DNA of 64,000 nt. It comes from Verrucomicrobiia bacterium (GTDB taxonomy: Bacteria > Verrucomicrobiota > Verrucomicrobiia > Opitutales > Cerasicoccaceae). The position numbers and the translations under genes were made by a program. Under the pieces are notes generated by a model. It ran no database searches. It was not told the DNA's origin and was given only the letters and a program-made list of their open reading frames with translations. The stretch covers positions 1,612,001 through 1,676,000 of the forward strand of contig JAUIHT010000001.1 in the NCBI GenBank assembly GCA_030432235.1, in the 5' to 3' direction. The first letter of the stretch is position 1. The number at the start of each line of letters is the position of its first letter. Of the stretch, positions 1-64,000 are shown one piece after another.

Positions 1-2
1 GC

Positions 3-1700
3 AGCCCCGGCTGGCTCGTTCTGGCCGCCGCGCCCACGGCGGAGATTGCCGCGAAGTTCGCCCCCTACGCCCTGCGCCGCCCCACCGGCAGCCGCATCGC
101 CTGGGACTACGATCCCGCCGCTGCCGAGGTCCGCACCACCTGGCACATCGACACCGAGCCCCTGCCCGGCGGCGTGGCGGGGCCCGTGTTGCAGGGCTTC
201 ATCCCACACCACTACCGGGGCACGCAGCACGCGCTGCCCTTCATCGAGGGGCTCACCTGGCCCACGCCGCGCGGCGAGCTGCGCCTGGCCCGCGGCAACG
301 ATTTCACGATTGGGTTCCCGTTCCAGGGATTCTTGCCAGTCGTTCCTGCGCCCCTGCCGGAGCCCGGCGCGGAGCCCGCCTTTAATAAAGCCCGCATGGA
401 AACCTACTGCGCTGATTACGCCGCCGACGCCAAATACGGCGGCGACACCTATTGGGGCGGCAAAGACCTCGTCCGCATGGCGCGGTACATGGGCATGGCG
501 CGCCAGCTCGGGTCCACGCTGGTGGCCGACAAGTTGCAGACGAAGCTACGCGCCGCGCTGGCCGACTGGTTTACCTACACCGACGGCGAGGTGGAGCACT
601 ACTTCGCCCGCTACCCGCAGTGGGGCGCGCTGGTCGGCTTCAACGACAGCTACTGGTCCTTCCAGTTCACCGACCAGCACTTCCACTACGGCTACTTCAC
701 GCTCAGCGCCGCGCTGCTGGGGCTGGACGACCCGGCGTTTTTAAAAGACTTCGGCGGCATGGCCACGCTGGTCGCACGCGAGTACGCCAACCCCCGTCGC
801 GACGACCCCGAGTTCCCCTTTATGCGCACCTTCGACGTCTGGGAGGGCCACTCCTGGGCGGGCGGCTTCAGCTCCCCGGGCGGCAACAACCAGGAGTCCA
901 GCTCTGAGGCCATGCAAGCCTGGGCCGGGGTCTTCCTCCTCGGCCTCGCCCTGGATGACGCCGAGCTGCGCGACGCCGGCGCGTTGGGCTTCGCCATGGA
1001 GCGCGCCGCCGTCATGCAGTATTGGCAAAACATCGACGCCTGGCGCGACGGCCCCGCCGCCAGCAACTTCCCCGCCGCCTACGCCCACACCATCGCGGGC
1101 ATCGTCTTTGGCAACGGCCAGGCCTACGCCACCTACTTCAGCGGCGACCCGGCCTGGATTTACGGCATCCAGTGGCTACCCATCGGCCCGCAGCTCGACT
1201 ACCTCGCGCAGGACCCCGCCTTCGCCCGCGCCCAGTGGGACGCCATGATGGCCGACCGCGTGGAAAAGGAAGGCGCCAAGGCCCCCGTGGCCGAGTCCGG
1301 CGGCGCCCTCGGCAACGTCCTGCTCGGCTACCAGACGCTCTACGACCCCGCGAGCGTTGCCCGGCAGATGGAGGTTTTATGGAGCGAGCAAAACCCTATC
1401 GCGCGGGACAACTACACCGGCGGCATCACCTACTACTACGCCCACGCCTTTCGCTCGCTCGGCCCGCGCCAGTGGGACATCTACGCCGACCTCCCCAGCG
1501 CCGCCGCCTACGCCAAAGACGGCCAAACCACCTACGCCGCCTACAACCCCGGCCCCGCCCCCCGCACCGTCACTTTCTACCGCAAAGCAAACGGCAACGA
1601 TGGCGATAGTGATAAAGGTAAAGATAAAATCCCCCTCGGCCAACTGACCGCCGCCCCCCATCGCCTAACCACCGCCCCCACGCTGGAACCCGTGGAGTAG
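3..1700 (+). CDS. Endo-beta-1,3-glucanase, glycoside hydrolase family 81 (5'-truncated by window)
   Basis: The reading frame is open from base 3, so the true start lies outside the window; an internal ATG at 174 is not the start. The protein carries the GH81 signature: an aspartate followed by GHSWAGG (Asp codon at 833-835), then GGNNQESSSEA about 20 residues later (Glu codons at 893-895 and 905-907). In GH81 these segments provide the catalytic acid and base of an inverting endo-beta-1,3-glucanase. The Trp- and Tyr-rich helical barrel and the closing SLGPRQWDIYADLPSAAAY segment also fit. It probably attacks laminarin or another beta-1,3-glucan outside the cytoplasm; the signal peptide would lie upstream of the window. 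The glycosidase/LacI block follows downstream, with the AT-rich cassette between them. Confidence 0.9.
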   Translation, partial: SPGWLVLAAAPTAEIAAKFAPYALRRPTGSRIAWDYDPAAAEVRTTWHIDTEPLPGGVAGPVLQGFIPHHYRGTQHALPFIEGLTWPTPRGELRLARGNDFTIGFPFQGFLPVVPAPLPEPGAEPAFNKARMETYCADYAADAKYGGDTYWGGKDLVRMARYMGMARQLGSTLVADKLQTKLRAALADWFTYTDGEVEHYFARYPQWGALVGFNDSYWSFQFTDQHFHYGYFTLSAALLGLDDPAFLKDFGGMATLVAREYANPRRDDPEFPFMRTFDVWEGHSWAGGFSSPGGNNQESSSEAMQAWAGVFLLGLALDDAELRDAGALGFAMERAAVMQYWQNIDAWRDGPAASNFPAAYAHTIAGIVFGNGQAYATYFSGDPAWIYGIQWLPIGPQLDYLAQDPAFARAQWDAMMADRVEKEGAKAPVAESGGALGNVLLGYQTLYDPASVARQMEVLWSEQNPIARDNYTGGITYYYAHAFRSLGPRQWDIYADLPSAAAYAKDGQTTYAAYNPGPAPRTVTFYRKANGNDGDSDKGKDKIPLGQLTAAPHRLTTAPTLEPVE

Positions 1701-2062
1701 CGGGGGGAGATTGAGAGTCTCGCGCAGAGCCGCCGAGAGGCAGAGGATAAAAGGGTAGGGCAGCAGACCCCCGTCTAGCCGTAGATGCTAAATATTAGCA
1801 ATTACGCTTGCCTGATTATCATATACCACATTATAAAATATTCATACTACTGAACGACGCCATCCTCAAGCAGCGCATGGACAACCTCGTGCCCATCCTC
1901 GCTGCCGCCAACCCTGCCTTCGCCGACGCCTACCGCTTCGCCCGCGTCATCATCGACCGCTCCGGCCCGAAAGAGGACGAAGGTGACGAAGCATCTTAAG
2001 ACGATAAAGATTATCAAAAAGTCACTATTGACTTCGTTTCGGCGAAAAATCTTAATTTAGTC
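1701..2062. other. Intergenic stretch at the left edge of the AT-rich cassette
   Basis: Just after the GH81 stop is a purine-rich segment (about 1711-1752) made of alternating CGCAGAG/GCAGAGG-like units, a dispersed-repeat type seen in many PVC-group genomes. A 6-bp-arm palindrome (TGCTAA-ATA-TTAGCA) lies at 1786-1800. Base composition switches from GC-rich to AT-rich here. The only ORF is the doubtful 63-codon one annotated separately. Confidence 0.4.
1808..1999 (+). CDS. Small hypothetical ORF, possibly a gene remnant
   Basis: A 63-codon ORF with no ribosome-binding site. The N-terminal part (PHYKIFILLNDAI) is AT-rich and hydrophobic; the C-terminal part (NLVPILAAANPAFADAYRFA, then an acidic tail) is GC-rich. 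The composition breaks inside the ORF, which suggests a junction product or the degraded end of an older gene rather than a working protein. I recognise no family. Confidence 0.25.
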   Translation: MPDYHIPHYKIFILLNDAILKQRMDNLVPILAAANPAFADAYRFARVIIDRSGPKEDEGDEAS

Positions 2063-3355
2063 GTGCGCCTCTCCACACAGCTTGTGTCATTCGCATGGAT
2101 GCTGCCTCTTACGCTTTTGGCGGAAGTTGACTATTACTCCGATAACAGAGAAGTTCCACTAGAAACAGTATTTGAATATGCTGCTATAGGCATCGTTGAA
2201 GGCTACGATTATGGCGATTTGCTAACCCTTCCTCCTGACCAAATCGAAAAGTTAGACATTGGTGTGCTGAACATAATCTGTGCCCAGGGATTGCCTGGCG
2301 GGGAGAACATTGATCTCTTCCAGTGTCTAATAATGCTGGATGAATGGGCTGCACACACAAAGGTGGAAACAGAGCGAAACTTCTACAAGTATGAGCAAAA
2401 TCCAGAAGAATACGAAAATTCTGAAGCTTACTTCCGAATGCTTGTTCTGACGGGTGTTCTTCAGCAGGATTTCGGTATTAAGTATGCCTCTGATAAGGCG
2501 GTAACCCCGTTGCCAGCCAGTGAATTGGTTAAGACCCGTGACTTCTACAAAGACAGCTCCGATATTTTCATTCATGGGTTGCTTTCGGACGAACACCGAG
2601 GTACCTGTGCCTCCTTGCCAGTGCTGTTAGTAGCCGTAGGCCGACGTCTCGGATATCCGCTATATCTGGTTTCCGCAAAGGCCCATGCCTTTACCCGTTG
2701 GGATGACCCTGAAGCGGGCGAGAGGCTCAACATCGAATATCATGGCAATGGAATGTCTACCTTTCCTGATGAGTATTATCATGAGTGGCCTTATCCCATG
2801 ACAGAGGCAGAGATAGAAAGTGGTTTCTTTCTAAAAAACATGACTTCACAGGAAGACCTAGCTGTCTTCATGCTCCATCGCGGGCTTGTTCTTGAGCAAT
2901 CTGAGCGTTACCACGAAGCGCAGATTGCCTATGCCAGGGGCGGCGAATTGATGCCGGACTCAATGCACTATCAGTCTTATCTGATTGAGGCAACCAAGCG
3001 CATCAATCCGGCAGTGCTTGCGCAGGGAAATCCCTATCAGAGCACTTACTTTGACAAGCTCCAGCGTCAAAAGCGTGAACTTGTGGCAATGAACCAAGTT
3101 GAAACGAATCAGAATTACTACCTGCGTAAGGAGCTTACCAAAAAAGAAGGAGAAACCGAAGCACTTCGCAAATACATCGATGAGCTACAATCCATGATGG
3201 GCATGAGCGGCTATGAAAAGCGTGACGCCATGCGCAGCAAGCCGTACCTAATGCAGTACCAGTCAACTCCCTCCTTTAACCAGAGCTTGAGCCAAAACGA
3301 GCTGGAAATTGAACGTCAGCGAAAACTCATGATGCTCAAAGACTATCAAAATTAA
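2063..3355 (+). CDS. Secreted transglutaminase-like (papain-fold) protein with C-terminal coiled coil
   Basis: The 430-residue product starts at a GTG and has a short signal-peptide-like N-terminus ending near LLAEV. The centre contains RGTCASLPVLLVAVGRRLG followed by AHAFTRWDD. This Cys-then-His layout is that of transglutaminase-like/SirB1-type papain-fold proteins, with the Cys in RGTC and the His in AHAF as likely catalytic residues. Residues from about 330 are highly charged and heptad-like (QRQKRELVAMNQVET, ELTKKEGETEALRK), indicating a coiled coil. An alternative ATG start at 2099 would shorten the leader. The gene is AT-richer than the flanking glycosidase genes and ends 5 bp before the RHS-tip gene, so the two are probably co-transcribed. 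The substrate is unknown. Confidence 0.65.
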   Translation: MRLSTQLVSFAWMLPLTLLAEVDYYSDNREVPLETVFEYAAIGIVEGYDYGDLLTLPPDQIEKLDIGVLNIICAQGLPGGENIDLFQCLIMLDEWAAHTKVETERNFYKYEQNPEEYENSEAYFRMLVLTGVLQQDFGIKYASDKAVTPLPASELVKTRDFYKDSSDIFIHGLLSDEHRGTCASLPVLLVAVGRRLGYPLYLVSAKAHAFTRWDDPEAGERLNIEYHGNGMSTFPDEYYHEWPYPMTEAEIESGFFLKNMTSQEDLAVFMLHRGLVLEQSERYHEAQIAYARGGELMPDSMHYQSYLIEATKRINPAVLAQGNPYQSTYFDKLQRQKRELVAMNQVETNQNYYLRKELTKKEGETEALRKYIDELQSMMGMSGYEKRDAMRSKPYLMQYQSTPSFNQSLSQNELEIERQRKLMMLKDYQN

Positions 3356-3360
3356 CCGCG

Positions 3361-4197
3361 ATGAAAACACCATCTCTTATATTGTTATTCATGGCTCTGA
3401 GCAGCCATCTCTTCGCTATCTATAATCCTGCCCAAGGCCGCTTTCTCAATCGTGACCCTATTGGAGAAACAGGAGGTAAAAACCTCTATGGATTCGTTGC
3501 AAATGATGGCATTAATAGATGGGATTATCTTGGACTTTGGGAAATTGAAAGAAACCCTAATAAGGAATTTGCTTCTGCAACTGCTGAAGAAAATGATACA
3601 TGGAGCGATCTCTCTAAGGAAACAAAACTTGAGTTATCTGAGTATCAAGAATGGGTTAAATACTATTTTAATGGCGATCCTGTGAGAAGTGGTGAGGATC
3701 CTAGTCCAGGTTGCCAATATAGAATTCCTAATGTTGCTTATGTTCTCCAAGGCGATGTATCCGGATCGGATTACAAGCCACTTGAAAAGGGAAATACTCA
3801 TACTGGATTATTGGGATTCGTTCAAAATGTTGGATTAGGGATTAAGTCTGCAATTATAGTTTATGAAATGAGAGCAAATGCCGCTGAAAATCGATATAAA
3901 ACTGTTGTCAATTACAATGCTACCAGTCAAAATTTTCTAAATGCATTAAAAAATCCGTATACTCAAGCAATCTATTGGCACAGTCATGGAGATTCGGAAG
4001 GTGTTTATGGCGCCAATGAGGTTCATTTTACTCCAGACTCATTAGGCGATCCACACCATAAGGTAGGATTGCTATGGGCTTACGCTTGTAATTCATATGG
4101 ATGTTATTCTGGTTGGATTAACATTGTAAGTTCTAGCGGTGACTTACGTTTGTTTGATGGGCTTTTAACAAATCCGTTTTCAGAGGGTGTGGATTAA
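3361..4197 (+). CDS. Orphan RHS-core tip protein with caspase-like C-terminal domain (putative toxin)
   Basis: The 278-residue product begins with a signal peptide (MKTPSLILLFMALSSHLFA) and goes straight into an RHS-repeat-associated core motif: YNPAQGRFLNRDPIGE, then NLYGFVANDGINRWDYLG (residues about 21-59). A full RHS protein would have over 1000 residues of YD repeats before this; here only the tip is present, placed directly behind a secretion signal. The remaining 220 residues are unlike the core. They include IYWHSHGD (His207/His209-Gly210) and, about 35 residues on, LLWAYACNSYG (Cys243). A strand ending in HG followed by a strand ending in AC is the layout of clan CD (caspase/CHAT-like) proteases, so a protease toxin domain is a reasonable inference. 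It is AT-rich and sits directly downstream of the transglutaminase-like gene. Confidence 0.6.
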   Translation: MKTPSLILLFMALSSHLFAIYNPAQGRFLNRDPIGETGGKNLYGFVANDGINRWDYLGLWEIERNPNKEFASATAEENDTWSDLSKETKLELSEYQEWVKYYFNGDPVRSGEDPSPGCQYRIPNVAYVLQGDVSGSDYKPLEKGNTHTGLLGFVQNVGLGIKSAIIVYEMRANAAENRYKTVVNYNATSQNFLNALKNPYTQAIYWHSHGDSEGVYGANEVHFTPDSLGDPHHKVGLLWAYACNSYGCYSGWINIVSSSGDLRLFDGLLTNPFSEGVD

Positions 4198-4206
4198 TTT
4201 ATAACG

Positions 4207-4467
4207 ATGAGAAAGATTTTTATCTTATTGATAGTTATCGGGGTGACTTCAGTTGTTTGGGGCTGGTTACAACAACCTTTCACATCAAGCAGGTACTTGG
4301 AAAAAAACAGTGCTGATAAGATGGATAATTTAGCTGAATCACGAGAAGAAAGTGAAAATAATGCTAATTTCTATTTTTTTGAAGGGATGAGCTTTATTTT
4401 AATTGGTATTGTTGGATTTGTATTTAGTAGATCAAAGCTCAAAAAAATATCAAAGATTTCTAAATAG
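4207..4467 (+). CDS. Small two-helix membrane protein, candidate immunity protein
   Basis: An 86-residue protein with a hydrophobic N-terminal segment (IFILLIVIGVTSVVWGWL), an acidic central loop (NLAESREESENN) and a second membrane helix (FEGMSFILIGIVGFVFS), ending in a Lys/Ser-rich tail. It starts 9 bp after the RHS-tip stop, shares its AT-rich composition and has no recognisable enzyme motif. By position and size it could be the cognate immunity protein of the RHS-type toxin, but this rests on synteny only. Confidence 0.5.
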   Translation: MRKIFILLIVIGVTSVVWGWLQQPFTSSRYLEKNSADKMDNLAESREESENNANFYFFEGMSFILIGIVGFVFSRSKLKKISKISK

Positions 4468-4503
4468 GGCATGGAATCCTCGCCGTCTAGCTGAAGCGGA
4501 TTG

Positions 4504-5808
4504 TTACTCCACCTTCAGGGACGAGGTGGCGGCGGCGAGGGTTTGATCTTTGGGGTCGATGACGGTGGCGTAGATTTTGGCGCCGCCGTGGAGTTTTTGC
4601 GGGATTTGAATCTCAAAGACGTTGTCGCGGCTGGTTGAGCGGGACTTGAGCGGGTGGATGTTGTCGCGGTACTCGCGTGAGCCCTGGCGCTGGTTGTAGT
4701 AAAACTCCACCTTGGGCCGGGACAGGCCGGCGTCGGCTACCTCGACCATGACCTTGACCCACTCGCCGGGCTTTTTCGGAGTGGTGTCGGCCTTGATGAG
4801 GAAGGTCTCGACCTTGGGGAAAGTGTGGTCCTGACCGGTGAAGGCTTTCAGGGTCGCCCAGTACTGCGGGCGTTTGTAGTCGTCGGTGCGGAGCGAGAGC
4901 CACATGCCGGTGTGGTCGCGGTGGCCGCCGTAGTTGAAGACGAAGCCGCCGATGTTGATGCCTTTGTACTGCGCGATGAGGTCGTACCAGCCGCTGGCGA
5001 TGATGTCGTACTTGTGCTGGTCGTCGGGCTCGCGCTTGACGCCGTTGGGGTCGGTCTGCGCTTCCCACTCGCCCGAGGCGCCGAACTCGCAGACGAGGTA
5101 GGGGCGCTCGATGCCGAGCTTTTCGACGTCGCCGGGGACGGCCGCCGCGCCGTAGCCGTAGGTGTTGACGCCGTAGATGTCGAGCGAGGGGCAGTACTGT
5201 TTCCAGTAGGGCCAGGAGATGGCCCAGGCCGAGACGGAGGCGACGGGGTGGTTGGGGTCGATCTTCTTAATCTCGGCGGCGATTTCCTCAAGGTGCTTCG
5301 AGTAGGCGACCTTTTCCTTCTCCGTGCCCATGTTGAGGATGACCTCGTTGCCGACGCCCCAGCAGAGCACGGCGGGGTGGTCTTTCAAAGCCCGCACGGT
5401 GGCGTAGGCGTGGTCCTTCTGGTCCTGGATGCCTTTCTGGTCACTGACCCAGTTAAAGGAGTCGTCGTCCTCGGCGCCGGGACGTCCGTGGCGCAGCCAG
5501 ATGCCGACCATCACTTTGAGGCCGTTCTTTTCGGCCACGTCCAGCAGCTCCTTGGTGCCGTCGGGGGAGGAGCCCCAGGTGCGGATGGCGTTCGCGCCGA
5601 GGCTCTTGATGTCGGCCAGGTGCTCGCGCAGCTCCGCGCCTTTGCCGTCGCTGCCATAGGTGATGCCCTGCACGTAAAACGGCTGGCCGTCGACCATGAG
5701 CGTGAAGCCGTCCGCGCCTTTTTCGACGTGGACGTCGGCGTGGGCGAGGGAGGCAATCGCGCAGAGGAACGAAAGGATGGAGATAAAGAGACTGGAGATT
5801 TGTTTCAT
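4504..5808 (-). CDS. Secreted clan GH-A (GH2-like TIM-barrel) glycoside hydrolase A
   Basis: The reading frame runs open much further upstream, but the real start is the ATG at 5808, which opens a classic signal peptide (MKQISSLFISILSFLCAIAS, ending at AHA). The 434-residue product is a beta/alpha barrel with FYVQGITYGSDG and LGANAIRTWG near the N-terminus, CWGVGNEV (Glu after Asn: acid/base) in the middle and YLVCEFGASGEWE (Glu: nucleophile) later. This is the pair typical of retaining clan GH-A enzymes such as GH2 catalytic domains. A beta-sandwich-like region of about 100 residues closes the protein. The next gene (start 7208) encodes a paralogue on the same strand. Next to GH81, a role in beta-1,3-glucan breakdown is likely but the linkage is not proven. 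Confidence 0.75.
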   Translation of the reverse strand: MKQISSLFISILSFLCAIASLAHADVHVEKGADGFTLMVDGQPFYVQGITYGSDGKGAELREHLADIKSLGANAIRTWGSSPDGTKELLDVAEKNGLKVMVGIWLRHGRPGAEDDDSFNWVSDQKGIQDQKDHAYATVRALKDHPAVLCWGVGNEVILNMGTEKEKVAYSKHLEEIAAEIKKIDPNHPVASVSAWAISWPYWKQYCPSLDIYGVNTYGYGAAAVPGDVEKLGIERPYLVCEFGASGEWEAQTDPNGVKREPDDQHKYDIIASGWYDLIAQYKGINIGGFVFNYGGHRDHTGMWLSLRTDDYKRPQYWATLKAFTGQDHTFPKVETFLIKADTTPKKPGEWVKVMVEVADAGLSRPKVEFYYNQRQGSREYRDNIHPLKSRSTSRDNVFEIQIPQKLHGGAKIYATVIDPKDQTLAAATSSLKVE

Positions 5809-5832
5809 GAGGCGAAGAGGCAGGGGTGTATG

Positions 5833-5901
5833 CTCACGCAAAGCAACGAAGCAGCAAAGATGATTTTGAGTTCGCTTCGCTGCTTGGCTGCTTTGCGTGA
5901 G
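5833..5901. repeat. Long imperfect inverted repeat between the two GH-A genes
   Basis: Arms 5833-5855 (CTCACGCAAAGCAACGAAG then CAGC) and 5879-5901 are reverse complements at 21 of 23 positions, with a 23-nt loop. The motif belongs to the CTCACGCAAAG-type dispersed palindromic elements common in PVC and other genomes. In the transcript it would form a strong hairpin that separates the two hydrolase genes and may act as a processing or attenuation site. Confidence 0.7.
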
Positions 5902-5918
5902 ACAATAACTTCTATTGT

Positions 5919-7208
5919 TTAGTTGACGTAGAAGGGGATGTTGGCGGTGGCGGCGTTGCCGTGGCCGTCGCGGATGGTTAGGAACAGCCGGTAGGGGCCG
6001 CTTTTGCGCGGGGTCTTGAAGGTCACGCGGTTGCCGTCGGTGGAAAGGGTCAGCCCGGGAAAGGAGGGTGGGGCGGCCTCGTCGTCGCCGCCTTCGCGGC
6101 GGTCGGTGCTCTCGGCCACGACGACCCATTCGTAGTCGAGCGGGTCGCCGTCGGGGTCTTCCACGATGGCCTCGGCGCTTTCGGTGATGCCGCCCGCGAC
6201 GCGCTTCTCGTCGATGGCGCTGACGATTTGCTTGAGCTTCGGCGCGCGGTTGGCGGGGAACTCGCCGGTCCAGGCGTAGGCCATGGCGTCGACGGCGGAG
6301 AGGCGTTCGCCGCTGGCCAGGAACATGCCGTACCAGGTGGCGGTGGTCTCCTGCTTGTGGCCCCAGAGGAAGGCGTAGCTGCCGAGGCAGAGCCCCTGGC
6401 CGTCCTCCATGACCTGCCTTTGCGTGGCAAAGTAACTCGCGGCCTTGGCCAGGCTGGTGGCCTCGATGGGTGCGCCCCATTCGGTGTGGCGGACCTCCCA
6501 GTGGCCGACGGGCCCGAACTCGGTCAGGACGAAAGGCTTTTCCCAGCCCGAGCTGACCAGCCCCGCGCCGACGCCCGCCGCGCCGCCGTAGGCGTTGACG
6601 CCGAGCACGTCGATTTCAGGGTAGTACTGCTTGACGGCTTTGACCTTGGTCGTGCCCGCGCCGGCGATAACGGTCATGACAGGATGATTGGGGTCCTCCT
6701 GCTTGACGATCTTGGCGAGCTCGTTGAGCTCCTTCCAGATGCGCGGGTCGGCGCCGTCGTTGGTCGGGCCTTCCATCTCGTTGCCGAGGCCCCACATGAG
6801 CAGGGCGGGCTCGTCCTTGTACTTGCGCACGATGCTGCGAACCTTGTCGCGCTGCTCCTGCACCATCTTCTTGTCACTGTAGTTAAAGCCGTGGCGCTCA
6901 TGGGCAATCCAGATGCCGAGGGTGATAAAGATGCCGTTGTCGGCGCAATAGTCGCCCACGCGCTGGCCGTTTATTGTTTCGTCGATGGCCTCAGGGCTCC
7001 AGGTACGGATGGAATCGCCGCCCATCTCCTTGAGAGTATCAAGGTACTGGTAGCCGCCAACGCCTTTGATAAAGAACGGTTGGCTGTTGACAATGAGGCT
7101 GGCTTCGCCGCCGGGTTGCTGATCTACGGTAACCTTGCTGGAGGTGCCCGCGTGGATGGTGGGGAGTACTGCTAACATGGATAAAATGACGAGTTTAGTT
7201 GAAAACAT
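5919..7208 (-). CDS. Secreted clan GH-A (GH2-like TIM-barrel) glycoside hydrolase B
   Basis: A frame starting at 7223 would make the start codon part of the LacI-type operator at 7218-7233, so I prefer the ATG at 7208, which opens a good signal peptide (MFSTKLVILSMLAVLPTIHA). About 429 residues. Barrel motifs parallel the neighbouring paralogue: PFFIKGVGGYQYLDTL, GGDSIRTW, LMWGLGNEMEG (acid/base Glu) and FVLTEFGPVGHWE (nucleophile Glu). The C-terminal 110 residues look like a PKD/Ig-type sandwich (DPDGDPLDYEWVV, FLTIRDGHGN). It is divergent from lacI with two copies of the operator in between, so it is very probably LacI-controlled. GH2-like or a related GH-A family such as GH158 is possible. 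Confidence 0.75.
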   Translation of the reverse strand: MFSTKLVILSMLAVLPTIHAGTSSKVTVDQQPGGEASLIVNSQPFFIKGVGGYQYLDTLKEMGGDSIRTWSPEAIDETINGQRVGDYCADNGIFITLGIWIAHERHGFNYSDKKMVQEQRDKVRSIVRKYKDEPALLMWGLGNEMEGPTNDGADPRIWKELNELAKIVKQEDPNHPVMTVIAGAGTTKVKAVKQYYPEIDVLGVNAYGGAAGVGAGLVSSGWEKPFVLTEFGPVGHWEVRHTEWGAPIEATSLAKAASYFATQRQVMEDGQGLCLGSYAFLWGHKQETTATWYGMFLASGERLSAVDAMAYAWTGEFPANRAPKLKQIVSAIDEKRVAGGITESAEAIVEDPDGDPLDYEWVVVAESTDRREGGDDEAAPPSFPGLTLSTDGNRVTFKTPRKSGPYRLFLTIRDGHGNAATANIPFYVN

Positions 7209-7217
7209 ACTTGAAAG

Positions 7218-7233
7218 TTGCATAAAATTGCAC
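7218..7233. promoter_or_regulatory. LacI-family operator copy 1
   Basis: TTGCATAAAATTGCAC, one of four near-identical 16-bp imperfect palindromes in this region. It lies 9 bp upstream of the hydrolase B start at 7208. On the minus strand a TTGACT (complement of 7238-7243) sits just upstream of it, so a bound repressor would cover the promoter spacer. Confidence 0.7.
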
Positions 7234-7259
7234 TATAAGTCAAGTGAGAATTTTTTAAC

Positions 7260-7277
7260 ATTGCACAAAAGTGCAAT
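7260..7277. promoter_or_regulatory. LacI-family operator copy 2 (perfect palindrome)
   Basis: ATTGCAC-AAAA-GTGCAAT has perfect 7-bp arms and matches the consensus of the other three copies. It lies about 50 bp upstream of the lacI start, next to a TATAGT -10-like hexamer at 7282-7287, as expected for autoregulation combined with control of the divergent hydrolase genes. Confidence 0.75.
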
Positions 7278-7328
7278 CGTTTATAGTTGTCGTTGCCATT
7301 AAATCCGGAATTACGTCACCCCTATTTC

Positions 7329-8384
7329 ATGCCGAAAATTAACCAGCAATTGATCGCCAAGGAGCTGGACCTGTCTCGCGCGACGGTCTCCCGCTGCTTC
7401 ACGAATCACCCCGGCATCAACCCGGAAACGCGAGCCAAGGTCTTTGAGCTGGCCTCGCGTCTCGGGTACAAGCACATGGAGATGCGGCAGTCGCGCAACG
7501 GCCATAAACGCGGCACCTTGCATTACGGTGTGCTCATTTGCTCGGACTTGGAAGAGTACAATAAGACGGACTACGAAAGTCCCGGCCAGCCTCTGCTGGA
7601 GGGCATTTCGGAGTACACGCAGCTCCACAAGATCGACGTCAGCATCGAAATCGTCCCGCCGGAGGCGAACAATCTGGATGAGCCGCCGTATTCCGACCTG
7701 AAGGGGCTGGCCAACCGGAACTGGAACGGCGTCCTGCTCTTGTATCCTTTTCCCAAGAGCGTGGTCAGTGGCATCATGCAGCGCATGCCCTGCGTATCGC
7801 TGGTGGAGCAGTACGGCACCTCGCCCTTGAATTGCGTCGACGTGGACCACTACAAGGGTATCGCGATGGTCATCAACCGTCTGGTGGAGCTTGGCCACGA
7901 ACGCATCGGCTTTTTCTCACGCAGCTACGTGCCACAGGCCAGTTGGGCCCTGCGACGCTACAGTGCCTATGTCGAAAAGATGACGCAGCTCGGGCTGGAA
8001 ATTTCCAATGACAGCGTGATCAATGTCCACCCGAAGCACTCGGTCAGCCTGGAGGAAGGCTTTGAAGTGGCCGCCGAGCAAGTGAGCAAGGGCGTTACCG
8101 CGTGGGTATGCGCCGCCGATCACGTGGCCTACGATTTGATTGCCGAACTGAAGAAGCGCGACATCCGCGTTCCCCGGGACGTTTCAGTGACCGGTTTCGA
8201 CGGCATCAAGCAGCCCTCGCGTGCCCCCACGCTCAGTACGGTGCGTATACCTTTCCGCGAAATCGGGTTTACCTCTGCCAAGCGACTGCACGACATGGTG
8301 CGCAAGCGCTTTTCACCTCCGCAGCACATCCTGCTGGGCTGTGAACTGATATCGGGCAAGACCATCGGCAGGCCGCTGGAATAA
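7329..8384 (+). CDS. LacI-family transcriptional regulator
   Basis: The ATG at 7329 gives a 351-residue protein that begins directly with the LacI helix-turn-helix (LIAKELDLSRATVSRCFTNH, residues about 7-26), followed by the hinge NPETRAKVFELASRLGY. An upstream in-frame start at 7287 would add a leader not seen in the family. The rest is a periplasmic-binding-protein-like sensor ending with DVSVTGFDGIKQPSRAP and TLSTVRIPFREIG, the usual LacI C-terminal landmarks. Four matching palindromes lie in its own leader, before the divergent hydrolase gene, before the downstream TPR gene and before the PEP-CTERM gene. The effector is probably a sugar released by the local glycosidases. Confidence 0.93.
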   Translation: MPKINQQLIAKELDLSRATVSRCFTNHPGINPETRAKVFELASRLGYKHMEMRQSRNGHKRGTLHYGVLICSDLEEYNKTDYESPGQPLLEGISEYTQLHKIDVSIEIVPPEANNLDEPPYSDLKGLANRNWNGVLLLYPFPKSVVSGIMQRMPCVSLVEQYGTSPLNCVDVDHYKGIAMVINRLVELGHERIGFFSRSYVPQASWALRRYSAYVEKMTQLGLEISNDSVINVHPKHSVSLEEGFEVAAEQVSKGVTAWVCAADHVAYDLIAELKKRDIRVPRDVSVTGFDGIKQPSRAPTLSTVRIPFREIGFTSAKRLHDMVRKRFSPPQHILLGCELISGKTIGRPLE

Positions 8385-8425
8385 ACCCATGCAGTATTTG
8401 AAGGGATTTCGCCTGCGCTAAAAAG

Positions 8426-8441
8426 TTGCATAAAATTGCAA
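8426..8441. promoter_or_regulatory. LacI-family operator copy 3
   Basis: TTGCATAAAATTGCAA, with 5-bp TTGCA/TGCAA arms, lies between lacI and the secreted TPR-like gene, 61 bp upstream of its start. It differs from copy 1 only in the last base. Confidence 0.7.
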
Positions 8442-8502
8442 GATAAGCATTGATTTTTAAATCATTATCATGCACGATATATAACCGATACATTTACAAC
8501 CC

Positions 8503-8982
8503 ATGAAAATACACCAAACGCTTGTTTACCTTCTCGTTGCCCTCGTGGCTTCCGCGCCGCTTTTCGCCCAGGAGGGCGGCCCCGCCGTTAAGGCGGATTT
8601 CGGCGATTACAGTTCATCGACCCTGACCTCCAAGGCCTGGGAGGCACTTGGCCAAAAAAACTACGCACTGGCGGACACTTATGCCAACAAGTGCATCGAA
8701 ATGTTCGCTGGCGAGGCCGCCAAGCAGCAGGCTTCGCTCACCGCCCTGGCACCGAAGGACAATGCCTTCGACTACTGGGCGCTCAATGATGTCGGCACCT
8801 GCTATTTCATCCTGGGGCAGTCCCTCGAACAGCAGGGCAAGACCACCGAGGCCATGGCGGCTTACAAGACCCTGGTCGACAAGTACGGCTTTGCCCAGTG
8901 CTGGGATACCAAGGGCTGGTTCTGGACGCCTGCCGACGCCGCCAAGGGCCGCGTCAAGGCCCTCGAATTTGAAGCGATGTGA
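8503..8982 (+). CDS. Secreted tetratricopeptide-like protein
   Basis: The 159-residue product has a clear signal peptide (MKIHQTLVYLLVALVASAPL, cleavage after FAQ). The mature part reads as TPR-like helical hairpins: SKAWEALGQKNYALADTYAN, then DVGTCYFILGQSLEQQGKTT with EAMAAYKTLVDKYG, closing on an unusual Trp/Cys segment (AQCWDTKGWFWTPADAA). I know this TPR-plus-WFWTP arrangement as a secreted domain in Verrucomicrobia, sometimes loosely annotated as a glucanase precursor, but no catalytic residues are visible. Operator copy 3 upstream links it to the glycan regulon. It may be a periplasmic scaffold. Confidence 0.75.
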   Translation: MKIHQTLVYLLVALVASAPLFAQEGGPAVKADFGDYSSSTLTSKAWEALGQKNYALADTYANKCIEMFAGEAAKQQASLTALAPKDNAFDYWALNDVGTCYFILGQSLEQQGKTTEAMAAYKTLVDKYGFAQCWDTKGWFWTPADAAKGRVKALEFEAM

Positions 8983-9103
8983 ATCACCGGTTGGTTTGCT
9001 AATAGGTCAAATCGATGTTTGTTCTAATTATACACACCGTCCAATCATGCCGATGATTATGTCGTGTATGTAAAGGCCGCCAAACCCCGCGGCTCCCGGC
9101 CCC

Positions 9104-12100
9104 ATGTTTCCCCAACAGTTCCCATCGAAAGATTCTACCGCGCCCGGCTCTCGGGCGCTGGGTAAGGCTGCGCAAAACGGCTTTGCGCTCGTCGTCTCGA
9201 TGGTGCTGATGGGCTTCATTTTGCTCCTGCTGGTATCGCTGGCCACGCTGGTGCAGATGGAGACGCACAAGGCCACCAGTGAGCTCAAGCTGAAGCAGGC
9301 ACGCGAAAACGCACTCCTCGGCCTGATGACCGCACTCGGGGAATTGCAGTCCAGCCTGGGGCCTGACCAGCGTGCCTCTGCCATCGCGGCGATCCTTGAT
9401 AGCGACCCGGAGACCGCGCAGGCTGACGGGGTGGGGCAGCCTTACTGGACCGGTGCCTGGAACGCATCTACTTGGGATCGCGCCTCAACGCCCAGTATTG
9501 ACGCCGGCACCGGGAGTACCTCCAACGGTCGCCCGAACGATTTCCTGCGCTGGCTCGTGTCCGGTGAGGTCACCGATGTCGTCCAGGTGGGCAATGCGCA
9601 GAGTTTCGACAAGACCTCTCCCGAGGCGGCGTTATTGGTCGGCCCCGGTACGCTGGGGGATAATCTGCCGGTGGGTTCCGAGGAAGAGGTCTACGCGCCG
9701 AAGGAAACCATCGGCACAAATGGCCTGCTGGAGAGCCACTACGCCTGGTGGGTTGGCGACGAGGGCGTCAAGGCACGTTTGGTCAATGCCACTATCGATG
9801 CTCCAGCCACAAACGCGGAGCATTATCGCGCCAACGCTGCCAGCTCCCGGCGTAACCTCGCCGCGCTGACCGGTTGGGATGCCCTGACCACTGATGCCTC
9901 GGATGATGCCCGCCTGGGAGACTGGATGACTGTCACCGCAGCCTTTTCGGATGCGCTGGGCGACGAAGCTGTCGTGCAGGAAAAGTTCCACAGCCTGACG
10001 CCATACTCGCAAGGCCTGCTCACCGATATGAACCAGGGTGGTTTCAAGAAAGATCTCAGCCTGCTCTTTCAGTCAGACACGCTGCCCTCCGGCTATGCCG
10101 ATACGCCTATGTTCTCCATCAACAACGCCGTCGGCCCCACCTGGGATTACGTCAAGCGCTACCACGACCGCTACAAGATGATCCAACTCGACGGCAACGG
10201 CGACCCCTATATCGACATCTTGGATGTGAAGCCGGAAACTCTTAACAGTTTGGGTGATGATAAACCCGGGGATGCTCCGTTGCCTTTAATCTATCGATAC
10301 CAGTATGTGATCTCATTATACAAAGGATACAATACGGAATCGGGGCTAAAAACTACCCCGCTAACAGATCAGCAGATAGCAGATGGAGTGACGAATTTTG
10401 AATCCGATGATAAAATAGTGTATTTGATGATAACGCCTATTCTTTATTTATGGAATCCATATAATGTATCCGTATTATTACCCAAAGATCAGCACAAGGA
10501 GGCCGTCCTTAATCTATTTGCATCTTTTCCTCATATGGAGTTTTCCTTCGATGGAGGAAATAGCTATAAACTGCTCGATGATATTTTCTGGTTTAGTGGT
10601 GGAACACTAATCGCACTACAAACCTCAAATGAAGACTATGAGGAAATAATTATTCCTCCCGGTGAAATTCGAATAAATACACTTTCAAAACTTGATTATA
10701 ATGCAAACCTCTACATGGAACATGGAGAGAGGCAGGATTTTTGGGGAACAAGGGCCAAAAGTGGGGCACGTAGGAATCAACCGCTGTCGCCGGGTTTTGA
10801 TGAAGGAACACGAGGATTGTTTTCGCCAACTTTGTTACCGGGGATAGAAAAATCATCACCGGACACAAAATTATTGGCAGAAGGAAATGCGAAAATTCAT
10901 GTTAGGTTTCGTCAAGATCCTGATGAGCAATTCAATTTTATTATTAAATTCAATATTGGCGCAGAGGGTGGCCAAGGAAACCGCCAACAAGCAGGGACCT
11001 TTCACCTAAAGGCTCCGCAAACAATCGATTCAGAATACTTGATTGAGGAATTTGAATTAGGTCCCTCGATCGCGCTATCCAGTCTTACTGATTTAAGAGA
11101 TGGTGAAAGTGATAATTTTACAGGCCTTGTCCCGCTTTTTGTAATTAACTATGAGCTTAGAGCGATACCCAATAATGAAGGGATAGGAAAACCAACACTT
11201 TTTTGGGATTACCCAAATGCTTACTATTATTCAGAGTCTGTCGATGAGCGGGCATATGCCCTATCTCCATTTAAGTTTAGCTTCGAACAAGTTACCGATA
11301 TTGATGATCTGATTTTCTACGACGATTTTTCAGGCCGGGTGCTTTTCAATTCAGTACATGCTGACATAAGCTCAAACATATCTAACGAGCTTCTTTTCGC
11401 TCCCATCAGTTCGGTAGCGCAACTGGAACACGCACCTTTAGGTAGAGACTATTCTCACCTTATTTATGATACTATTGATTTCGATAACCATAACACTCGC
11501 CCTGGTGAACTGCCCGAAAGCGACCCGCGTCGTCGCGACATGGCGCCGGTGTTTGGTTTGCCGGTGGGGAACAGCTTTTCGCATCCGATGCTGCCGTTGG
11601 CGGGTGTGAGTGACGGCGGTTACGGTGTGGACTATTCCTACTTTCTTAACGACGTGCTCTTCGATTCGTACCTGTTCACGGGGCTGGCGGAGGAGAGCGG
11701 ACCGCTGTTTAGCAACACGCGTACGGCGCAGGAGCAGTTTGAGGCCGTCGTCGCGGGCGAGGAGCCTTTGACCAACGCTGCGTTCTCTCTTTACCGCCCC
11801 ATCGACTTGACCGACGAGGAAGTAGTGGCGCTTTTCTTCGAGGGCGGACAGCCCAAGGCTGAGGCCTTCGAGCGCATCGCGGCCTACCTGACGGTCGATG
11901 GCGCGTTCAATGTCAACTCCACCTCGGCTGATGCCTGGGCCGCGTTGCTGTCGGGGCTGCGTGATCGCGAGGTGCTGTATCGCGACGAAAGCGGTGACCT
12001 CACCCTGGCGGCGAATGACGAACGTTCGCCCATTCTTTCAAAGTCATTGCCCGCCAATATCGCAGCGGAAGAAGCCGGTAGTAACCTCGACCGGGTCAAC

Positions 12101-12706
12101 TCGCTGTGGAGTGGCTACCGTTCCTTGAGTGACACGCAGATTCGCACGCTGGCGGAGAAGCTGGTCGAGCAGGTTAAGGCGCGCGGGCCCTTCCTGTCGC
12201 TGGGGCAGTTTGTTAATCGCGAAATATCCGATCGCACCGAGTTCAGCACCAAGGGGGCGGTTCAGGCGGCCATTGACGAGGCAGGGCTCAACACCACCTC
12301 GGACGACACGGCGTTGGATACCGTGCTGAAGGAACAGTATGCCTCGAACACGATGGATACCAATGCGATTTCCGGTGCAGGGTTTACCTCACCACAGAGC
12401 ATGCAAGGGGATCGTTCCGAGGGCGCGCCCGGCTACATCACACAGGCGAGCATTCTCAAGCCGGTGGCGCCGATGCTGTCCGCACGCTCTGACACCTTCG
12501 TCATTCGCTCTTACGGTGACGTGGAGCGTAATGGGGTAGTGGAAGCCAAGGCATGGTGTGAGGCCGTGGTGCAGCGTCAACCGGATTACGTACCGGGTTC
12601 GTCCAAGGAGTCCTGGGAGCTGCCGGATGCGGACAGCATCGAGGAGAAGCTCGGGCGCGGTTTTAAAATCGTCAGCTTCCGCTGGCTCGATGAAAGCGAA
12701 GTATGA
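9104..12706 (+). CDS. Verru_Chthon cassette protein A-like giant pseudopilin-like protein
   Basis: A 1200-residue protein whose N-terminus has the type IV pilin/pseudopilin form: a short basic leader, then GFALVVSMVLMGFILLLLVS as the membrane helix, followed by an alpha spine (KATSELKLKQARENALLGLM, LGELQSSLGPDQRA). The ARENALLGLMTALGELQ-x-GPDQR block matches the start of Verru_Chthon cassette protein A. The long remainder is beta-rich and contains DYVKRYHDRYKMI and, near the end, a helical region with FLSLGQFVN. Small cassette B-D pseudopilins are not in the window, so it is a stand-alone copy. The reading frame is intact, but codons from about 10,230 to 11,510 are strikingly AT-rich compared with both flanks. 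It probably acts at the envelope, perhaps with a type II-like secretion system. Confidence 0.75.
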   Translation: MFPQQFPSKDSTAPGSRALGKAAQNGFALVVSMVLMGFILLLLVSLATLVQMETHKATSELKLKQARENALLGLMTALGELQSSLGPDQRASAIAAILDSDPETAQADGVGQPYWTGAWNASTWDRASTPSIDAGTGSTSNGRPNDFLRWLVSGEVTDVVQVGNAQSFDKTSPEAALLVGPGTLGDNLPVGSEEEVYAPKETIGTNGLLESHYAWWVGDEGVKARLVNATIDAPATNAEHYRANAASSRRNLAALTGWDALTTDASDDARLGDWMTVTAAFSDALGDEAVVQEKFHSLTPYSQGLLTDMNQGGFKKDLSLLFQSDTLPSGYADTPMFSINNAVGPTWDYVKRYHDRYKMIQLDGNGDPYIDILDVKPETLNSLGDDKPGDAPLPLIYRYQYVISLYKGYNTESGLKTTPLTDQQIADGVTNFESDDKIVYLMITPILYLWNPYNVSVLLPKDQHKEAVLNLFASFPHMEFSFDGGNSYKLLDDIFWFSGGTLIALQTSNEDYEEIIIPPGEIRINTLSKLDYNANLYMEHGERQDFWGTRAKSGARRNQPLSPGFDEGTRGLFSPTLLPGIEKSSPDTKLLAEGNAKIHVRFRQDPDEQFNFIIKFNIGAEGGQGNRQQAGTFHLKAPQTIDSEYLIEEFELGPSIALSSLTDLRDGESDNFTGLVPLFVINYELRAIPNNEGIGKPTLFWDYPNAYYYSESVDERAYALSPFKFSFEQVTDIDDLIFYDDFSGRVLFNSVHADISSNISNELLFAPISSVAQLEHAPLGRDYSHLIYDTIDFDNHNTRPGELPESDPRRRDMAPVFGLPVGNSFSHPMLPLAGVSDGGYGVDYSYFLNDVLFDSYLFTGLAEESGPLFSNTRTAQEQFEAVVAGEEPLTNAAFSLYRPIDLTDEEVVALFFEGGQPKAEAFERIAAYLTVDGAFNVNSTSADAWAALLSGLRDREVLYRDESGDLTLAANDERSPILSKSLPANIAAEEAGSNLDRVNSLWSGYRSLSDTQIRTLAEKLVEQVKARGPFLSLGQFVNREISDRTEFSTKGAVQAAIDEAGLNTTSDDTALDTVLKEQYASNTMDTNAISGAGFTSPQSMQGDRSEGAPGYITQASILKPVAPMLSARSDTFVIRSYGDVERNGVVEAKAWCEAVVQRQPDYVPGSSKESWELPDADSIEEKLGRGFKIVSFRWLDESEV

Positions 12707-13395
12707 ACCTTTCTTTTGAATCATTTCGAGTGCTTCCCGTCGTTCGTCTAACGGTCGCGGCACTCTTGTTGTGCTTGGGAACGGCCACGGTGCACAGCGC
12801 GGATTTTCGTATGCTGGTGACCGAGTCCCTGCCGGGTATGGAGGCATTCGAATTTCTAGGCAACGATGGCCAGGTGAAGAAAATTTATCTGTCCACGACT
12901 CATATTTCGTCGGAATACCCGATTCCTTCGGGGGGACGCGTGGACCTCTACCACAAGTATCCAGAGCCCGAGGAGAAAGCGACACCGGCGCTTAGCCTGC
13001 AGTTTCCGGAAGGCGCGAAAGATACCATCGTCCTGCTGCTCGCACAGGGTTCTGGTACGGATAAGCATTACCGTCCTATTTATATCGATGACTCAGGGAC
13101 CCACTTTCCGTCTGGTTCCATCCTCATCTACAATTTCCTGAACAAGCCGCTCATGGCCAAGCTTGGCGAAGAGGTTGTTTCCGTGCAGTCGGGAAAACGC
13201 GAGATCGTGGAACTGGCCAAGATGGAGGATGCCCCTTTCAACGGAGGGGTGAAGTTTGCCACCGAGTTCAACGGAGAAGGCCAGGTCTTCTCGTCATCTT
13301 CATGGTACTTGCTGCCGACGATGAAGTTTTTCTGCCTCGTTTACTCCGACGCTGACGGCGTGCCGCATGTACGTCGCATAAGAATGCGCGGATAG
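12703..13395 (+). CDS. Secreted hypothetical protein coupled to the pseudopilin gene
   Basis: Its ATG overlaps the stop of the 1200-aa gene in an ATGA, implying translational coupling. The 230-residue product has a signal peptide (VVRLTVAALLLCLGTATVHS-AD) and a beta-rich body with paired segments (FEFLGNDGQVKKIYLSTTHI; SGSILIYNFLNKPLMAKLG). No catalytic motif is visible. The partner relationship suggests a periplasmic or surface accessory to the large protein. Confidence 0.7.
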   Translation: MNLSFESFRVLPVVRLTVAALLLCLGTATVHSADFRMLVTESLPGMEAFEFLGNDGQVKKIYLSTTHISSEYPIPSGGRVDLYHKYPEPEEKATPALSLQFPEGAKDTIVLLLAQGSGTDKHYRPIYIDDSGTHFPSGSILIYNFLNKPLMAKLGEEVVSVQSGKREIVELAKMEDAPFNGGVKFATEFNGEGQVFSSSSWYLLPTMKFFCLVYSDADGVPHVRRIRMRG

Positions 13396-13431
13396 GGTAG
13401 CAGCTATGCTAATTTTGAGTAAAAAATCTGC

Positions 13432-13460
13432 TTGACGCATTGCAATTTTATGCACAAAAT
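13432..13460 (+). promoter_or_regulatory. Candidate promoter with LacI operator in its spacer
   Basis: TTGACG at 13432-13437 and CAAAAT at 13455-13460 are 17 bp apart, a plausible sigma-70-type promoter. The 16-bp palindrome TTGCAATTTTATGCAC (13440-13455) fills the spacer. It is the reverse-strand form of the operators near lacI, so repression by steric occlusion is expected. Confidence 0.6.
13440..13455. promoter_or_regulatory. LacI-family operator copy 4
   Basis: TTGCAATTTTATGCAC is the exact reverse complement of GTGCATAAAATTGCAA, so it has the same centre as copies 1 and 3. It lies about 120 bp upstream of the PEP-CTERM gene and about 6 kb from lacI, extending the inferred regulon. Confidence 0.7.
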
Positions 13461-13576
13461 TTCCTCCATAAGTTTTATTTGTTCTACTCTAGATTATCTT
13501 AAACCCCAGTCAGTGAATGACTTTCAGTAATAACGTTTCTATTGTACCCTTGTTTATCCTTAACCCGAAAATCCCC

Positions 13577-14671
13577 GTGAAAAAAAATCTTATCAAAGCG
13601 ACGATTGCGTTCTCCGTGACTTGCTTAACCGTCCCCTTCGTGGGCGCTCAGTCCGTGTGGAATGGCGGTGATGGCTCCTATAATGTGGCCGGTAACTGGA
13701 CGCCCAGTGGTGTTCCTGATACAGCAAATGGAACCAGTGCAACTATCAACAGCGGTACGGCAACCTACACGCCGGGTGCTGATTTTACGGTGGCCGGTGG
13801 CGCCGCGTTGACCATTAACGGCGGCACATGGACTCAAGACACAGGCATCGCCTGGATCAATGTCGGCAACGTCAGTGGTGGCACGATCAACGTCAATTCC
13901 GGTGGTGCTTTCAATTTTGGTACCGCTCAGAATATGCGTGTCGGCTTCAATGGCGGCACGGGCTTGGTCAACGTAAATGGTGGGACCTTTGATACCAACG
14001 GCTCCAACTTCGAAGTAAGCGCGACTGGTACTCTGCAGACCAGCGGCAGTGCCACGGTAACTGCGAATGAGATCGCGCTTAACGGTGCCGCGACCTTCAA
14101 CGGCGGTACGGTCAACATCAATAATTTCGGTGCCGGTTCCGTGGGATACAATCTCTCGGTCGGAGGCGCAAATGTAACGCTGACTGGCGGAGGCAATTTC
14201 GTGACCAACGATACCTCCAGCTTCAGTGTGTCGAGCGGCAGCTTTGCCACCACGGGTGAATTTCAGCCCAACACCGCCAACGGCGCCACGGTCAGTCTGA
14301 CGGGTGGCAATCTGGATGTCGGCTTGATTGCCATTCAAGGCGGTGAAACCGACTCCTTCAACCTGGACGGTACGGACCTCAGCATTGCCAACGGTGGTAC
14401 TTTTGAGGGTGTCTTTTCCAACGGTGGTTATATCAACGTTGTGGACCCCAGTTCATCCATCTTCATTGACAACCTGACTGTGGCCGGTGCAACAGGCCTT
14501 TTTGATTCGCGCATTCGCTATAACGGTGTGGCCGACGAAAACTTGTTCAATATCGTGCAGGACGGCTCAGGTGTGCTCATCACCCCGACAGCGGTTCCGG
14601 AGCCTCAGGCTTTCGCCATGGCCTTCGGGGTCATCATGCTCGGCCTCGCGGTTATTCGTCGCCGTCGCTAA
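13577..14671 (+). CDS. PEP-CTERM-sorted beta-helix surface protein
   Basis: I prefer the GTG at 13577 (VKKNLIKATIAFSVTCLTVP, then cleavage at FVGAQ) over an upstream ATG at 13517, because it gives a textbook signal peptide; 364 residues. The body is low-complexity Gly/Asn/Thr-rich beta-helix (GGTINVNSGGAFNFG, GGTVNINNFGAG), of the kind found in autotransporter-associated repeats. The end carries the PEP-CTERM sorting tag: VPEP, a hydrophobic helix (FAMAFGVIMLGLAVI) and RRRR. Such proteins are processed by an exosortase, which is not in this window. A LacI-type operator lies in its promoter, so it may be a carbohydrate-induced cell-surface or matrix protein. Confidence 0.85.
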   Translation: MKKNLIKATIAFSVTCLTVPFVGAQSVWNGGDGSYNVAGNWTPSGVPDTANGTSATINSGTATYTPGADFTVAGGAALTINGGTWTQDTGIAWINVGNVSGGTINVNSGGAFNFGTAQNMRVGFNGGTGLVNVNGGTFDTNGSNFEVSATGTLQTSGSATVTANEIALNGAATFNGGTVNINNFGAGSVGYNLSVGGANVTLTGGGNFVTNDTSSFSVSSGSFATTGEFQPNTANGATVSLTGGNLDVGLIAIQGGETDSFNLDGTDLSIANGGTFEGVFSNGGYINVVDPSSSIFIDNLTVAGATGLFDSRIRYNGVADENLFNIVQDGSGVLITPTAVPEPQAFAMAFGVIMLGLAVIRRRR

Positions 14672-14697
14672 CCTTTTATTCTGCTTGATTCTCGCTG

Positions 14698-14728
14698 CGG
14701 GCTGACCCTTTTCGGGCCAGCCCGTTTT
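14698..14728. terminator. Rho-independent terminator between convergent genes
   Basis: Stem CGGGCTGACCC (14698-14708), loop TTTTC, stem GGGCCAGCCCG (14714-14724), one mismatch, followed by TTTT. It ends the PEP-CTERM gene on the plus strand and lies against the 3' end of the convergent mannosidase gene. Confidence 0.8.
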
Positions 14729-14729
14729 G

Positions 14730-17700
14730 CTAGGCGGAGATGTGCAGGCTGATGACCTCGTAGGGCTGGAAGGCCAGCGTATCGGAGTCGAGCGGCTTGG
14801 ATTGCGCTTCGTCCAGGCGCGTCAGGGCCAGCTTGACCGGCTTGCTGAAGCTGATACGAGCCTTGCCGCGTTGTCCGGCGACCTCGTGCAGGCGCAGAAT
14901 CCAGCCACTGCCCTCGGCGGGTTTTGCCCAGCTCGGGATGAGCGTGTCTCCGCCCTCGATGGATTCCAGCAATGCGGGGACCGCGCTTCCCTGATAAGGC
15001 AGGGCGGGCGTGAAGAGTGTATCGGCCAGCATGGCGGGCTGCCGGTGGCGGGGCAGGCCAATTTCATGGCGTCCGATAGCGAGCTTGATGCTGTGGGCGC
15101 CGATGTCGCTGCAAGGAGTGATGTTCTCCAGGCGCGTCAGGTGGGCCGGCCAGGCATGACCGTGCCCCAGATCGTAGCCGGTGACCTTCGGGCTGCGCAC
15201 CAGGCTGACGCCCACTTGGCCGTCGCGCACGGAGGCGCCGTACTTGGCCTCGGAGATGACAAAGAGGCCTTCGCGCTCGCTGTCGTCGAAGACGGCCAGG
15301 TAACGGTTGAAGGGAACCTCCCACATGGCCTCGGCGGTCATGCTGCCGGCCTGTTGCGGGCGCAGGACGCTGCCATAGGGAATGCCGAAGCGGGCGTTTG
15401 GTGCCGCGTACCGGGTGGGGAAGTGTAGTTTGAGCAGGCTTTCCTCTTCCTGCCAGTCCAGCTCGACGTCGATGTGGACCAGCGGGCTGCCGGCTTTGAG
15501 CAGGAAGGTGACGGACGCGCTGCTTTGCTTGCCGACTTTGCGTGTCACCTTGTAGCCTGCGCGATGGCTGCCTTCGCTAATCGTTTCGATTTCGGCGGGC
15601 GCATTGCAAATCTGGCCGAGCGAAAGCACGTGCCTGTCGATGTCCCAGGACTCGAAGTTGGCGGCGCGGTCCGGATAGAGGTACAGGCTGCCCAGAGGTG
15701 CGGAGAGCGGTACGGAGACGCCTTCCCAATCGAGTTGTTCGATCCAGCCATCTTGGTTCAGGCGGAAGGAAACGAGGCCGTTGTCGACGCTATGCTCAGC
15801 CAGTGTGACCGTACCAGGGTTTTCCACCGGAGTCGCTTTAGAGACCGGCGTGCCTCTGAGTGGAGCCAGCTCGATTGCCTTGCCGTCTTCTGTCCAGTGC
15901 GTGACTGGCACGGCGTGCGGGTTGAAGAGGCAGGCTTCGCCATCCTTGCTCAGGGATGTCGAGGCATCGGCCAGCGCGTTTTGGGCGAGAGCTTCCAACT
16001 CGGGGATGCCTTCCACATAAACATCCCACACGGAACTGCCGGGGATGTAGTCGTGGAATTGCGAAAAGATAAGCCGCTTCCACGCATGGGTGTTTTCCAC
16101 CTTCTGTCCGGTAGCCGCAGCGGCGGCTTCACCGGCTTGCAGGGCGCGCTCAAGGCCCCGGAAAGCAGCTTTGAGATTGCCGTGCGTGGTGTAGGTCCCG
16201 CGATGGTACTCCAAGTAACATTCTCCCTGGTAGACAGGTGCTTTGGCCGCGATTTGATCGAGGCGCTCAAAAAAGGCCTCGGGCTGATCCCAACGCATCG
16301 AGGGCATGCCGGGAAGGTTGCCCAGGCGGCGGGAACGCTCAATCATCTCGTCGGTGGGGCCGCCACCACCATCGCCGTAGCCCATGGGCAGAAGATACTC
16401 GGGGTACAGATCGGCCTGCTGATTGGCGTTCATGGTGGCCTTGATCTGCTCTATCTTCATGTGGTTCACGTAACCGGAATCCTGCGTGACGTGTGAGAGG
16501 ATTTCGGAGCCGTCGTTGCCGCGCCAGATGAAGGTGCTGTAGGGGAAGCGATTGATGGCGTTCCACGTCATCTTCGTGGTGAAGAAGTAATCGACGCCGG
16601 TCTGCTTCATGATCTGCGGCAGGCAGGCGGAGTATCCGAACACGTCCGGCAGCCAGGTCAGGCGTGACTCCTGGCCGCTGATGTTTTTAAATTCTTGCTG
16701 CCCGATGACAAAGCTCCGTGCCAGGGCTTCGCCACAGGCAAAGATGGTGTCGGACTCCACGTACATGGCGCCGGTGGCCTGCCACGCGCCGGTTTGTATC
16801 TTGTCGCGAATGGCTTCGTACAGTCCGGGTTCGCGCTGTGCCACTGCCTCATAACTGGCGGGCTGGGAGTAGGCGAAGCGGTAGTCGTCGTACTCTTCCA
16901 GCAGGCGATTGGCGGTGGCAAAGACATTGACCGCCTTGAGCTCGCCTATGCGCTCAGGCCAAATCCAGACCAGGTCGACGTGGGCATGCCCTGTCAGAAT
17001 ACACTCGGACAGAGGATTCTCCTGCTTCAGTGATTCGTAGCCACGGGCCAGACGGTCCCGCATGGCCTGTGGTCCATCAAGCTCGTAGGCATCGATGGCC
17101 TCGTTCATGATGCGCAGGATCAACCGGTAGGCGGGTGAAAAACTGTCGACGATGGGCAACAGGCCGGCGCCTTCGAGGGCTCGCGGGATTTTTGGATTTT
17201 CCCGGCTGCGCATATCCATCGCCAGATCAAAGAGGCAGCTCAGATCGTGGTAGGCATTCCAGATCACATCGTTACGCTTCGCTAGCCAAGCCCCTTTGAA
17301 AAGGCTTCCCTGCAGCATGCCTTTCGCTTCGTCGTGCCAGATGGCGCTCTGGACGCAGCTGCTTTGCAACCAGACTTCCTTGGCGCCCTTGGGCAGGCGG
17401 CAGTGGCGATGTGCCACATTGAGGCCGAAGTACGCTTCGCCGTCCACGTAGAGGGTGGCTTCACCCTGGTCATGCCAGAAAAACCAAGTGCCTCCATCGG
17501 CGGGGGAGGGTAATTCCACATGGCAGAAACGCTGATCGAACAAGCGTCCCCAACTGGTTCCATCGAGGACCGCCTCCCGGGGCAGTTTTTTCGCTTCAGC
17601 CAAACTCATGTGCTCGGTCTGGGGAGCGGTTGCGGTGACGTTCAGGCTGACCTTGTCGCGCCAGATAGTGTGTTTCAGGCGCTTAAGAGTCGCTTGCGTG

Positions 17701-17741
17701 CGGCCGAGAATTAATTGCGGAAGGGCGTGTTCTGGGAGCAT
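14730..17741 (-). CDS. Alpha-mannosidase, glycoside hydrolase family 38
   Basis: The 1003-residue protein has the full GH38 layout. An N-terminal sandwich-like region contains GGTWFFWHDQGEATLYVDGE. Then comes the Zn-binding start of the catalytic domain, GHAHVDLVWIWP (His254 and Asp256 of HVD), the nucleophile segment RLTWLPDVFGYSACLPQ (Asp366), and further conserved pieces MGYGDGGGGPTDEM and FSQFHDYIPGSSVWDVY. The C-terminal half is beta-rich as in class II mannosidases. No signal peptide is seen, so it is probably cytoplasmic and finishes manno-oligosaccharides imported by the cell. It hydrolyses alpha-mannosidic bonds with retention. A separate palindrome at 17843-17858 lies upstream. The gene is convergent with the PEP-CTERM gene. 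Confidence 0.93.
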   Translation of the reverse strand: MLPEHALPQLILGRTQATLKRLKHTIWRDKVSLNVTATAPQTEHMSLAEAKKLPREAVLDGTSWGRLFDQRFCHVELPSPADGGTWFFWHDQGEATLYVDGEAYFGLNVAHRHCRLPKGAKEVWLQSSCVQSAIWHDEAKGMLQGSLFKGAWLAKRNDVIWNAYHDLSCLFDLAMDMRSRENPKIPRALEGAGLLPIVDSFSPAYRLILRIMNEAIDAYELDGPQAMRDRLARGYESLKQENPLSECILTGHAHVDLVWIWPERIGELKAVNVFATANRLLEEYDDYRFAYSQPASYEAVAQREPGLYEAIRDKIQTGAWQATGAMYVESDTIFACGEALARSFVIGQQEFKNISGQESRLTWLPDVFGYSACLPQIMKQTGVDYFFTTKMTWNAINRFPYSTFIWRGNDGSEILSHVTQDSGYVNHMKIEQIKATMNANQQADLYPEYLLPMGYGDGGGGPTDEMIERSRRLGNLPGMPSMRWDQPEAFFERLDQIAAKAPVYQGECYLEYHRGTYTTHGNLKAAFRGLERALQAGEAAAAATGQKVENTHAWKRLIFSQFHDYIPGSSVWDVYVEGIPELEALAQNALADASTSLSKDGEACLFNPHAVPVTHWTEDGKAIELAPLRGTPVSKATPVENPGTVTLAEHSVDNGLVSFRLNQDGWIEQLDWEGVSVPLSAPLGSLYLYPDRAANFESWDIDRHVLSLGQICNAPAEIETISEGSHRAGYKVTRKVGKQSSASVTFLLKAGSPLVHIDVELDWQEEESLLKLHFPTRYAAPNARFGIPYGSVLRPQQAGSMTAEAMWEVPFNRYLAVFDDSEREGLFVISEAKYGASVRDGQVGVSLVRSPKVTGYDLGHGHAWPAHLTRLENITPCSDIGAHSIKLAIGRHEIGLPRHRQPAMLADTLFTPALPYQGSAVPALLESIEGGDTLIPSWAKPAEGSGWILRLHEVAGQRGKARISFSKPVKLALTRLDEAQSKPLDSDTLAFQPYEVISLHISA

Positions 17742-17842
17742 TTTCGTCTTTTAGGAGGTAGGTTGTCCGGTTTCCAATTGGGAAAAAGAGAATTTGTGAT
17801 CCACTTTAGAAGTGTCGTCCAACAAAATGAGCAGCGGATTAA

Positions 17843-17858
17843 TGCAAAACCTTTTGCA
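17843..17858. promoter_or_regulatory. Palindromic operator candidate upstream of the mannosidase gene
   Basis: TGCAAAAC-CTTTTGCA has 7-bp arms TGCAAAA/TTTTGCA around CC. It lies about 100 bp upstream of the alpha-mannosidase start. It differs from the TTGCAYAAAAKTGCAM sites, so a different repressor of the LacI type may bind it. Confidence 0.5.
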
Positions 17859-17923
17859 GCATGCTGTCCCGTCTCGGGCATTCATGTGGTTTTACACAAC
17901 GTGGGACTCTTTGCCCTTTTCTA

Positions 17924-17975
<52 letters not shown>

Positions 17976-18022
17976 GTAATCCTGAAGCCATGCGTAGTAT
18001 TTATGCTGGATGCAGGAGCATT

Positions 18023-18062
18023 GAAATGCACCGAAATGCACAAAAGACTTGTTTTAGCGTGA
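18023..18062. promoter_or_regulatory. Candidate integrase arm-type sites, left end
   Basis: Two direct copies of GAAATGCAC 1 bp apart (18023-18031 and 18033-18041), followed by TTTTAGCGTGA at 18052-18062. The latter 11-mer occurs again at 27676-27686, 60 bp inside the right att repeat. Repeats at both ends inside the core sites are what arm-type integrase or excisionase sites look like. Confidence 0.4.
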
Positions 18063-18083
18063 ATAACGTGACTGAATGCGCCT

Positions 18084-19268
18084 ATGCCAAGGACCCCGAA
18101 GCTCCCCATAGTCAAGACCGTTTCCGGTAAATGGCGGTATGACCTGCCGCCGAGCATGGCCCAGTCTGGCAGACGCCAGCGCAAAACTTTCGACACAAAA
18201 AAACAGGCTGAGCTTTCTCGACTCAAGGATATGGAGCGCCAAAAGCTACACGGCGTCGAGGGTTTCTCCATTCCGTCGAGCCTGGCGACCCAGGCGGTCA
18301 AGGCCGTGGACATCCTCAAACCCACCGGCGCAACCATCGTAGAGGCGGCAACTGCCTATCTGGAGCACTGGACGCTGGCGAATAGCAGCAAGACCTTTCT
18401 CGAGCTGTGGGCTATCCGTGAAGATGAGCTTACCGGGAAATCCGACAATCACAAAAACACTAATATTGCTCTGGGGCGAAACCTGACACCGATCCTTGGC
18501 GATAAGCTCGTATGCGACATTGGCCATGAGGACATCAGGAAGGCCCTCACAGTGGCTTACCCTACAGCACATGGCTACAATCTCGCCCTACGCAATCTCA
18601 GGCCTGCTTTTGGCCTTGCTGTGCGCGAGGGATGGGCAACCGCAAATCCTTGCGACCGGCTCAAGCCACGTGACACCACCCGTAACGAGATCGCGATCCT
18701 GACGCTGAATCAGTCGCGTAAGGTCATGGCGTCCGCACTCGACTACAGCCAGCGCGGTAATGACTGGCCCGAATACTTGAAAGTGGATGCCACCGGGGCA
18801 ACCGCCGCCCTAGCGCTCATGCTCTTTGCTGGCGTCCGTCCTGCTGAGGTGGCCCGTCTCGATTGGGAAAACGTGAACCTCAATGACGGCACAGTCTTTG
18901 TATCCGCTCAGAAGTCTAAAACTGACCGCAGCCGCTTCTTTGACATGCCGGATACCCTCAAGGCATGGCTGGCTACCGTGCCCGTCACAGAGCGCACAGG
19001 GGCCGTTGTCCCGCTCAACTGGAAAAAGTGCTGGCAGGCCATTAGGCGCGAGGCTGGAATTTCGGATCAACGCGACCAACTACGGAAGACATTTGCGAGC
19101 TGCCATCTGCAAGCCTTCAATGACGTGAAGGCGACCAGGGCGATCATGGGGCATGAGGTGGGAGACGTGCTGTTCACTAATTACCGCGGGCTTGTCTCCA
19201 AAGCAGAGGCATTGAATTTTTGGGAAATCGTTCCAGGCGATAATTTGCGCAGGAAGGTGGCAGGATGA
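18084..19268 (+). CDS. int: Tyrosine-type site-specific integrase
   Basis: A 394-residue tyrosine recombinase. The C-terminal catalytic domain shows Arg252 in LFAGVRPAEVARLDW, Lys in SAQKSKTDRSR, Arg334 in DQLRKTFASCH, His357 in AIMGHEVG and the nucleophile Tyr367 in LFTNYRGL. The first position of the HxxR box is Asp331 rather than His, a substitution in a position known to vary in the family. The N-terminal 200 residues contain a SAM-like core-binding domain (ATAYLEHWTLANSSKT). It is adjacent to the left att repeat and reads into the element, as expected for an integrase recombining at tRNA-Lys. The ATGA overlap with the next gene implies coupling. Confidence 0.93.
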   Translation: MPRTPKLPIVKTVSGKWRYDLPPSMAQSGRRQRKTFDTKKQAELSRLKDMERQKLHGVEGFSIPSSLATQAVKAVDILKPTGATIVEAATAYLEHWTLANSSKTFLELWAIREDELTGKSDNHKNTNIALGRNLTPILGDKLVCDIGHEDIRKALTVAYPTAHGYNLALRNLRPAFGLAVREGWATANPCDRLKPRDTTRNEIAILTLNQSRKVMASALDYSQRGNDWPEYLKVDATGATAALALMLFAGVRPAEVARLDWENVNLNDGTVFVSAQKSKTDRSRFFDMPDTLKAWLATVPVTERTGAVVPLNWKKCWQAIRREAGISDQRDQLRKTFASCHLQAFNDVKATRAIMGHEVGDVLFTNYRGLVSKAEALNFWEIVPGDNLRRKVAG

Positions 19269-19729
19269 GCCGCCTACCTAAAGTCACGCAGTCAGCTCTT
19301 CGCATTGCGGCCTTGTTAGCTGATGGAGATGACAAAGAGGCTGGAAATTTGCTTGCTGAGCTATACCGCAATAATGACTTAGTGGCCATCCGCGATATCC
19401 CCAAAGCAATCGAAGGAATAAAAAAACCAATAGGAAATAAGGCACGAGAAGATTTAGAACTCGAAGTTGCGATGGTGGAGTTTTGTCTAGAATATCCTCC
19501 CAAACGGCTTCAACAATTCTCCGGATATACTAAAGGGCAGCTTGTTGAGGCTGAACTATCGGGACAGCAGATTTTTGAGAGCAAGCCCATCAACTTTGAA
19601 GAATGGCTTTGGCAAAACCGAACTAAATTGGCATCTAGGTTGAATCGTGGCGGTCAAGAATTACGCAAGAGAATTGAGAGGCTGGACACGTTTAGTGCCA
19701 TTTTCAAAGTTTCAATCAGGACGGATTAA
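19265..19729 (+). CDS. Hypothetical protein coupled to the integrase
   Basis: The start ATG overlaps the integrase stop (ATGA). The 154-residue product is helical and charged (DKEAGNLLAELYRNNDLVAI, RGGQELRKRIERLDTF) with no recognised motif. It is AT-richer than the integrase. Tight coupling suggests a role in integration or its control. Confidence 0.6.
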   Translation: MSRLPKVTQSALRIAALLADGDDKEAGNLLAELYRNNDLVAIRDIPKAIEGIKKPIGNKAREDLELEVAMVEFCLEYPPKRLQQFSGYTKGQLVEAELSGQQIFESKPINFEEWLWQNRTKLASRLNRGGQELRKRIERLDTFSAIFKVSIRTD

Positions 19730-19762
19730 GCCGGTTATCCGTCCTTAGACAAATGACTGAAT

Positions 19763-19781
19763 GCTCTCTTTATGAGAGAGC
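19763..19781 (+). promoter_or_regulatory. Hairpin enclosing the ribosome-binding site of the excisionase-like gene
   Basis: GCTCTCT-TTATG-AGAGAGC, perfect 7-bp arms, ends 1 bp before the GTG start at 19782. The AGAGAG arm is the only Shine-Dalgarno-like sequence available, so it would be hidden when the hairpin forms. This suggests translational control, or an operator overlapping the start. Confidence 0.5.
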
Positions 19782-19970
19782 GTGAAAGCGAACCAAACAT
19801 ACTCAACACGCACTGAGTTTGCAGACAGACTAAAGGTTAGTCTTCGCCACCTGGATGACTTAATTGGTGAAGGCGTAGTTCCTGTGATTCGGCTAGGACG
19901 TTCCGTAAGGATCCCCACCGAAGAAGCATTGGAGTGTCTTGATCGCCTAAAGGTCGGAGGTGTCCGGTGA
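19782..19970 (+). CDS. Excisionase-like MerR/HTH_17 DNA-binding protein
   Basis: A 62-residue protein with a GTG start. The sequence TEFADRLKVSLRHLDDLIGE followed by VVPVIRLGRSVRIPTEEALE is the winged-helix pattern of the HTH_17/excisionase family (a helix-turn-helix, then a basic wing and an IP-x-EAL helix). It is too small to be anything but a DNA-binding adaptor. Next to the integrase it is a good candidate for the recombination directionality factor. It ends in a GTGA overlap with the following small gene. Confidence 0.75.
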   Translation: MKANQTYSTRTEFADRLKVSLRHLDDLIGEGVVPVIRLGRSVRIPTEEALECLDRLKVGGVR

Positions 19971-20224
19971 AGCTGCCTAGGGTTTCCGCATCCGGCAGGC
20001 GTAAGATCGAATCGCGCACGGTTGCCGAGCTGTGCCGCTCAAAAGCCGTGAAGGGCGCACGTAGACGGCGAGAACGTCTTTCCGGGCAAGGTCTGGCCAT
20101 TCGTTACAGTGAAGACCATGACCTTACAGGCGTACCACTCCGATGTGATCAGCGCTCCCAATTACGCGTTGCCCAGGAGATCGAATCAGACGGATCGCCG
20201 TGGATAGAGAAGGGTGGTGTGTGA
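19967..20224 (+). CDS. Small basic hypothetical protein
   Basis: An 85-residue Arg/Lys-rich product (RKIESRTVAELCRSKAVKGA, RRRRERLSGQG) whose GTG overlaps the excisionase-like stop (GTGA) and whose stop is directly followed by the next GTG. Coupling on both sides supports expression. No family is recognised; the charge suggests nucleic-acid binding. It could still be a chance ORF in a polycistron. Confidence 0.4.
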   Translation: MKLPRVSASGRRKIESRTVAELCRSKAVKGARRRRERLSGQGLAIRYSEDHDLTGVPLRCDQRSQLRVAQEIESDGSPWIEKGGV

Positions 20225-21199
20225 GTGGATGGAGACTCACACGGTTTTGTACAAGCGCCTAGATCAGGTGGCGCTTTCCCGCCGGGTATTGGTTTGATCG
20301 CAAGTGGGCAACGCGGATCAGGGCATCGGACTTTCTGTTTGTTGTACATTATCGCGCACCGGGTCCAACGCAGCGAACCGAAGAACGGGCTCGAAATTGG
20401 TCAATGCTACATGGGCCGCAGTGAATGCAAAAGCTTTGGCATGGATGAGCAGGAGTTCAGAACCGCCCTAACTCGATTGGAACTCAATGGAACTATAACC
20501 AAGACTTCAACCAAGAAGGGAACCACCATAACCCTGATAGATACTAGCATTTTTGACCCCAACTTTGAAACTCCAACCAAGACTCAAAATAACTCCAACC
20601 GAACTCCAACCACTAATAAAGAAGGAAATAAGGGAAAATGTATAAATAAAGGAAATGAAGGAATGGACGCCCACAAGGTGGGCAGTGGTTTTTCTGTTCA
20701 GGAGCTTAAAGAGTACGATCCGACTACCATACCAGCGCCGTCGCAGCAGGTCGTTCGATTCGTCAAAGACTTCGATGTCGACCACGGGGCGGCTCAACGG
20801 TGGTGGGCATCAAGCCGCTACTACGACTGGGTGATCCCTGGCAAGGATGGTAAGCCTACAAGAATGCGTTCATGGCCGCATGCACTACTGGCATTTGCCG
20901 AAGCTGACAAAGAGCGCAGTACCTCACAAGACAGCCTCAGCAGCGATGAGTTTTGGGCGTGGTTCAAATCCGAGTATGGTGATCGTGACGACGAATGGGC
21001 AGAAGACGTTAACGACGACGCATGGACAGCAGTAGAGGCGTGGATCGATCTTAACCAGCGTAGAGACTGGAAGGTCCTCAATCGCCAAAACGGACAGCTT
21101 GAGCCCTTGCGCGATTACCGAAAGGCATTCGTTGCCTACTATGATGCATGGCACGTGAGTTGGGATGAGGGGACATGGGCGTATGGACAATCTGCATAA
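20225..21199 (+). CDS. Phage-type winged-helix replication protein (replisome-organiser-like)
   Basis: 324 residues from a GTG directly after the previous stop. Residues about 40-110 read as the winged helix common to phage and plasmid replication proteins: FCLLYIIAHRVQRSE, LEIGQCYMG, then the recognition helix region DEQEFRTALTRLELNG and the wing TITKTSTKKGTTITLIDTSI. A low-complexity Asn/Thr linker follows. The C-terminal part (VVRFVKDFDVDHGAAQRWWA, RMRSWPHALLAFAEADKERS) resembles the helical domain that contacts the helicase or loader. It probably initiates replication of the element, possibly with a host helicase, since no helicase gene is visible. Internal AT-rich segments around 20,560-20,660 may hold the origin. 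Confidence 0.65.
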   Translation: MDGDSHGFVQAPRSGGAFPPGIGLIASGQRGSGHRTFCLLYIIAHRVQRSEPKNGLEIGQCYMGRSECKSFGMDEQEFRTALTRLELNGTITKTSTKKGTTITLIDTSIFDPNFETPTKTQNNSNRTPTTNKEGNKGKCINKGNEGMDAHKVGSGFSVQELKEYDPTTIPAPSQQVVRFVKDFDVDHGAAQRWWASSRYYDWVIPGKDGKPTRMRSWPHALLAFAEADKERSTSQDSLSSDEFWAWFKSEYGDRDDEWAEDVNDDAWTAVEAWIDLNQRRDWKVLNRQNGQLEPLRDYRKAFVAYYDAWHVSWDEGTWAYGQSA

Positions 21200-21319
21200 T
21201 TTCCAGACCCCCATGGGGGGTGGGGGCGTTCAAAACCTGTCTCGAAACGCGTTTTATACCGACACCGAATATGAAAAAAATGCGCGTGGTTTTTTTAGGG
21301 GGGGCACCCCCAAGCGACT
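21200..21319. other. Short G-tract-rich gap in the element
   Basis: 120 bp without an ORF. It contains G-runs (CCCCATGGGGGGTGGGGGC at 21211-21229, a GGGGGGGCACCCCC palindrome at about 21299-21312) and an AT-rich ATGAAAAAAAT tract. It may be an origin, promoter or terminator region; nothing specific can be assigned. Confidence 0.3.
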
Positions 21320-21706
21320 ATGAAACAAAATAACAACTACAAGCCAACTCGACGAACGTGCCGAGACGGCAGCGGGCCGAAGCCCTACGAGCTGATCCAT
21401 GACCTGCTCGCGGAGAACGGCATTGAGGAAGCGGCAGCCGCCAGGCTTCACGATCTGATCGAGTTGCATGTCAATGACCAGTCACGCCGGGCAGCCGCAG
21501 AGGCCGTTTTCGCCGTATTGGAGCGGCTGGAGAGGGTCAACTGCACCGGTGCAGCCCTGTCATGGCTTTTGCGTGCTACCCCGGAAACTCAGGAAGAACT
21601 AGCCGAGCGGCTGGGAGCGAGTAAGCAGGCCATTTCGAAACAGATCAACGCACTGAAAATACATTTCGCCGACATGCTTATCGAGGATGGTGAGGCGAAG
21701 GGTTGA
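21320..21706 (+). CDS. Helix-turn-helix protein of the element
   Basis: A 128-residue protein. The C-terminal 35 residues form a helix-turn-helix of the sigma-region-4/MarR-like sort (TQEELAERLGASKQAISKQI, then NALKIHF). The first half is helical (YELIHDLLAENGIEEAAAAR). It overlaps the next gene by TTGA. It could be a transcriptional regulator of the element; a terminase small subunit is less likely because no large subunit follows. Confidence 0.6.
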   Translation: MKQNNNYKPTRRTCRDGSGPKPYELIHDLLAENGIEEAAAARLHDLIELHVNDQSRRAAAEAVFAVLERLERVNCTGAALSWLLRATPETQEELAERLGASKQAISKQINALKIHFADMLIEDGEAKG

Positions 21707-22311
21707 CAGCGCGCGCTATAGGTATGGGAACACCAAATCAAAAATCCATTCGCCAGCTTGAAAAAGAGTTGGAGTCCATTGAAGAGCAGCTCCAGGAGAG
21801 CAACCGTCGTTGGGGGCCGCGTGCCGACCAAAAAGGCGATGCCAAGTATTCGGCGCGGGAGTTTCTGGCAACGGTCGCAGTCGTGGAGGATGCGCGTCAC
21901 CGCCGCGATCAACTCACTGAGAATCTCATCCAGCGCGGCCCGCAAATCCTTGCTCAGCACCGCAAGCCGCATCCAGCCGCGATCACACCTGTTCGGTCTG
22001 GACTTTCCACGCACTGTCAAGACCTGCTACCCGATGCATCTGCTATCGCAGATTTTGAAGCCTTAATAAAAGTCTTCGAAGCCGATCCCGAATGGTGCGC
22101 CTTACGTGACGAAGTAGTTGCACTTTGGGAGCGCCGGGCGTCCCTTGTGGCAGAGCTGGAAACAAAGCGTATGGAGGCACACCGCTTGACCGCCGAAGCC
22201 CGGTTGGCCGAGGAAGCGCACGTAGCCGACGCCGTCCAGAAGGCCAAGGCAAGCCTGCCTGCGAAGGTCCAGGGTATGTTTACGAAGGTCAAGGAACTGA
22301 CGGGGGGTTGA
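21703..22311 (+). CDS. Coiled-coil hypothetical phage-like protein
   Basis: The TTG at 21703 overlaps the previous stop; an ATG at 21724 is the alternative start. The 202-residue product has two long heptad-rich helices (SIRQLEKELESIEEQLQESN and ERRASLVAELETKRMEAHRL) separated by a Pro-rich linker. No catalytic motif is visible. Its position directly before other small genes and the tape-measure gene suggests a structural or scaffolding role. Confidence 0.55.
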   Translation: MTARAIGMGTPNQKSIRQLEKELESIEEQLQESNRRWGPRADQKGDAKYSAREFLATVAVVEDARHRRDQLTENLIQRGPQILAQHRKPHPAAITPVRSGLSTHCQDLLPDASAIADFEALIKVFEADPEWCALRDEVVALWERRASLVAELETKRMEAHRLTAEARLAEEAHVADAVQKAKASLPAKVQGMFTKVKELTGG

Positions 22312-22312
22312 T

Positions 22313-22690
22313 ATGAGCGCCACTTTATCACGCACCGAATACAACAAGCTGCCGCCTCTGGCAAAGGCTACCTTCCATAAAACCGGTGGTAAAATCGTAC
22401 ACACCGGGGCCAACACCACGGCGGCGGCAGTAATTGCTAAACAGCTTATGGACGACAAAGGTCGCACCGGGCGAATCGTGACGCGTCAGGAATTTGACGC
22501 CATGAGCAGCCAGGAAAAATCTGCCTTCTTCGAAGACGGGGGACGCATCGGCGGACCGCATACTATCCGCGAAATTGCCAAGGCTTTCGGTCTTTCCTCT
22601 GCCGTGGCTGACGTTGCGATCTCGGCTTCGATGTCTCCTGAGAATTTCCGAGGATGGGCCGTTGCCCATACGCTCAAGAGTAGTGGTTGA
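22313..22690 (+). CDS. Small phage-like protein with a duplicated motif
   Basis: 125 residues. Two copies of one unit are visible: TEYNKLPPLAKATFHKTGGK (residues 8-27) and QEFDAMSSQEKSAFFEDGGR (59-78), pattern [TQ]E[YF]-x4-S/P-x-x-K-x-x-F-x-x-GG[KR]I. This short unit is common in phage head or tail-region hypothetical proteins. The C-terminal 45 residues are helical. It starts 1 bp after the previous stop. Function unknown. Confidence 0.55.
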   Translation: MSATLSRTEYNKLPPLAKATFHKTGGKIVHTGANTTAAAVIAKQLMDDKGRTGRIVTRQEFDAMSSQEKSAFFEDGGRIGGPHTIREIAKAFGLSSAVADVAISASMSPENFRGWAVAHTLKSSG

Positions 22691-23066
22691 GGAAACGCTA
22701 CCGCCGTTCACATTGGCGGCGGTAGCAATCTATTTTGAGATGTTACGCACCGCGAAATTAACCGTAGATGGTGAGCGGATACCCCTTGTGGTTACTCGCC
22801 GTGTTGAAGTGCTGGCCATCCAAGCGGGAGTATTGGAAGCGGCCTGGCGCTGTGATCTGATCGCGATGCTGACGGTTGCCAAATTGGCCCTGTCCGATGA
22901 GCGCCCGCTCGCTGAATTTGCCGAAGCCATCGACGAAGAGTCCGGCGACATTATCAAGCAAGTTTCGTTGGCTTTAAGAGAACATGCCGCTACGGGCAGA
23001 GCCTTGTATTATCCCGAGCCAACAAAGCGGGAGCAACAGCAAACCCGACCTGACGGACTGAACTAG
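22683..23066 (+). CDS. Hypothetical protein upstream of the tape-measure gene
   Basis: The GTG at 22683 overlaps the end of the previous gene and gives 127 residues; a longer frame from 22575 would sit inside the previous gene and is less likely. The product is mostly helical (PPFTLAAVAIYFEMLRTAKL, VLAIQAGVLEAAWRCDLIAM) and acidic towards the end. In tailed phages the gene just before the tape measure usually encodes a tail assembly chaperone. That is a positional guess; no chaperone motif or slippery frameshift signal is evident. Confidence 0.5.
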   Translation: MVEETLPPFTLAAVAIYFEMLRTAKLTVDGERIPLVVTRRVEVLAIQAGVLEAAWRCDLIAMLTVAKLALSDERPLAEFAEAIDEESGDIIKQVSLALREHAATGRALYYPEPTKREQQQTRPDGLN

Positions 23067-23067
23067 C

Positions 23068-24963
23068 ATGTCGGGGGCAGTTGGCAATTTACACGTAGGG
23101 CTCACCGGCAGGGCGAAAGGCTTTGTCGACGCAGCCAACCGCGCTAAGCGGGGCGTGCATGCTCTCAGGCAGGAGACCGGCAAGGGCCGAGCCTCGTTTG
23201 CCCAGTTCTCCGATCAGATGAGTAAGGTGCGCAATGCCGTTGTGGGCGGAGGCATCGCCGCCGGGTTGATAGGCATAGCCACTGCGCAGGCGCGCGCCGC
23301 CGACGAGATCGACAAAGCCAGTAAACGGATCGGTGTCTCCACAGAATATCTTCAAGAATTTCGGTATGCAGCCACACAGACCAGTGACGTCACGAGGGAC
23401 GTTGCTGACATGGCAATGCAGCGTTTCTCACGTCGTCTTGCAGAGGCGGCTAAGGGTGCGGGGGAATTAAAGGGGGTCCTGGAACAGTACAAGATTGCCG
23501 CAACCGATGCCCGAGGCCGCACGCGGTCAGTCGAGGCCGTCATGGACGATCTTGCCGATGCTATCAAGAGCGTGGAAAGCCCGCAGGAACGGCTCAGGAT
23601 TGCTTTCAAGGCGTTTGACTCCGAGGGGGCCGGGCTTGTTACCACTCTGGAGAACGGAAGCGCCGCCCTGGCGAGATACCGGCAAGAGGCCGTCGACACA
23701 TTCAACGTAATAGATGCCGGGTCAATTCACACACTGGTTAGGGCTCGCGATCAAATCAACAGTTACACCGGATCACTGAGTACCCTTGCGACAATAGCGG
23801 CGGGCAAAGCCCTTGAAGGACTCTCGATGTCAGGCGAAATGCTTGCGGTGTTTTTCGGGGCAATGGCCGATGGGCGCGATCCTATGGAGGCGGGCCTAAA
23901 GCTGGTTGCTGAGTGGAATGAAGAGACGGACGCCGCCGCAGGCTCAACCAATAAGCTCACTGAGGCACAGCTACGACTCAATGCGGCCATGGAAGCAGCC
24001 AAGGAGACGGCTGCAAATATAGCAGCTGCTACGGAAGACTTTAACAAACGCCTGAAGGTTGCGGAATATATTCGTGAAATACATGCCGAGGCCCGCGAAG
24101 CAGTAGCAGCTATTAATGAAAACGATCTGCTCTCGGCGATGACACCAGCCGAAAAACTGGAGTACGCGAAAGGTCGGATCGAGGAGCTAAGGCAGGTAGC
24201 GGCGGACGCGAACATAGAGACACAAGCCGGGGCTGAACTATACGCAGATGCGGTCAAGAAGGCGACCGAATATCACCAAACCGCGCTTGAATCCCAACGC
24301 GAGCTAACGGAGGAACTGAAACGCCAAACTGAAGAAATGCGCCTCCAGCGTAAGGAAGCCGAAGCAGCAAGGATCGAGAAGATCGAGAACGAGCTTGGTT
24401 TCACACAGCAACAGTTTCAGGACAAGACGCGGGAAGTGATGAAAAACAACCCTTACTTGTCCCCGGCCCAAGCGATGCACTTTGCACAGGTCCGGCTCAA
24501 GAAAGAGGCCAGAGACGCGGCCAAGAAGGCAAAAAAGGGAGATAGCTTTTATGGCGAGGGTACATCCAAAGACGCATTCGAGAAAAGTAGTATGCCCTCG
24601 CTGAAAGGCGAAACCAGAACCGGCGGATCGGCGGGCGAAGTTCATTTTGCATTCCGAAGTGGCCTGTCAGCCGATCCCGCCATTCAGGCTGCCAACGCCT
24701 ACAGGGCAAGGCTCAATGCACTAGGCCGGCGTGCCTTTACCCTGCGCGCCGGGGGCTACAGCGGCTATCGTGACGATCTCGGCGGCATTCAGTCTCTGTT
24801 CGCGCCGGGGTCCGGCATGGCCAGCACACTCAGCACGAGCGGGGTATCCTACCAGGTCAAGCGGGCCGAGGACCGGCAAGAACGCATGGCCGACAGGCTC
24901 GACCAGATGGCAGACGACATCAACGAGCTGACGAACAAGGTTACGGGCCGGGTTAACCGGTAG
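23068..24963 (+). CDS. Phage tail tape-measure protein
   Basis: 631 residues, starting 1 bp after the previous stop. The N-terminus has the tape-measure pattern: AKGFVDAANRAKRGVHALRQ, a hydrophobic Gly/Ala stretch (VVGGGIAAGLIGIATAQARA), then ADEIDKASKRIGVSTEYLQE, which is the conserved TMP segment before the long helix. The middle and C-terminal parts are long charged coiled coils (SQRELTEELKRQTEEMRLQR). At 631 residues it would set a fairly short tail. It is the only recognisable virion gene in the element; no tube, sheath, baseplate or capsid gene is present. Confidence 0.8.
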   Translation: MSGAVGNLHVGLTGRAKGFVDAANRAKRGVHALRQETGKGRASFAQFSDQMSKVRNAVVGGGIAAGLIGIATAQARAADEIDKASKRIGVSTEYLQEFRYAATQTSDVTRDVADMAMQRFSRRLAEAAKGAGELKGVLEQYKIAATDARGRTRSVEAVMDDLADAIKSVESPQERLRIAFKAFDSEGAGLVTTLENGSAALARYRQEAVDTFNVIDAGSIHTLVRARDQINSYTGSLSTLATIAAGKALEGLSMSGEMLAVFFGAMADGRDPMEAGLKLVAEWNEETDAAAGSTNKLTEAQLRLNAAMEAAKETAANIAAATEDFNKRLKVAEYIREIHAEAREAVAAINENDLLSAMTPAEKLEYAKGRIEELRQVAADANIETQAGAELYADAVKKATEYHQTALESQRELTEELKRQTEEMRLQRKEAEAARIEKIENELGFTQQQFQDKTREVMKNNPYLSPAQAMHFAQVRLKKEARDAAKKAKKGDSFYGEGTSKDAFEKSSMPSLKGETRTGGSAGEVHFAFRSGLSADPAIQAANAYRARLNALGRRAFTLRAGGYSGYRDDLGGIQSLFAPGSGMASTLSTSGVSYQVKRAEDRQERMADRLDQMADDINELTNKVTGRVNR

Positions 24964-25546
24964 AGACTTTCATCGGAAAGGGGTACGTTAGTGGTCGCCG
25001 CTTTGGGTAATGATCTGATTTTGCCGTCTTTCCCGGTTCGCGGTTTTGAGGTGCTAACCGTTAGCACCTGTTCGCGAATTTTCATAACGAAGGGGTCGCT
25101 GACCGCGCACATCTCGGCAATAGCCCGATCTGACAAGGCGGCGAACTCGCCTTCGCCGCCTCGGCAATGGCCTTCGCCGTCAGCTTGCCGCCCGTCGCCG
25201 CCACCGCCTTGGTCAGCACTTCCTCGCGCTTGGCGGGTTCGACTTTCGAAAGTTCGCGGGCTTGGCTTTCAGTTGTAATTTTGGGACCAATTGGTCCCAG
25301 TTCTTTCACAACTTCATTGCCTTCAATGATTCGATTAACATGACGCTGTGAGAGCCCCCACTTTTCACGGCAGTAGGTTTTAAAGTCTCCATGAGTTACC
25401 CGATACAGACGACCGTCACGGATGGCGCACAGCGCTTCGCCCACCTCAAGAAAGGTCTGCATGCCCTTCTCGATCCTCTGCTCGTGGTATTGGAGATCGT
25501 TTTTCTGCTTGCCCGGTAGGGCACGATAGGACAACATTATCAACAT
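24849..25546 (-). pseudogene. Frameshifted ParB-like phage/plasmid protein
   Basis: The intact part (25546 back to about 25150) encodes LQYHEQRIEKGMQTFLEVGE, then a helix-turn-helix-like FKTYCREKWGLSQRHVNRII, then TESQARELSKVEPAKREEVL and LTAKAIAEA. After about 25,150 the frame turns into a Cys/Pro-rich tail, while another minus frame continues the expected sequence (LSDRAIAEMCAVSDPFVMKI, REQVLTVSTSKPRTGKDGK). One indel in the GGCGGCGAAGGCGAG tract explains this. The continuation then runs antisense into the tape-measure 3' end, so the original C-terminus is also lost. A ParB-like DNA-binding role is likely for the ancestor. Confidence 0.65.
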
Positions 25547-25583
25547 GGCCGTGGAAAGCCTACTAACACAAGTTCTTCACTTT

Positions 25584-25648
25584 GCACCCCGCTGGCAGTT
25601 GGGAGGGCTCCTTGTGTGCCCAATTTCCACCCCGGACGGGCGGGGTGC
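25584..25648 (+). repeat. Inverted repeat in the leader of the next gene
   Basis: GCACCCCGC (25584-25592) and GCGGGGTGC (25640-25648) are perfect complements and enclose a nested TTGGG/CCCAA pair. A GCTCCTTG motif is repeated within the region. The fold ends 17 bp before the ATG at 25666 and next to its GGAGAG ribosome-binding site, so it could modulate translation. Confidence 0.45.
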
Positions 25649-25665
25649 TCCTTGGAGAGATACTA

Positions 25666-26307
25666 ATGGGAAAAGTGCGCGTTACCCTTACCCTGGACGG
25701 GCCGGAAGCAAAGGCCTTAGAACGATTAGCAGAACTGTTTGAAATAGAACATCGAGGCGTGGAGCGAGGACACATACGGTCAAAGGTCGCAAATCGCTAT
25801 CTCGGAGAGGCCCTTCTATGCTTGGAGGACGAAATGGACAGCGGCTTTGAGGTTCCGTTTTGCCCGCGTTTCGAGTTGGCAAAAGGTGAGTGGCGACATT
25901 CCGAGCGCTTGAATGGAGAGCGCAGCATTAAGCGCGACAACATCGTCGAATTCGTGAATGAGGCAGCAGAGGAAGCCGCCGAAGATACATGTGAAGATGC
26001 ACCGATACCTTACAGGCCGCCCCAATACTACCTACGAAAATTTAGGAATGAATTCAACGCGGATGCATTGAAGCAGCGTTTTAGTCACTCGGCTGCTTAC
26101 CTAATATCCGCTTTAGCGGAAGACATTGAGGTAAACCATAATAGCTTCAGGAAGTACGATATGAGCCCTCCCAGAGTCTGGGATTGGGCGCAGGTGTATC
26201 GTTGGGCAATCCCCAATAATAAGATAGCTGAAGATGAACAGACAACATGGGCATTCGAGAATGGAAGAATAACTTGGATTCGAACAGGAGAACGAAATCA
26301 GTCATGA
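25666..26307 (+). CDS. Hypothetical element protein with ribbon-helix-helix-like N-terminus
   Basis: The ATG at 25666 is preceded 5 bp upstream by GGAGAG and is a better start than 25582. 213 residues. The beginning (GKVRVTLTLDGPEAKALERL) resembles a ribbon-helix-helix strand and helix. The rest contains FVNEAAEEAAEDTCED and an aromatic-rich end (MSPPRVWDWAQVYRWAIPNN). No enzyme motif is recognised. It ends in an ATGA overlap with the next gene. Confidence 0.55.
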   Translation: MGKVRVTLTLDGPEAKALERLAELFEIEHRGVERGHIRSKVANRYLGEALLCLEDEMDSGFEVPFCPRFELAKGEWRHSERLNGERSIKRDNIVEFVNEAAEEAAEDTCEDAPIPYRPPQYYLRKFRNEFNADALKQRFSHSAAYLISALAEDIEVNHNSFRKYDMSPPRVWDWAQVYRWAIPNNKIAEDEQTTWAFENGRITWIRTGERNQS

Positions 26308-26549
26308 GCAACCGTACACTCACCGAGGCCGACATTGAGGCGGTAGCCGACCGGGTTGTCTCTAAACTCGAAGCCTTGCACTCTCCGATCGTGTCACGAG
26401 CCGAGGCAATGAACCTGGCCAAGTGTAAATCGCTATGGGCCTGGCAACAGTTCACGAAACGGCACAAGCTGAAACCGATCCCTGGCAGGACCGACGCCTA
26501 CAGCCGGGAAAAGGTTCAGCACGCCGTTAATCGGGAAGCAAAGCGTTAA
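26304..26549 (+). CDS. Small DNA-binding-like protein
   Basis: 81 residues from the ATG that overlaps the preceding stop (ATGA). The amphipathic start (LTEADIEAVADRVVSKLEAL) matches the start of the following gene (LTEEQIEAIVDAVEARLAKR), so the two look like paralogues. SRAEAMNLAKCKSLWAWQQF fits a degenerate helix-turn-helix. It is probably a regulator or excisionase of the element. Confidence 0.55.
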   Translation: MSNRTLTEADIEAVADRVVSKLEALHSPIVSRAEAMNLAKCKSLWAWQQFTKRHKLKPIPGRTDAYSREKVQHAVNREAKR

Positions 26550-26564
26550 TCCAAGTGCAAAACA

Positions 26565-26810
26565 ATGACCGGTATATCCATAGAACTCACAGAGGAGCAA
26601 ATCGAGGCCATTGTTGACGCTGTAGAAGCCCGGTTGGCCAAGCGCCGCCTTGAGGCCTTCGAGGCCCCGCTCACAGTCAAGGAGTTCGCCGACAAGGTGA
26701 ACCTCTCCGAGCGCTCAGTCTACCGGATGGTCGACGACAAGGAGATCGAGCGGGTTTCCGGCATCTCGAAAATCCTGATCCCGGCCCGAGAACTCAAACG
26801 CTTCATGTGA
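26565..26810 (+). CDS. HTH_17 / excisionase-family DNA-binding protein
   Basis: 81 residues. After an amphipathic helix comes the typical HTH_17 motif: LTVKEFADKVNLSERSVYRM, then VDDKEIERVSGISKILIPAR with ELKRF at the end. This is the excisionase/MerR-like winged-helix layout. It is followed directly by a good terminator. It could be a second directionality factor or a repressor of the element. Confidence 0.75.
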   Translation: MTGISIELTEEQIEAIVDAVEARLAKRRLEAFEAPLTVKEFADKVNLSERSVYRMVDDKEIERVSGISKILIPARELKRFM

Positions 26811-26826
26811 AACCAGCCATTTCGAG

Positions 26827-26850
26827 GCCGTCCGAAAGGGCGGCTTTTTT
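26827..26850 (+). terminator. Rho-independent terminator after the HTH_17 gene
   Basis: GCCGTCC (26827-26833), loop GAAA, GGGCGGC (26838-26844), then six T. A stable GNRA-type tetraloop stem with one G-T wobble. Confidence 0.85.
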
Positions 26851-26862
26851 GTTAACTATATG

Positions 26863-26902
26863 TTGACATGGCCCTGCTCTGTATGTTTACTGACTGTAAA
26901 CA
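26863..26902 (+). promoter_or_regulatory. higBA promoter region with HigA-type operator
   Basis: A consensus -35 hexamer TTGACA lies at 26863-26868. TGTTTAC-TGACT-GTAAACA (26884-26902) is a perfect palindrome with 7-bp arms directly before the higB ATG at 26903. It is the expected autorepression site for the antitoxin. The -10 is not clear and probably overlaps the palindrome. Confidence 0.6.
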
Positions 26903-27220
26903 ATGAGAGTCATCACCAAAGCAAGGCTGCTTGAACTGGCCAAGGCCCATGCCGACAGCCTGCCGAGCGTCAAGCTGTGGCTATCGACCGTCCAAAACGC
27001 CGCCTGGAGTAACTTTGCCGACCTACGCAACACTTTCAATTCCGCCGACATGGTGCACCTCGACAGCGGCAACACCGTTTATGTCTTCAATATCCGTTCA
27101 TATCGCCTCATCGCTGCCATTCATTTCACGCCGAAAAGTCCGGACAAGGGACGGGTCTACGTCCGCGAATTTCTCACGCACGCCGATTACGACAAGAACA
27201 CTTGGAAGGAAAGGAACTGA
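26903..27220 (+). CDS. higB: HigB-type toxin (mRNA interferase)
   Basis: 105 residues of the HigB_toxin family: MRVITKARLLELAKAHADSL, SWSNFADL-like (here AWSNFADLRNTFNSADMV), YVFNIRSYRLIAAIHF and a basic, aromatic C-terminus (VREFLTHADYDKNTW). Members of this family cleave mRNA at the ribosome. The toxin gene comes first and the antitoxin second, 3 bp apart, as usual for HigBA. It probably stabilises the integrated element. Confidence 0.9.
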   Translation: MRVITKARLLELAKAHADSLPSVKLWLSTVQNAAWSNFADLRNTFNSADMVHLDSGNTVYVFNIRSYRLIAAIHFTPKSPDKGRVYVREFLTHADYDKNTWKERN

Positions 27221-27223
27221 TTC

Positions 27224-27655
27224 ATGAAAACGCTCATAGACCGCAACGCCACACTGCCCGCAACCTATACCGGACTGGTCAAGGCGTTCATGCCGCGCCC
27301 GATCCATGACCAGGTCGGCCACGATAACACTCTGGCCGTCATCGACGCCATGGCGGGCCGTCCCCTCAATGATGAGCAGGAGGAATACTTGGACTTGCTC
27401 TCGACACTTCTTGAAGCCTACGAGGATGATTTGCTCAAGGATGAGCTGGAATCGCTTCCGCGGGGCCTGCCGATGCTGCAATATCTTTGCGAGGAAAACG
27501 ACGTCAACGGGGCAGAGTTGGGCCGCATTCTCGGGGTAGGGCGTGCCCAGTCGTCTTTATTGCTCAAGGGAGAACGCAAGCTTACGGTGTCGCATATTCA
27601 ACGGCTCGCTGAGCACTTCAAGGTGTCCGCGGAGCTATTCATGGGACGAGCTTGA
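27224..27655 (+). CDS. higA: HigA-type antitoxin, XRE helix-turn-helix
   Basis: 143 residues. The N-terminal half (IDAMAGRPLNDEQEEYLDLL) is the dimerisation/toxin-binding part. The C-terminal half is an XRE helix-turn-helix: NGAELGRILGVGRAQSSLLL, KGERKLTVSHIQRLAEHF. It neutralises HigB and very likely represses the operon through the palindrome at 26884-26902. It is the last gene before the right att repeat. Confidence 0.9.
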   Translation: MKTLIDRNATLPATYTGLVKAFMPRPIHDQVGHDNTLAVIDAMAGRPLNDEQEEYLDLLSTLLEAYEDDLLKDELESLPRGLPMLQYLCEENDVNGAELGRILGVGRAQSSLLLKGERKLTVSHIQRLAEHFKVSAELFMGRA

Positions 27656-27675
27656 GCCCGAGAGCAAACGCTGAA

Positions 27676-27686
27676 TTTTAGCGTGA
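27676..27686. promoter_or_regulatory. Candidate integrase arm-type site, right end
   Basis: TTTTAGCGTGA, identical to 18052-18062 near the left end and in the same orientation, 60 bp inside the right att repeat. It lies in the non-coding gap between higA and the tRNA. Confidence 0.35.
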
Positions 27687-27746
27687 CTATTCGGTGGCTT
27701 GCTTCGATTTTTGCCGTTCGCCAATGTTCATAAGTCGTTGGTTCCG

Positions 27747-27825
<79 letters not shown>

Positions 27826-28015
27826 ATGTCATTTGCCTGGCGGCAAAACGAACGTAAAGTTAAAGCATTAGCAGAGGTTTTCCGAGCCTGACAAGCACTT
27901 TTGAACACAGAGTTGATTCAAACCCTGATTCTTCCTCCCGTAGACAAAATAGATGGCCTGCGGATGAGAATATTCTGCGTTGCCGACACAGGGCTCGGTT
28001 GTTAGACAACGACCC

Positions 28016-28327
28016 ATGAATGACTCTCTGTTTTCCTCCATCGTTTGCGCCACGCTTCTGACATCAAGTGCGTTGTTTTGCGGTTGTTCCCAGCCGGTAG
28101 CCGACAGCGTTACGCTCGGGGCTGAGCAAACCCAGCGGGGCCTCGTCGGTTACGATGAGACTTCCTACGAATATCCGGTGAAGGAACCCGGCACCAATCG
28201 CTACGTTACTATCGCGGTGCCCGAGCCATTGGGCTATGAGCCCACCTATGAGGATTACCTGAAGTGGAAGCGCGGCGAAAGCATGGCCCGAAAGGCTCCT
28301 CCAGCCGACCCGGATCATCAGCCTTGA
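28016..28327 (+). CDS. Small putative lipoprotein
   Basis: The ATG at 28016 gives a 103-residue protein with a lipoprotein-type signal peptide (SIVCATLLTSSALFCGC-SQ, lipidated Cys probably the second). The mature part is short and Tyr/Pro-rich (YDETSYEYPVKEPGTNRYVT, EPTYEDYLKWKRGE). No family is recognised. It lies just outside the mobile element. Confidence 0.65.
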   Translation: MNDSLFSSIVCATLLTSSALFCGCSQPVADSVTLGAEQTQRGLVGYDETSYEYPVKEPGTNRYVTIAVPEPLGYEPTYEDYLKWKRGESMARKAPPADPDHQP

Positions 28328-28493
28328 GCGGCTAATCGACGTGATGAGGGTTTGACGGTTTAACTCGAATTTCTTTGGTCCGTGATTGGATTACGCTTGA
28401 AGTTGGCTTTCGAACTGCTAATCGGATTAATCGAACGAGGGTAGCATTTTTCACCATAACCTTCCTCGCCATCGAACCTGCAAATAACGAACC

Positions 28494-28904
28494 ATGGCTA
28501 CAAAGAAGACGACCACCAAAAAGGCAGTCAAAAAGACCGCCACCAAAAAGGCTGTGACCAAGAAAGCGGTCACCAAAACGGCGGTTCCTAAAAAAGCCGC
28601 TGCCAAGAAGGCAGCCCCGAAGAAAGCCGCGGCTCCGGCCAAGGCCCCCGCGCCGCTCACGACCATCGTGGCCCAAACCGATGTGGGTTGGGGCAACAGC
28701 ATTTACCTGCGTGGTGAAGGCGGTGGCTTGTCCTGGGAAAAGGGCACGCTGATGGATTGGGTCGACGGCGCCTGGTCCTGGTCGACCACGGCGGCAAAGT
28801 CTGGTGTCACCTTTAAGTTCCTCATCAATGATGAGGTCTGGTCACAAGGTGAAGACCTGACGGTTGCCTCCGGCGGCACCAGCATCTCCGCTCCGCTATT
28901 TTAA
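28494..28904 (+). CDS. Lys/Ala-rich histone H1-like tail fused to a starch-binding-like (CBM20/48) domain
   Basis: 136 residues. Residues 1-55 are almost only Lys, Ala, Thr, Val and Pro in KKA/KKT repeats, like eukaryotic H1 tails and bacterial HC1/AlgP-type DNA-compacting proteins. Residues about 56-136 form a compact beta domain: VGWGNSIYLRGEGGGLSWEK, the Trp-x-Trp pair DGAWSWST, and FKFLINDEVWSQGEDLTV, which is the pattern of CBM20/CBM48 carbohydrate-binding modules. The combination recurs in Verrucomicrobia. It may link the nucleoid with glycogen, or the domain may have another ligand. It ends 4 bp into the convergent acyltransferase gene. Confidence 0.75.
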   Translation: MATKKTTTKKAVKKTATKKAVTKKAVTKTAVPKKAAAKKAAPKKAAAPAKAPAPLTTIVAQTDVGWGNSIYLRGEGGGLSWEKGTLMDWVDGAWSWSTTAAKSGVTFKFLINDEVWSQGEDLTVASGGTSISAPLF

Positions 28905-29656
28905 GGCCCGCTTGGGGTGGCCTCATCCCTGGGGTGGGGCAGTGAGTCCGGGTTGAGACGTGCCAACTCGCGTTGCAGGCGTGTGACGCTGTCTTTCGCC
29001 TGCTCGTTGGGTTCGCTGACGTATTCGATCGCGTCCACTTCGATGCGTGAGAACGGCCTTGGCAGGTAAAAGCCGTCCCAACTCTTCAGGCGCTTGCCGC
29101 GCGTGAAGCGCATTCCGAAAACGATGACCGGAATACCTGCTTTGCGCGCGACCAATACCGCGCCGGGCTGGAACACGTAGCACGGCCCGCGCGGGCCGTC
29201 CGGGGTGATGCCGATATCGCCCCCATCTTCGACGACGCGCAGGACCTCGCGCATGGCCTGGGCACCGCGCCAGCTGCTGGAGCCGCGCACCGCGCGAATG
29301 CCTACCAGCCGGAAAAACGCAGCCAGCCAGGCGCCGTCCTTGCTCGCGCTGATGAGCCCGTGCATATGGCGATTCGCATGCGGTCGGCGGTAGCGCCGGT
29401 AAATCTCCGCGATGATGAACAAGCGGTTGTGCCAAAGCAGGAAAACCTGGGGCTGGTCTCGCGCCAGCAGCTCGCGCATGGCGGGGGAGGGCTGCAGGCG
29501 CAGGGTAAGCGTCCACAGGCGCGCCACGATAGCGAGCGGCAGCATGGCCAGCAGCTTCCAGCCCGATATGCTTTCTACCTTTCGCGCTTCCTGTGTTGAA
29601 TTTTCCTGCTGCAAGCCAAACGGTCTAGGGACAAGCTTGCCGCCTTTCCAGAACAT
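28901..29656 (-). CDS. DUF374-type lysophospholipid acyltransferase-like protein
   Basis: 251 residues. Landmarks of the DUF374/LPLAT family: FLLWHNRLF (acyltransferase motif I in the WHxR form), ISASKDGAWLAAFFRLVGI followed by AVRGSSSWRGAQAMRE, and ITPDGPRGPCYVFQPGAV (motif III). An N-terminal hydrophobic segment (WKLLAMLPLAIVARLW) anchors it to the inner membrane. Relatives act as acyltransferases in lipid A or lysolipid metabolism, or as a Kdo-related companion. The acceptor cannot be read from the sequence. It is divergent from the next gene with 9 bp between starts. Confidence 0.85.
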   Translation of the reverse strand: MFWKGGKLVPRPFGLQQENSTQEARKVESISGWKLLAMLPLAIVARLWTLTLRLQPSPAMRELLARDQPQVFLLWHNRLFIIAEIYRRYRRPHANRHMHGLISASKDGAWLAAFFRLVGIRAVRGSSSWRGAQAMREVLRVVEDGGDIGITPDGPRGPCYVFQPGAVLVARKAGIPVIVFGMRFTRGKRLKSWDGFYLPRPFSRIEVDAIEYVSEPNEQAKDSVTRLQRELARLNPDSLPHPRDEATPSGP

Positions 29657-29665
29657 TTACCACTC

Positions 29666-30187
29666 ATGAGTAGCACCCGTCCGCCCTGTCCGTTTCTGCC
29701 CGAGGCCCTGCCCGGCATGGATTGGCGTAGCCTGAACCGGCACCGGGACAATCAGGGCGCGGACTTCTACGAGGCGGCCCTTCGCTACGCCCAGCATTTG
29801 TGGCAGCAGGGATTATCCGCGCGCGCGCTGCTGGCGGTGGACCGTGCGCTCTTCGCGGAGCTGTGCGGTGACGAGGCCGTCCTGCGTGACTGGCCTTTGC
29901 CCTATCGGGTCGTGCCCTGGATGCTGCGTGAGAATCCCGAGGGCGTCTTTATCGGAAATCCCCGCGTGCATTACCAGCATCTCGCCGACCGCGTGCGGGG
30001 CGAACGGGCCGGGCAAAAGCGTTGGCGGGCCTGGGCCTGTTGGGCCTTGGTGCGTCGCGAGTCACCCGAACTTCCCGGCGATCCCAAGCACGAGGTGGAA
30101 GAGCCTACCGAGCAGTTTATCACGGAGATGCTGGTCCAACACGGTATCCCGGGCGAGGCCGTTATATGGAAGAGCCTGTTGCTCTAG
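29666..30187 (+). CDS. Hypothetical verrucomicrobial protein
   Basis: 173 residues without signal peptide or membrane helix. Helical, with conserved-looking pieces FYEAALRYAQHLWQQGLSAR, ALLAVDRALFAEL, VPWMLRENPEGVFIGNPRVH and EPTEQFITEMLVQHGIPGEA. I associate it with verrucomicrobial hypotheticals of this length, but no function is known. Divergent from the acyltransferase gene. Confidence 0.65.
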   Translation: MSSTRPPCPFLPEALPGMDWRSLNRHRDNQGADFYEAALRYAQHLWQQGLSARALLAVDRALFAELCGDEAVLRDWPLPYRVVPWMLRENPEGVFIGNPRVHYQHLADRVRGERAGQKRWRAWACWALVRRESPELPGDPKHEVEEPTEQFITEMLVQHGIPGEAVIWKSLLL

Positions 30188-30204
30188 CCTAGGAGCTGCG
30201 CCTT

Positions 30205-30699
30205 CTAGGTAAAAACTTTCCAGTAGAACCAGCCCGCCATGAAGGCCGCGATGGCGAGCTTGAGCACGCTGGAGAGGATGGCGCCAACGATGGTGCCCAC
30301 GCCGGCTTTACCGGATTCCTTGGCTGTGCGGCCGGCGGAAAGCTCGCCAATGACCGCCCCGATGATGGGCCCGAGAATGAGCCCGACCAGGGGCGTTAAC
30401 ACAAACGGGCCGATGATGGCACCCAGTAGAGCGCCCACACCCCCGCGCCAGGTGGCGCCGAAACGCCGGGCCCCGTAGTAGCTCATGACGAAGTCCAGGA
30501 TTTGAGCTACAAGCGCCAGCACGCCGTTGATGATGATAAAGGTCCAGGTCAGGTCCTCCGGCACCCAGAGCTTATAGACAATCAGGCCGAGCCAGACGAT
30601 GACCACGCCCGGAATCACCGGCAGGACCGTGCCCGCCAGCCCGATTAGAATCAATATCGTGGTGACGGTCAGCGCCCAATAATTAAGGTCGTGCTCCAT
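30205..30699 (-). CDS. DUF456 family membrane protein
   Basis: The ATG at 30699 (MEHDLNYWALTVTTILILIG) gives 164 residues, the usual family length; an upstream start at 30753 would add a basic leader. Several membrane helices with small-residue motifs: AGTVLPVIPGVVIVWLGLIV, RFGATWRGGVGALLGAIIGP and LGPIIGAVIGELSAGR. The GA-IIG-x-GLILGP pattern is typical for DUF456. It is an inner-membrane protein of unknown role. Confidence 0.85.
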   Translation of the reverse strand: MEHDLNYWALTVTTILILIGLAGTVLPVIPGVVIVWLGLIVYKLWVPEDLTWTFIIINGVLALVAQILDFVMSYYGARRFGATWRGGVGALLGAIIGPFVLTPLVGLILGPIIGAVIGELSAGRTAKESGKAGVGTIVGAILSSVLKLAIAAFMAGWFYWKVFT

Positions 30700-30785
30700 T
30701 TTTGTAAGGGTTACGGTGACGCCCCGGTTTTTTCTAGTCAAACCCGCATCCATCGTTAGGCTAACCTAATAATACCTTAATTAAC

Positions 30786-31331
30786 GTGAGCGACCTACCC
30801 AATTCCGACGCCTTCGACCAGATGCAGGACTTCTTCGCCCAGGAGGAGTTTCTTGCCTTCTTTGACTTCCACATGCCCCAGACCGGCGGCAAGCGCACCC
30901 TTGAAGGGCTCTGCAAGGTGGCAAGGCCTGCCAACGAGGCCCGCGAGCGTGTCAACTACCTCTGTCTGACCTTCATCGTCGATACGCCGAGTCGTGTCGA
31001 GGAGGACAAGATCGAGGCCATACTGGGCAAGCTCGACGCGCGTGCCTTCAAGGCCCATATCCCGTCTCTGCAGACCATGACTTCGGTACCGACCAGCGAT
31101 CGCCGGGCGGAGAACTACATTCACCAGATGGACCTCATCTTCGGTAAAGGCGCCGATCTGGAGGTGCGTGAAGTCATCCCCATGATCATGTTCACCATCC
31201 GCGAGGCTGGCTTCAAGACCGAGCGTCCCCAGTGGTGGGACGAAGAGGCCATCAAGCCGCAGCCCTCCCAGGCGGAAAAGGCCAACTGGGGCAACCGCTT
31301 CAAGGCCCTCATGGGCGCGCTCAAGCGCTAA
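30786..31331 (+). CDS. Conserved hypothetical protein upstream of ferredoxin
   Basis: GTG start, 181 residues. It has [57 protein letters not shown] and a Trp/Lys-rich end ([15 protein letters not shown]). No cofactor-binding motif is visible. It is 14 bp upstream of a 2Fe-2S ferredoxin and probably in one transcript with it, which suggests a redox-linked role. Confidence 0.65.
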
Positions 31332-31345
31332 TCCAACTCATCGCC

Positions 31346-31600
31346 ATGCCCACCGTCACCTTCAAAGTTTCCAACGTTACCGCGGAGTGGACCGGTGAGC
31401 ATGACAGCATCCTCGAGCTGGCCGAAGCCGAGGGGCTGACGCTGGACTTCGGTTGCCGGATGGGCAACTGCACCGCCTGCCAGCAGGCAATCCTTTCCGG
31501 CGAGGTCGAATACCCCAATGGTCATGACGGGGAGCCCGACGACGGCAACGCCCTTCTCTGCTGCTCCGTCCCCAAGGGCGACATCGTCATCGATGCGTGA
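31346..31600 (+). CDS. [2Fe-2S] plant-type ferredoxin
   Basis: The ATG at 31346 gives 84 residues. The cluster ligands are Cys37, Cys42 and Cys45 in [15 protein letters not shown] and Cys72 or Cys73 in [11 protein letters not shown], the C-x4-C-x2-C...C pattern of plant-type ferredoxins. The beta-grasp start is [20 protein letters not shown]. It transfers single electrons. No partner reductase is adjacent. Confidence 0.92.
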
Positions 31601-31693
31601 TGCATGACCGGGGCGTTGTGCGCCCGGATAGTGGTGTGTAGCTGCCCAATGTAGCCAACGCAGCGAAACGATCCAATCGAGCCAGCGTAACTA

Positions 31694-31721
31694 TTGACAC
31701 TATAAAAAAGTATGATATAAT
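31694..31721 (+). promoter_or_regulatory. Consensus sigma-70 promoter
   Basis: TTGACA at 31694-31699 and TATAAT at 31716-31721, both perfect, spaced 16 bp in an otherwise AT-rich segment. It reads towards the SOD 3' end, where no plus-strand gene exists. Confidence 0.75.
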
Positions 31722-31722
31722 T

Positions 31723-31935
31723 TGTGGATGATGACCAATCCACAGAACCGTCCACCTTAGCGGCGAGGCCATTCACGAATGGTTGATGCCGTAACCGGCG
31801 ATTGACCGGAGGACACTTGCGACGCCTGTCGCGCCCATCGAGCGCGCGTCAGGGAAACCTTAAACGTTCGCCAGGAGAAATCCGCTCAACCGAGGTTACG
31901 ACCCCGACCGGACGATACGTTCTTTGAAAGAGGTT
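31723..31935 (+). ncRNA. Candidate small non-coding RNA
   Basis: Directly after the consensus promoter is a perfect hairpin TGTGGAT (31723-31729)/ATCCACA (31738-31744), then further short complementary pieces such as CCATT/AATGG (31770-31783) and GCGAC/GTCGC (about 31820-31833). The region is GC-rich again and has no coding frame. It does not match tmRNA, RNase P, SRP or 6S landmarks that I can see. The 3' end is not defined because no terminator is obvious. Confidence 0.3.
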
Positions 31936-31939
31936 GCGC

Positions 31940-32716
31940 CTAGCTGATGCTTTGTGCGGCGTTAAGGCGACCGGCGGCGTAGTCCCAGTTGACCACGTCC
32001 CACCAGTTCTTGATGTAGTCGCCGCGGCGATTCTGGTACTTGAGGTAATAGGCGTGTTCCCACACGTCCAGCGCCATGATGGGGATGACGTTCCACATGC
32101 TCCAGTTCTGGTGCTTTTCGGCCTGCAGGATGACGAGCTGGTTGCCCATCGGTTGCCAGCCGAGAATGGCCCAGCCGCTGCCCTGTACCTTGGCGGCGGC
32201 TTCCGAGAACTGCCCCTTGAAGGCGTCCATGGAGCCGAAATGCGTTGAGATTTGCTTCTCGAAGGCGGCGGACGGCTTGTCGGTCCCGGCGGGTGCCATC
32301 CCGGCGAAGAAGACGGTGTGCAGGTTGTAACCGGCGCCATTGAAGGCCAGCGAGTTTTCCCAGTAGGAGATCTGCGGGTAATCACCGGCTTCGCGGAACT
32401 CCTTCAGCTTGGCCAGGGCGGCGTTGAGCCCCTTCTTGTAGCCGTTGAAGTGAATGTCGTGGTGCAGACGCATCGTCTCGGCGTCGATGGACGGCTCGAG
32501 GGCGTCGTAGGCGTAGGGCAGGGGCGGCAAGGCGTACTCGCCGTTGGCGTCCTGCGGCACGGTAAAGAGCTCCTGCGCGGCCTGGCTTTCCGCGGCAGAG
32601 GCTTGCGAACTGAGTCCTGCCAGGCCCAGCCCGGCGAGGGCGGCCCCGCTCATGAAGCTACGGCGCGGCAAAGAGGAAGAGACAGAGGGTTCGTTGGCGG
32701 AGGACGTTTGATTCAT
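31940..32716 (-). CDS. Tat-exported Fe/Mn superoxide dismutase
   Basis: The ATG at 32716 opens a twin-arginine signal (LPRRSFMSGAALAGLGLAGL, cleavage near ASA). 258 residues. The mature enzyme has YALPPLPYAYDALEPSID, the first ligand in RLHHDIHFNGY, the second in YNLHTVFFAGM, and DVWEHAYYLKYQNRRGDYI with the Asp and His ligands. GSGWAILGWQP is the usual Gly-rich strand. It converts superoxide to peroxide and oxygen; the choice between Fe and Mn cannot be settled by eye. Export as a folded, metal-loaded enzyme through Tat suggests protection of the periplasm or cell surface. Confidence 0.93.
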   Translation of the reverse strand: MNQTSSANEPSVSSSLPRRSFMSGAALAGLGLAGLSSQASAAESQAAQELFTVPQDANGEYALPPLPYAYDALEPSIDAETMRLHHDIHFNGYKKGLNAALAKLKEFREAGDYPQISYWENSLAFNGAGYNLHTVFFAGMAPAGTDKPSAAFEKQISTHFGSMDAFKGQFSEAAAKVQGSGWAILGWQPMGNQLVILQAEKHQNWSMWNVIPIMALDVWEHAYYLKYQNRRGDYIKNWWDVVNWDYAAGRLNAAQSIS

Positions 32717-32784
32717 GACTATAGAGGTTATAATGCTTGCCTCTAATGTCAATCAGGGCGGCTTTTTGTTCCCTACTGCCTCAC

Positions 32785-34071
32785 TTAGAGCAAATCGCGA
32801 ATGGAGCCGTAGTCGGGGTCGAAAAGGCGGCGGTACAGCCGGATGGCCTCGTGATCGGTCAGTTGCGCGAGGTAGTCGCAGAGGCGACGGGCACGGGTGG
32901 TTTCATCCGGTGCTCTTTCCACCCAGGCCAGGGTGGGTTGCGGCAGCAGGTTGAGCGAGGTGGCCAGCGAGGATGCTTTTCGGTCGGATGCACCCAAGTG
33001 GCAGTCGAAGAGCGTGTTGAAGAGGCGCTCGAGCAGAAAACCGCTTTTGAACTCGCCCTGCTGGATGGACGGCGAGCGGAAGACCAGGTCCAGCGCGATG
33101 CTCTTGTAGAGTGCGCACTCGGACAGGATTTCGCCGGGGACTTCCAGCCGCCAGCAGTGACGTTGGCTGAGGTGGGAAAGCGGGCCTTGGTGAGGCACGA
33201 GTCGCGCGGCGCGGATGAAGTGGCCGATTTTGCGGGCGAAGATGGCTTCGAGGTATTCCTTCTCGATCAAGTCCAGCAAGGCAGGCAGGGCGGGGGAATC
33301 GGCCAGGGGCTTTTGCCAGCCCTGCGCCTCCGCAGCCCAACGCTCGATGAGGGGTCGCGTGATGAAGCCGGCTTTGAGCGCGTCGATGATGTCGTGCAGG
33401 GAGTAGGCGGTGTCGTCCGCCCAGTCCATGATTTGGCACTCGATGCTCTTGTGGGTGTTGGCCTCTTTGGCGGAGGCCTTGGGCCACTGGCCATCCGCGA
33501 TGAAGTCGCGCGCGACGGCCTGTTCGTCATAGAGGAAGTGGTTTTGCGGCGGCTCGTCGAACTCGGACCGGAGCGCCTTGTACTTCATGACGCCGTCGAG
33601 GAAGGCCCGGCTGGGCGCCATGCCCTGCGGTCCGGAAGAGCGTTCCCAGAAGACCTCGGTGAGGATGCGCACGGTTTGCGCGTTGCCTTCGAAGCCGCCC
33701 CAGGGCGCCATCAGCTCGTTGAGCTTGCGTTCGCCGATGTGCCCGAAAGGCGGGTGGCCCAGGTCGTGGGCCAGCCCGACGGCCTCGATGAGGTCGCCGT
33801 CGATGGCGGCCTCAGGTACCTGGCCGGTCAGCTCGGTGGCAATGGAGCGGGCGATGCGCGCGACCTCCAGCGAGTGCGTCAGGCGCGTGCGGTAGAAGTC
33901 GTATTCGCCCGACTGGAAGACCTGCGTCTTGGACTGCAACCGCCGGAAGGCATACGAAAAGATAACCCGGTCGCGATCACGTTGGAAGGCACTGCGGCTA
34001 TCCTGGGAGGGCGCTTCGCGGGGTTCACCAAAGCAGGCGGTGTCGAAGCCGGTGTAAAAGCTGTCAGGCAT
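32785..34071 (-). CDS. dgt: Deoxyguanosinetriphosphate triphosphohydrolase-like HD protein
   Basis: 428 residues. The N-terminus shows RSAFQRDRDRVIFSYAFRRL followed by SKTQVFQ and RTRLTHSLEVARIARSIA, the dNTPase signature. The HD metal site is GLAHDLGHPPFGHIGERKL with the second half MDWADDTAYSLHDIIDALK. It hydrolyses dNTP to deoxynucleoside and triphosphate. The length agrees with the shorter dGTPase type. A single gene, convergent with nothing and separate from SOD. Confidence 0.93.
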   Translation of the reverse strand: MPDSFYTGFDTACFGEPREAPSQDSRSAFQRDRDRVIFSYAFRRLQSKTQVFQSGEYDFYRTRLTHSLEVARIARSIATELTGQVPEAAIDGDLIEAVGLAHDLGHPPFGHIGERKLNELMAPWGGFEGNAQTVRILTEVFWERSSGPQGMAPSRAFLDGVMKYKALRSEFDEPPQNHFLYDEQAVARDFIADGQWPKASAKEANTHKSIECQIMDWADDTAYSLHDIIDALKAGFITRPLIERWAAEAQGWQKPLADSPALPALLDLIEKEYLEAIFARKIGHFIRAARLVPHQGPLSHLSQRHCWRLEVPGEILSECALYKSIALDLVFRSPSIQQGEFKSGFLLERLFNTLFDCHLGASDRKASSLATSLNLLPQPTLAWVERAPDETTRARRLCDYLAQLTDHEAIRLYRRLFDPDYGSIRDLL

Positions 34072-34135
34072 GGGTGAGGTTCTTACTTGGCAAAGTGAGC
34101 GGTTACGTCAAACTCGTAACTTTTCGTTGCAGACC

Positions 34136-34777
34136 ATGTTGAAAAGCAGATTTTACCCCTTTGGCGCAATCCTCGTTTGTCTGATCGGATGTGCCGGCAT
34201 TCTTCAGGCACGTCCCGGGGAAACCCGCAGCACGCTGGAACGCCGTCTCCTGGCCGACCGCACCGCGGTCAAGGTGTCCTCAAGGGATGTCGAAGCCAAG
34301 CTGGACGACCGTAGCGTGCCTTACAAACACCTCTACGATCATTTGCCCGAAGGTGCGGAGCACGAAATCTACTTCAAGCCCGCCGAGAACGTCAAAGCCA
34401 GCCAGGGCGATCTGGAGGAGAACCGCTTTCCCGATGGCTGGGAGGTGCACGTCATCTACTTCAAGGATCGCTCTGTTTTTGAGGCCTACCGGCGCAATGG
34501 CAGTGGCATTACACGCTTCGAACAGGAGGGGCTGCTGTCGCTGAACAAGGGCCAGTCCTTCTGGAAGAAGGTCGACAAAAATCAAGCCAAGCCCAGCGCC
34601 ATCGGCTACGAGTACGAGCGTGACGACGGCGAAGTGCGCGCTTTGCGCAACCGGAATTACTTCATCCTGTACTTGCCTGAATTCGACGAGCTTGTCTTTG
34701 CCAGCATGGAGGAAAAGCGCACTGAGGATGAGGAGGAAGCCAAGGAAAAGGCACCTGACAGTCTTGCAGGTTTTTAG
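34136..34777 (+). CDS. Secreted hypothetical protein
   Basis: The ATG at 34136 is preferred over 34070, because it opens a signal peptide (MLKSRFYPFGAILVCLIGCA, then GILQA). 213 residues. The mature protein contains AEHEIYFKPAENVKASQGDL, WEVHVIYFKDRSVFEAYRRN and ends in an acidic tail (EEKRTEDEEEAKEKAP). No catalytic motif; probably periplasmic. Function unknown. Confidence 0.65.
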   Translation: MLKSRFYPFGAILVCLIGCAGILQARPGETRSTLERRLLADRTAVKVSSRDVEAKLDDRSVPYKHLYDHLPEGAEHEIYFKPAENVKASQGDLEENRFPDGWEVHVIYFKDRSVFEAYRRNGSGITRFEQEGLLSLNKGQSFWKKVDKNQAKPSAIGYEYERDDGEVRALRNRNYFILYLPEFDELVFASMEEKRTEDEEEAKEKAPDSLAGF

Positions 34778-34897
34778 CTGAAAGTGACTCTAATCACGTT
34801 TCGGGAGGCTTTTTCTAAATTTTTACCGGCTCGTCGCAGGATTGACAGAGGACTGGGCTAGGTTCTCGATTGAAAACACCTTCTCAGTTTATCCACT

Positions 34898-35782
34898 ATG
34901 TCGGCCCGCAGTCGTAAGCACGTAAAAATCCTTGGACATCGCTTTAAGCGGGAGTCGTTCTTTGCGGCGGTGGTAGCCTTTGCGATCTTCGTCACCGTTA
35001 TTGTTGTGGCCTGGATTGTTTTGCTGCTTGTCCTGGACAGGCGTCAGCAGAAGACGATGGCGGATTCTCTGGCCAAGGAGCGTGCGCAGGCACAGGCTGC
35101 GGCGCAGCAACCAGCTACGCCCATAGTAGTGGAGGAGCAGCCCAGCGCCTTGGAGCTGTTCTGCGAGGAGCAGCAAACCCGTAGCGGATTTCCGGTTGCC
35201 GGCCCTATCAAGATGAGCGGGGTGGACACGCAATCGAAGGAAAAGCTTCCGTTTATCTTCTGGTGGTCGCCCAAGGGTGTGCGTCTGCGCTACGTTCCTG
35301 AAGAGGGCGCGTCAACCGATCTGGTCACCGATGGCGTGCATTGCTGGCAGATAACCGCCGCAGGCCCGAAGCGGATCGACGGTGAGCCGGATGGGATGTT
35401 CGTCAACCAGCTCTGGCGACTGTTCGATCCGCTCAGCAATTACGGACGGCGTGGGTTTGCCTATCGCATGCTTTTCGACGAGCGCTTCCGCAATCAGGAT
35501 TGTCGGGTTATTGGGCTGCGGGAACAGGGCAAGCGTGAGGTGCGCTTCTTCTTCAATGTGGATACTTTGGATGAGATCCGGCGGTTGGTCTGGCTGGTCG
35601 GCCAGCAGGAAGGGCAGCGGGAAATACTCATGGACAACTACCGGGATGTCGGTGGAACCCGGCTGCCAAGCCAGATATCCATCCTGTCCGGTAAGGATCT
35701 ACTGCATGGCATGGCGATTGATTCAGTGGAAATTCTACCGGAGGAGCCGACAGGCCTTTTTCACCCTAAGGCATTCAACTAG
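34898..35782 (+). CDS. Single-pass membrane protein of unknown function
   Basis: 294 residues. A basic cytoplasmic start (SARSRKHVKILGHRFKRE) is followed by one helix (FFAAVVAFAIFVTVIVVAWI), a Glu/Gln/Ala-rich linker and a beta-rich periplasmic domain: FIFWWSPKGVRLRYV, LVTDGVHCWQITAAGP, RLFDPLSNYGRRGFAYRMLF and NYRDVGGTRLPSQISI. The strand pattern recalls LolA/outer-membrane-lipoprotein-sorting-like folds (VTDGVHCW, YRDVGGTRLP). This is suggestive only. Confidence 0.6.
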   Translation: MSARSRKHVKILGHRFKRESFFAAVVAFAIFVTVIVVAWIVLLLVLDRRQQKTMADSLAKERAQAQAAAQQPATPIVVEEQPSALELFCEEQQTRSGFPVAGPIKMSGVDTQSKEKLPFIFWWSPKGVRLRYVPEEGASTDLVTDGVHCWQITAAGPKRIDGEPDGMFVNQLWRLFDPLSNYGRRGFAYRMLFDERFRNQDCRVIGLREQGKREVRFFFNVDTLDEIRRLVWLVGQQEGQREILMDNYRDVGGTRLPSQISILSGKDLLHGMAIDSVEILPEEPTGLFHPKAFN

Positions 35783-35849
35783 AGTTAGTTAAAACGCAGA
35801 ACCGGCTCTTGTTCATTTTTTCTTGAACTAATCGAACACAATTGCCATA

Positions 35850-36380
35850 GTGTCGGTTTTTCTTGTGGATTCACTCGCTCAATCGGATCCGGATTCCCTC
35901 AATGCCTCCGCGAACTCGCTGGCGGAATGGGAGCTGGCGACCATCGAGCTCTTCGTGCACGCGGCTCAGTTGATCGGCATACCGAAGTCGATGGGGCAGA
36001 TCTACGGCCTGCTGTTTTGCTCGGAAGAGCCGTTGCCGATGGATGCCATTATTGAGCGTCTGGCCATCAGCAAAGGTTCGGCCAGCCAGGGCCTGAAAAC
36101 CCTGCGCCAGATCGGCGCCGTGCAAACGGTCTACCAGCACGGGGATCGTCGTGATCACTACAAGGCCGAGCTGGGCCTGCGCCGGTTGTTTTCCGGATTT
36201 ATTGCCAATCAGATGGGGCCTCACCTGGATAACGGGGTCCGGCGTCTGGAGCACATTGCCGAGCTAACCGGTCAATTGGAGAACGAGGCCCGGGATGTCG
36301 CCGAGGAGCGCCTGAAAATCTTGCGCAACTGGCACAACAAGACCTCCAAACTTTTACCGCTGGTCCAGAAGATACTCTGA
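35850..36380 (+). CDS. GbsR/MarR-family transcriptional regulator
   Basis: GTG start, 176 residues. The DNA-binding part is GIPKSMGQIYGLLFCSEEPL, DAIIERLAISKGSASQGLKT and the wing VYQHGDRRDHYKAELG, the GbsR-type winged helix. The C-terminus is a dimerising helix (AEERLKILRNWHNKTSKLL). Regulators of this kind sit near envelope or osmoprotection genes. It lies just upstream of the heptose and surface-polysaccharide locus and may control it, although no operator can be assigned. Confidence 0.85.
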   Translation: MSVFLVDSLAQSDPDSLNASANSLAEWELATIELFVHAAQLIGIPKSMGQIYGLLFCSEEPLPMDAIIERLAISKGSASQGLKTLRQIGAVQTVYQHGDRRDHYKAELGLRRLFSGFIANQMGPHLDNGVRRLEHIAELTGQLENEARDVAEERLKILRNWHNKTSKLLPLVQKIL

Positions 36381-36485
36381 GCCGGCGCGCTTCCCTGATG
36401 GGACGCATCAGTCAACCCACCAACGCCGATTGGCTTCCTTTTCGAGGGAACGGCCAAGGGCGGCAGCTTGTATAAATCACTTATC

Positions 36486-37040
36486 ATGTTAAAACCAGCA
36501 CTCGACGAACTGCGCGCGACACTGGACCGTTTCGAGGCGCAATTGCCCCTCGTGGACGAGGCCGGCCGAGAAATTATCCGCAGCCTGCGTCACGGCGGCA
36601 AGGTCCTCTCCTGTGGCAACGGTGGCAGTGCGGCGGACGCGCTTCATCTGGCCGAGGAGTTTGTCGGCCGCTACCGGGGCGAGCGCAAGTCCCTGCCCGC
36701 TATTTGCCTCGCCGCCGACGTCACGGCCCTGACCTGTATCGGCAACGACTACGGCTTTGACGATGTCTTTTCCCGCCAGGTCGAGGGCCTCGGCCGCAAG
36801 GGAGACGTCCTCGTGGCCTTCACCACCAGCGGCAACTCGCCCAACATTATCAAGGCCCTCGAAGCCGGCAAGGCCGCCGGGCTCTACACCGTGTTGTTGG
36901 CCGGTAAGGACGGCGGACGTGCCAAGGGGCTGGGCGACCTCGATATCATCATCCCCGCCAATGACAGTGCCCGCATCCAGGAGGTACACACCTTTATCCT
37001 GCACTCCTGGCTCGAAATGGTCGAAGCGGAGAAATGGTAG
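36486..37040 (+). CDS. gmhA: Phosphoheptose isomerase (sedoheptulose-7-phosphate isomerase)
   Basis: The ATG at 36486 gives 184 residues. A SIS-domain protein with LSCGNGGSAADALHLAEEF, RYRGERKSLPAICLAAD, CIGNDYGFDDVFSRQVEG, LVAFTTSGNSPNIIKALE and the closing IQEVHTFILHSWLEMVE. These match GmhA, which makes D-glycero-D-manno-heptose 7-phosphate, the first step to the LPS inner-core heptose. The kinase gene follows, so the two steps are adjacent. Confidence 0.95.
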   Translation: MLKPALDELRATLDRFEAQLPLVDEAGREIIRSLRHGGKVLSCGNGGSAADALHLAEEFVGRYRGERKSLPAICLAADVTALTCIGNDYGFDDVFSRQVEGLGRKGDVLVAFTTSGNSPNIIKALEAGKAAGLYTVLLAGKDGGRAKGLGDLDIIIPANDSARIQEVHTFILHSWLEMVEAEKW

Positions 37041-37085
37041 CACTTGGGTGGGGCTGGCCTCAATCAACCTTAATTGATTCCTACT

Positions 37086-38069
37086 ATGAGCCACGAAAAG
37101 GAACGGGCTATTCTCGATAAATTTGCCGGGCTGCGCATGCTGGTGGTGGGCGACGTAATGCTCGACCACTACATCTGGGGTGACGCCACGCGTATCTCTC
37201 CGGAGGCCCCCGTGCCGGTCGTACATGTCTTTCGTGACACCTACACGGCGGGCGGCGCGGCCAATGTCGCGCTGAATTTGCGCGGCCTCGGCGCCACTGT
37301 CGAGCTGGCCGGGTGCGCCGGTGACGACGAGCCCGGCCGTCGTCTGCATAGTATTCTCCAGACCGACGGGGTGGCCTTCGACGCGGCCTGGCTGGCGCCG
37401 TCGTTGCCGACTATTTTAAAGACGCGCGTGCTGGTGCAAAAGCAGCAGCTTTGCCGTATCGACCGCGAAGAGAAGCCAGCGGCTTATGCTGAGGCTGCCG
37501 CCGCCCGGCTCGCCGCGCTGGTCGAAGCCGTGGGGCAAGCCGATGCCGTCATTATTTCCGACTATGCCAAGGGCATGCTTGGGGCGGAACTCTGGGAGGC
37601 CTTGCTCAAGGCCGCTCATGAAAAGGGCTGCCTGCTGGCGCTCGATCCGAAGCCGCGCCGCCGGCTGGCCTTTAGCGGCCCCGACCTGCTGACGCCGAAT
37701 CGTTCGGAGGCCTTGCAATTGGCCGGGCTCGAAAGCGATCCTCACGACCTCTTTCCAGCGGAGGAAGTCTGCCGCCTGATCTGGGAAAAGTATCGGCCCA
37801 AGAACCTTGTCATCACTCTCGGGGCCGAAGGGATGTTGCTCAGCCGCGAGGGCAGGGTGGAGAAGACCATCCCGACCGTGGCCCAGGAGGTCTTCGATGT
37901 TTCCGGCGCGGGTGATACTGTCATCGCTACGCTGACCGCCGCCCTCGCTGCCGGAGCGGATTTGGAAACCGCCGCCCATCTGGCCAACGTTGCTGCCGGC
38001 GTGGTCGTCGGCAAGGTCGGTACCGTGGCGGTGACTCTGGAAGAGCTGAGAGAAACGTTGGAAGTTTGA
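37086..38069 (+). CDS. hldA: D-glycero-beta-D-manno-heptose-7-phosphate kinase (HldE domain I / HldA)
   Basis: The ATG at 37086 gives 327 residues; a TTG at 37074 is an alternative. A PfkB/ribokinase-fold kinase: VVGDVMLDHYIWGDATRISP, TAGGAANVALNLRGLGA, LLTPNRSEALQLAG and the catalytic SGAGDTVIATL. The RISPEAPVPVV segment is diagnostic for the heptose kinase. There is no nucleotidyltransferase domain, so HldB/HldE domain II must be encoded elsewhere. It overlaps the start of the DUF4160 gene (TGATG). Confidence 0.93.
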   Translation: MSHEKERAILDKFAGLRMLVVGDVMLDHYIWGDATRISPEAPVPVVHVFRDTYTAGGAANVALNLRGLGATVELAGCAGDDEPGRRLHSILQTDGVAFDAAWLAPSLPTILKTRVLVQKQQLCRIDREEKPAAYAEAAAARLAALVEAVGQADAVIISDYAKGMLGAELWEALLKAAHEKGCLLALDPKPRRRLAFSGPDLLTPNRSEALQLAGLESDPHDLFPAEEVCRLIWEKYRPKNLVITLGAEGMLLSREGRVEKTIPTVAQEVFDVSGAGDTVIATLTAALAAGADLETAAHLANVAAGVVVGKVGTVAVTLEELRETLEV

Positions 38070-38302
38070 TGCCGACCGTTCTTCGCATCGGACCGTACCG
38101 ATTTCATTTTTATAGTCGTGAAAATGACGAACCCGCGCACATACATGTGGCACGGGACGACTTGGAAGCCAAATTTTGGCTGGAGCCAGTTGAATTGGCC
38201 CGAAACTTTGGGTTCCCGGATAACGAGCTGAACAAACTTGCTAGAATGGTGGAAGAGAATTACGCTACACTAATTGAATCGTGGAATAGAGTTCATGGCT
38301 GA
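38069..38302 (+). CDS. DUF4160 protein (possible toxin-antitoxin partner)
   Basis: 77 residues; ATG overlapping the kinase stop. PTVLRIGPYRFHFYSRENDE, PAHIHVARDD and AKFWLEPVELARNFGF are the DUF4160 hallmarks. Members are usually paired with DUF2442, as here, and some have been proposed to be toxin-antitoxin components. Its location inside an LPS operon is unusual. Confidence 0.85.
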   Translation: MPTVLRIGPYRFHFYSRENDEPAHIHVARDDLEAKFWLEPVELARNFGFPDNELNKLARMVEENYATLIESWNRVHG

Positions 38303-38582
38303 AGAACGGGAAATCATAGCAACTCGAGTATGGGTAGAGGATGGCAGAGTTCACCTGGTGCTTGACGATGGTTCGTCGCACGCCTTTCCCGTGAAATACT
38401 ATCCTCGCTTGATGCAAGCAACCGCATCGCAGTTGAACGCTGTGAGTCTGCGTGTGGGTGGCCGTGCGTTGCGCTGGAACGAGCTGGATGAAGACATCTG
38501 GGTTTCTGATGCGGTTTGTCAGAATTACCCTCGCTCCCGGGATATCGCTGTTGCCGAATCACCGGCGCCTTATAAGAGCTAA
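38295..38582 (+). CDS. DUF2442 protein (partner of DUF4160)
   Basis: The ATG at 38295 overlaps the previous gene by 8 bp; 95 residues. ARVWVEDGRVHLVLDDGS-type strands (here ATRVWVEDGRVHLVLDDGSS), FPVKYYPRLMQATASQLN and RWNELDEDIWVSDAV are typical of DUF2442. The overlap with DUF4160 implies coupled translation. Confidence 0.85.
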   Translation: MAEEREIIATRVWVEDGRVHLVLDDGSSHAFPVKYYPRLMQATASQLNAVSLRVGGRALRWNELDEDIWVSDAVCQNYPRSRDIAVAESPAPYKS

Positions 38583-38614
38583 GCGCTGTTGCTTTAGCAT
38601 TTCCGTATTTTCCC

Positions 38615-39586
38615 TTGAAAACTTACCTCGTTACCGGTGTGGCTGGCTTTATTGGCCAGCGTACTGCCCAGTTACTTTTAGAGCGCGGCGATGCCGTCGT
38701 CGGGCTCGATTCTCTCAACGACTACTACGATGTGCGGTTGAAGCAGCACCGGTTGGAGGAGTTGACGGCGCAGCCTGATTTCCGCTTCGTGCAGGGCGAC
38801 ATCGTCGATGCTGCAGTGCTGGAGTCGCTTTTCGGCGAGCATGCATTCGCGGCTGTCTATCATCTGGCGGCACGCGCGGGCGTACGCTATAGCGTGGAGG
38901 AACCCGGCCTGTACATGCAGACCAACGTTACCGGCGCGCTCAATGTCATGGAAGCCATGCGCAAGCATGATGTTAAGAAACTGCTACTGGCCTCGACGTC
39001 CTCGCTGTATGCCGATGAGGCCATGCCCTTCAAGGAAGACAGCGCGTCCAATACGCCGCGTTCTCCCTATGCCGCGTCAAAAAAAGGAGCCGAGGCGCTG
39101 GCCTACACCTACCATTTTCTGCATGGGCTCGATGTCTCGGTGCTGCGTTACTTTACCGTCTATGGTCCGGCGGGGCGGCCGGACATGTCGCCGTTGCGTT
39201 TCATCCGCTGGATTGATGCCGGAACGCCCATCACCTTGTACGGTGACGGTACGCAGGGGCGTGATTTTACCTTTGTTGATGATATCGCCAAGGGGACTTT
39301 GCTGGCCGAAAAACCGCTCGGCTATGAAATCATCAACCTCGGTTGCGGACAGCAACCGGTGCGCATGAATGACTTCATCGCCATCATCGAGGAGCTACTC
39401 GGCAAGCAGGCAGTCATCGATCGTAAGCCCTTCCTCGATGCCGATATGCTGGATACCATGGCGGATATCACCAAGGCCGGTAAGCTGCTCGGCTGGCAGC
39501 CGCAGACCTCCCTGCGTGCCGGCCTCGAGAAAACCGTGGACTGGTATTGCCGGAACCGCGAGTGGTTGCTGCAGTTTGATTTTTAA
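38615..39586 (+). CDS. NAD-dependent sugar-nucleotide epimerase, UDP-glucuronate 4-epimerase type
   Basis: TTG start, 323 residues. Rossmann motif TGVAGFIGQRTAQLLLERG, then LNDYYDVRLKQHRL, VYHLAARAGVRYSVEEPGLY, the catalytic YAASKKGAE (Tyr-x3-Lys), FTVYGPAGRPDMSPLRF and LYGDGTQGRDFTFVDDIAKG. DSLNDYYD and AGVRYS are features of the UDP-GlcA 4-epimerase group (product UDP-galacturonate). The substrate within that group is inferred. Its stop overlaps the next start (TAATG). Confidence 0.85.
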   Translation: MKTYLVTGVAGFIGQRTAQLLLERGDAVVGLDSLNDYYDVRLKQHRLEELTAQPDFRFVQGDIVDAAVLESLFGEHAFAAVYHLAARAGVRYSVEEPGLYMQTNVTGALNVMEAMRKHDVKKLLLASTSSLYADEAMPFKEDSASNTPRSPYAASKKGAEALAYTYHFLHGLDVSVLRYFTVYGPAGRPDMSPLRFIRWIDAGTPITLYGDGTQGRDFTFVDDIAKGTLLAEKPLGYEIINLGCGQQPVRMNDFIAIIEELLGKQAVIDRKPFLDADMLDTMADITKAGKLLGWQPQTSLRAGLEKTVDWYCRNREWLLQFDF

Positions 39587-41124
39587 TGGCAATGAGCTCA
39601 AGACACGGCAGACGCTCAAGTCGTGCTAGCGCGGACACCCGTCCATCGCTTACCACGCAGGAGCGCTGGACGGCGCTGACGGTGGCCTTGGCGGTGTGTG
39701 TGCCACCATGGCTATTGGGCGGCATGCGCTGGTGGCAGCAGTTGATTTTCCTGGGGCTGGCGATTCTTCCTTTTGTCTGCGCTTTGGTGCTTCCCGGTCC
39801 GACGACCACACGCGAGCGCGTCCTGCGGCTGTTGCGTTTTCCGGTGTTTTGGATCAGCCTGTTCTTCCTGGCTTACATTATAATCGGAGCCCTCAACTAC
39901 TCGTGGGACTATGTTTCCTATCCCGATCGAGGTACCTGGAAGATGGTGCGGCTGCCGGCGGAGGATTACATTGCGTGGTTGCCCCAGGGCGTGCGCACTC
40001 CCTTTGACAAAATGAGCCCGTGGCGTGTGGTGATTCTCGTTGGCAGCGGATTGCTCCTGGCCTGCTCGGTATGGGTAGGCATGACGCGTAGGCGGGCCCT
40101 GCATCTGGTGATTGGTATCGTAGCGATGAACGCCTTTCTGGTCGCGCTGCTGGTGATTCTGCAGGAGTTGAGTGATACCAAATTGATTTATTGGCATTAC
40201 ACACCGGTTAACCCCCATTTCGCAGGCCCTTTTCACTACCGTAATCACGGAGTCGCCTACCTGTACCTGGGGCTGGCAGCGGCTTATGGGGCCGTGTTTT
40301 TACATTGGCGTCGGATGCGCGAAGAGGCTTTGACGTCCAGCCCGGCTCCGCTCTTCATGTTTTTCGCATTTGTTATCCTCATGGCCATCTTCATGGCGGG
40401 TTCGCGCGGGGGAATTGTTTTCAGTGCGTTGGTGAGTGGCATGGCTGCTCTGGTTTTTCTCAAGACGGTCATTACCTCCGGCCGTCAGGGCTTTATCGCT
40501 TTGGCGGTGGTTGGCGCGTCACTGGCCCTGGGCTTCTATTTTGCCTGGCCGATGCTGCAGCGTGCCCTGCCGGAGTTGAGCAAGCGCTGGAGCCAGACGG
40601 AGAAGAGCTTTGATACTTTGAAAGAAAATGAGGGTGTGGCGGACCAGCGTATTCTGCTGACTCAAGCGACCATGGAGATGTGGCGGGACCGCCCCTGGTT
40701 GGGCTGGGGGGCTGGCAGCTACCGGTTTATCTTCCCCAAGTATCAGATAAGGTACAACTATCTGTATTACTCGATAAATTCCATACGGTTCTATCTCAAA
40801 AGTCAGGGCAAGCGGCCCCTTCGCCATCAGGGTATTTATTATGCTCATAACGATTGGGCGCAGTCCCTGGCGGAATATGGCATCATTGGTGTTGGGCTGC
40901 TCTGTCTGAGCCTGGGGTATTGGGCCTTTCTGGCCTTGCGTCACCTGTCGGATTTTAGCGGGGAAGTGTTCATGCTCTACTCTGGTGCAGGTGCCCTTTT
41001 CCTGCACAGCCTGTTCGATTTTCCTTTTTGGAATCCGCCGGTGCTGTTTCTATTCGTTGTGCTGTTGGCTATGGCCGGCACTCAAATAACTTTACCTGCA
41101 CAGCGTCGTCAATCCCATGCCTAG
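39586..41124 (+). CDS. O-antigen ligase / polymerase-like membrane protein
   Basis: 512 residues, about 11 hydrophobic segments. The Wzy_C/O-antigen ligase part is [20 protein letters not shown] followed by [20 protein letters not shown]: a large periplasmic loop and the His-Asn-Asp-Trp motif that precedes a membrane helix in WaaL/Wzy proteins. It is an inner-membrane protein that joins undecaprenyl-linked glycan to an acceptor or polymerises it. A second polymerase candidate lies at 51998, so this one may be the ligase. Confidence 0.85.
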
Positions 41125-42109
41125 CGCTTTCATCACCGGTATCACCGGCCAGGATGGCTCCTACCTGACGGAGCTCCTGCTGGCAAAAGGTTATACGGTT
41201 CACGGGCTGGTTCGCCGCTCCAGCAGTCTTGACCGGGGCCGTCTGGACAACCTTGAGGATGTCTCCGATGAAGCCCGCGCGCGCCTGCACCTGCACTACG
41301 GCGACCTGGGCGACTCCAATTCCCTTTACCGCCTTCTCGGGGAGCTCAAGCCCGACGAGGTTTATAACCTGGCCTCGCAAAGCCATGTGCGTGTGAGTTT
41401 CGACATGCCGGAGTTTACCACCGACATCAACGCCACCGGAACGGTCCGTCTGCTCGAGGCGATACGATCGGCGGGTCTGGGGAAGACCACTCGCTACTAC
41501 CAGGCCAGCTCGTCGGAGATGTTTGGCAAGGCTGTCGAGACTCCGCAACGGGAGACCACGCGCTTCCATCCGCGTTCCCCCTATGCCTGCGCCAAGGTTT
41601 TTTCGCACTACGCCACGGTCAACTACCGCGAGGCCCACGGAATGTTCTCCTGCTCCGGCATTCTCTTCAACCACGAGAGCCCGCGCCGAGGTGAGAACTT
41701 CGTCACGCGCAAGGTCACCCTGGCCGCCGCCCGCATCAAGGCAGGTCTGCAGGAGTACGTTACCCTCGGCAACCTGGAGGCGCGTCGAGACTGGGGGTAC
41801 GCCAAGGAGTATGCCGAGGTCATGTGGCGCATGCTCCAGCAGGACTCGCCCGAGGACTACGTTATCGCCACCGGGGAGTGCCACTCGGTCGAGGAATGGG
41901 TGGCCGAAGCCTTCGCCGCCGTCGATCTGGACTGGCACGACTACGTGCGCTTCGACCAACGCTTCATGCGCGCCTCCGAAGTCGACGAAGTCGTGGGGGA
42001 CGCCTCCAAGGCCAAGCGTGACTTCGGCTGGGAGCCACAGGTGAAGTTCAGTAAATTGGTCAAGCTGATGGTGGAAGCGGATTTGAAGGCTTGCCTCACC
42101 GGAAAATAG
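41117..42109 (+). CDS. gmd: GDP-mannose 4,6-dehydratase
   Basis: 330 residues; start overlaps the previous gene by 8 bp. [19 protein letters not shown] and [18 protein letters not shown], then [58 protein letters not shown] (Tyr-x3-Lys) and [18 protein letters not shown] are all GMD signatures. It makes GDP-4-keto-6-deoxy-mannose, the precursor of fucose, rhamnose, perosamine or 6-deoxytalose. No GDP-fucose synthase is next to it. Confidence 0.95.
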
Positions 42110-42152
42110 ATTCGCTCGAGATTGAGACGATTACTTCGTGCAAACAAACACT

Positions 42153-42171
42153 CATGCTCAACGTGAGCATG
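42153..42171. repeat. Inverted repeat before the MBOAT gene
   Basis: CATGCTCA-ACG-TGAGCATG, perfect 8-bp arms, 29 bp upstream of the MBOAT start at 42200. No T-run follows, so it looks more like an operator or an RNA hairpin than a terminator. Confidence 0.5.
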
Positions 42172-42199
42172 CCCTGCGAAGACGACACGCTAACACGCC

Positions 42200-43615
42200 A
42201 TGCTGTTTAATAGCCTAGTATTCTGGATATTTTTCCCGACGTTCTTCGTCCTGTACTTTTTGACGAAGGGGCAGGTGCGCATGACCCTGTGCCTGGTGGG
42301 AAGCTATCTGTTTTATGGCTGGTGGGATTGGCGCTTCCTCGGGCTCATTGCTCTGCTGACGGGCATCAATTACTGGTGCGGGCTGAAGATTGCCGAGGTC
42401 GGGGACGAGGTCCATCAGCGCAAGCATTACGTGACCTTCAGCATCGTGAGCAGTTTGGCCATTCTTGGGTTCTTCAAGTATTTCGACTTCTTCATGGATT
42501 CGTTCTACTCCATGACCCAGACGATCGGCATTAACTTCCACCCGCTCGTAATGGGAATCGTACTTCCGGTCGGCATTTCCTTTTATACCTTCCAGACGAT
42601 GAGCTACACCATCGACCTGTATCGCAAGGAAATGCCGGTTGAGCGTTCGTTGTTGAAGTTTTCGGTCTTCGTCAGCTTTTTCCCTCAATTAGTGGCTGGT
42701 CCGATTGTGCGGGCCAAGGATTTTCTGCCCCAGTTGCAGTCCGACCGCACCGTCGATTGGGAAAACCTGCGGCAGGGCATCAACAAGGTTCTCTGGGGCC
42801 TTATCCTGAAGGTCGTTATGGCCGACAACTTGGCGATTACCGTTGATCGTGCCTTTGCCGAGCCGTCAGCCATGAGTGGCCTCTACCTGCTGATTGGAGC
42901 GATTTTTTACGGCTTCCAGATTTACGGCGATTTTGCGGGGTATTCGCTCATTGCCATTGGTCTGGCGCAAATGCTCGGCTACCATTTCAACGCGAATTTC
43001 AATCGGCCGTATCTGGCGACCAGCTTCAGCGACTTCTGGAAGCGATGGCACATATCGCTCTCATCCTGGCTGCGGGACTACCTTTATATTCCGCTTGGAG
43101 GAAACCGTAAAGGCAAGCGGCGCACGCAGATAAACCTGATGCTGACGATGTTGCTGGGCGGCCTGTGGCACGGCTCTTCCTGGAATTTTGTCCTTTGGGG
43201 TGGTCTACACGGCTTTTATTTGATCGCCCAGCGCTGGGTGAGCCCCTTGTGGAATGTCCCCCTGCCTGAACTGCTGAAGAAGCTGTTCTGCTGGTTCTGC
43301 GTGATGGTCGGGGTGTTCCTGGCCTGGATATTTTTTCGGGTTCAAAGCTTTCATGACGCCGCTGTCATCATTGAGAAAATCGCCACCTTGGATCACTTTC
43401 ATCCCAGCACCATTTTCCTCAAGCTGCATTGTCTGAAGGGAGCGCTCATTCTACTCAGTATCTTCGCTATCGAGGTCTTGAGCACGAAGATTGATTTTGA
43501 TGGGATAGCGCGCAAGCGTCCCTCCTTGAACCTGGCCTACGGCGTGGTCAGTCTCCTGGCCCTTTCCTTCCTCGGAATGTACGGCGGCAACGCATTCATC
43601 TACTTCCAGTTCTAA
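42200..43615 (+). CDS. MBOAT-family membrane O-acyltransferase (AlgI-like)
   Basis: 471 residues with about 10 membrane helices. VLPVGISFYTFQTMSYTIDL, FFPQLVAGPIVRAKDFLPQL, NFNRPYLATSFSDFWKRWHI, SLSSWLRDYLYIPLGGNRKG and MLLGGLWHGSSWNFVLWGGL are the AlgI/DltB landmarks; the His in LWHGSSW is catalytic. It moves an acetyl group across the inner membrane onto an exported polysaccharide. It overlaps the SGNH gene by TAATG. Confidence 0.95.
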   Translation: MLFNSLVFWIFFPTFFVLYFLTKGQVRMTLCLVGSYLFYGWWDWRFLGLIALLTGINYWCGLKIAEVGDEVHQRKHYVTFSIVSSLAILGFFKYFDFFMDSFYSMTQTIGINFHPLVMGIVLPVGISFYTFQTMSYTIDLYRKEMPVERSLLKFSVFVSFFPQLVAGPIVRAKDFLPQLQSDRTVDWENLRQGINKVLWGLILKVVMADNLAITVDRAFAEPSAMSGLYLLIGAIFYGFQIYGDFAGYSLIAIGLAQMLGYHFNANFNRPYLATSFSDFWKRWHISLSSWLRDYLYIPLGGNRKGKRRTQINLMLTMLLGGLWHGSSWNFVLWGGLHGFYLIAQRWVSPLWNVPLPELLKKLFCWFCVMVGVFLAWIFFRVQSFHDAAVIIEKIATLDHFHPSTIFLKLHCLKGALILLSIFAIEVLSTKIDFDGIARKRPSLNLAYGVVSLLALSFLGMYGGNAFIYFQF

Positions 43616-44562
43616 TGAGTTTGGCGACACTCAAGAAACTAATCCTGTATTTGCTGGTCCTGGCAGTCTGCTACTTCGCTGCTGATCGGGTCCTCGCTTA
43701 CGGTTTGCAGACGCTTCTGGATCAGGCCAACACCCGCTTTTCTAAACTGTATAGTGGTGGTATGGACGCGGATATCGTCGTCATGGGTAATTCCCGGGCG
43801 GTAAATGCGTTCTTCGCGCCGGAGATCGAAAAGCAATTGGATAAAAGCGTGTTCCACCTCGCCTACAACGGCATGTCGATGACCGTGGCAGAGGTTCTTT
43901 TCCGTGACTACCTGGAGCGGAATGAAAAGCCCGAAATGCTCCTTTTGGAAATCACCAATGTGTACGGCACAGCCAGGCTCTTCAATGACCTGAAGCTGTT
44001 CATGGGGAAGAGTGATCGTTTGCAGGAAAGTATTGCGGACTATAACAAGCCCCTGGCCGTGGCCTGTCAGGTTTCGAACCTCTATCGCTTTAACAGCGAG
44101 ATGTACTTCCGGAGCCTGTACTATATCGATCGGTCGGATCAGTCGTGGATAAACACCGGTCAAGTCGATGCGGAGTACGCCCAGAATTACACGGTGAGCC
44201 AGGAAGACAAGGACACCAAACTGTTTCCCACCGACAACGACAACTGGGAGGCGTTACTTCGCATCGTCGAGCTTTGCCGGGATGAAGGCATATCGCTGCG
44301 CCTGGTGGCCACGCCCTACCTGCCGGCATTTCGGAATGGCATAACCGACTTCGATACCTGGGTGGCCGATTTCCGTGTCGCTCTGCCGGGAGATGTGCGC
44401 TTTTACGATTTATCCGAGTCCTTAACCTCGAATGAGTATTTCGCGGACGTGTTGCATATCAACCGTTCCGGGAGCGTGCTTCTGCTGGAAGAGATGATAG
44501 AGGAGGGGGTCTTCGAGGGCGACGATAATGGGCCTTCGAGCAAGCCAGCGAATGAGAATTAA
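43615..44562 (+). CDS. SGNH-like periplasmic partner of the MBOAT protein
   Basis: 315 residues with an N-terminal membrane anchor (LKKLILYLLVLAVCYFAADR). DADIVVMGNSRAVNAFF places a Ser in the block I position (GNS instead of GDS), and FADVLHINRSGSVLL has the D-x2-H of block V. This is the AlgJ/AlgX/PatB type of SGNH arrangement, which accepts acetyl from the MBOAT partner and places it on the glycan. The overlap with the MBOAT gene supports a functional pair. Confidence 0.75.
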   Translation: MSLATLKKLILYLLVLAVCYFAADRVLAYGLQTLLDQANTRFSKLYSGGMDADIVVMGNSRAVNAFFAPEIEKQLDKSVFHLAYNGMSMTVAEVLFRDYLERNEKPEMLLLEITNVYGTARLFNDLKLFMGKSDRLQESIADYNKPLAVACQVSNLYRFNSEMYFRSLYYIDRSDQSWINTGQVDAEYAQNYTVSQEDKDTKLFPTDNDNWEALLRIVELCRDEGISLRLVATPYLPAFRNGITDFDTWVADFRVALPGDVRFYDLSESLTSNEYFADVLHINRSGSVLLLEEMIEEGVFEGDDNGPSSKPANEN

Positions 44563-44619
44563 GACACACGCTTCCCGCATTTCCATTTTGAGAACGACAA
44601 CTTTAATGCCCTATACATC

Positions 44620-45393
44620 ATGAAAGCCGTACTACTCGCAGGGGGCCTCGGCACCCGACTCTCCGAAGAAACGCATCTCAAGCCCAAGCCGATGGTCGAG
44701 ATCGGCGGCCGCCCAATCCTGTGGCACATCATGAAGATTTATTCCGCCCACGGTGTGAATGAGTTTATCGTCTGTGCCGGTTACCGGGGTTACGTCATCA
44801 AGGAATATTTCGCCAACTACTTTCTGCACATGTCGGATGTGACCTTTGACATGGAGCATAACACGATGGAGGTGCATAAGAAGCGCTCCGAGCCCTGGAA
44901 GGTCACCATTGTCGATACCGGCGAGGAGACCATGACCGGTGGCCGTTTGCGCCGTGTGCGTGATTACATCGGCGACGGCACCTTCTGCTTCACCTACGGC
45001 GACGGTGTCGGTGACGTGGATATCTCCGCGTCTCTGGAATTCCATCGTCAGCATGGCAAGCTGGCCACGCTCACCGCGGTGCAGCCCCCGGGCCGTTACG
45101 GCGCGTTGGACATCGACGGTGACGGCATGGTCGAACAGTTTCAGGAAAAACCCGACGGCGATGGCGCCTGGATCAACGGCGGCTTCTTCGTGCTGGAACC
45201 GAAGGTGATCGACTACATCTCGGGCGACAGCATGCCCTGGGAACGCGAGCCGCTGGAAAAGCTCGCCCAAGCCGAGCAACTGAACGCCTACAAGCACCAT
45301 GGCTTCTGGCGACCCATGGACACGCTGCGAGACAAAATGCAGCTCGAGAGCCTGTGGGACAGCGGTAAGGCGCCCTGGAAAGTCTGGCCATGA
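44620..45393 (+). CDS. rfbF: Glucose-1-phosphate cytidylyltransferase
   Basis: 257 residues. [20 protein letters not shown] with [17 protein letters not shown], the CDP-glucose-specific [34 protein letters not shown] and [31 protein letters not shown] at the end. It makes CDP-glucose from CTP and Glc-1-P, the entry to 3,6-dideoxyhexoses. It overlaps rfbG by 4 bp (ATGA). Confidence 0.97.
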
Positions 45394-46490
45394 ACCAAAC
45401 GTTCAAATCCTTCTACGCCGGAAAGCGCGTCCTGCTGACCGGTCACACGGGCTTCAAAGGCTCGTGGCTGGCCGAGTGGTTGCTGGACCTCGGGGCCGAG
45501 GTCACGGGGCTGGCCCTAGAGCCGGATACCGATCCGGCGCTCTGCCAGCAGTTGCGTTTGCCGGAGCGTCTGAGTCACCGCATTGGCGATATCCGCGATG
45601 CCGGGCTCGTGCGGGAAGTGGTCGGGGAAACTCAGCCGGACGTCATCCTGCACCTGGCAGCCCAGCCGCTCGTGCGCCTGTCCTACCAGACGCCATTGGA
45701 GACCTACGCCACCAACGTCATGGGCACCGCTCACGTCCTGGATGCGGCCCGGCAGTTGAAGCAGCCCTGCGCCCTGCTCTGCGTCACCACGGACAAGTGC
45801 TACGAAAACCGCGAGTGGGTGCACAGCTACCGCGAAGAGGATCCCATGGGTGGCTACGATCCGTACAGCTCATCCAAGGGCTGCGCGGAGTTGCTTATCA
45901 ACAGCTACCGCCGCTCGTTCTTCTCGCATGACGATTCGCCCGTGGGCGTGGCTTCGGCCCGCGCCGGCAATGTCCTCGGCGGCGGGGACTGGGCTCTGGA
46001 TCGCATCATTCCGGATTGCATGCGCGCGCTGAGCCAAGGCCAGGCCATACCCGTGCGCAACAAGCACGCCACCCGGCCCTGGCAGCATGTCCTGGAGCCC
46101 CTTGGCGGCTACCTGTTGCTGGCCATGCGCCTGCATGAGGCCGTCCTCGGTCGGCTCGACGGCAGCCTGACCGAGCGTCAGGCCACGGCTTTCGGCGCTT
46201 ACAACTTTGGCCCCTCCCTGGAGGCCAACCGCCCGGTAGGCCAACTGGTCGAGGAAGTACTCAAGCATTGGCCGGGCGAGTGGCTGGACCAGTCCGACCA
46301 CACCGCGCCGCACGAAGCCAGCCTGCTCAATCTAGCCACGGACAAGGCTTTTCATTTTCTCGACTGGCAGCCTCGCTGGGACTTTGCCCTCACCATTGCC
46401 CACACCGTCCAGTGGTATCGCGCCGTGCTCGAAGACGGCGCCGACCCGGTCGAACTCACCCAAAAGCACATTGCCGATTATGTCTCCTGA
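45390..46490 (+). CDS. rfbG: CDP-glucose 4,6-dehydratase
   Basis: 366 residues. [20 protein letters not shown] (NAD-binding), [67 protein letters not shown] (Tyr-x3-Lys) and [20 protein letters not shown] are characteristic of RfbG. The product is CDP-4-keto-6-deoxyglucose. The start overlaps rfbF and the end overlaps rfbH by 11 bp. Confidence 0.97.
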
Positions 46491-47988
46491 AGCCCTCAAG
46501 GCACAAATCCTGGAACTCACCCGCGAATACTCCAGGCTCACCCATGCAGCCCAGCGACCCGGCGCCGACGCCGCACGCCCGGCCTTCCGGCCCGGACAGG
46601 ACGTCGTCCCCTACGCCGGACGTGTCTTCAACGAGGACGAGGTGGAAGCCGCCGTGTCGTCCACGCTCGACTTCTGGTTGACCCTCGGCAACGAAGGCCA
46701 CGCCATGCAGGAAGAGCTGGCGGAATTGCTCGGTGTGAAAAAGACCCTGCTGGTCAACTCCGGCTCGTCGGCCAACCTGATCGCGGTATCCACCCTGACC
46801 ACTCACAAGCTGCCGGCTGAAAAGCGTTTGCTGCCTGGTGACGAGGTCATTACCTGCGCGGCGGGCTTTCCCACCACGGTGGCGCCCATTCTGCAGAATG
46901 GCGCCGTGCCGGTCTTCATCGACAACGATCCGGTCACCGGTAACGCCTGCGCCGATCAGCTTGAGGGTGCTTACAATCCAGGCAAGACGAAGGCGGTTAT
47001 GTTTGCCCACACCCTGGGCAATCCCTTCGAGCTGCGCACGGTTCTGGCTTTCTGCCACAAACACGGCTTGTGGCTCATCGAGGACAACTGCGACGCCCTC
47101 GGCTGCACCTACAGCCTGCCTCTGGAGGAGGCCCGCGAGCTGGGCCTGACGCACTTGATCAAGATTGCCGAAAAGGGCGACCATCCCTGGATTCGCATCG
47201 AGGACGGCGTGCTGACCGCGCCTACCGGTTCCTTTGGCGATATCTCCACTCAGTCCTTTTACCCGCCGCATCACCTGACCATGGGCGAGGGTGGGGCGGT
47301 TAACATTATCCGTCGTCCCCCGCTGGGCACGTACGCGGAAAGTTTCCGTGACTGGGGCCGGGACTGCTGGTGCCCCAGCGGCAAGGATAACACGTGCAAC
47401 AAGCGCTTCGGCTGGCAGCTCGGCGAGCTGCCCGAGGGCTACGACCACAAGTACATCTACAGCCACCTCGGCTATAATTTGAAACCGCTCGACCCGCAGG
47501 CCGCCATCGGCCGCATGCAGATCCGCAAGCTGCCGGACTTCGTCGAGGCGCGTAAGCGCAACTGGAATGTTCTGCGAGCCGGTCTGGCCGGGCTGGAAAA
47601 CTGCTTTGAGTTTGCCCTGCCCACCCACGCCACCGGCTGGAGCGCGGACGGCTTTACCTGGGATGATTCTGGCTGCCGCACTGACTGCTCCTGGTTCGGC
47701 TTCATGCTGCTGGTCAAGCCTGACGCTCCCTTTGCCAAGGCCGACTTTGCCCGTTATTTGGACGAAAAGAAAATCGGCAACCGCATGCTCTTCGGCGGCA
47801 ACCTCGCGCGTCAGCCGGCCTTCGTCCAACTGCGCAAGGAGCGTCCTGAAGCCCTGCGCATCGTCGGAGACCTGCCGGGGGCGGACCGCATCATGAACGA
47901 GGCTATTTTCATCGGCACTTATCCGGGGCTGAGCGATGCGCAACTGGACTACATGATCGAGTCCATTCAGGCTTTTTGCGCCCGGTAA
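46480..47988 (+). CDS. rfbH: CDP-6-deoxy-D-xylo-4-hexulose 3-dehydrase (E1)
   Basis: The ATG at 46480, inside the end of rfbG, gives 502 residues; a longer frame from 46384 would add an unrelated leader. AT fold-I enzyme: FDDEVEAAVSSTLDFWLT-like N-terminus, KKTLLVNSGSSANLIAVSTL, LIEDNCDALGCTYSLP and SFYPPHHLTMGEGGAVNI, in which the usual PLP lysine is replaced by His, the mark of this radical-type dehydrase. The [2Fe-2S] cysteines are in DWGRDCWCPSGKDNTCNKRF. It removes the 3-OH, giving the 3,6-dideoxy intermediate; the E3 reductase partner is not visible. Confidence 0.96.
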   Translation: MSPEALKAQILELTREYSRLTHAAQRPGADAARPAFRPGQDVVPYAGRVFNEDEVEAAVSSTLDFWLTLGNEGHAMQEELAELLGVKKTLLVNSGSSANLIAVSTLTTHKLPAEKRLLPGDEVITCAAGFPTTVAPILQNGAVPVFIDNDPVTGNACADQLEGAYNPGKTKAVMFAHTLGNPFELRTVLAFCHKHGLWLIEDNCDALGCTYSLPLEEARELGLTHLIKIAEKGDHPWIRIEDGVLTAPTGSFGDISTQSFYPPHHLTMGEGGAVNIIRRPPLGTYAESFRDWGRDCWCPSGKDNTCNKRFGWQLGELPEGYDHKYIYSHLGYNLKPLDPQAAIGRMQIRKLPDFVEARKRNWNVLRAGLAGLENCFEFALPTHATGWSADGFTWDDSGCRTDCSWFGFMLLVKPDAPFAKADFARYLDEKKIGNRMLFGGNLARQPAFVQLRKERPEALRIVGDLPGADRIMNEAIFIGTYPGLSDAQLDYMIESIQAFCAR

Positions 47989-48009
47989 GCGTCGGGCGCG
48001 TTTGATTGC

Positions 48010-48843
48010 ATGCGTTTATTCCTGACAGGCGGCACCGGTTTTATCGGATCCTATCTGCTGCAGGCGGCTCTTAAGGCCGGGCACGAGGTGCGGGCCTTCA
48101 GGCGTGAAAGCAGTCAGGCCCGGATAACCCTAAGCCGTGAGCCGGAATGGGTCACCGGGACTTCATTTGACGATGTGCCAGCGAAAGCTTTGGCCGGTTG
48201 TGATGTGCTTATCCACTGTGCGGCCTACGGTGTCAGCCCGCAGCCCTGCGAGTGGGAGACCGCTATGCAGGCGAATGTCGCGGAGCCCATGAGCCTCATG
48301 CTTAAAGCCGTGGAGCAAAACGTGAGCCGTTTGGTCGTCTGTGGTTCCTGCACGGAATTCGGCAGTGCGGCCTCGCGCTACGATTCCATTCCGGCCGATG
48401 CGCCGATGGAGCCGATTGGCGCCTATGCGTCCTCCAAGGCGGCTTTTACGACCGCCTTTTCCGGCCTGGTGCGCGAAAAGGAATTGCACGGGTTGGTTGC
48501 GCGCGTCTTTCACGTCTTTGGAGAGGGGCAGGACGCGCGGAATTTCTGGCCCTCGCTCAAGCGCGCCGCACTGGCCGGTGAGGATTTTGACATGAGCAGC
48601 GGCGAGCAGGTCCGGGATTTTACGTCTGTGGAAGTGGTGGCCAAAATGATACTTGAGGCCGCCCTGAACTGCCCGCTGGAGCCCGGTCAACCCCAATACG
48701 TGAACCTCAGCGGTGGGCAGCCCCAAAGACTGGCGCAGTTTGCCGAACATTGGTGGGAACAATGGCAGGCGACGGGCACACTACGGGTGGGCGCATTGCC
48801 ACAGCGGGCCAACGAGGTCATGCGCTACGTCCCACAGGTCTAG
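48010..48843 (+). CDS. CDP-4-keto-3,6-dideoxyhexose reductase (paratose/abequose synthase type)
   Basis: 277-residue extended SDR. TGGTGFIGSYLLQAALKAGH, IHCAAYGVSPQPCEWETAMQ, SRLVVCGSCTEFGSAASRYD, YASSKAAFTTAFS (Tyr-x3-Lys) and VFHVFGEGQDARNFWPSL. It follows rfbFGH directly and is of the size of RfbJ/RfbS. Because a CDP-paratose 2-epimerase is encoded at 61916, reduction to CDP-paratose (RfbS type) is more likely than to abequose, but stereochemistry cannot be read from the sequence. Confidence 0.8.
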   Translation: MRLFLTGGTGFIGSYLLQAALKAGHEVRAFRRESSQARITLSREPEWVTGTSFDDVPAKALAGCDVLIHCAAYGVSPQPCEWETAMQANVAEPMSLMLKAVEQNVSRLVVCGSCTEFGSAASRYDSIPADAPMEPIGAYASSKAAFTTAFSGLVREKELHGLVARVFHVFGEGQDARNFWPSLKRAALAGEDFDMSSGEQVRDFTSVEVVAKMILEAALNCPLEPGQPQYVNLSGGQPQRLAQFAEHWWEQWQATGTLRVGALPQRANEVMRYVPQV

Positions 48844-48914
48844 ATGGGGCGCCAGTCGCCGGTTGACTGCTTAAAGGCAACGTATCGATTCGCTATTTTA
48901 AACACCACGGTTAG

Positions 48915-49571
48915 ATGAAGAGACAAGTAAAGCGCTTAATAAAATTTGCCTTGGGTAAGACGAAAAAGCTTCAAGAGAACCTTCTCGTTGAGGCCTTGAA
49001 GGAAGTTTCCATCGACCCCCGGAAATGCAGGATATCCATCGATCACGATAGAGGGGTTTCTGAAGTGAACGGTGTGAAGCTGGGAATTATCTACCCCAAA
49101 AGATACTTCTATACCTCCGAGTGTCTGCCGGCATCCAGACAGTACGAATACTATTTTAACGGCTATCCGGGAGATGATAATGGCAGACGCGATATGCTGA
49201 GGCCCTACCAGAAGGAAGACAGCCAGATCATCTTTAGTCGCGACGGCAGAAACATCTGGAAAAAGAATTCCTACAACCGCGTGTACTATGTGGGTATGAA
49301 GTCAGCCCGCTTTGCGCTTTGCCCCCATCAACTGGACTGGAAGGGCGACAAGGACTGCCTGTGGACTTATCGGTTTATTGAGGCGTGCATGTGTCGCTCG
49401 ATTCCTATCTTGTTCAGGAGGACGCCGCTTTCGGACGCCTTCACAGATGGCATCAAGTACTACTGGGATGATGAGCCTCATTTGTACGATGAGGAGATCA
49501 CGAGCCGCAACTTTTGTGAGTCCTACAAACGGTTTACCTTGAGTGAGGCCGAGATTGCCAAGCTCCGCTGA
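48915..49571 (+). CDS. Exostosin-like glycosyltransferase
   Basis: 218 residues, AT-richer than the genes before it. A basic start (KRQVKRLIKFALGKTKKL), then YESNR-like conserved pieces: VYYVGMKSARFALCPHQLDW, then DCLWTYRFIEACMCRSIPIL. The latter (FxLxPxG..., E-A-x-x-x-G/S-x-I-P-x-x) is the acceptor/donor-site region of GT47/exostosin and related families. It is probably shorter than a full exostosin domain. First gene of the AT-richer block. Confidence 0.6.
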   Translation: MKRQVKRLIKFALGKTKKLQENLLVEALKEVSIDPRKCRISIDHDRGVSEVNGVKLGIIYPKRYFYTSECLPASRQYEYYFNGYPGDDNGRRDMLRPYQKEDSQIIFSRDGRNIWKKNSYNRVYYVGMKSARFALCPHQLDWKGDKDCLWTYRFIEACMCRSIPILFRRTPLSDAFTDGIKYYWDDEPHLYDEEITSRNFCESYKRFTLSEAEIAKLR

Positions 49572-49626
49572 GGCTCACTTTTAATTTACGCGTCAAATAA
49601 AGATTAAAGCGGCATATCAAAACTGG

Positions 49627-50904
49627 TTGGCAGTCAGCTCTCGCATGACTGCCGTGGTTCTGGTCTTCGTCGGTACCCTGATCGTCTCGGCATTCTATGA
49701 TGCGGGTAGCATGCAGATTTGGCTGATTTTGGTGAGCATCATGAGCTTTATCAATCTGCTGGATTTTGGATTCTCACCCAACTTCACCCGATACATTTCG
49801 TATGCGAAGTTTGGCTTCATTAAAAAGGGGAGGGAGGAAAAGCAGAAGATCACTTTTGATATTCATGGTATCCGGTCCTTTGGGCTTATTGCCTATTCTA
49901 CCATCTTTGTTTTAGGCTCAATCGGAGGGATAATCTATTTATATTATATCAATAAGGACTTAAAGCTGAGCCATGTTCAGTTTATTGTCATTTTGGCAGT
50001 CGTGGGATTTTGCATTCCGTTCCGGTCCTTCTATAAGTACATCAGCTCCATATTCATTGGAGAAGGCCGTATTTTAACGAATAGCATGATCGACCTGACC
50101 ATCAATGTGATGGTTTTGCTCATCATCGTTTTCGCTTCCCTGATACAAACGCAGATTGCCTATGTGGCGCTTTTTCGATACCTGATAATGCCCTTGGCGG
50201 TTATCATTATGTTCGTCAGGGAGGGCTTCTGGGGACAGGCGTCTTTTAGTTTAAAAGCGCTTCCCGGTGACGTCAGGACCGACGTTATGAGGTCGTCCCT
50301 CAGGACGGGTATTGGCAGCCTGATAAACAAAGGGCTCATTATCTTTATCACTGTCTCTTCCGTGGGATATCTGGCCACGATTGACTCCAATGAGCTGCTT
50401 TTCTCACTGCAAATCCTGAACGCTGCCCAAGCCGGAGCGGTGATCTACACGACTATTCAATCGCGGAAACTCGCGCATAATGCTAGTCAGGATGACAAGC
50501 TATTCCTTCGGAAATGTGGCGTGAACCTGCTCATCAGCGTCTTTGCGTTCACCTTCTTCGCAGCTTTGGGCTATGCCTTTAGCCTGGGCTATCAGACGTT
50601 TTTTGATCGTCCTTCGATGGTGCCATCCGTCGGGAAATTCGCGCTCTGCGCTTTGGGGTATGGTGTCGAAACGGCCAACATTGTGATTTTGCTGTTCGTG
50701 GCTTTCCGCGGGTTGATCGTTACCCACTACATATGCTTTTTGCAGAGCTTGGCGATCCTTGTGTTTTATCTGGTCCTGAGCAGTGAAGTAAGCACGGCAT
50801 GGTTCTATTATCAGCTGTTTCTGGTGGGACCGCTTTTGGTAGGGCTACCCGCAGGAATAATAGCGCTCACCAGGGTTGTGCACCTAAGAAAAGCGACACA
50901 ATGA
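49627..50904 (+). CDS. wzx: Wzx-like polysaccharide flippase
   Basis: About 425 residues with 12 hydrophobic segments. SFINLLDFGFSPNFTRYISY (the FG/GN-type motif of Wzx after helix 2) and FRTGIGSLINKG-like pieces are typical of polysaccharide export MATE/MOP proteins. The start is unclear: TTG at 49627 begins mid-sequence (NWLAVSSRMTAVV), and the natural start KIKAAYQNWL would need an ATT (49603) or ATA codon. It ends by ATGA overlap with the pyruvyltransferase gene. Confidence 0.85.
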   Translation: MAVSSRMTAVVLVFVGTLIVSAFYDAGSMQIWLILVSIMSFINLLDFGFSPNFTRYISYAKFGFIKKGREEKQKITFDIHGIRSFGLIAYSTIFVLGSIGGIIYLYYINKDLKLSHVQFIVILAVVGFCIPFRSFYKYISSIFIGEGRILTNSMIDLTINVMVLLIIVFASLIQTQIAYVALFRYLIMPLAVIIMFVREGFWGQASFSLKALPGDVRTDVMRSSLRTGIGSLINKGLIIFITVSSVGYLATIDSNELLFSLQILNAAQAGAVIYTTIQSRKLAHNASQDDKLFLRKCGVNLLISVFAFTFFAALGYAFSLGYQTFFDRPSMVPSVGKFALCALGYGVETANIVILLFVAFRGLIVTHYICFLQSLAILVFYLVLSSEVSTAWFYYQLFLVGPLLVGLPAGIIALTRVVHLRKATQ

Positions 50905-52001
50905 ACTGGCTGATAAATGGCTATTACGGGCATGGGAATATCGGGGATGACATTCTCCTCAGTGTTCTCGTAGAAGGCGTAAAAAGAGTAGATCCGGATG
51001 CGAAAATGGTCATCGTTTGCTCCCCCCAGGGGCTTGAGAACCTTCAAGAGATGCGCAGCGAGCAAGTCAGCCTGCTTTCGTGTTCCAGCCGGCGTGAGAT
51101 TATTACGTATCTGATGAAGTGCGATGTATTGCTTTGGGGCGGAGGCACTTGCCTGCACTCGCAGGGTTTCTGCGGCTTCATGCGCAACATATTGGCGCGT
51201 CTGTTTTTTAAGAAAGTGTTCTGGCTGGCAATCGGCGTCGAGGAGGTCAAGGGCTTCTACGCCAGGCTAAAGGGTAAGGTATCGCTGGCATGCTGTAACT
51301 ACATCACGCTACGTGACAAGGTTTCCGAAGGGTTTCTCCAAGCCATTGGCCCCAGGTTTCGAAACTATGCCATCGCCGAAGATCTTGTCTGGCTGTACGA
51401 GTGCAAGGATGGTCCGCAGGCTGCAGGCGATGAGAAGTATATGGTTCTAATTTGGAGGGATAATTCCAGCATCGTCGATGCGAAGCAGGAACGCCGTTTA
51501 TTGGAAGCCATTATCAATCAGTCGATTGCGTTTTCCCGCAAAAACCATATTGGTCGAATTGTCGTGGCAAACATGGCGACCCATGTGGATTTCGAAATCA
51601 GCAAGTCCCTCCAAGCCCTTATTCAGGAGGCGCTGCCGGAGAGCTCGGGTATCAATGTTGATTTTTTCAACTATAATGGTATCGAAGGAGGAGTGGAGTT
51701 GCTGCATAGTGCATCAATGATAATCAGTTGCAGAATGCACCCGTTTCTTATTGCTAAAGTTTTGAACGTTCCTTGTGTTCCCGTTGTCTACTCGGATAAG
51801 GTTAGGATATACGCCGACTATTTTGTTTCGCAGGAAGTCGTTGACCTATATGGTCATTGTGACGAATCCGAAATAGGCAAGAGCCTTGATAGCGAGTTTG
51901 CCGAGCCAGCTACCAATAGGGAAGGTTTTGGAGCGTTGCGGGATAAGGCCGAAAGGAATTTTACATTGCTAGAGAAATTTATAAATAAAACGAAATCATG
52001 A
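50901..52001 (+). CDS. Polysaccharide pyruvyltransferase family protein (CsaB/WcaK-like)
   Basis: The ATG at 50901, overlapping the flippase stop, gives 366 residues. NWLINGYYGHGNIGDDILLS is the N-terminal hallmark, then VLLWGGGTCLHSQ, FWLAIGVEE, CNYITLRDKVSEGFL and SASMIISCRMHPFLIAKVL. The family adds a pyruvate ketal to sugar residues. AT-rich like its neighbours. It overlaps the polymerase gene by ATGA. Confidence 0.92.
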   Translation: MNWLINGYYGHGNIGDDILLSVLVEGVKRVDPDAKMVIVCSPQGLENLQEMRSEQVSLLSCSSRREIITYLMKCDVLLWGGGTCLHSQGFCGFMRNILARLFFKKVFWLAIGVEEVKGFYARLKGKVSLACCNYITLRDKVSEGFLQAIGPRFRNYAIAEDLVWLYECKDGPQAAGDEKYMVLIWRDNSSIVDAKQERRLLEAIINQSIAFSRKNHIGRIVVANMATHVDFEISKSLQALIQEALPESSGINVDFFNYNGIEGGVELLHSASMIISCRMHPFLIAKVLNVPCVPVVYSDKVRIYADYFVSQEVVDLYGHCDESEIGKSLDSEFAEPATNREGFGALRDKAERNFTLLEKFINKTKS

Positions 52002-53416
52002 TTAGCGAAGCTTCAGGTGGTCTTAGGGCGAGTCCTGCATTAAATGTAGGATTGGAAACCATTGTCAGGAATCTGTATATTTTAATAGCCACCGTGCTTT
52101 CACTGATTTCTGCGTTTTCCTTCCCGGATGTTCTCCTGCCGGTGTTTTTTGCGGGCGCCATCATGCTGATTAGGCCGTTCGTGATGTCTCGCGGATCCTT
52201 GTACTCAAAAACCAGTTTTGTGGTGGTTTGGGTCATGTTGGATGCTGCTATGTTCTCATGGCCTGTATGCGTTCGCCAGATACATGGCATTGTGTCCTTG
52301 GACAACTATTCGGAGATGGCGTATTACACCCTTTGCAGCTGTCTCATTTTCTTTGGTTTGTTGACCCTGACCCTGCGCGCATTTATGCGAAAGAAAAACC
52401 CCACCATATGGGGAGTTCCCGATTTGGGTTATTTGCCGTTCTGGGTAATGGTATTGGTTATTTTGGTGGCTTGTGTGATGTCATTTTTGTCATGGCGCCT
52501 GGGCATTGATATTATGGGGACCGATTCCAGGGTGTTGCCTTACAAGCTCAATGGGGTGATTTTGTATTATAAACAAATGGTAGTCCCGATCATGTTTATA
52601 GTCCTGGCTGACTATTTTCATACGCATAAGAACTTCCGTTTGTTTCTATTCCTCATCGTATTTTTCTTTTTCTGGAATGTGGTGGAGTCCGTATTGAGAT
52701 TATCGAAGGGGCAGATATTATACTATTATGTGGCTCCATTGACGATTTGGTTCTTTGTCAGGCGCTCCATATCAATCACGCGCCTTCTTGTGGTGTTTGT
52801 TATCTTTGGGGCAATTGGTCTCTTCCTCAATGAGTTGAATGCTTTTCGTGAAGCTGAGAACAATTTGGTTACGGCTAACGACGACATCAGCTTGATTATT
52901 GATAAGCGGTCGGACAACACGGTTACCGAGCGCATATATGCCATTGTTAAGCGCGTCTTCCGGGAAGGCGTGGGCGTGGAGGAGATAATCGTCTATGACG
53001 TGAGATACAATTTTTTCTATAATCGTATATTTGAAATCCTTCCCTACGAGACACCGACAAAGTACAAGACATATGTTATTTTGGGGGCGAACCCCAATGC
53101 CCGGAATTATGCATCGGGGATGTCACTGATGACAGAAGCCTATTTTGTCGGTGGGGCAGCACTGGTATTTATCACCTATGCGCTAGTGGCCGTCCTCACC
53201 ATATTGATAGACAATAACAGATTTCTCTATATTCTGAGGTACCCGGGCTGTAAGGCTGCTATTATATACGTATTGTATACATTTTTGTTTTCCGGCGTTT
53301 GGACGAACATCCTTAATGGGCTTCCGGCCATTGTTTTCCCATTGGTTATTATAAGCCTCGAGCTGTTTTACCGATTTCACGTTCGCAGGTCGGAGCCTGC
53401 TTTTAATCATCCGTGA
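51998..53416 (+). CDS. wzy: O-antigen polymerase Wzy-like membrane protein
   Basis: 472 residues with 10-12 membrane helices and a large loop (FREAENNLVTANDDISLIID and RNYASGMSLMTEAYFVGG). The overall layout (many Phe/Ile/Val-rich helices, a hydrophilic loop before the last helices, low GC) is that of Wzy polymerases, which share little sequence. Position after a flippase and a pyruvyltransferase supports this. Confidence 0.8.
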   Translation: MISEASGGLRASPALNVGLETIVRNLYILIATVLSLISAFSFPDVLLPVFFAGAIMLIRPFVMSRGSLYSKTSFVVVWVMLDAAMFSWPVCVRQIHGIVSLDNYSEMAYYTLCSCLIFFGLLTLTLRAFMRKKNPTIWGVPDLGYLPFWVMVLVILVACVMSFLSWRLGIDIMGTDSRVLPYKLNGVILYYKQMVVPIMFIVLADYFHTHKNFRLFLFLIVFFFFWNVVESVLRLSKGQILYYYVAPLTIWFFVRRSISITRLLVVFVIFGAIGLFLNELNAFREAENNLVTANDDISLIIDKRSDNTVTERIYAIVKRVFREGVGVEEIIVYDVRYNFFYNRIFEILPYETPTKYKTYVILGANPNARNYASGMSLMTEAYFVGGAALVFITYALVAVLTILIDNNRFLYILRYPGCKAAIIYVLYTFLFSGVWTNILNGLPAIVFPLVIISLELFYRFHVRRSEPAFNHP

Positions 53417-53455
53417 TTATAAGATACTACTGTTCTTGAAATCCATTGGAGTAAT

Positions 53456-54598
53456 ATGAGTCAACCTATCGAAGTAGTCATGGCTGCCTTTTGGCGCTGG
53501 TATATGTATCAGGCCGCTGTCGGGGTCGATAAAGAGTTAATCCGTGCGCATGTCCTAACCGCCGATTTCAAGCGCCCCTATGCCGAGGCCTTGAGCTGCA
53601 CGACCCGCGCTCCATTGCCCATGCGTGTGCTTGGAAAAGCTCTGGCCCGTTACCGGTCGGGTAGCTCGGAGCTCGAATCCATGTACGCTCTTTTTGATCG
53701 CTGGACACTTTCCCAGATTCAAAAGAATCATCCGGATTCACGCATATTTCACGGATGGTCATCCTTTTGTCTGCAGGCATTCGAGAAGCTGAAAGGCTCC
53801 AAAGTTCTGGTGGTTGAGCGCGCTGGCACGCATATCGACGAGCAGCTTGCGATCATTGACCAGGAGATGCAGCGCTGGGGCATGAAGGCGTCGCCCAAGG
53901 ACGTCGTCTCGGAAAGTCGCCGCGAACGCATGCTGCGCGAATATGAACTCGCCGATGCCATCCTGACCTGTTCTTCCGTGGCTCGCCAGACGTTCATCAA
54001 GCACGGCATCCCCGGGGACAAGGTGCATTTCATCAATCTGGGGTCCAACTTCACCTTGCATCCTTCGACTCGCGAGGGCCGGGACGGATTTCAACTGATA
54101 TGCGTCGCTATGCCTTCGTTGCGAAAGGGGCTCTTTTATCTCCTGGAGGCCTGGAAGGAGCTGAAGCTTCCGAATGCCAAGCTGCATATCGTCACCACGC
54201 CGAACAGCTTTTTCGACAACTATCGCGATATCGAGGGTGTCGAATACCACGCGCATATGCCGTGGGAGGAACTGTCGAAGCTCTACGAGAGCTGCGACGC
54301 GTTTTGCCTGCCTTCGGTCGAAGACGGCTTCGGCATGGTGGTCTCCGAGGCGATGTCGTTTGAAATGCCCGTCATCGTGACGCATGATGTCGGTGCCTCG
54401 GACATTGTGACGGACGGCGAGGATGGTTTTGTGGTTGAGTCGGCCTCGTCGGAGGCGCTCAAGCGGCCCATCGAAACACTTTACCGGGACGCGGAGCTGC
54501 GCAGAGCGATGGGCACCAAAGCCGGCAAGAGGGCGAGCCAGGTGTCCTGGCAAAAATATGGCGCCGACTTGACGCAATTTTATCTGAAGCTCGCCTAA
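53456..54598 (+). CDS. Glycosyltransferase family 4
   Basis: 380 residues. The GT-B C-terminal domain is clear: FQLICVAMPSLRKGLFYLLE (start of the second Rossmann fold), KLHIVTTPN, and the donor site SVEDGFGMVVSEAMSFEMPV (E-x7-E). The N-terminal domain has FHGWSSFCLQAFEKLKGSKV. The donor sugar is unknown. GC-rich, marking the end of the AT-richer block. Confidence 0.92.
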   Translation: MSQPIEVVMAAFWRWYMYQAAVGVDKELIRAHVLTADFKRPYAEALSCTTRAPLPMRVLGKALARYRSGSSELESMYALFDRWTLSQIQKNHPDSRIFHGWSSFCLQAFEKLKGSKVLVVERAGTHIDEQLAIIDQEMQRWGMKASPKDVVSESRRERMLREYELADAILTCSSVARQTFIKHGIPGDKVHFINLGSNFTLHPSTREGRDGFQLICVAMPSLRKGLFYLLEAWKELKLPNAKLHIVTTPNSFFDNYRDIEGVEYHAHMPWEELSKLYESCDAFCLPSVEDGFGMVVSEAMSFEMPVIVTHDVGASDIVTDGEDGFVVESASSEALKRPIETLYRDAELRRAMGTKAGKRASQVSWQKYGADLTQFYLKLA

Positions 54599-54669
54599 GG
54601 CGGCAGCGACAAGTAATAGCGGATTCGTAGGCTCGCCTCTGCTGGCGTGAGAGAGCCCGGACCTTACTG

Positions 54670-55905
54670 ATGAGAAGTCTTTTCATTTCAACCGTGCCCC
54701 TGCTTCCCATGACGGACGGGGTACGCATACCGGCGGCGAATCATTTCCGTGCGTTAAAAGAGATGGGCGAGGTGGACTTGCTGATCATGCAACGCGTGGA
54801 TTTGCCCCGTCCGGATGAGGATATCGAGGAAACCCGTGAGGCGGTGAGCCGATGCGGCATCATCGAAGTGCGGCGCGATTCGAACGTGGCCGCCATTGCG
54901 GGCGAGTTTTTGCGCAGACAACCTTTCTACGGGGCGCTTCAACTCATCGGTGAGTTGCCGTCCTGGCTCAGTGAGACCGAGTACGATGTGGTTTGGTGCG
55001 GCACAGCGCCGGCGGTCGCCGCTTTTGCGCGTAGCGAATGGCGTCGCCGGGTGAAGGCACGGCATTGGGTGGCGGGTTTGAGTGATGTGCACTCCCTCGT
55101 GATTTATCGACAGGGGCAACAAACCTCAAAAAGCAAGTCGCGAGCTTATAAACTGACCATGTCCGCGGTCTCGGCAGGGCGCAGCAAGGTGCTGGCGCGC
55201 GCGGAGATAGCCATGCTTGGCGCTTACGACCTGGTGACGATGCAAACGGACAAGGAACTGGAGTGGATCAAGCGCTTCAGTGGTGAGGCCCTCGTCAAAC
55301 GCATCCTTCTTTTGCCCAACGGCATCCCCTCGCACTTGCTGGATTTGCCACTGTCGGGGCGGGAGCCCAAGGTCGTTTTCGTGGGACGCCTCAGCGCCAT
55401 GTACGGGCATCGTCTGCGCTGGTTTCTGGACGATGTCTGGCCGTTAGTTATGGCAAAGATGCCGACGGCAAAACTGGTGGTCGTGGGCAAAGGCGCAGGC
55501 AAGGGCCTGACGGAAATCTTCGAGCGCCTGGGAGTCACCTATCAGCCTTTTGTGCCGGAAATCGAAGACATTTACCGCGACAAAGCCATGCTCATCGCGC
55601 CTATTTTCAAAGGATTCGGCCTGATCAATAAAGTGGTCGAAGCGATGGCCGCCGGTTGCCTGGTGCTGGGGGATAAGACTGCCTTCAACGGCATTCCCGA
55701 TTTCCAGGCCGGGGTTCATGGGCGCGTGGTTGAAGACGCCGAGGCCTTTGCCGCGCAAATCGTTGAGGTCCTGGGCGACAGCGATTTCGTCCAGCAGCAA
55801 CGTGAGGCTGGGCGAGAGTTAGTCCGTCGTCATTTCGACTGGGCAGTCCGCCGCCGCGTCCTGCAGGAGCATGTCCGCGCTCTGGATACAGAAGCCAAGG
55901 GTTAG
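54670..55905 (+). CDS. Glycosyltransferase family 4
   Basis: 411 residues. Starts with FISTVPLLPMTDGVRIPAAN (acceptor loop), ends in the GT4 second domain: VVFVGRLSAMYGHRLRWFLD, KLVVVGKGAG, LIAPIFKGFGLINKVVEAMA and AGCLVLGDKTAFNGIP. The E in VVEAMA is the donor ribose/base contact. It is related to glycosyltransferases of the TuaH/WcaC type. Donor not determinable. Confidence 0.9.
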   Translation: MRSLFISTVPLLPMTDGVRIPAANHFRALKEMGEVDLLIMQRVDLPRPDEDIEETREAVSRCGIIEVRRDSNVAAIAGEFLRRQPFYGALQLIGELPSWLSETEYDVVWCGTAPAVAAFARSEWRRRVKARHWVAGLSDVHSLVIYRQGQQTSKSKSRAYKLTMSAVSAGRSKVLARAEIAMLGAYDLVTMQTDKELEWIKRFSGEALVKRILLLPNGIPSHLLDLPLSGREPKVVFVGRLSAMYGHRLRWFLDDVWPLVMAKMPTAKLVVVGKGAGKGLTEIFERLGVTYQPFVPEIEDIYRDKAMLIAPIFKGFGLINKVVEAMAAGCLVLGDKTAFNGIPDFQAGVHGRVVEDAEAFAAQIVEVLGDSDFVQQQREAGRELVRRHFDWAVRRRVLQEHVRALDTEAKG

Positions 55906-55961
55906 GGCAGGGCCTCGTCTAAGAATCTCTGACGCCAGTGAAATCATGAAAAGCGCAGTGT

Positions 55962-56849
55962 ATGAATAGTGAAAGCCAACTTCAGGCGCCCATCATCATT
56001 GTGGGGGCGCCGCGCAGTGGAACGAGTGTGTTGGGGCGCCTGGTGTCCAAGCATCCCCAGGTGGTTTCCTCGGTCGAGCCGCGGCTGGTCTGGCGCTTCG
56101 GCAACGACGGTAAGTCTGACGCCTTCCGGGCCGAAGACGCGCGTCCTGAGGTCAAGGCTCACATCCGCAGCTATTTCCAACGCTTTGTAGAGGAGTCCGG
56201 CAAGGAGCGCCTGCTAGAAAAAACGCCCAGCAACAGCCTGCGGGTTCCCTTTGTTCGCGCGGTCTTTCCTGACTGTAAGATTGTCCATATCCTGCGAAAC
56301 GGCTTCGACTCGACACTGTCGATTTACGATTACTGGCACCGCCACACCCAGGACATCAGTTATTCCCGCATCGAGGGAGAGCGCTCCATTCTCAAGCAGC
56401 GGCTCGGCGAAATGCATCCGCGTCAGATGCCTTACTACGCGGCGGAATTTGCCGGGCGTCTTCTGGGCAAATTTGGCATCAAGCGCCAGAACCTGTGGGG
56501 GCCGCGCTTTCCGGGCATGCGCAAGATTCTCAAGGAAACGGACGTGCTGACCGTGGCAGCGCTGCAGTGGCGCGTTTGCGTGGAAATGGCCTGTGCGGCC
56601 GGTCGCAAGCTCCCGCCTGAGGATTATATGGAGGTACGCCTCGAAGAGCTTGGACGGGAGAAGCTGGAGGCCATCGCGCAGTTTTGCGGTTTGGATTTCG
56701 CCGGCGAGATGGAGGACTATTTCACCAAGAACTTTAAGCAGTCCATGAGCGGCGAACGCAGCAAACGTGCTGAGCCCGGGCAATTGGAGCAAATCGCGGA
56801 GGTCATCGCACCCACCATGAACTGGCTCGGATACGACTCCAGCATCTGA
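55962..56849 (+). CDS. PAPS-dependent sulfotransferase (Sulfotransfer_3 type)
   Basis: 295 residues. The 5'-phosphosulfate loop is PIIIVGAPRSGTSVLGRLVS and the 3'-phosphate motif is CKIVHILRNGFDSTLSIYDY. LLEKTPSNSLRVPFV is the conserved KTP block. These give the sulfotransferase fold. It probably sulfates a sugar of the surface polymer, cytoplasmically on the lipid-linked unit or nucleotide sugar. It is followed 11 bp later by a second sulfotransferase. Confidence 0.92.
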   Translation: MNSESQLQAPIIIVGAPRSGTSVLGRLVSKHPQVVSSVEPRLVWRFGNDGKSDAFRAEDARPEVKAHIRSYFQRFVEESGKERLLEKTPSNSLRVPFVRAVFPDCKIVHILRNGFDSTLSIYDYWHRHTQDISYSRIEGERSILKQRLGEMHPRQMPYYAAEFAGRLLGKFGIKRQNLWGPRFPGMRKILKETDVLTVAALQWRVCVEMACAAGRKLPPEDYMEVRLEELGREKLEAIAQFCGLDFAGEMEDYFTKNFKQSMSGERSKRAEPGQLEQIAEVIAPTMNWLGYDSSI

Positions 56850-56860
56850 AAGGCAGACCC

Positions 56861-57655
56861 ATGAACAACTTAGTCAAAAAGCTAGTCACGCGTCCGGGAT
56901 GGGCCATGCAAAAGGCCTACCTGTATTCGCGGTCCTATCTGACCATGAGCAAGGACGACGTGGTGCTTGCCCTCTTTCCCAAGACGGGAAGCACCTGGGT
57001 GCGCTTCTTCCTGTATAACGTCCTGACGCTCAGCGAGGGGGACGGCCACGAAGTCAGCATCGACGAGATGAACCAGACCATGCCGGAGTTCGGGCATCCC
57101 AGCATGTTCCGGAAATGGCCTTTCAAGACCTGCCCGCGCGTCATCAAGTCGCACCGCGCCTGTAATCCGATACTGGCCAAGCGCCCGACCGTCGTGGTGG
57201 TCCGCGATCCGCGCGACGTCATGGTGTCGTTCCATCACTACGTGGTGGCGAAGAAGGAAATCGGCTATTCAGGAACCATCAAGGACGTCATTCACGACCC
57301 GGAAATGGGTCTGGAAAATTTCTTCGCGCAATATGAGTCGTGGAAAGGTCAGGCCGATCTGATCCTGCGTTACGAAGACCTCAAGGCGGAACCGGTGCGC
57401 GAATTCACGCGCCTGGTGGAGTACCTGAAAATCCCCGCCACGCCGGAGCAAATCACCCTGGCGGTAGAGCGCTCGGACATGTCGCACATGCGCAAGGCGC
57501 AGGAGGAAAGCAAGGACTTCAAGGCAAAGTTCAGCCAGGGCTTTGTCTTCGCACGCAGCGGGGCCAGCAAGCAGTGGGAGGGGTTGTTTGACGAGGACGA
57601 CATCGCCTACTGGGAAACCTTGAAGAAGCAGCACGGGTTTACGCTCTACGACTGA
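56861..57655 (+). CDS. PAPS-dependent sulfotransferase (Sulfotransfer_1 type)
   Basis: 264 residues. VVLALFPKTGSTWVRFFLYN (the PKTGTTW-type 5'-PSB with Ser for Thr), then KSHRACNP, PTVVVVRDPRDVMVSFHHYV (3'-PB) and ILRYEDLKAEPVREF. This is the cytosolic-type sulfotransferase family, different from its neighbour, so two different sulfation positions are likely. Confidence 0.92.
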   Translation: MNNLVKKLVTRPGWAMQKAYLYSRSYLTMSKDDVVLALFPKTGSTWVRFFLYNVLTLSEGDGHEVSIDEMNQTMPEFGHPSMFRKWPFKTCPRVIKSHRACNPILAKRPTVVVVRDPRDVMVSFHHYVVAKKEIGYSGTIKDVIHDPEMGLENFFAQYESWKGQADLILRYEDLKAEPVREFTRLVEYLKIPATPEQITLAVERSDMSHMRKAQEESKDFKAKFSQGFVFARSGASKQWEGLFDEDDIAYWETLKKQHGFTLYD

Positions 57656-57690
57656 GCGTTCACCGTCGGATTGGTCTGAAGGAAGCAGCC

Positions 57691-58857
57691 ATGCCCCATC
57701 GCGTCTATTTCGCCTATGTGCAGCCGATAAGCTTTTCGGGGCAGTCCGCGGCCTCCGATCTCATCATCGAAAAACTGGCCGAACGTGATTGGGACTGCAG
57801 GCGCCTGCCTATCTATCCGCTGGATCGCAGCATCGCCAATCGCTTCGCGCGCTATGCCTATTTTATTTTTCAGCAGTTCAAGACATGGCGTCTCTTTCTC
57901 GGTTTGGCCTGTGCTCGCAAGCCCGTGCTGCACCTGAATCTGGGGCAGAGCATGGCTTCCTTCGTGCGCATCGGGATGCCTTATTTTCTGGTCCGTGGTT
58001 TGCGCCGGGGAATGCGCGTGGTGGTTTCACTCCACGGCAGCATCTTCATGCAGTGGGAACGCGATTCGCGCGAGACCCGGGTCTTTCGCTGGTTTCTCAA
58101 TTCGGCTGCCTTGACGACCGTGCTGGGTGACAAGCAGAAGGCGAAGCTTGTTCAGTTGGGTATACCGGAAAGCAAAATCAAGGTGGTGCCCAACACATGC
58201 GAGCTCGACATCATGGACGACGAGGCCGTCAGCCGCAAGCACCGCGCGGACGGCCCCGTGCGCATCCTTCATCTTAGTCTGTTAATCGAATCGAAGGGCT
58301 ATCCGGAGTTCCTTGAGGCTTTGGAAAAGCTCGCCAGCCAGCCTTTGCCGCAGCCGTTGGATGCGGTGTTATGCGGCCCCTTGTCTTACTCGGCGCATTG
58401 CACGCGTTTCACCAACGACGCGGACAAGCAGCGCTGGATCGAAGACAAGATTACGGCCATCAATGCCGTGCCCAATACACGGGTGACGGTGCGCTGGATT
58501 CCGGGTGCGCGTGGCGAGGAGAAGCAGCGTCTGTTCAAGGACGCTCAGGTGTTTGTCTTTCCCTCGCTTTTCCCGGTCGAGGCACAGCCGCTGGTCTTGC
58601 TGGAGGCCCTGGCCTCCGGTTGCAGTCTTATTACCTCTACTGTCGGTGAAATTCCCTCCACGGTGAACCCGGATTGCGCCTGCCTGCTGGAAGAGGTCAG
58701 CACGGACTCCGTGGCGTCGGCCATGGAGTCCCTGGCGGCGGATGCACCGCGTCGAGAGCGGCTGGCTCTCAATGGCGTCGAGCGAATGCGCGGGCCGTTC
58801 AGCGCCAGGGCCTACGCGGACACTTGGGAAACTATTTTTAACGAATTGTCGGAGTAA
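57691..58857 (+). CDS. Glycosyltransferase family 4
   Basis: 388 residues; GAAGGAAG precedes the ATG. QPISFSGQSAASDLIIEKLA at the N-terminus, VVVSLHGSIFMQWER, ILHLSLLIESKGYPEFLEAL (second domain) and VFPSLFPVEAQPLVLLEALA (E-x7-E donor site). Its end is 25 bp before the next epimerase ATG. Donor unknown. Confidence 0.9.
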   Translation: MPHRVYFAYVQPISFSGQSAASDLIIEKLAERDWDCRRLPIYPLDRSIANRFARYAYFIFQQFKTWRLFLGLACARKPVLHLNLGQSMASFVRIGMPYFLVRGLRRGMRVVVSLHGSIFMQWERDSRETRVFRWFLNSAALTTVLGDKQKAKLVQLGIPESKIKVVPNTCELDIMDDEAVSRKHRADGPVRILHLSLLIESKGYPEFLEALEKLASQPLPQPLDAVLCGPLSYSAHCTRFTNDADKQRWIEDKITAINAVPNTRVTVRWIPGARGEEKQRLFKDAQVFVFPSLFPVEAQPLVLLEALASGCSLITSTVGEIPSTVNPDCACLLEEVSTDSVASAMESLAADAPRRERLALNGVERMRGPFSARAYADTWETIFNELSE

Positions 58858-58882
58858 GTTCCCGTCGAAAAAGCAAGTTAGT

Positions 58883-59863
58883 ATGAAAGTATTCGTCACC
58901 GGATCGAGCGGTCTCATCGGAAAATGGGTCCTGGAACGTATCCTTGAAATGGGTTGGACCGTGCGCGGTTTTGATCGCCGGGAGAATCCCTATCCCCATC
59001 TCGCGCCCCACTGCGAAGTGGGCGACATCATGGACGAGCCCAGGCTGACTGCCGCCTTGCAGGCCTTCGAGCCCGACGCGGTCATTCATCTGGCGGCTCG
59101 TTGTGACCTGGATGGGCGCACCCTGGAGGACTACGACAGTAACATTGGCGGCGTGGAAAATCTCTGCCGTGCGGTCAAGGCCACGCCGTCGATCAAGCGC
59201 GCCCTCTACACCTCATCGCAGTTGGTCTGCAAGGTCGGGTACATTCCGACTTCGTATGAGGATTATTGCCCGCACACGGTCTATGGTGAAAGCAAGGTGG
59301 GCACCGAGCGTACCGTGCGCAAGATGGACGGTGGTGGCTGCACATGGTGTCTGCTGCGTCCCACCACGGTCTGGGGGCCGTACATGAACGAGCACTATCA
59401 ATCGCTCCTGCGGCACCTGGCCCGTGGCAACTACTTCCATTCAGGCGGTGGCGCCTTGCATAAATCCTATGCCTACGCCGGTAACATCGCCTACCAGTAC
59501 ATCAAGTTTCTGGAAGCGCCTGCCGAGGCCATTCAGGGCAAAGCCTTTTATCTGGCGGATTACGAGCCGCTTTCACTGCGGGCTTACATCGACGGTCTGG
59601 CTGCGGCCTTTGGTGTCCGGCAACCCGTTACGGTGCCGTTGCCCCTGGCCAAGCTTCTGGCTCTGGCCGGTGACGCCATCGAGGCCTGTGGACGCCGCAC
59701 TCCCTACAACAGTTTTCGCCTGCGCAATATCCGCACCGAGTATGTCTTCGACATGACACCGACGGAGCAGATTTGCGGTCCGCTCCCGTTCACCTTCGAG
59801 GAGGGAGTGCAGGCAACCGCCCAGTGGTTCATGCAGGAGAATCCGGGGCTCTTCAAACGCTGA
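58883..59863 (+). CDS. NAD-dependent epimerase/dehydratase (extended SDR)
   Basis: The ATG at 58883 gives 326 residues; an upstream frame from 58742 lies inside the preceding gene. [20 protein letters not shown] (NAD site), IHLAARCDLDGRTLEDYDSN, TSSQLVCKVGYIPTSYEDY, YGESKVGTERTVR (Tyr-x3-Lys), RPTTVWGPYMNEHYQSLLRH. It belongs to the extended SDR sugar-nucleotide enzymes; whether it is an epimerase or a reductase is open. Confidence 0.85.
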   Translation: MKVFVTGSSGLIGKWVLERILEMGWTVRGFDRRENPYPHLAPHCEVGDIMDEPRLTAALQAFEPDAVIHLAARCDLDGRTLEDYDSNIGGVENLCRAVKATPSIKRALYTSSQLVCKVGYIPTSYEDYCPHTVYGESKVGTERTVRKMDGGGCTWCLLRPTTVWGPYMNEHYQSLLRHLARGNYFHSGGGALHKSYAYAGNIAYQYIKFLEAPAEAIQGKAFYLADYEPLSLRAYIDGLAAAFGVRQPVTVPLPLAKLLALAGDAIEACGRRTPYNSFRLRNIRTEYVFDMTPTEQICGPLPFTFEEGVQATAQWFMQENPGLFKR

Positions 59864-59899
59864 ACAAAGCACGAACACTTCCTGTCCATAGCATCTGCC

Positions 59900-60739
59900 A
59901 TGAGCCTGCCATTGAGCATCGTCGTACCGGTTAAAAACGACGTGCAAAACCTTCGCCTGTGCCTGGAGCGGTTGAAGGGGCGCGAGCATGTGCTGGTTGT
60001 GGGCTCGGGGGACTTGGATTCTTCCGAGGCGGTGGCGAAGGAATTCGCGGTCGACTACCAAGCCTTTCATTGGGACGGCAAGTTTCCCAAGAAGCGCAAC
60101 TGGGTGCTGCGCAACTTCACGTTTGAAACCGAGTGGGTCTTGTTCCTCGATGCCGACGAATTTCCCACGAAGGCATTCTGGACGGAGCTCGAAGCCACTT
60201 TGCCGGACACCGGCTGCGCGGGCTTTTGGTTGCGCTATGACAATTACTTCATGGACAAACTCCTGCGCCATGGAGACCCGTGTCCCAAGCTGGCGCTGTT
60301 TCGCGTCGGGGCGGGGGAGTATGAGCGCATTGATGAAGACTCCTGGTCGCACCTGGACATGGAGGTGCACGAGCATCCCGTCATCGAGGGTACAATTGGG
60401 GAAATCAAAGCGCCCATCGAGCACCACGATTTTCGTGGCATGGAGCACTGGGTGGCCAAGCACAACGCCTACTCCGACTGGGAGGCGCGGCGCTACCTGC
60501 GTCTCATTACGGAGGGCGAGGCCGAGTGGAACAAACTCACGCCGCGCCAGCGCACCAAGTACCGCAACCTCGTCAAGTGGTGGTTCCCGTCGGCTTATTT
60601 TTTCGGTGCGTACGTATTGAAAAAAGGCTTCCTGGATGGCGTGGCCGGTCTGCGTGTGGCCCTGCTTAAGTCCGGCTATTTTTTCCTCATCCAGCTCAAG
60701 ATTGCGGATTTGAAAAAGAAGGCGGCGACGGCGAAATAA
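59900..60739 (+). CDS. Glycosyltransferase family 2
   Basis: 279 residues. LSIVVPVKNDVQNLRLCLER begins the GT-A fold; FPKKRNWVLRNFTFETEWVL, then FLDADEFPTKAFW holds the D-x-D metal site; VHEHPVIEGTIGEIKAPIEH follows. The last 80 residues include an amphipathic region (VKWWFPSAYFFGAYVLKKGF), as in WaaE/KdtX-like GT2 proteins, which can modify the LPS core. Confidence 0.93.
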   Translation: MSLPLSIVVPVKNDVQNLRLCLERLKGREHVLVVGSGDLDSSEAVAKEFAVDYQAFHWDGKFPKKRNWVLRNFTFETEWVLFLDADEFPTKAFWTELEATLPDTGCAGFWLRYDNYFMDKLLRHGDPCPKLALFRVGAGEYERIDEDSWSHLDMEVHEHPVIEGTIGEIKAPIEHHDFRGMEHWVAKHNAYSDWEARRYLRLITEGEAEWNKLTPRQRTKYRNLVKWWFPSAYFFGAYVLKKGFLDGVAGLRVALLKSGYFFLIQLKIADLKKKAATAK

Positions 60740-60760
60740 CGTCTGCCGACGGCCAGGCTC

Positions 60761-61909
60761 ATGGCGACCCAATGTACCATAGTCAACCGCGAGATCCAGC
60801 CGGGAGGCATCATCGGCGATTCAGCCGGAGAGCTGGCCAGGTACTTGACCGGGCGCGGAGTGAAGGTCAGCCTGGTTTCCCTGCGGGATGCCTCCGATGG
60901 TCAAACATCCGCTTCATCGCTGCCTGGTGAGCACCATTTGCTGCGACGCTACTATAATGGCAAAAACAAGGTGCTGCGCCTGTTGTCCAGTTTACTGGAG
61001 GGCAGGCAACTGGCTCGTCGCGCGGTCTCCGTTAATCACGGGCCGATCATCTGCATGACGAATCCGCCGCTGCTCAACTTCTGGGTCGCACGCCAGACCC
61101 GTGCACGCGGAGTGCCCTGGCTTTACTGGTCCCTGGACTTATATCCCGAGGCCTTCCTCGCCGCCGGGCTGGCCAAAGCCACGAACTTTTTTTACCGCTT
61201 CTTCAAGCGCGGCTCGCTCGCGTCGACGCCCAGTCACCTCATCGCCTTGGGGCCGCGTCAGGCCGAACACATCCAGGCCGATTACTCGACCCCGATCAGC
61301 CGCAGTATTTTGCCCTGTGGCATCGTTCGTTCACAAGTTCCGCAGGAGCCCCCATCCTGGGCCCAGGCGGAGGACCGGCTCATCCTCGGCTATGCGGGAA
61401 ACCTCGGCGAAGCCCACAGCGCGGAGTTCGTCAAAGCGCTCATCGAGGCGATGAACCCCGAGCGTCATCGTTTCGTGTTGGCGGCTGCCGGAGCCAAAGC
61501 AGATCAGGTGCTGGAGTTCGCGCAGGGCCGTCCCGGCGTTACCGTGCTGCCGTCCGTGCCCCGCGAGCAACTGCGCTACATCGACGTGCACCTGGTCAGC
61601 CTGCTGCCGGAGTGGGACCACATTTGTGTGCCCTCGAAAGCGTTCAGCGCGGTTTGCGAGGGAGGAAGTATCCTGTTCCACGGCTCCGAAGCCAACGACA
61701 ACTGGCAGCTCCTCGGTGACGCCGGTTGGCGGCTCGATCCCTCCGGCGATATGCGGTCACAGGCAGCTGAGTGGATGAAGGCGCTCACCCGCGAAACGGT
61801 GCAGGCCAAAAAGGCCGGGACTCCCCGGCTTGCCGATCGACTCTTTGCCATGAAGGAAAAAGCTTTCGAAGAAATCTACTGCAAGCTTGAGGAGCTTTGC
61901 CCGGCGTAA
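60761..61909 (+). CDS. Glycosyltransferase family 4
   Basis: 382 residues. ICMTNPPLLNFWVARQTRAR and PWLYWSLDLYPEAFLAAGLA resemble the WcaI/WbuB branch of GT4. The second domain has LILGYAGNLGEAHSAEFVKA and HLVSLLPEWDHICVPSKAFS with FSAVCEGGSILFHGSE. Donor unknown. The last gene of the window is of a similar subfamily. Confidence 0.88.
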   Translation: MATQCTIVNREIQPGGIIGDSAGELARYLTGRGVKVSLVSLRDASDGQTSASSLPGEHHLLRRYYNGKNKVLRLLSSLLEGRQLARRAVSVNHGPIICMTNPPLLNFWVARQTRARGVPWLYWSLDLYPEAFLAAGLAKATNFFYRFFKRGSLASTPSHLIALGPRQAEHIQADYSTPISRSILPCGIVRSQVPQEPPSWAQAEDRLILGYAGNLGEAHSAEFVKALIEAMNPERHRFVLAAAGAKADQVLEFAQGRPGVTVLPSVPREQLRYIDVHLVSLLPEWDHICVPSKAFSAVCEGGSILFHGSEANDNWQLLGDAGWRLDPSGDMRSQAAEWMKALTRETVQAKKAGTPRLADRLFAMKEKAFEEIYCKLEELCPA

Positions 61910-61915
61910 TTACTT

Positions 61916-62989
61916 TTGGGTCCGTTGCCTAACTCTAAAAAAATACTCGTCACCGGCTCATCCGGGCTGATCGGCTCGGAGGTCTGCGTTTTCTTTGCCA
62001 ACGAAGGCTACACCATTCACGGTGTGGACAACAACCAGCGCGCTGTCTTCTTCGGCGAGTCGGGGGACACGCGTTGGAATCAAAAGCGCCTCCAGGAGGC
62101 CATTGAGAAGTTCACTCATCATGAGTTGGATATCCGCGACCGTGAAGGCGTGCTCGCGCTGCTCAAGGAGGTTCGGCCGGACGTCATCGTGCATACCGCA
62201 GCACAGCCCTCGCACGACCGTGCCGCGCAGATTCCCTTCGACGATTTCGACACCAACGCCGTCGGCACGCTCAACCTGCTGGAGGCCGCGAGGCAGGCCT
62301 GCCCGGAGAGCCCCTTCATCCACATGTCGACCAACAAGGTCTACGGCGACGCCCCCAACCGTATCGCGCTGAAGGAGCTGGAGACCCGTTGGGATTACGA
62401 CGACCCGGCCTACGCCGAGGGCATTGCCGAAACGTTCAGCATCGACCAGTCCAAGCACTCGCTCTTCGGCGCTTCGAAGGTAGCCGCCGACGTGCTGGTG
62501 CAGGAGTACGGGCGTTACTTCAATATGCCCACCTGCTGTCTGCGGGGCGGTTGTCTGACAGGCCCCAACCACAGCGGAGTGGAGTTGCACGGCTTCCTCA
62601 GCTACCTGGTCAAGTGCAACCTCGAAGGCAAACACTACAACGTCTACGGCTACCAGGGGAAGCAAGTGCGCGACAACATCCACTCGCTGGACGTGGCGCG
62701 TTTCATGTGGGCATTCGCGCAGGCGCCGCGGGTGGGGGAAGTCTACAACCTCGGCGGCGGCAAGGGAAACAGTTGCTCCATCCTTGAGGCCTTTGACCGC
62801 ATCACGGCGCTCAGTGGCAAGCCCATGGAATACACCTACGTGGACAAGAACCGCGAGGGCGACCACATCTGTTACTACAGCGACCTGCGCAAGATGCGCG
62901 CGCATTATCCGGAGTGGGGCATCAGCAAGTCCCTCGACGACATTTTCAGTGAAATACTCGAAAGCTGGCGGCGCAAAAGCCAAGGCTGA
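61916..62989 (+). CDS. rfbE: CDP-paratose 2-epimerase (CDP-tyvelose epimerase)
   Basis: About 357 residues from a TTG; a second TTG at 61925 is equally possible. [20 protein letters not shown], the diagnostic [93 protein letters not shown] and [20 protein letters not shown] match the tyvelose epimerase RfbE. It converts CDP-paratose to CDP-tyvelose, the last step after rfbFGH and the 48010 reductase, although it is encoded 13 kb away from them. Confidence 0.93.
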
Positions 62990-63010
62990 GGCCCGCCCTA
63001 TACTACGTAC

Positions 63011-64000
63011 ATGAAGACTCTGCTACTTATCAGTCAGGTTTACGTTCCCGACCCGGCCAGCGTTGGCCAGCACATGGCGGATGCCGCCGAGGCGATGGCC
63101 GCGCGTGGTTGGCGTGTACGCGTCTTCACGGCCAATCGCGGCTACGACAATCCGGCGGAACGCTTTCCCGACCGGGAGATGCTCAACGGCGTGGACGTTT
63201 GCCGCCTGCCGCTCTCGTCGCTGGGCAAGAAGACCATCCTGCACCGGCTGGCCGGACAGCTTTCCTTCTGTCTGCAGGCAATGGTGCGCGGCCTTTTCAT
63301 GCCGGGTCTCGACTGCATTTTCGTGACCACCTCGCCGCCCATGGGCAGCATCGTCGGCTGGGTCGTCGGCCTGTTGCGTCCGAAGGTGAAGGTCAAGTTC
63401 TGGGTCATGGACATCAACCCGGACCAGGCCGTCGCCCTCGGCAAGGCCAGCCCGACCAGCTTCCCCGTACGCGCCTTCGACTGGCTCAACCGCCGCATCC
63501 TGGCGCGTGCCTCGGACATCATCGTGCTGGACCGCTTCATGGGCAAGACCATGGAGGACAAAAAACCGGCCTCCGCGCCCAAGATGCACCTTATGCCTCC
63601 CTGGCCCATGGAGGGCCACCTCGAGCGCATTGAGCACGCCGACAACCCCTTCCGCAAGGAGCACGGTTTGGACGGAAAGTTCGTGATCATGTACAGCGGT
63701 AACCACTCGGTCGCGCACCCGCTCGACACCATTCTGGACGCCGCCCTGCGCATGCAGGATGACGATCGTGTGGTCTTCCTTTTCATTGGCGGTGGTCTCG
63801 GCAAACAGCGCGTGGAGGAAGTGATTCGCGAGCACCAGCCCACCAACATCCGTTCACTGCCTTATCAGCCGTTGGACGCGATCAAATATTCGCTTTCCGC
63901 CGCGGACGTGCACCTGGTCAGCATGGGCCCGGAAATGGTCGGTATCGTGCACCCGTGCAAGTTCTACGGGGCCATGTCGCTGGCCAAGCCCATCCTGCTG
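63011..64000 (+). CDS. Glycosyltransferase family 4 (3'-truncated by window)
   Basis: The ATG at 63011 opens a frame that stays open to the last base (330 codons). LLISQVYVPDPASVGQHMAD at the start, FVTTSPPMGSIVGWVVGLL, FWVMDINPDQAVALGK, FVIMYSGNHSVAHPLDTILD, FLFIGGGLGKQRVEEV, and VHLVSMGPEMVGIVHPCKFY at the end. This is the WcaI/WbuB-like GT4 group, similar to the gene at 60761. The donor-site helix is just cut off. Confidence 0.9.
   Translation, partial: MKTLLLISQVYVPDPASVGQHMADAAEAMAARGWRVRVFTANRGYDNPAERFPDREMLNGVDVCRLPLSSLGKKTILHRLAGQLSFCLQAMVRGLFMPGLDCIFVTTSPPMGSIVGWVVGLLRPKVKVKFWVMDINPDQAVALGKASPTSFPVRAFDWLNRRILARASDIIVLDRFMGKTMEDKKPASAPKMHLMPPWPMEGHLERIEHADNPFRKEHGLDGKFVIMYSGNHSVAHPLDTILDAALRMQDDDRVVFLFIGGGLGKQRVEEVIREHQPTNIRSLPYQPLDAIKYSLSAADVHLVSMGPEMVGIVHPCKFYGAMSLAKPILL

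Follow-up and report, generated by a model that had tools for sequence, protein, structure and literature searches.

The window, by which we mean the whole stretch of 64,000 nucleotides of Cerasicoccaceae DNA that was analysed, carries in a tRNA-Lys gene an integrated element that we call E1. It measures 9,823 bp and is bounded by a direct repeat in the 3' part of the tRNA gene, the two 52-bp copies of which (17924-17975 and 27747-27798) match perfectly; the evidence supports a self-contained element rather than debris. Its features are given below. The gene calls are mechanical (longest open reading frames, ORFs), and the genomes with which E1 was compared are drafts.

17924..17975, no strand: attL, left copy of the perfect 52-bp direct repeat (repeat search)
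18084..19268, +: tyrosine integrase, 394 aa (PF00589, 9.3e-10; phrog_1, 1.7e-29)
19265..19729, +: ORF of 154 aa overlapping the integrase gene, no assignment (PHROG/Pfam scans)
19782..19970, +: small HTH_17 protein, 62 aa, excisionase/AlpA-like (PF12728, 6e-4, below cut-off; weak PHROG HTH matches)
19967..20224, +: ORF of 85 aa, no assignment (PHROG/Pfam scans)
20225..21199, +: replication-type protein, 324 aa, weakly like a DnaD helicase loader (phrog_186, 7.6e-4)
21320..21706, +: HTH protein, 128 aa (MarR/HTH matches below cut-off)
21703..22311, +: ORF of 202 aa, no assignment (no match in phage records)
22313..22690, +: ORF of 125 aa, no assignment (no relative in phage records or viral contigs)
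22697..22726, +: 12-bp hairpin with U-rich sequence after it, possible terminator or attenuator, before the ORF that precedes the tape-measure gene
22740..23066, +: ORF directly upstream of the tape-measure gene, 108 aa from its ATG; may start instead at a GTG at 22683
23068..24963, +: tape-measure protein, 631 aa (PHROG, conserved positions, AlphaFold/Foldseek)
25082..25546, -: ORF of 154 aa, weak matches to ParB-like and uncharacterised phage proteins; homologue at L225, a locus with integrase and primase
25582..26307, +: ORF of up to 241 aa, no assignment (PHROG/Pfam scans)
26247..26549, +: ORF of 100 aa, no assignment (PHROG/Pfam scans)
26565..26810, +: HTH_17 protein, 81 aa, excisionase-like (PF12728, 1.3e-8; phrog_66, 4e-4)
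26903..27220, +: HigB-like toxin, PD-Lambda-2_A-like (PF09907, 2.2e-20; PADLOC, 2.6e-17)
27224..27655, +: HigA-like antitoxin, PD-Lambda-2_B-like (HTH below cut-off; PADLOC, 1.7e-9)
27747..27798, no strand: attR, right-hand copy of the 52-bp repeat; overlaps the 3' part of the tRNA-Lys gene
27750..27825, -: tRNA-Lys (TTT), integration site

The 62-aa HTH_17 protein has homologues beside two related integrases (L195 and L196). When 288 genomes of the phylum were searched with the 128-aa HTH protein only the E1 copy was returned, yet E4 (genome G438), one of three further elements described below, carries a homologue at a similar position (5.8e-7). Two phage matches to this protein (H21 and H22) lie in unverified records that read like bacterial chromosome and were set aside, and a PADLOC match of the 202-aa ORF to LmuB (1e-3) was taken as chance. 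The HigB/HigA pair (26903-27655) adjoins attR; the PADLOC match of the HigA-like protein sets 143 aa against a PD-Lambda-2_B model of 402 positions.

No close copy of E1, and with it no sign of recent mobility, was found in the collections searched, which may leave out near records. In an empty-site comparison at the loci of eight relatives (about 1.5 kb on each side), no tRNA lay near the neighbouring acyltransferase gene and synteny was absent. Elsewhere in the window, positions 2001-5000 and 49001-54000 are lower in GC (0.41-0.49) than most of the sequence.

The Tape-Measure Gene of E1

A clear tail tape-measure protein (TMP) had been recognised at 23068-24963 in an earlier, sequence-only reading of this DNA, and comparisons of both profile and structure bear it out. 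The best PHROG match is phrog_9483 ('tail length tape measure protein'; 4.4e-23, residues 35-254), and several further PHROG families of the same name also match; the Pfam scan gave no tape-measure match. A Foldseek search of BFVD with the AlphaFold model returned 75 matches at E <= 0.001, many of them named tape measure, and a search of the PDB returned none at that threshold. The model, with a mean pLDDT of 63.1, is confident only in the N-domain (residues about 70-230, pLDDT 86-98) and in parts of the later helices. Ninety phage records match the protein, 89 of them from Vibrio; between residues 79 and 266 the best rows are 36.2% identical to it. For residues 270-631 the collected set yields no match other than E1 itself. 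The intact frame of 631 codons, stressed in that reading together with its tight coupling to the neighbours, was confirmed: the gene has an ATG start on the + strand, one base past the stop of the preceding ORF. Its length is close to the median (620 aa) of the 65 complete phage TMPs that we collected. Third-position GC is 0.63, against 0.42-0.71 in the other listed E1 genes and 0.74-0.78 in four host genes. A PADLOC match of the TMP coiled coil to ZorA (3e-6) was taken as chance.

The sole match to this TMP in the host genome is the E1 copy, and direct scans of viral and genome contigs gave no confirmed relative. A three-row TMP profile reached 75 loci in viral contigs and 2 in genomes. Judged by their gene maps the 75 viral ones are mostly phage-like; truncated contigs among them cannot be classed, and a few (L161, L163 and L164) are ambiguous.

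We gauged constraint on the TMP by residue conservation, the nearest homologues being about 40% identical. Relaxed selection, which the sequence-only reading had named as evidence that would count against it, shows no sign at the phage-conserved positions. E1 keeps 45 of 54, which is the median phage rate (of 74 phage or prophage rows, 37 do no better). The TMP of E2, another of the further elements, also keeps 45 of 54, and that of E4 keeps 38 of 53 (30 of 74 rows as low or lower).

The ORF at 22740-23066 was considered as a tail assembly chaperone, a role for which the profile comparison gave no support: with hhalign, three window ORFs, entered as single sequences, reached at most 2.5% probability against 46 families found upstream of TMP genes. 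A structure model of this ORF from the single sequence was uninformative (pLDDT 42). The overlap of the 125-aa ORF with the next frame had suggested a frameshift pair, which likewise found no support: the shift would be +1 or -2, and inspection by eye revealed no slippery site. The stretch 22670-22750 around the hairpin has a z-score of -3.2; 16 terminator-like sites were counted in the region, against 11.7 +/- 3.5 in shuffles. As a guess, the hairpin at 22697-22726 could gate late expression of the TMP.

No Other Virion Gene Is Recognised in E1

All 16 ORFs taken as E1 genes, a set that excludes other overlapping mechanical ORFs, were scanned against PHROGs and Pfam, and none could be assigned to a family of capsid, portal, large-terminase, tube, sheath or lysis proteins, in agreement with what had been read from the letters alone. 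Two weak HTH-type matches were not counted as evidence, that of 19782-19970 to phrog_57 (small terminase, 1.1e-4), which stands beside matches to HTH/excisionase families, and that of 26247-26549 to the head-and-packaging family phrog_3517 (0.022). A complete or defective prophage is defined by two or more structural modules; in E1 there is the TMP only. PICIs and P4-like satellites carry a primase-replicase, and a small terminase or a capsid-size determinant. In E1 neither PHROG nor Pfam detected a primase-replicase, and no satellite packaging or capsid-remodelling gene was recognised, the weak phrog_57 match of the 62-aa HTH protein being ambiguous; a primase/helicase is present in E4.

Searches of the host genome for GpA terminase (PF05876), Terminase_6C (PF17289), phrog_2 and Phage_portal (PF04860) gave no match. 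The GpA terminase, Terminase_6C and phrog_2 searches found matches in 5 of 10, 2 of 4 and 3 of 4 related genomes, respectively; PF04860 is insensitive here, giving a weak match in 1 of 4 related genomes and missing the prophage-bearing G336, which is of the same family as the E1 host. As these terminase and portal searches detected no resident tailed helper phage in the host genome, a helper for E1 would probably come from outside it.

Two other terminase patterns were seen. Contig G390:C1 carries four identical-scoring GpA terminase matches (at 4495956, 4531676, 4567396 and 4603116) exactly 35,720 bp apart, an array that is either a tandem 35.7-kb prophage or an assembly artefact. G336:C16:83365-84750 and G387:C3:830500-831828, from one genus, hold similar matches to large terminases of the Terminase_6C type, perhaps a shared prophage or gene-transfer element.

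Relatives of the Integrase and Replication Genes

E1 could be what is left of a prophage that decayed until only the integrase, the regulators and the TMP were kept. Full phages carry members of its TMP family and of its integrase family, and one viral contig, L114, holds both. However, identity between the integrases of L114 and E1 is only 22.6%, against 39-45% between the E1 integrase and those at six further loci in the order (33% with E4 and 29% with E2). At those six loci, and at L221, L225, L243 and L244, nothing matched the collected phage virion genes at E <= 1e-4, some of these loci being short. Nor did we find a full phage with the E1 backbone, the kind of homologue that the sequence-only reading had named as counter-evidence. 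That reading took the intact frame as an argument against simple decay, and the argument now extends to the perfect att repeats and the conserved positions of the TMP. Under decay, moreover, four elements that are at most distantly related would each have kept just the TMP. Since the TMP keeps its consensus residues and no virion gene turned up at the loci of the closest integrases, recent decay of E1 is unlikely, and we regard the decayed prophage as an improbable explanation overall.

Homologues of the E1 replication gene were found at L221, L243 and L244, beside an integrase in the first two, and none of the three loci has a TMP of the E1 family. Because the replication gene occurs without it, the TMP looks like an added module. 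L221 1925-8825 (G504:C95) is itself a 6.85-kb element in tRNA-Met; it holds an integrase as well as the replication-gene homologue, and its att repeat is perfect over 52 bp. L243 is a tRNA-Gly locus. A TMP of the E1 family was also absent from all of 32 other integrase neighbourhoods of the order, taken from among many matches, which suggests that the module is rare; 12 of the 32 are shorter than 10 kb, and the TMP profile is blind to the TMP of E3. As E1, E2 and E4 belong to the training set of that profile, recovering them is no control. The integrases of these three are distantly related (29-33% to E1), so that the three tRNA elements are not wholly independent.

Three Further Elements with a TMP and No Capsid Gene

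The search for the same gene order that the sequence-only reading had proposed gave a positive answer: mobility genes, replication or HTH genes and a TMP, with no capsid gene, occur together in three further elements of the order. The TMP profile was run against 372 genomes of the order, with at most two candidates scored per genome, and matched in at least 36 of them (at least 53 match rows, some of which are the same gene). We read the surroundings of 24 TMP loci, namely those of the window, G387:C1, G336, G128 and 20 further stretches. Four are TMP-only, 18 have one or more other virion genes, and 2 (L073 and L077) are ambiguous. The other virion genes were recognised by terminase matches at L010, L022, L079 and L085; by PHROG portal, sheath or tail matches at L069, L071, L075, L080, L083, L084 and L086; and by likeness to virion genes of viral contigs at L067, L068, L070, L074, L078, L081 and L082.

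E2 (G387:C1) spans 9.65 kb, with a perfect 25-bp att repeat in tRNA-Pro and a TMP of 850 aa. Its 217-aa DnaD-like replication gene (phrog_186, 5.1e-12) belongs to the same family as that of E1. E3 (G387:C2) is built differently: its mobility genes encode a transposase (PF09299) and a TniB/MuB ATPase (PF05621, phrog_296), and besides a regulator it has a TMP from another family than that of E1 (TMP_3, PF20155, 9.4e-24). Its putative ends carry three exact copies of a 9-bp motif, and no target duplication was established when the ends were examined. Inovirus-like genes (Zot family, 2.3e-13) adjoin E3, in L076 (G387:C2) at 17951-19099 and in L214. E4 (G438:C75), in a genome from another family than the E1 host, spans 13.35 kb with a perfect 47-bp att repeat in tRNA-Thr, and carries a primase/helicase and a TMP of 543 aa (PF10145, 2.1e-10). 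The TMP of E4 is followed by a 317-aa protein that shares a domain with the crAssphage 'putative tail protein', so that E4 may perhaps hold a TMP plus one tail protein.

PHROG scans of 13 ORFs in E2, 11 in E3 and 13 in E4 led to no accepted head, portal or terminase family; integrases apart, the ORFs outside these scans have at most 154 aa, and the E3 scan stops at the uncertain right end of that element. A coiled-coil match in E3 to the head-morphogenesis family phrog_1660 (2.2e-6) was discounted.

Origin of the TMPs

A quick tree was built from 88 TMP N-domains and contains long branches. In it the TMP of E2 is sister to that of a full prophage of Cerasicoccus arenae (G336), with 64% identity in the N-domain and a starred branch, and the TMP of E1 falls, with weak support, among those of viral contigs. 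A single clade of E1, E2 and E4 was rejected in the same long-branched tree (p-AU 0.022). Compared over 831 aligned positions, the E2 and G336 proteins (850 and 857 aa) are 46.6% identical; the E1 protein is 42% identical to that of G336 over 214 aa. These sequence relationships make it likely that the TMP module was acquired from local phages on more than one occasion.

Discussion

By a phage satellite we mean an integrative element that lacks genes for capsid, large terminase and lysis and is spread by the particles of an infecting helper phage. Our preferred reading, to which we give a rough probability of 0.6, is that E1 is such a satellite and that its own TMP would replace that of the helper in chimeric tails. 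The integrase would place E1 in tRNA-Lys, as the att repeats that we observe suggest, and infection by a helper would then induce the DnaD-like replication gene. The ORF at 22740-23066 and the TMP would be expressed late, perhaps by passage of the hairpin at 22697-22726. By analogy with the Vibrio cholerae PLEs, the satellite TMP could serve as the scaffold of the tail tube instead of the TMP of the helper, and the satellite would thereby set tail length and DNA injection. The HigBA/PD-Lambda-2-like pair, judging by homology, may be maintenance or defence cargo.

The sequence-only reading had suggested, as one of two alternatives, a satellite that remodels the tail of its helper by controlling its length. 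What is strengthened is the self-contained integrated element, as its combination of genes recurs and its TMP keeps the phage-conserved positions; tail-length control is unproven as the purpose. The TMP of E2 has almost the length of its prophage relative (850 against 857 aa), which points to replacement rather than resizing in E2 and argues against resizing as a general purpose. Other candidates are assembly specificity, escape from an anti-TMP defence and DNA injection.

The main rival is that E1 is a satellite-like element or defence island in which the TMP homologue is a decoy, binding the tail initiator or chaperone of a phage through its N-domain, poisoning tail assembly and so protecting the host. 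Blocking of tail assembly is known from satellite and prophage systems, through Tai (PMC11364771) and through Rta of PLE11 (PMC12987554). The TMP of E1 keeps the N-domain while its C-terminal half has no relatives in the collected set, and the PD-Lambda-2-like pair lies in the same element. However, a decoy would not need a full-length ruler of 631-850 aa, the TMP of E2 resembles a prophage TMP over 831 positions, and that of E1 has a length near the phage median. Tai and Rta are carried by satellites or prophages and act on tail assembly, and in the available portions of the two reports, unlike the E1 protein, they are not described as TMP homologues; Rta is a protein of 80 aa with no characterised homologues outside putative satellites and is no TMP homologue (PMC11364771, PMC12987554). 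We consider a decoy unlikely, if less so than decay. Much the least probable reading is that the TMP serves a tail-like particle, a transfer device or another cell-envelope function of the island rather than a helper tail. It would fit a TMP that is the sole recognised virion gene in E1-E3, with no helper known, but within E1 itself no tube, baseplate or sheath gene with which to build a particle was recognised.

If the preferred reading, a satellite with a replacement TMP, is correct, replacement of the tail ruler would be a recurrent satellite strategy, with four Verrucomicrobiota elements on at least two kinds of backbone. Before this, satellite control of helper tails had been demonstrated only in 2026 and in one Vibrio family. 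E1-E3 have no other recognised head or tail gene and E4 has one further tail-like gene, so that such elements would offer a minimal system for what a TMP alone specifies, be it tail length, assembly specificity or DNA injection. A broader proposal, which we put forward tentatively and at somewhat less than even odds, is that TMP-only satellites are polyphyletic. At least two kinds of backbone, one tRNA-integrating with distant integrases and different replication genes and the other of the Mu/TniB type, would each have captured a TMP from local phages, and the ruler swap alone would be a general and sufficient means of taking over helper tails.

Comparison with Known Systems

The sequence-only reading knew of no established satellite family defined by such a TMP, a statement now outdated by the PLEs and the capsid-forming cf-PICIs: a satellite with its own TMP is a kind that has been in print since March 2026 (PMC12987554, Nature). 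No publication on Verrucomicrobiota satellites or on elements with a TMP as sole virion gene was found among the matches listed, in which the subscription literature is thinly covered. What is new here is the phylum, a TMP that comes with neither capsid genes nor a detectable tail chaperone, and its recurrence on different backbones.

Besides their own TMP, the PLEs of Vibrio cholerae encode a tail assembly chaperone, and some of them also encode a baseplate hub. In PLE11 particles the PLE TMP is present and the helper TMP absent, the tails are about 10 nm shorter, and transfer fell by 96 to 99.9% when tmp was deleted from three PLEs (PMC12987554). Like E1, PLEs are integrated, have their own TMP, which in PLEs is distant from that of the helper, and lack a full structural set. 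Chimeric tails are demonstrated for PLEs; neither tail assembly chaperone nor baseplate hub was detected in E1, and the phylum differs. The cf-PICIs that Extended Data Fig. 10 of PMC12987554 draws with a putative tmp gene are in this respect like E1 but form capsids from their own capsid genes, of which none was detected in E1. PICMIs are small satellites and, like E1, have no recognised capsid-remodelling genes; the words 'tape measure' are absent from the available text of PMC10803314, whereas E1 has a TMP.

Among phages, the prophage of Cerasicoccus arenae (G336:C10; L010/L011) has a TMP homologous to those of E1 and E2, to the latter over its length. Besides a GpA-type large terminase, it has additional head and tail ORFs, recognised by reading and clustering, of which none was recognised in E1. 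In general terms, satellites are described in the available part of PMC13376191 as elements of 7-20 kb, bounded by att sites, with integrase, regulation and replication genes and no structural genes. E1, with its 9,823 bp, att repeats, integrase, HTH proteins and weakly DnaD-like gene, answers to this description, its TMP being the one exception to the lack of structural genes.
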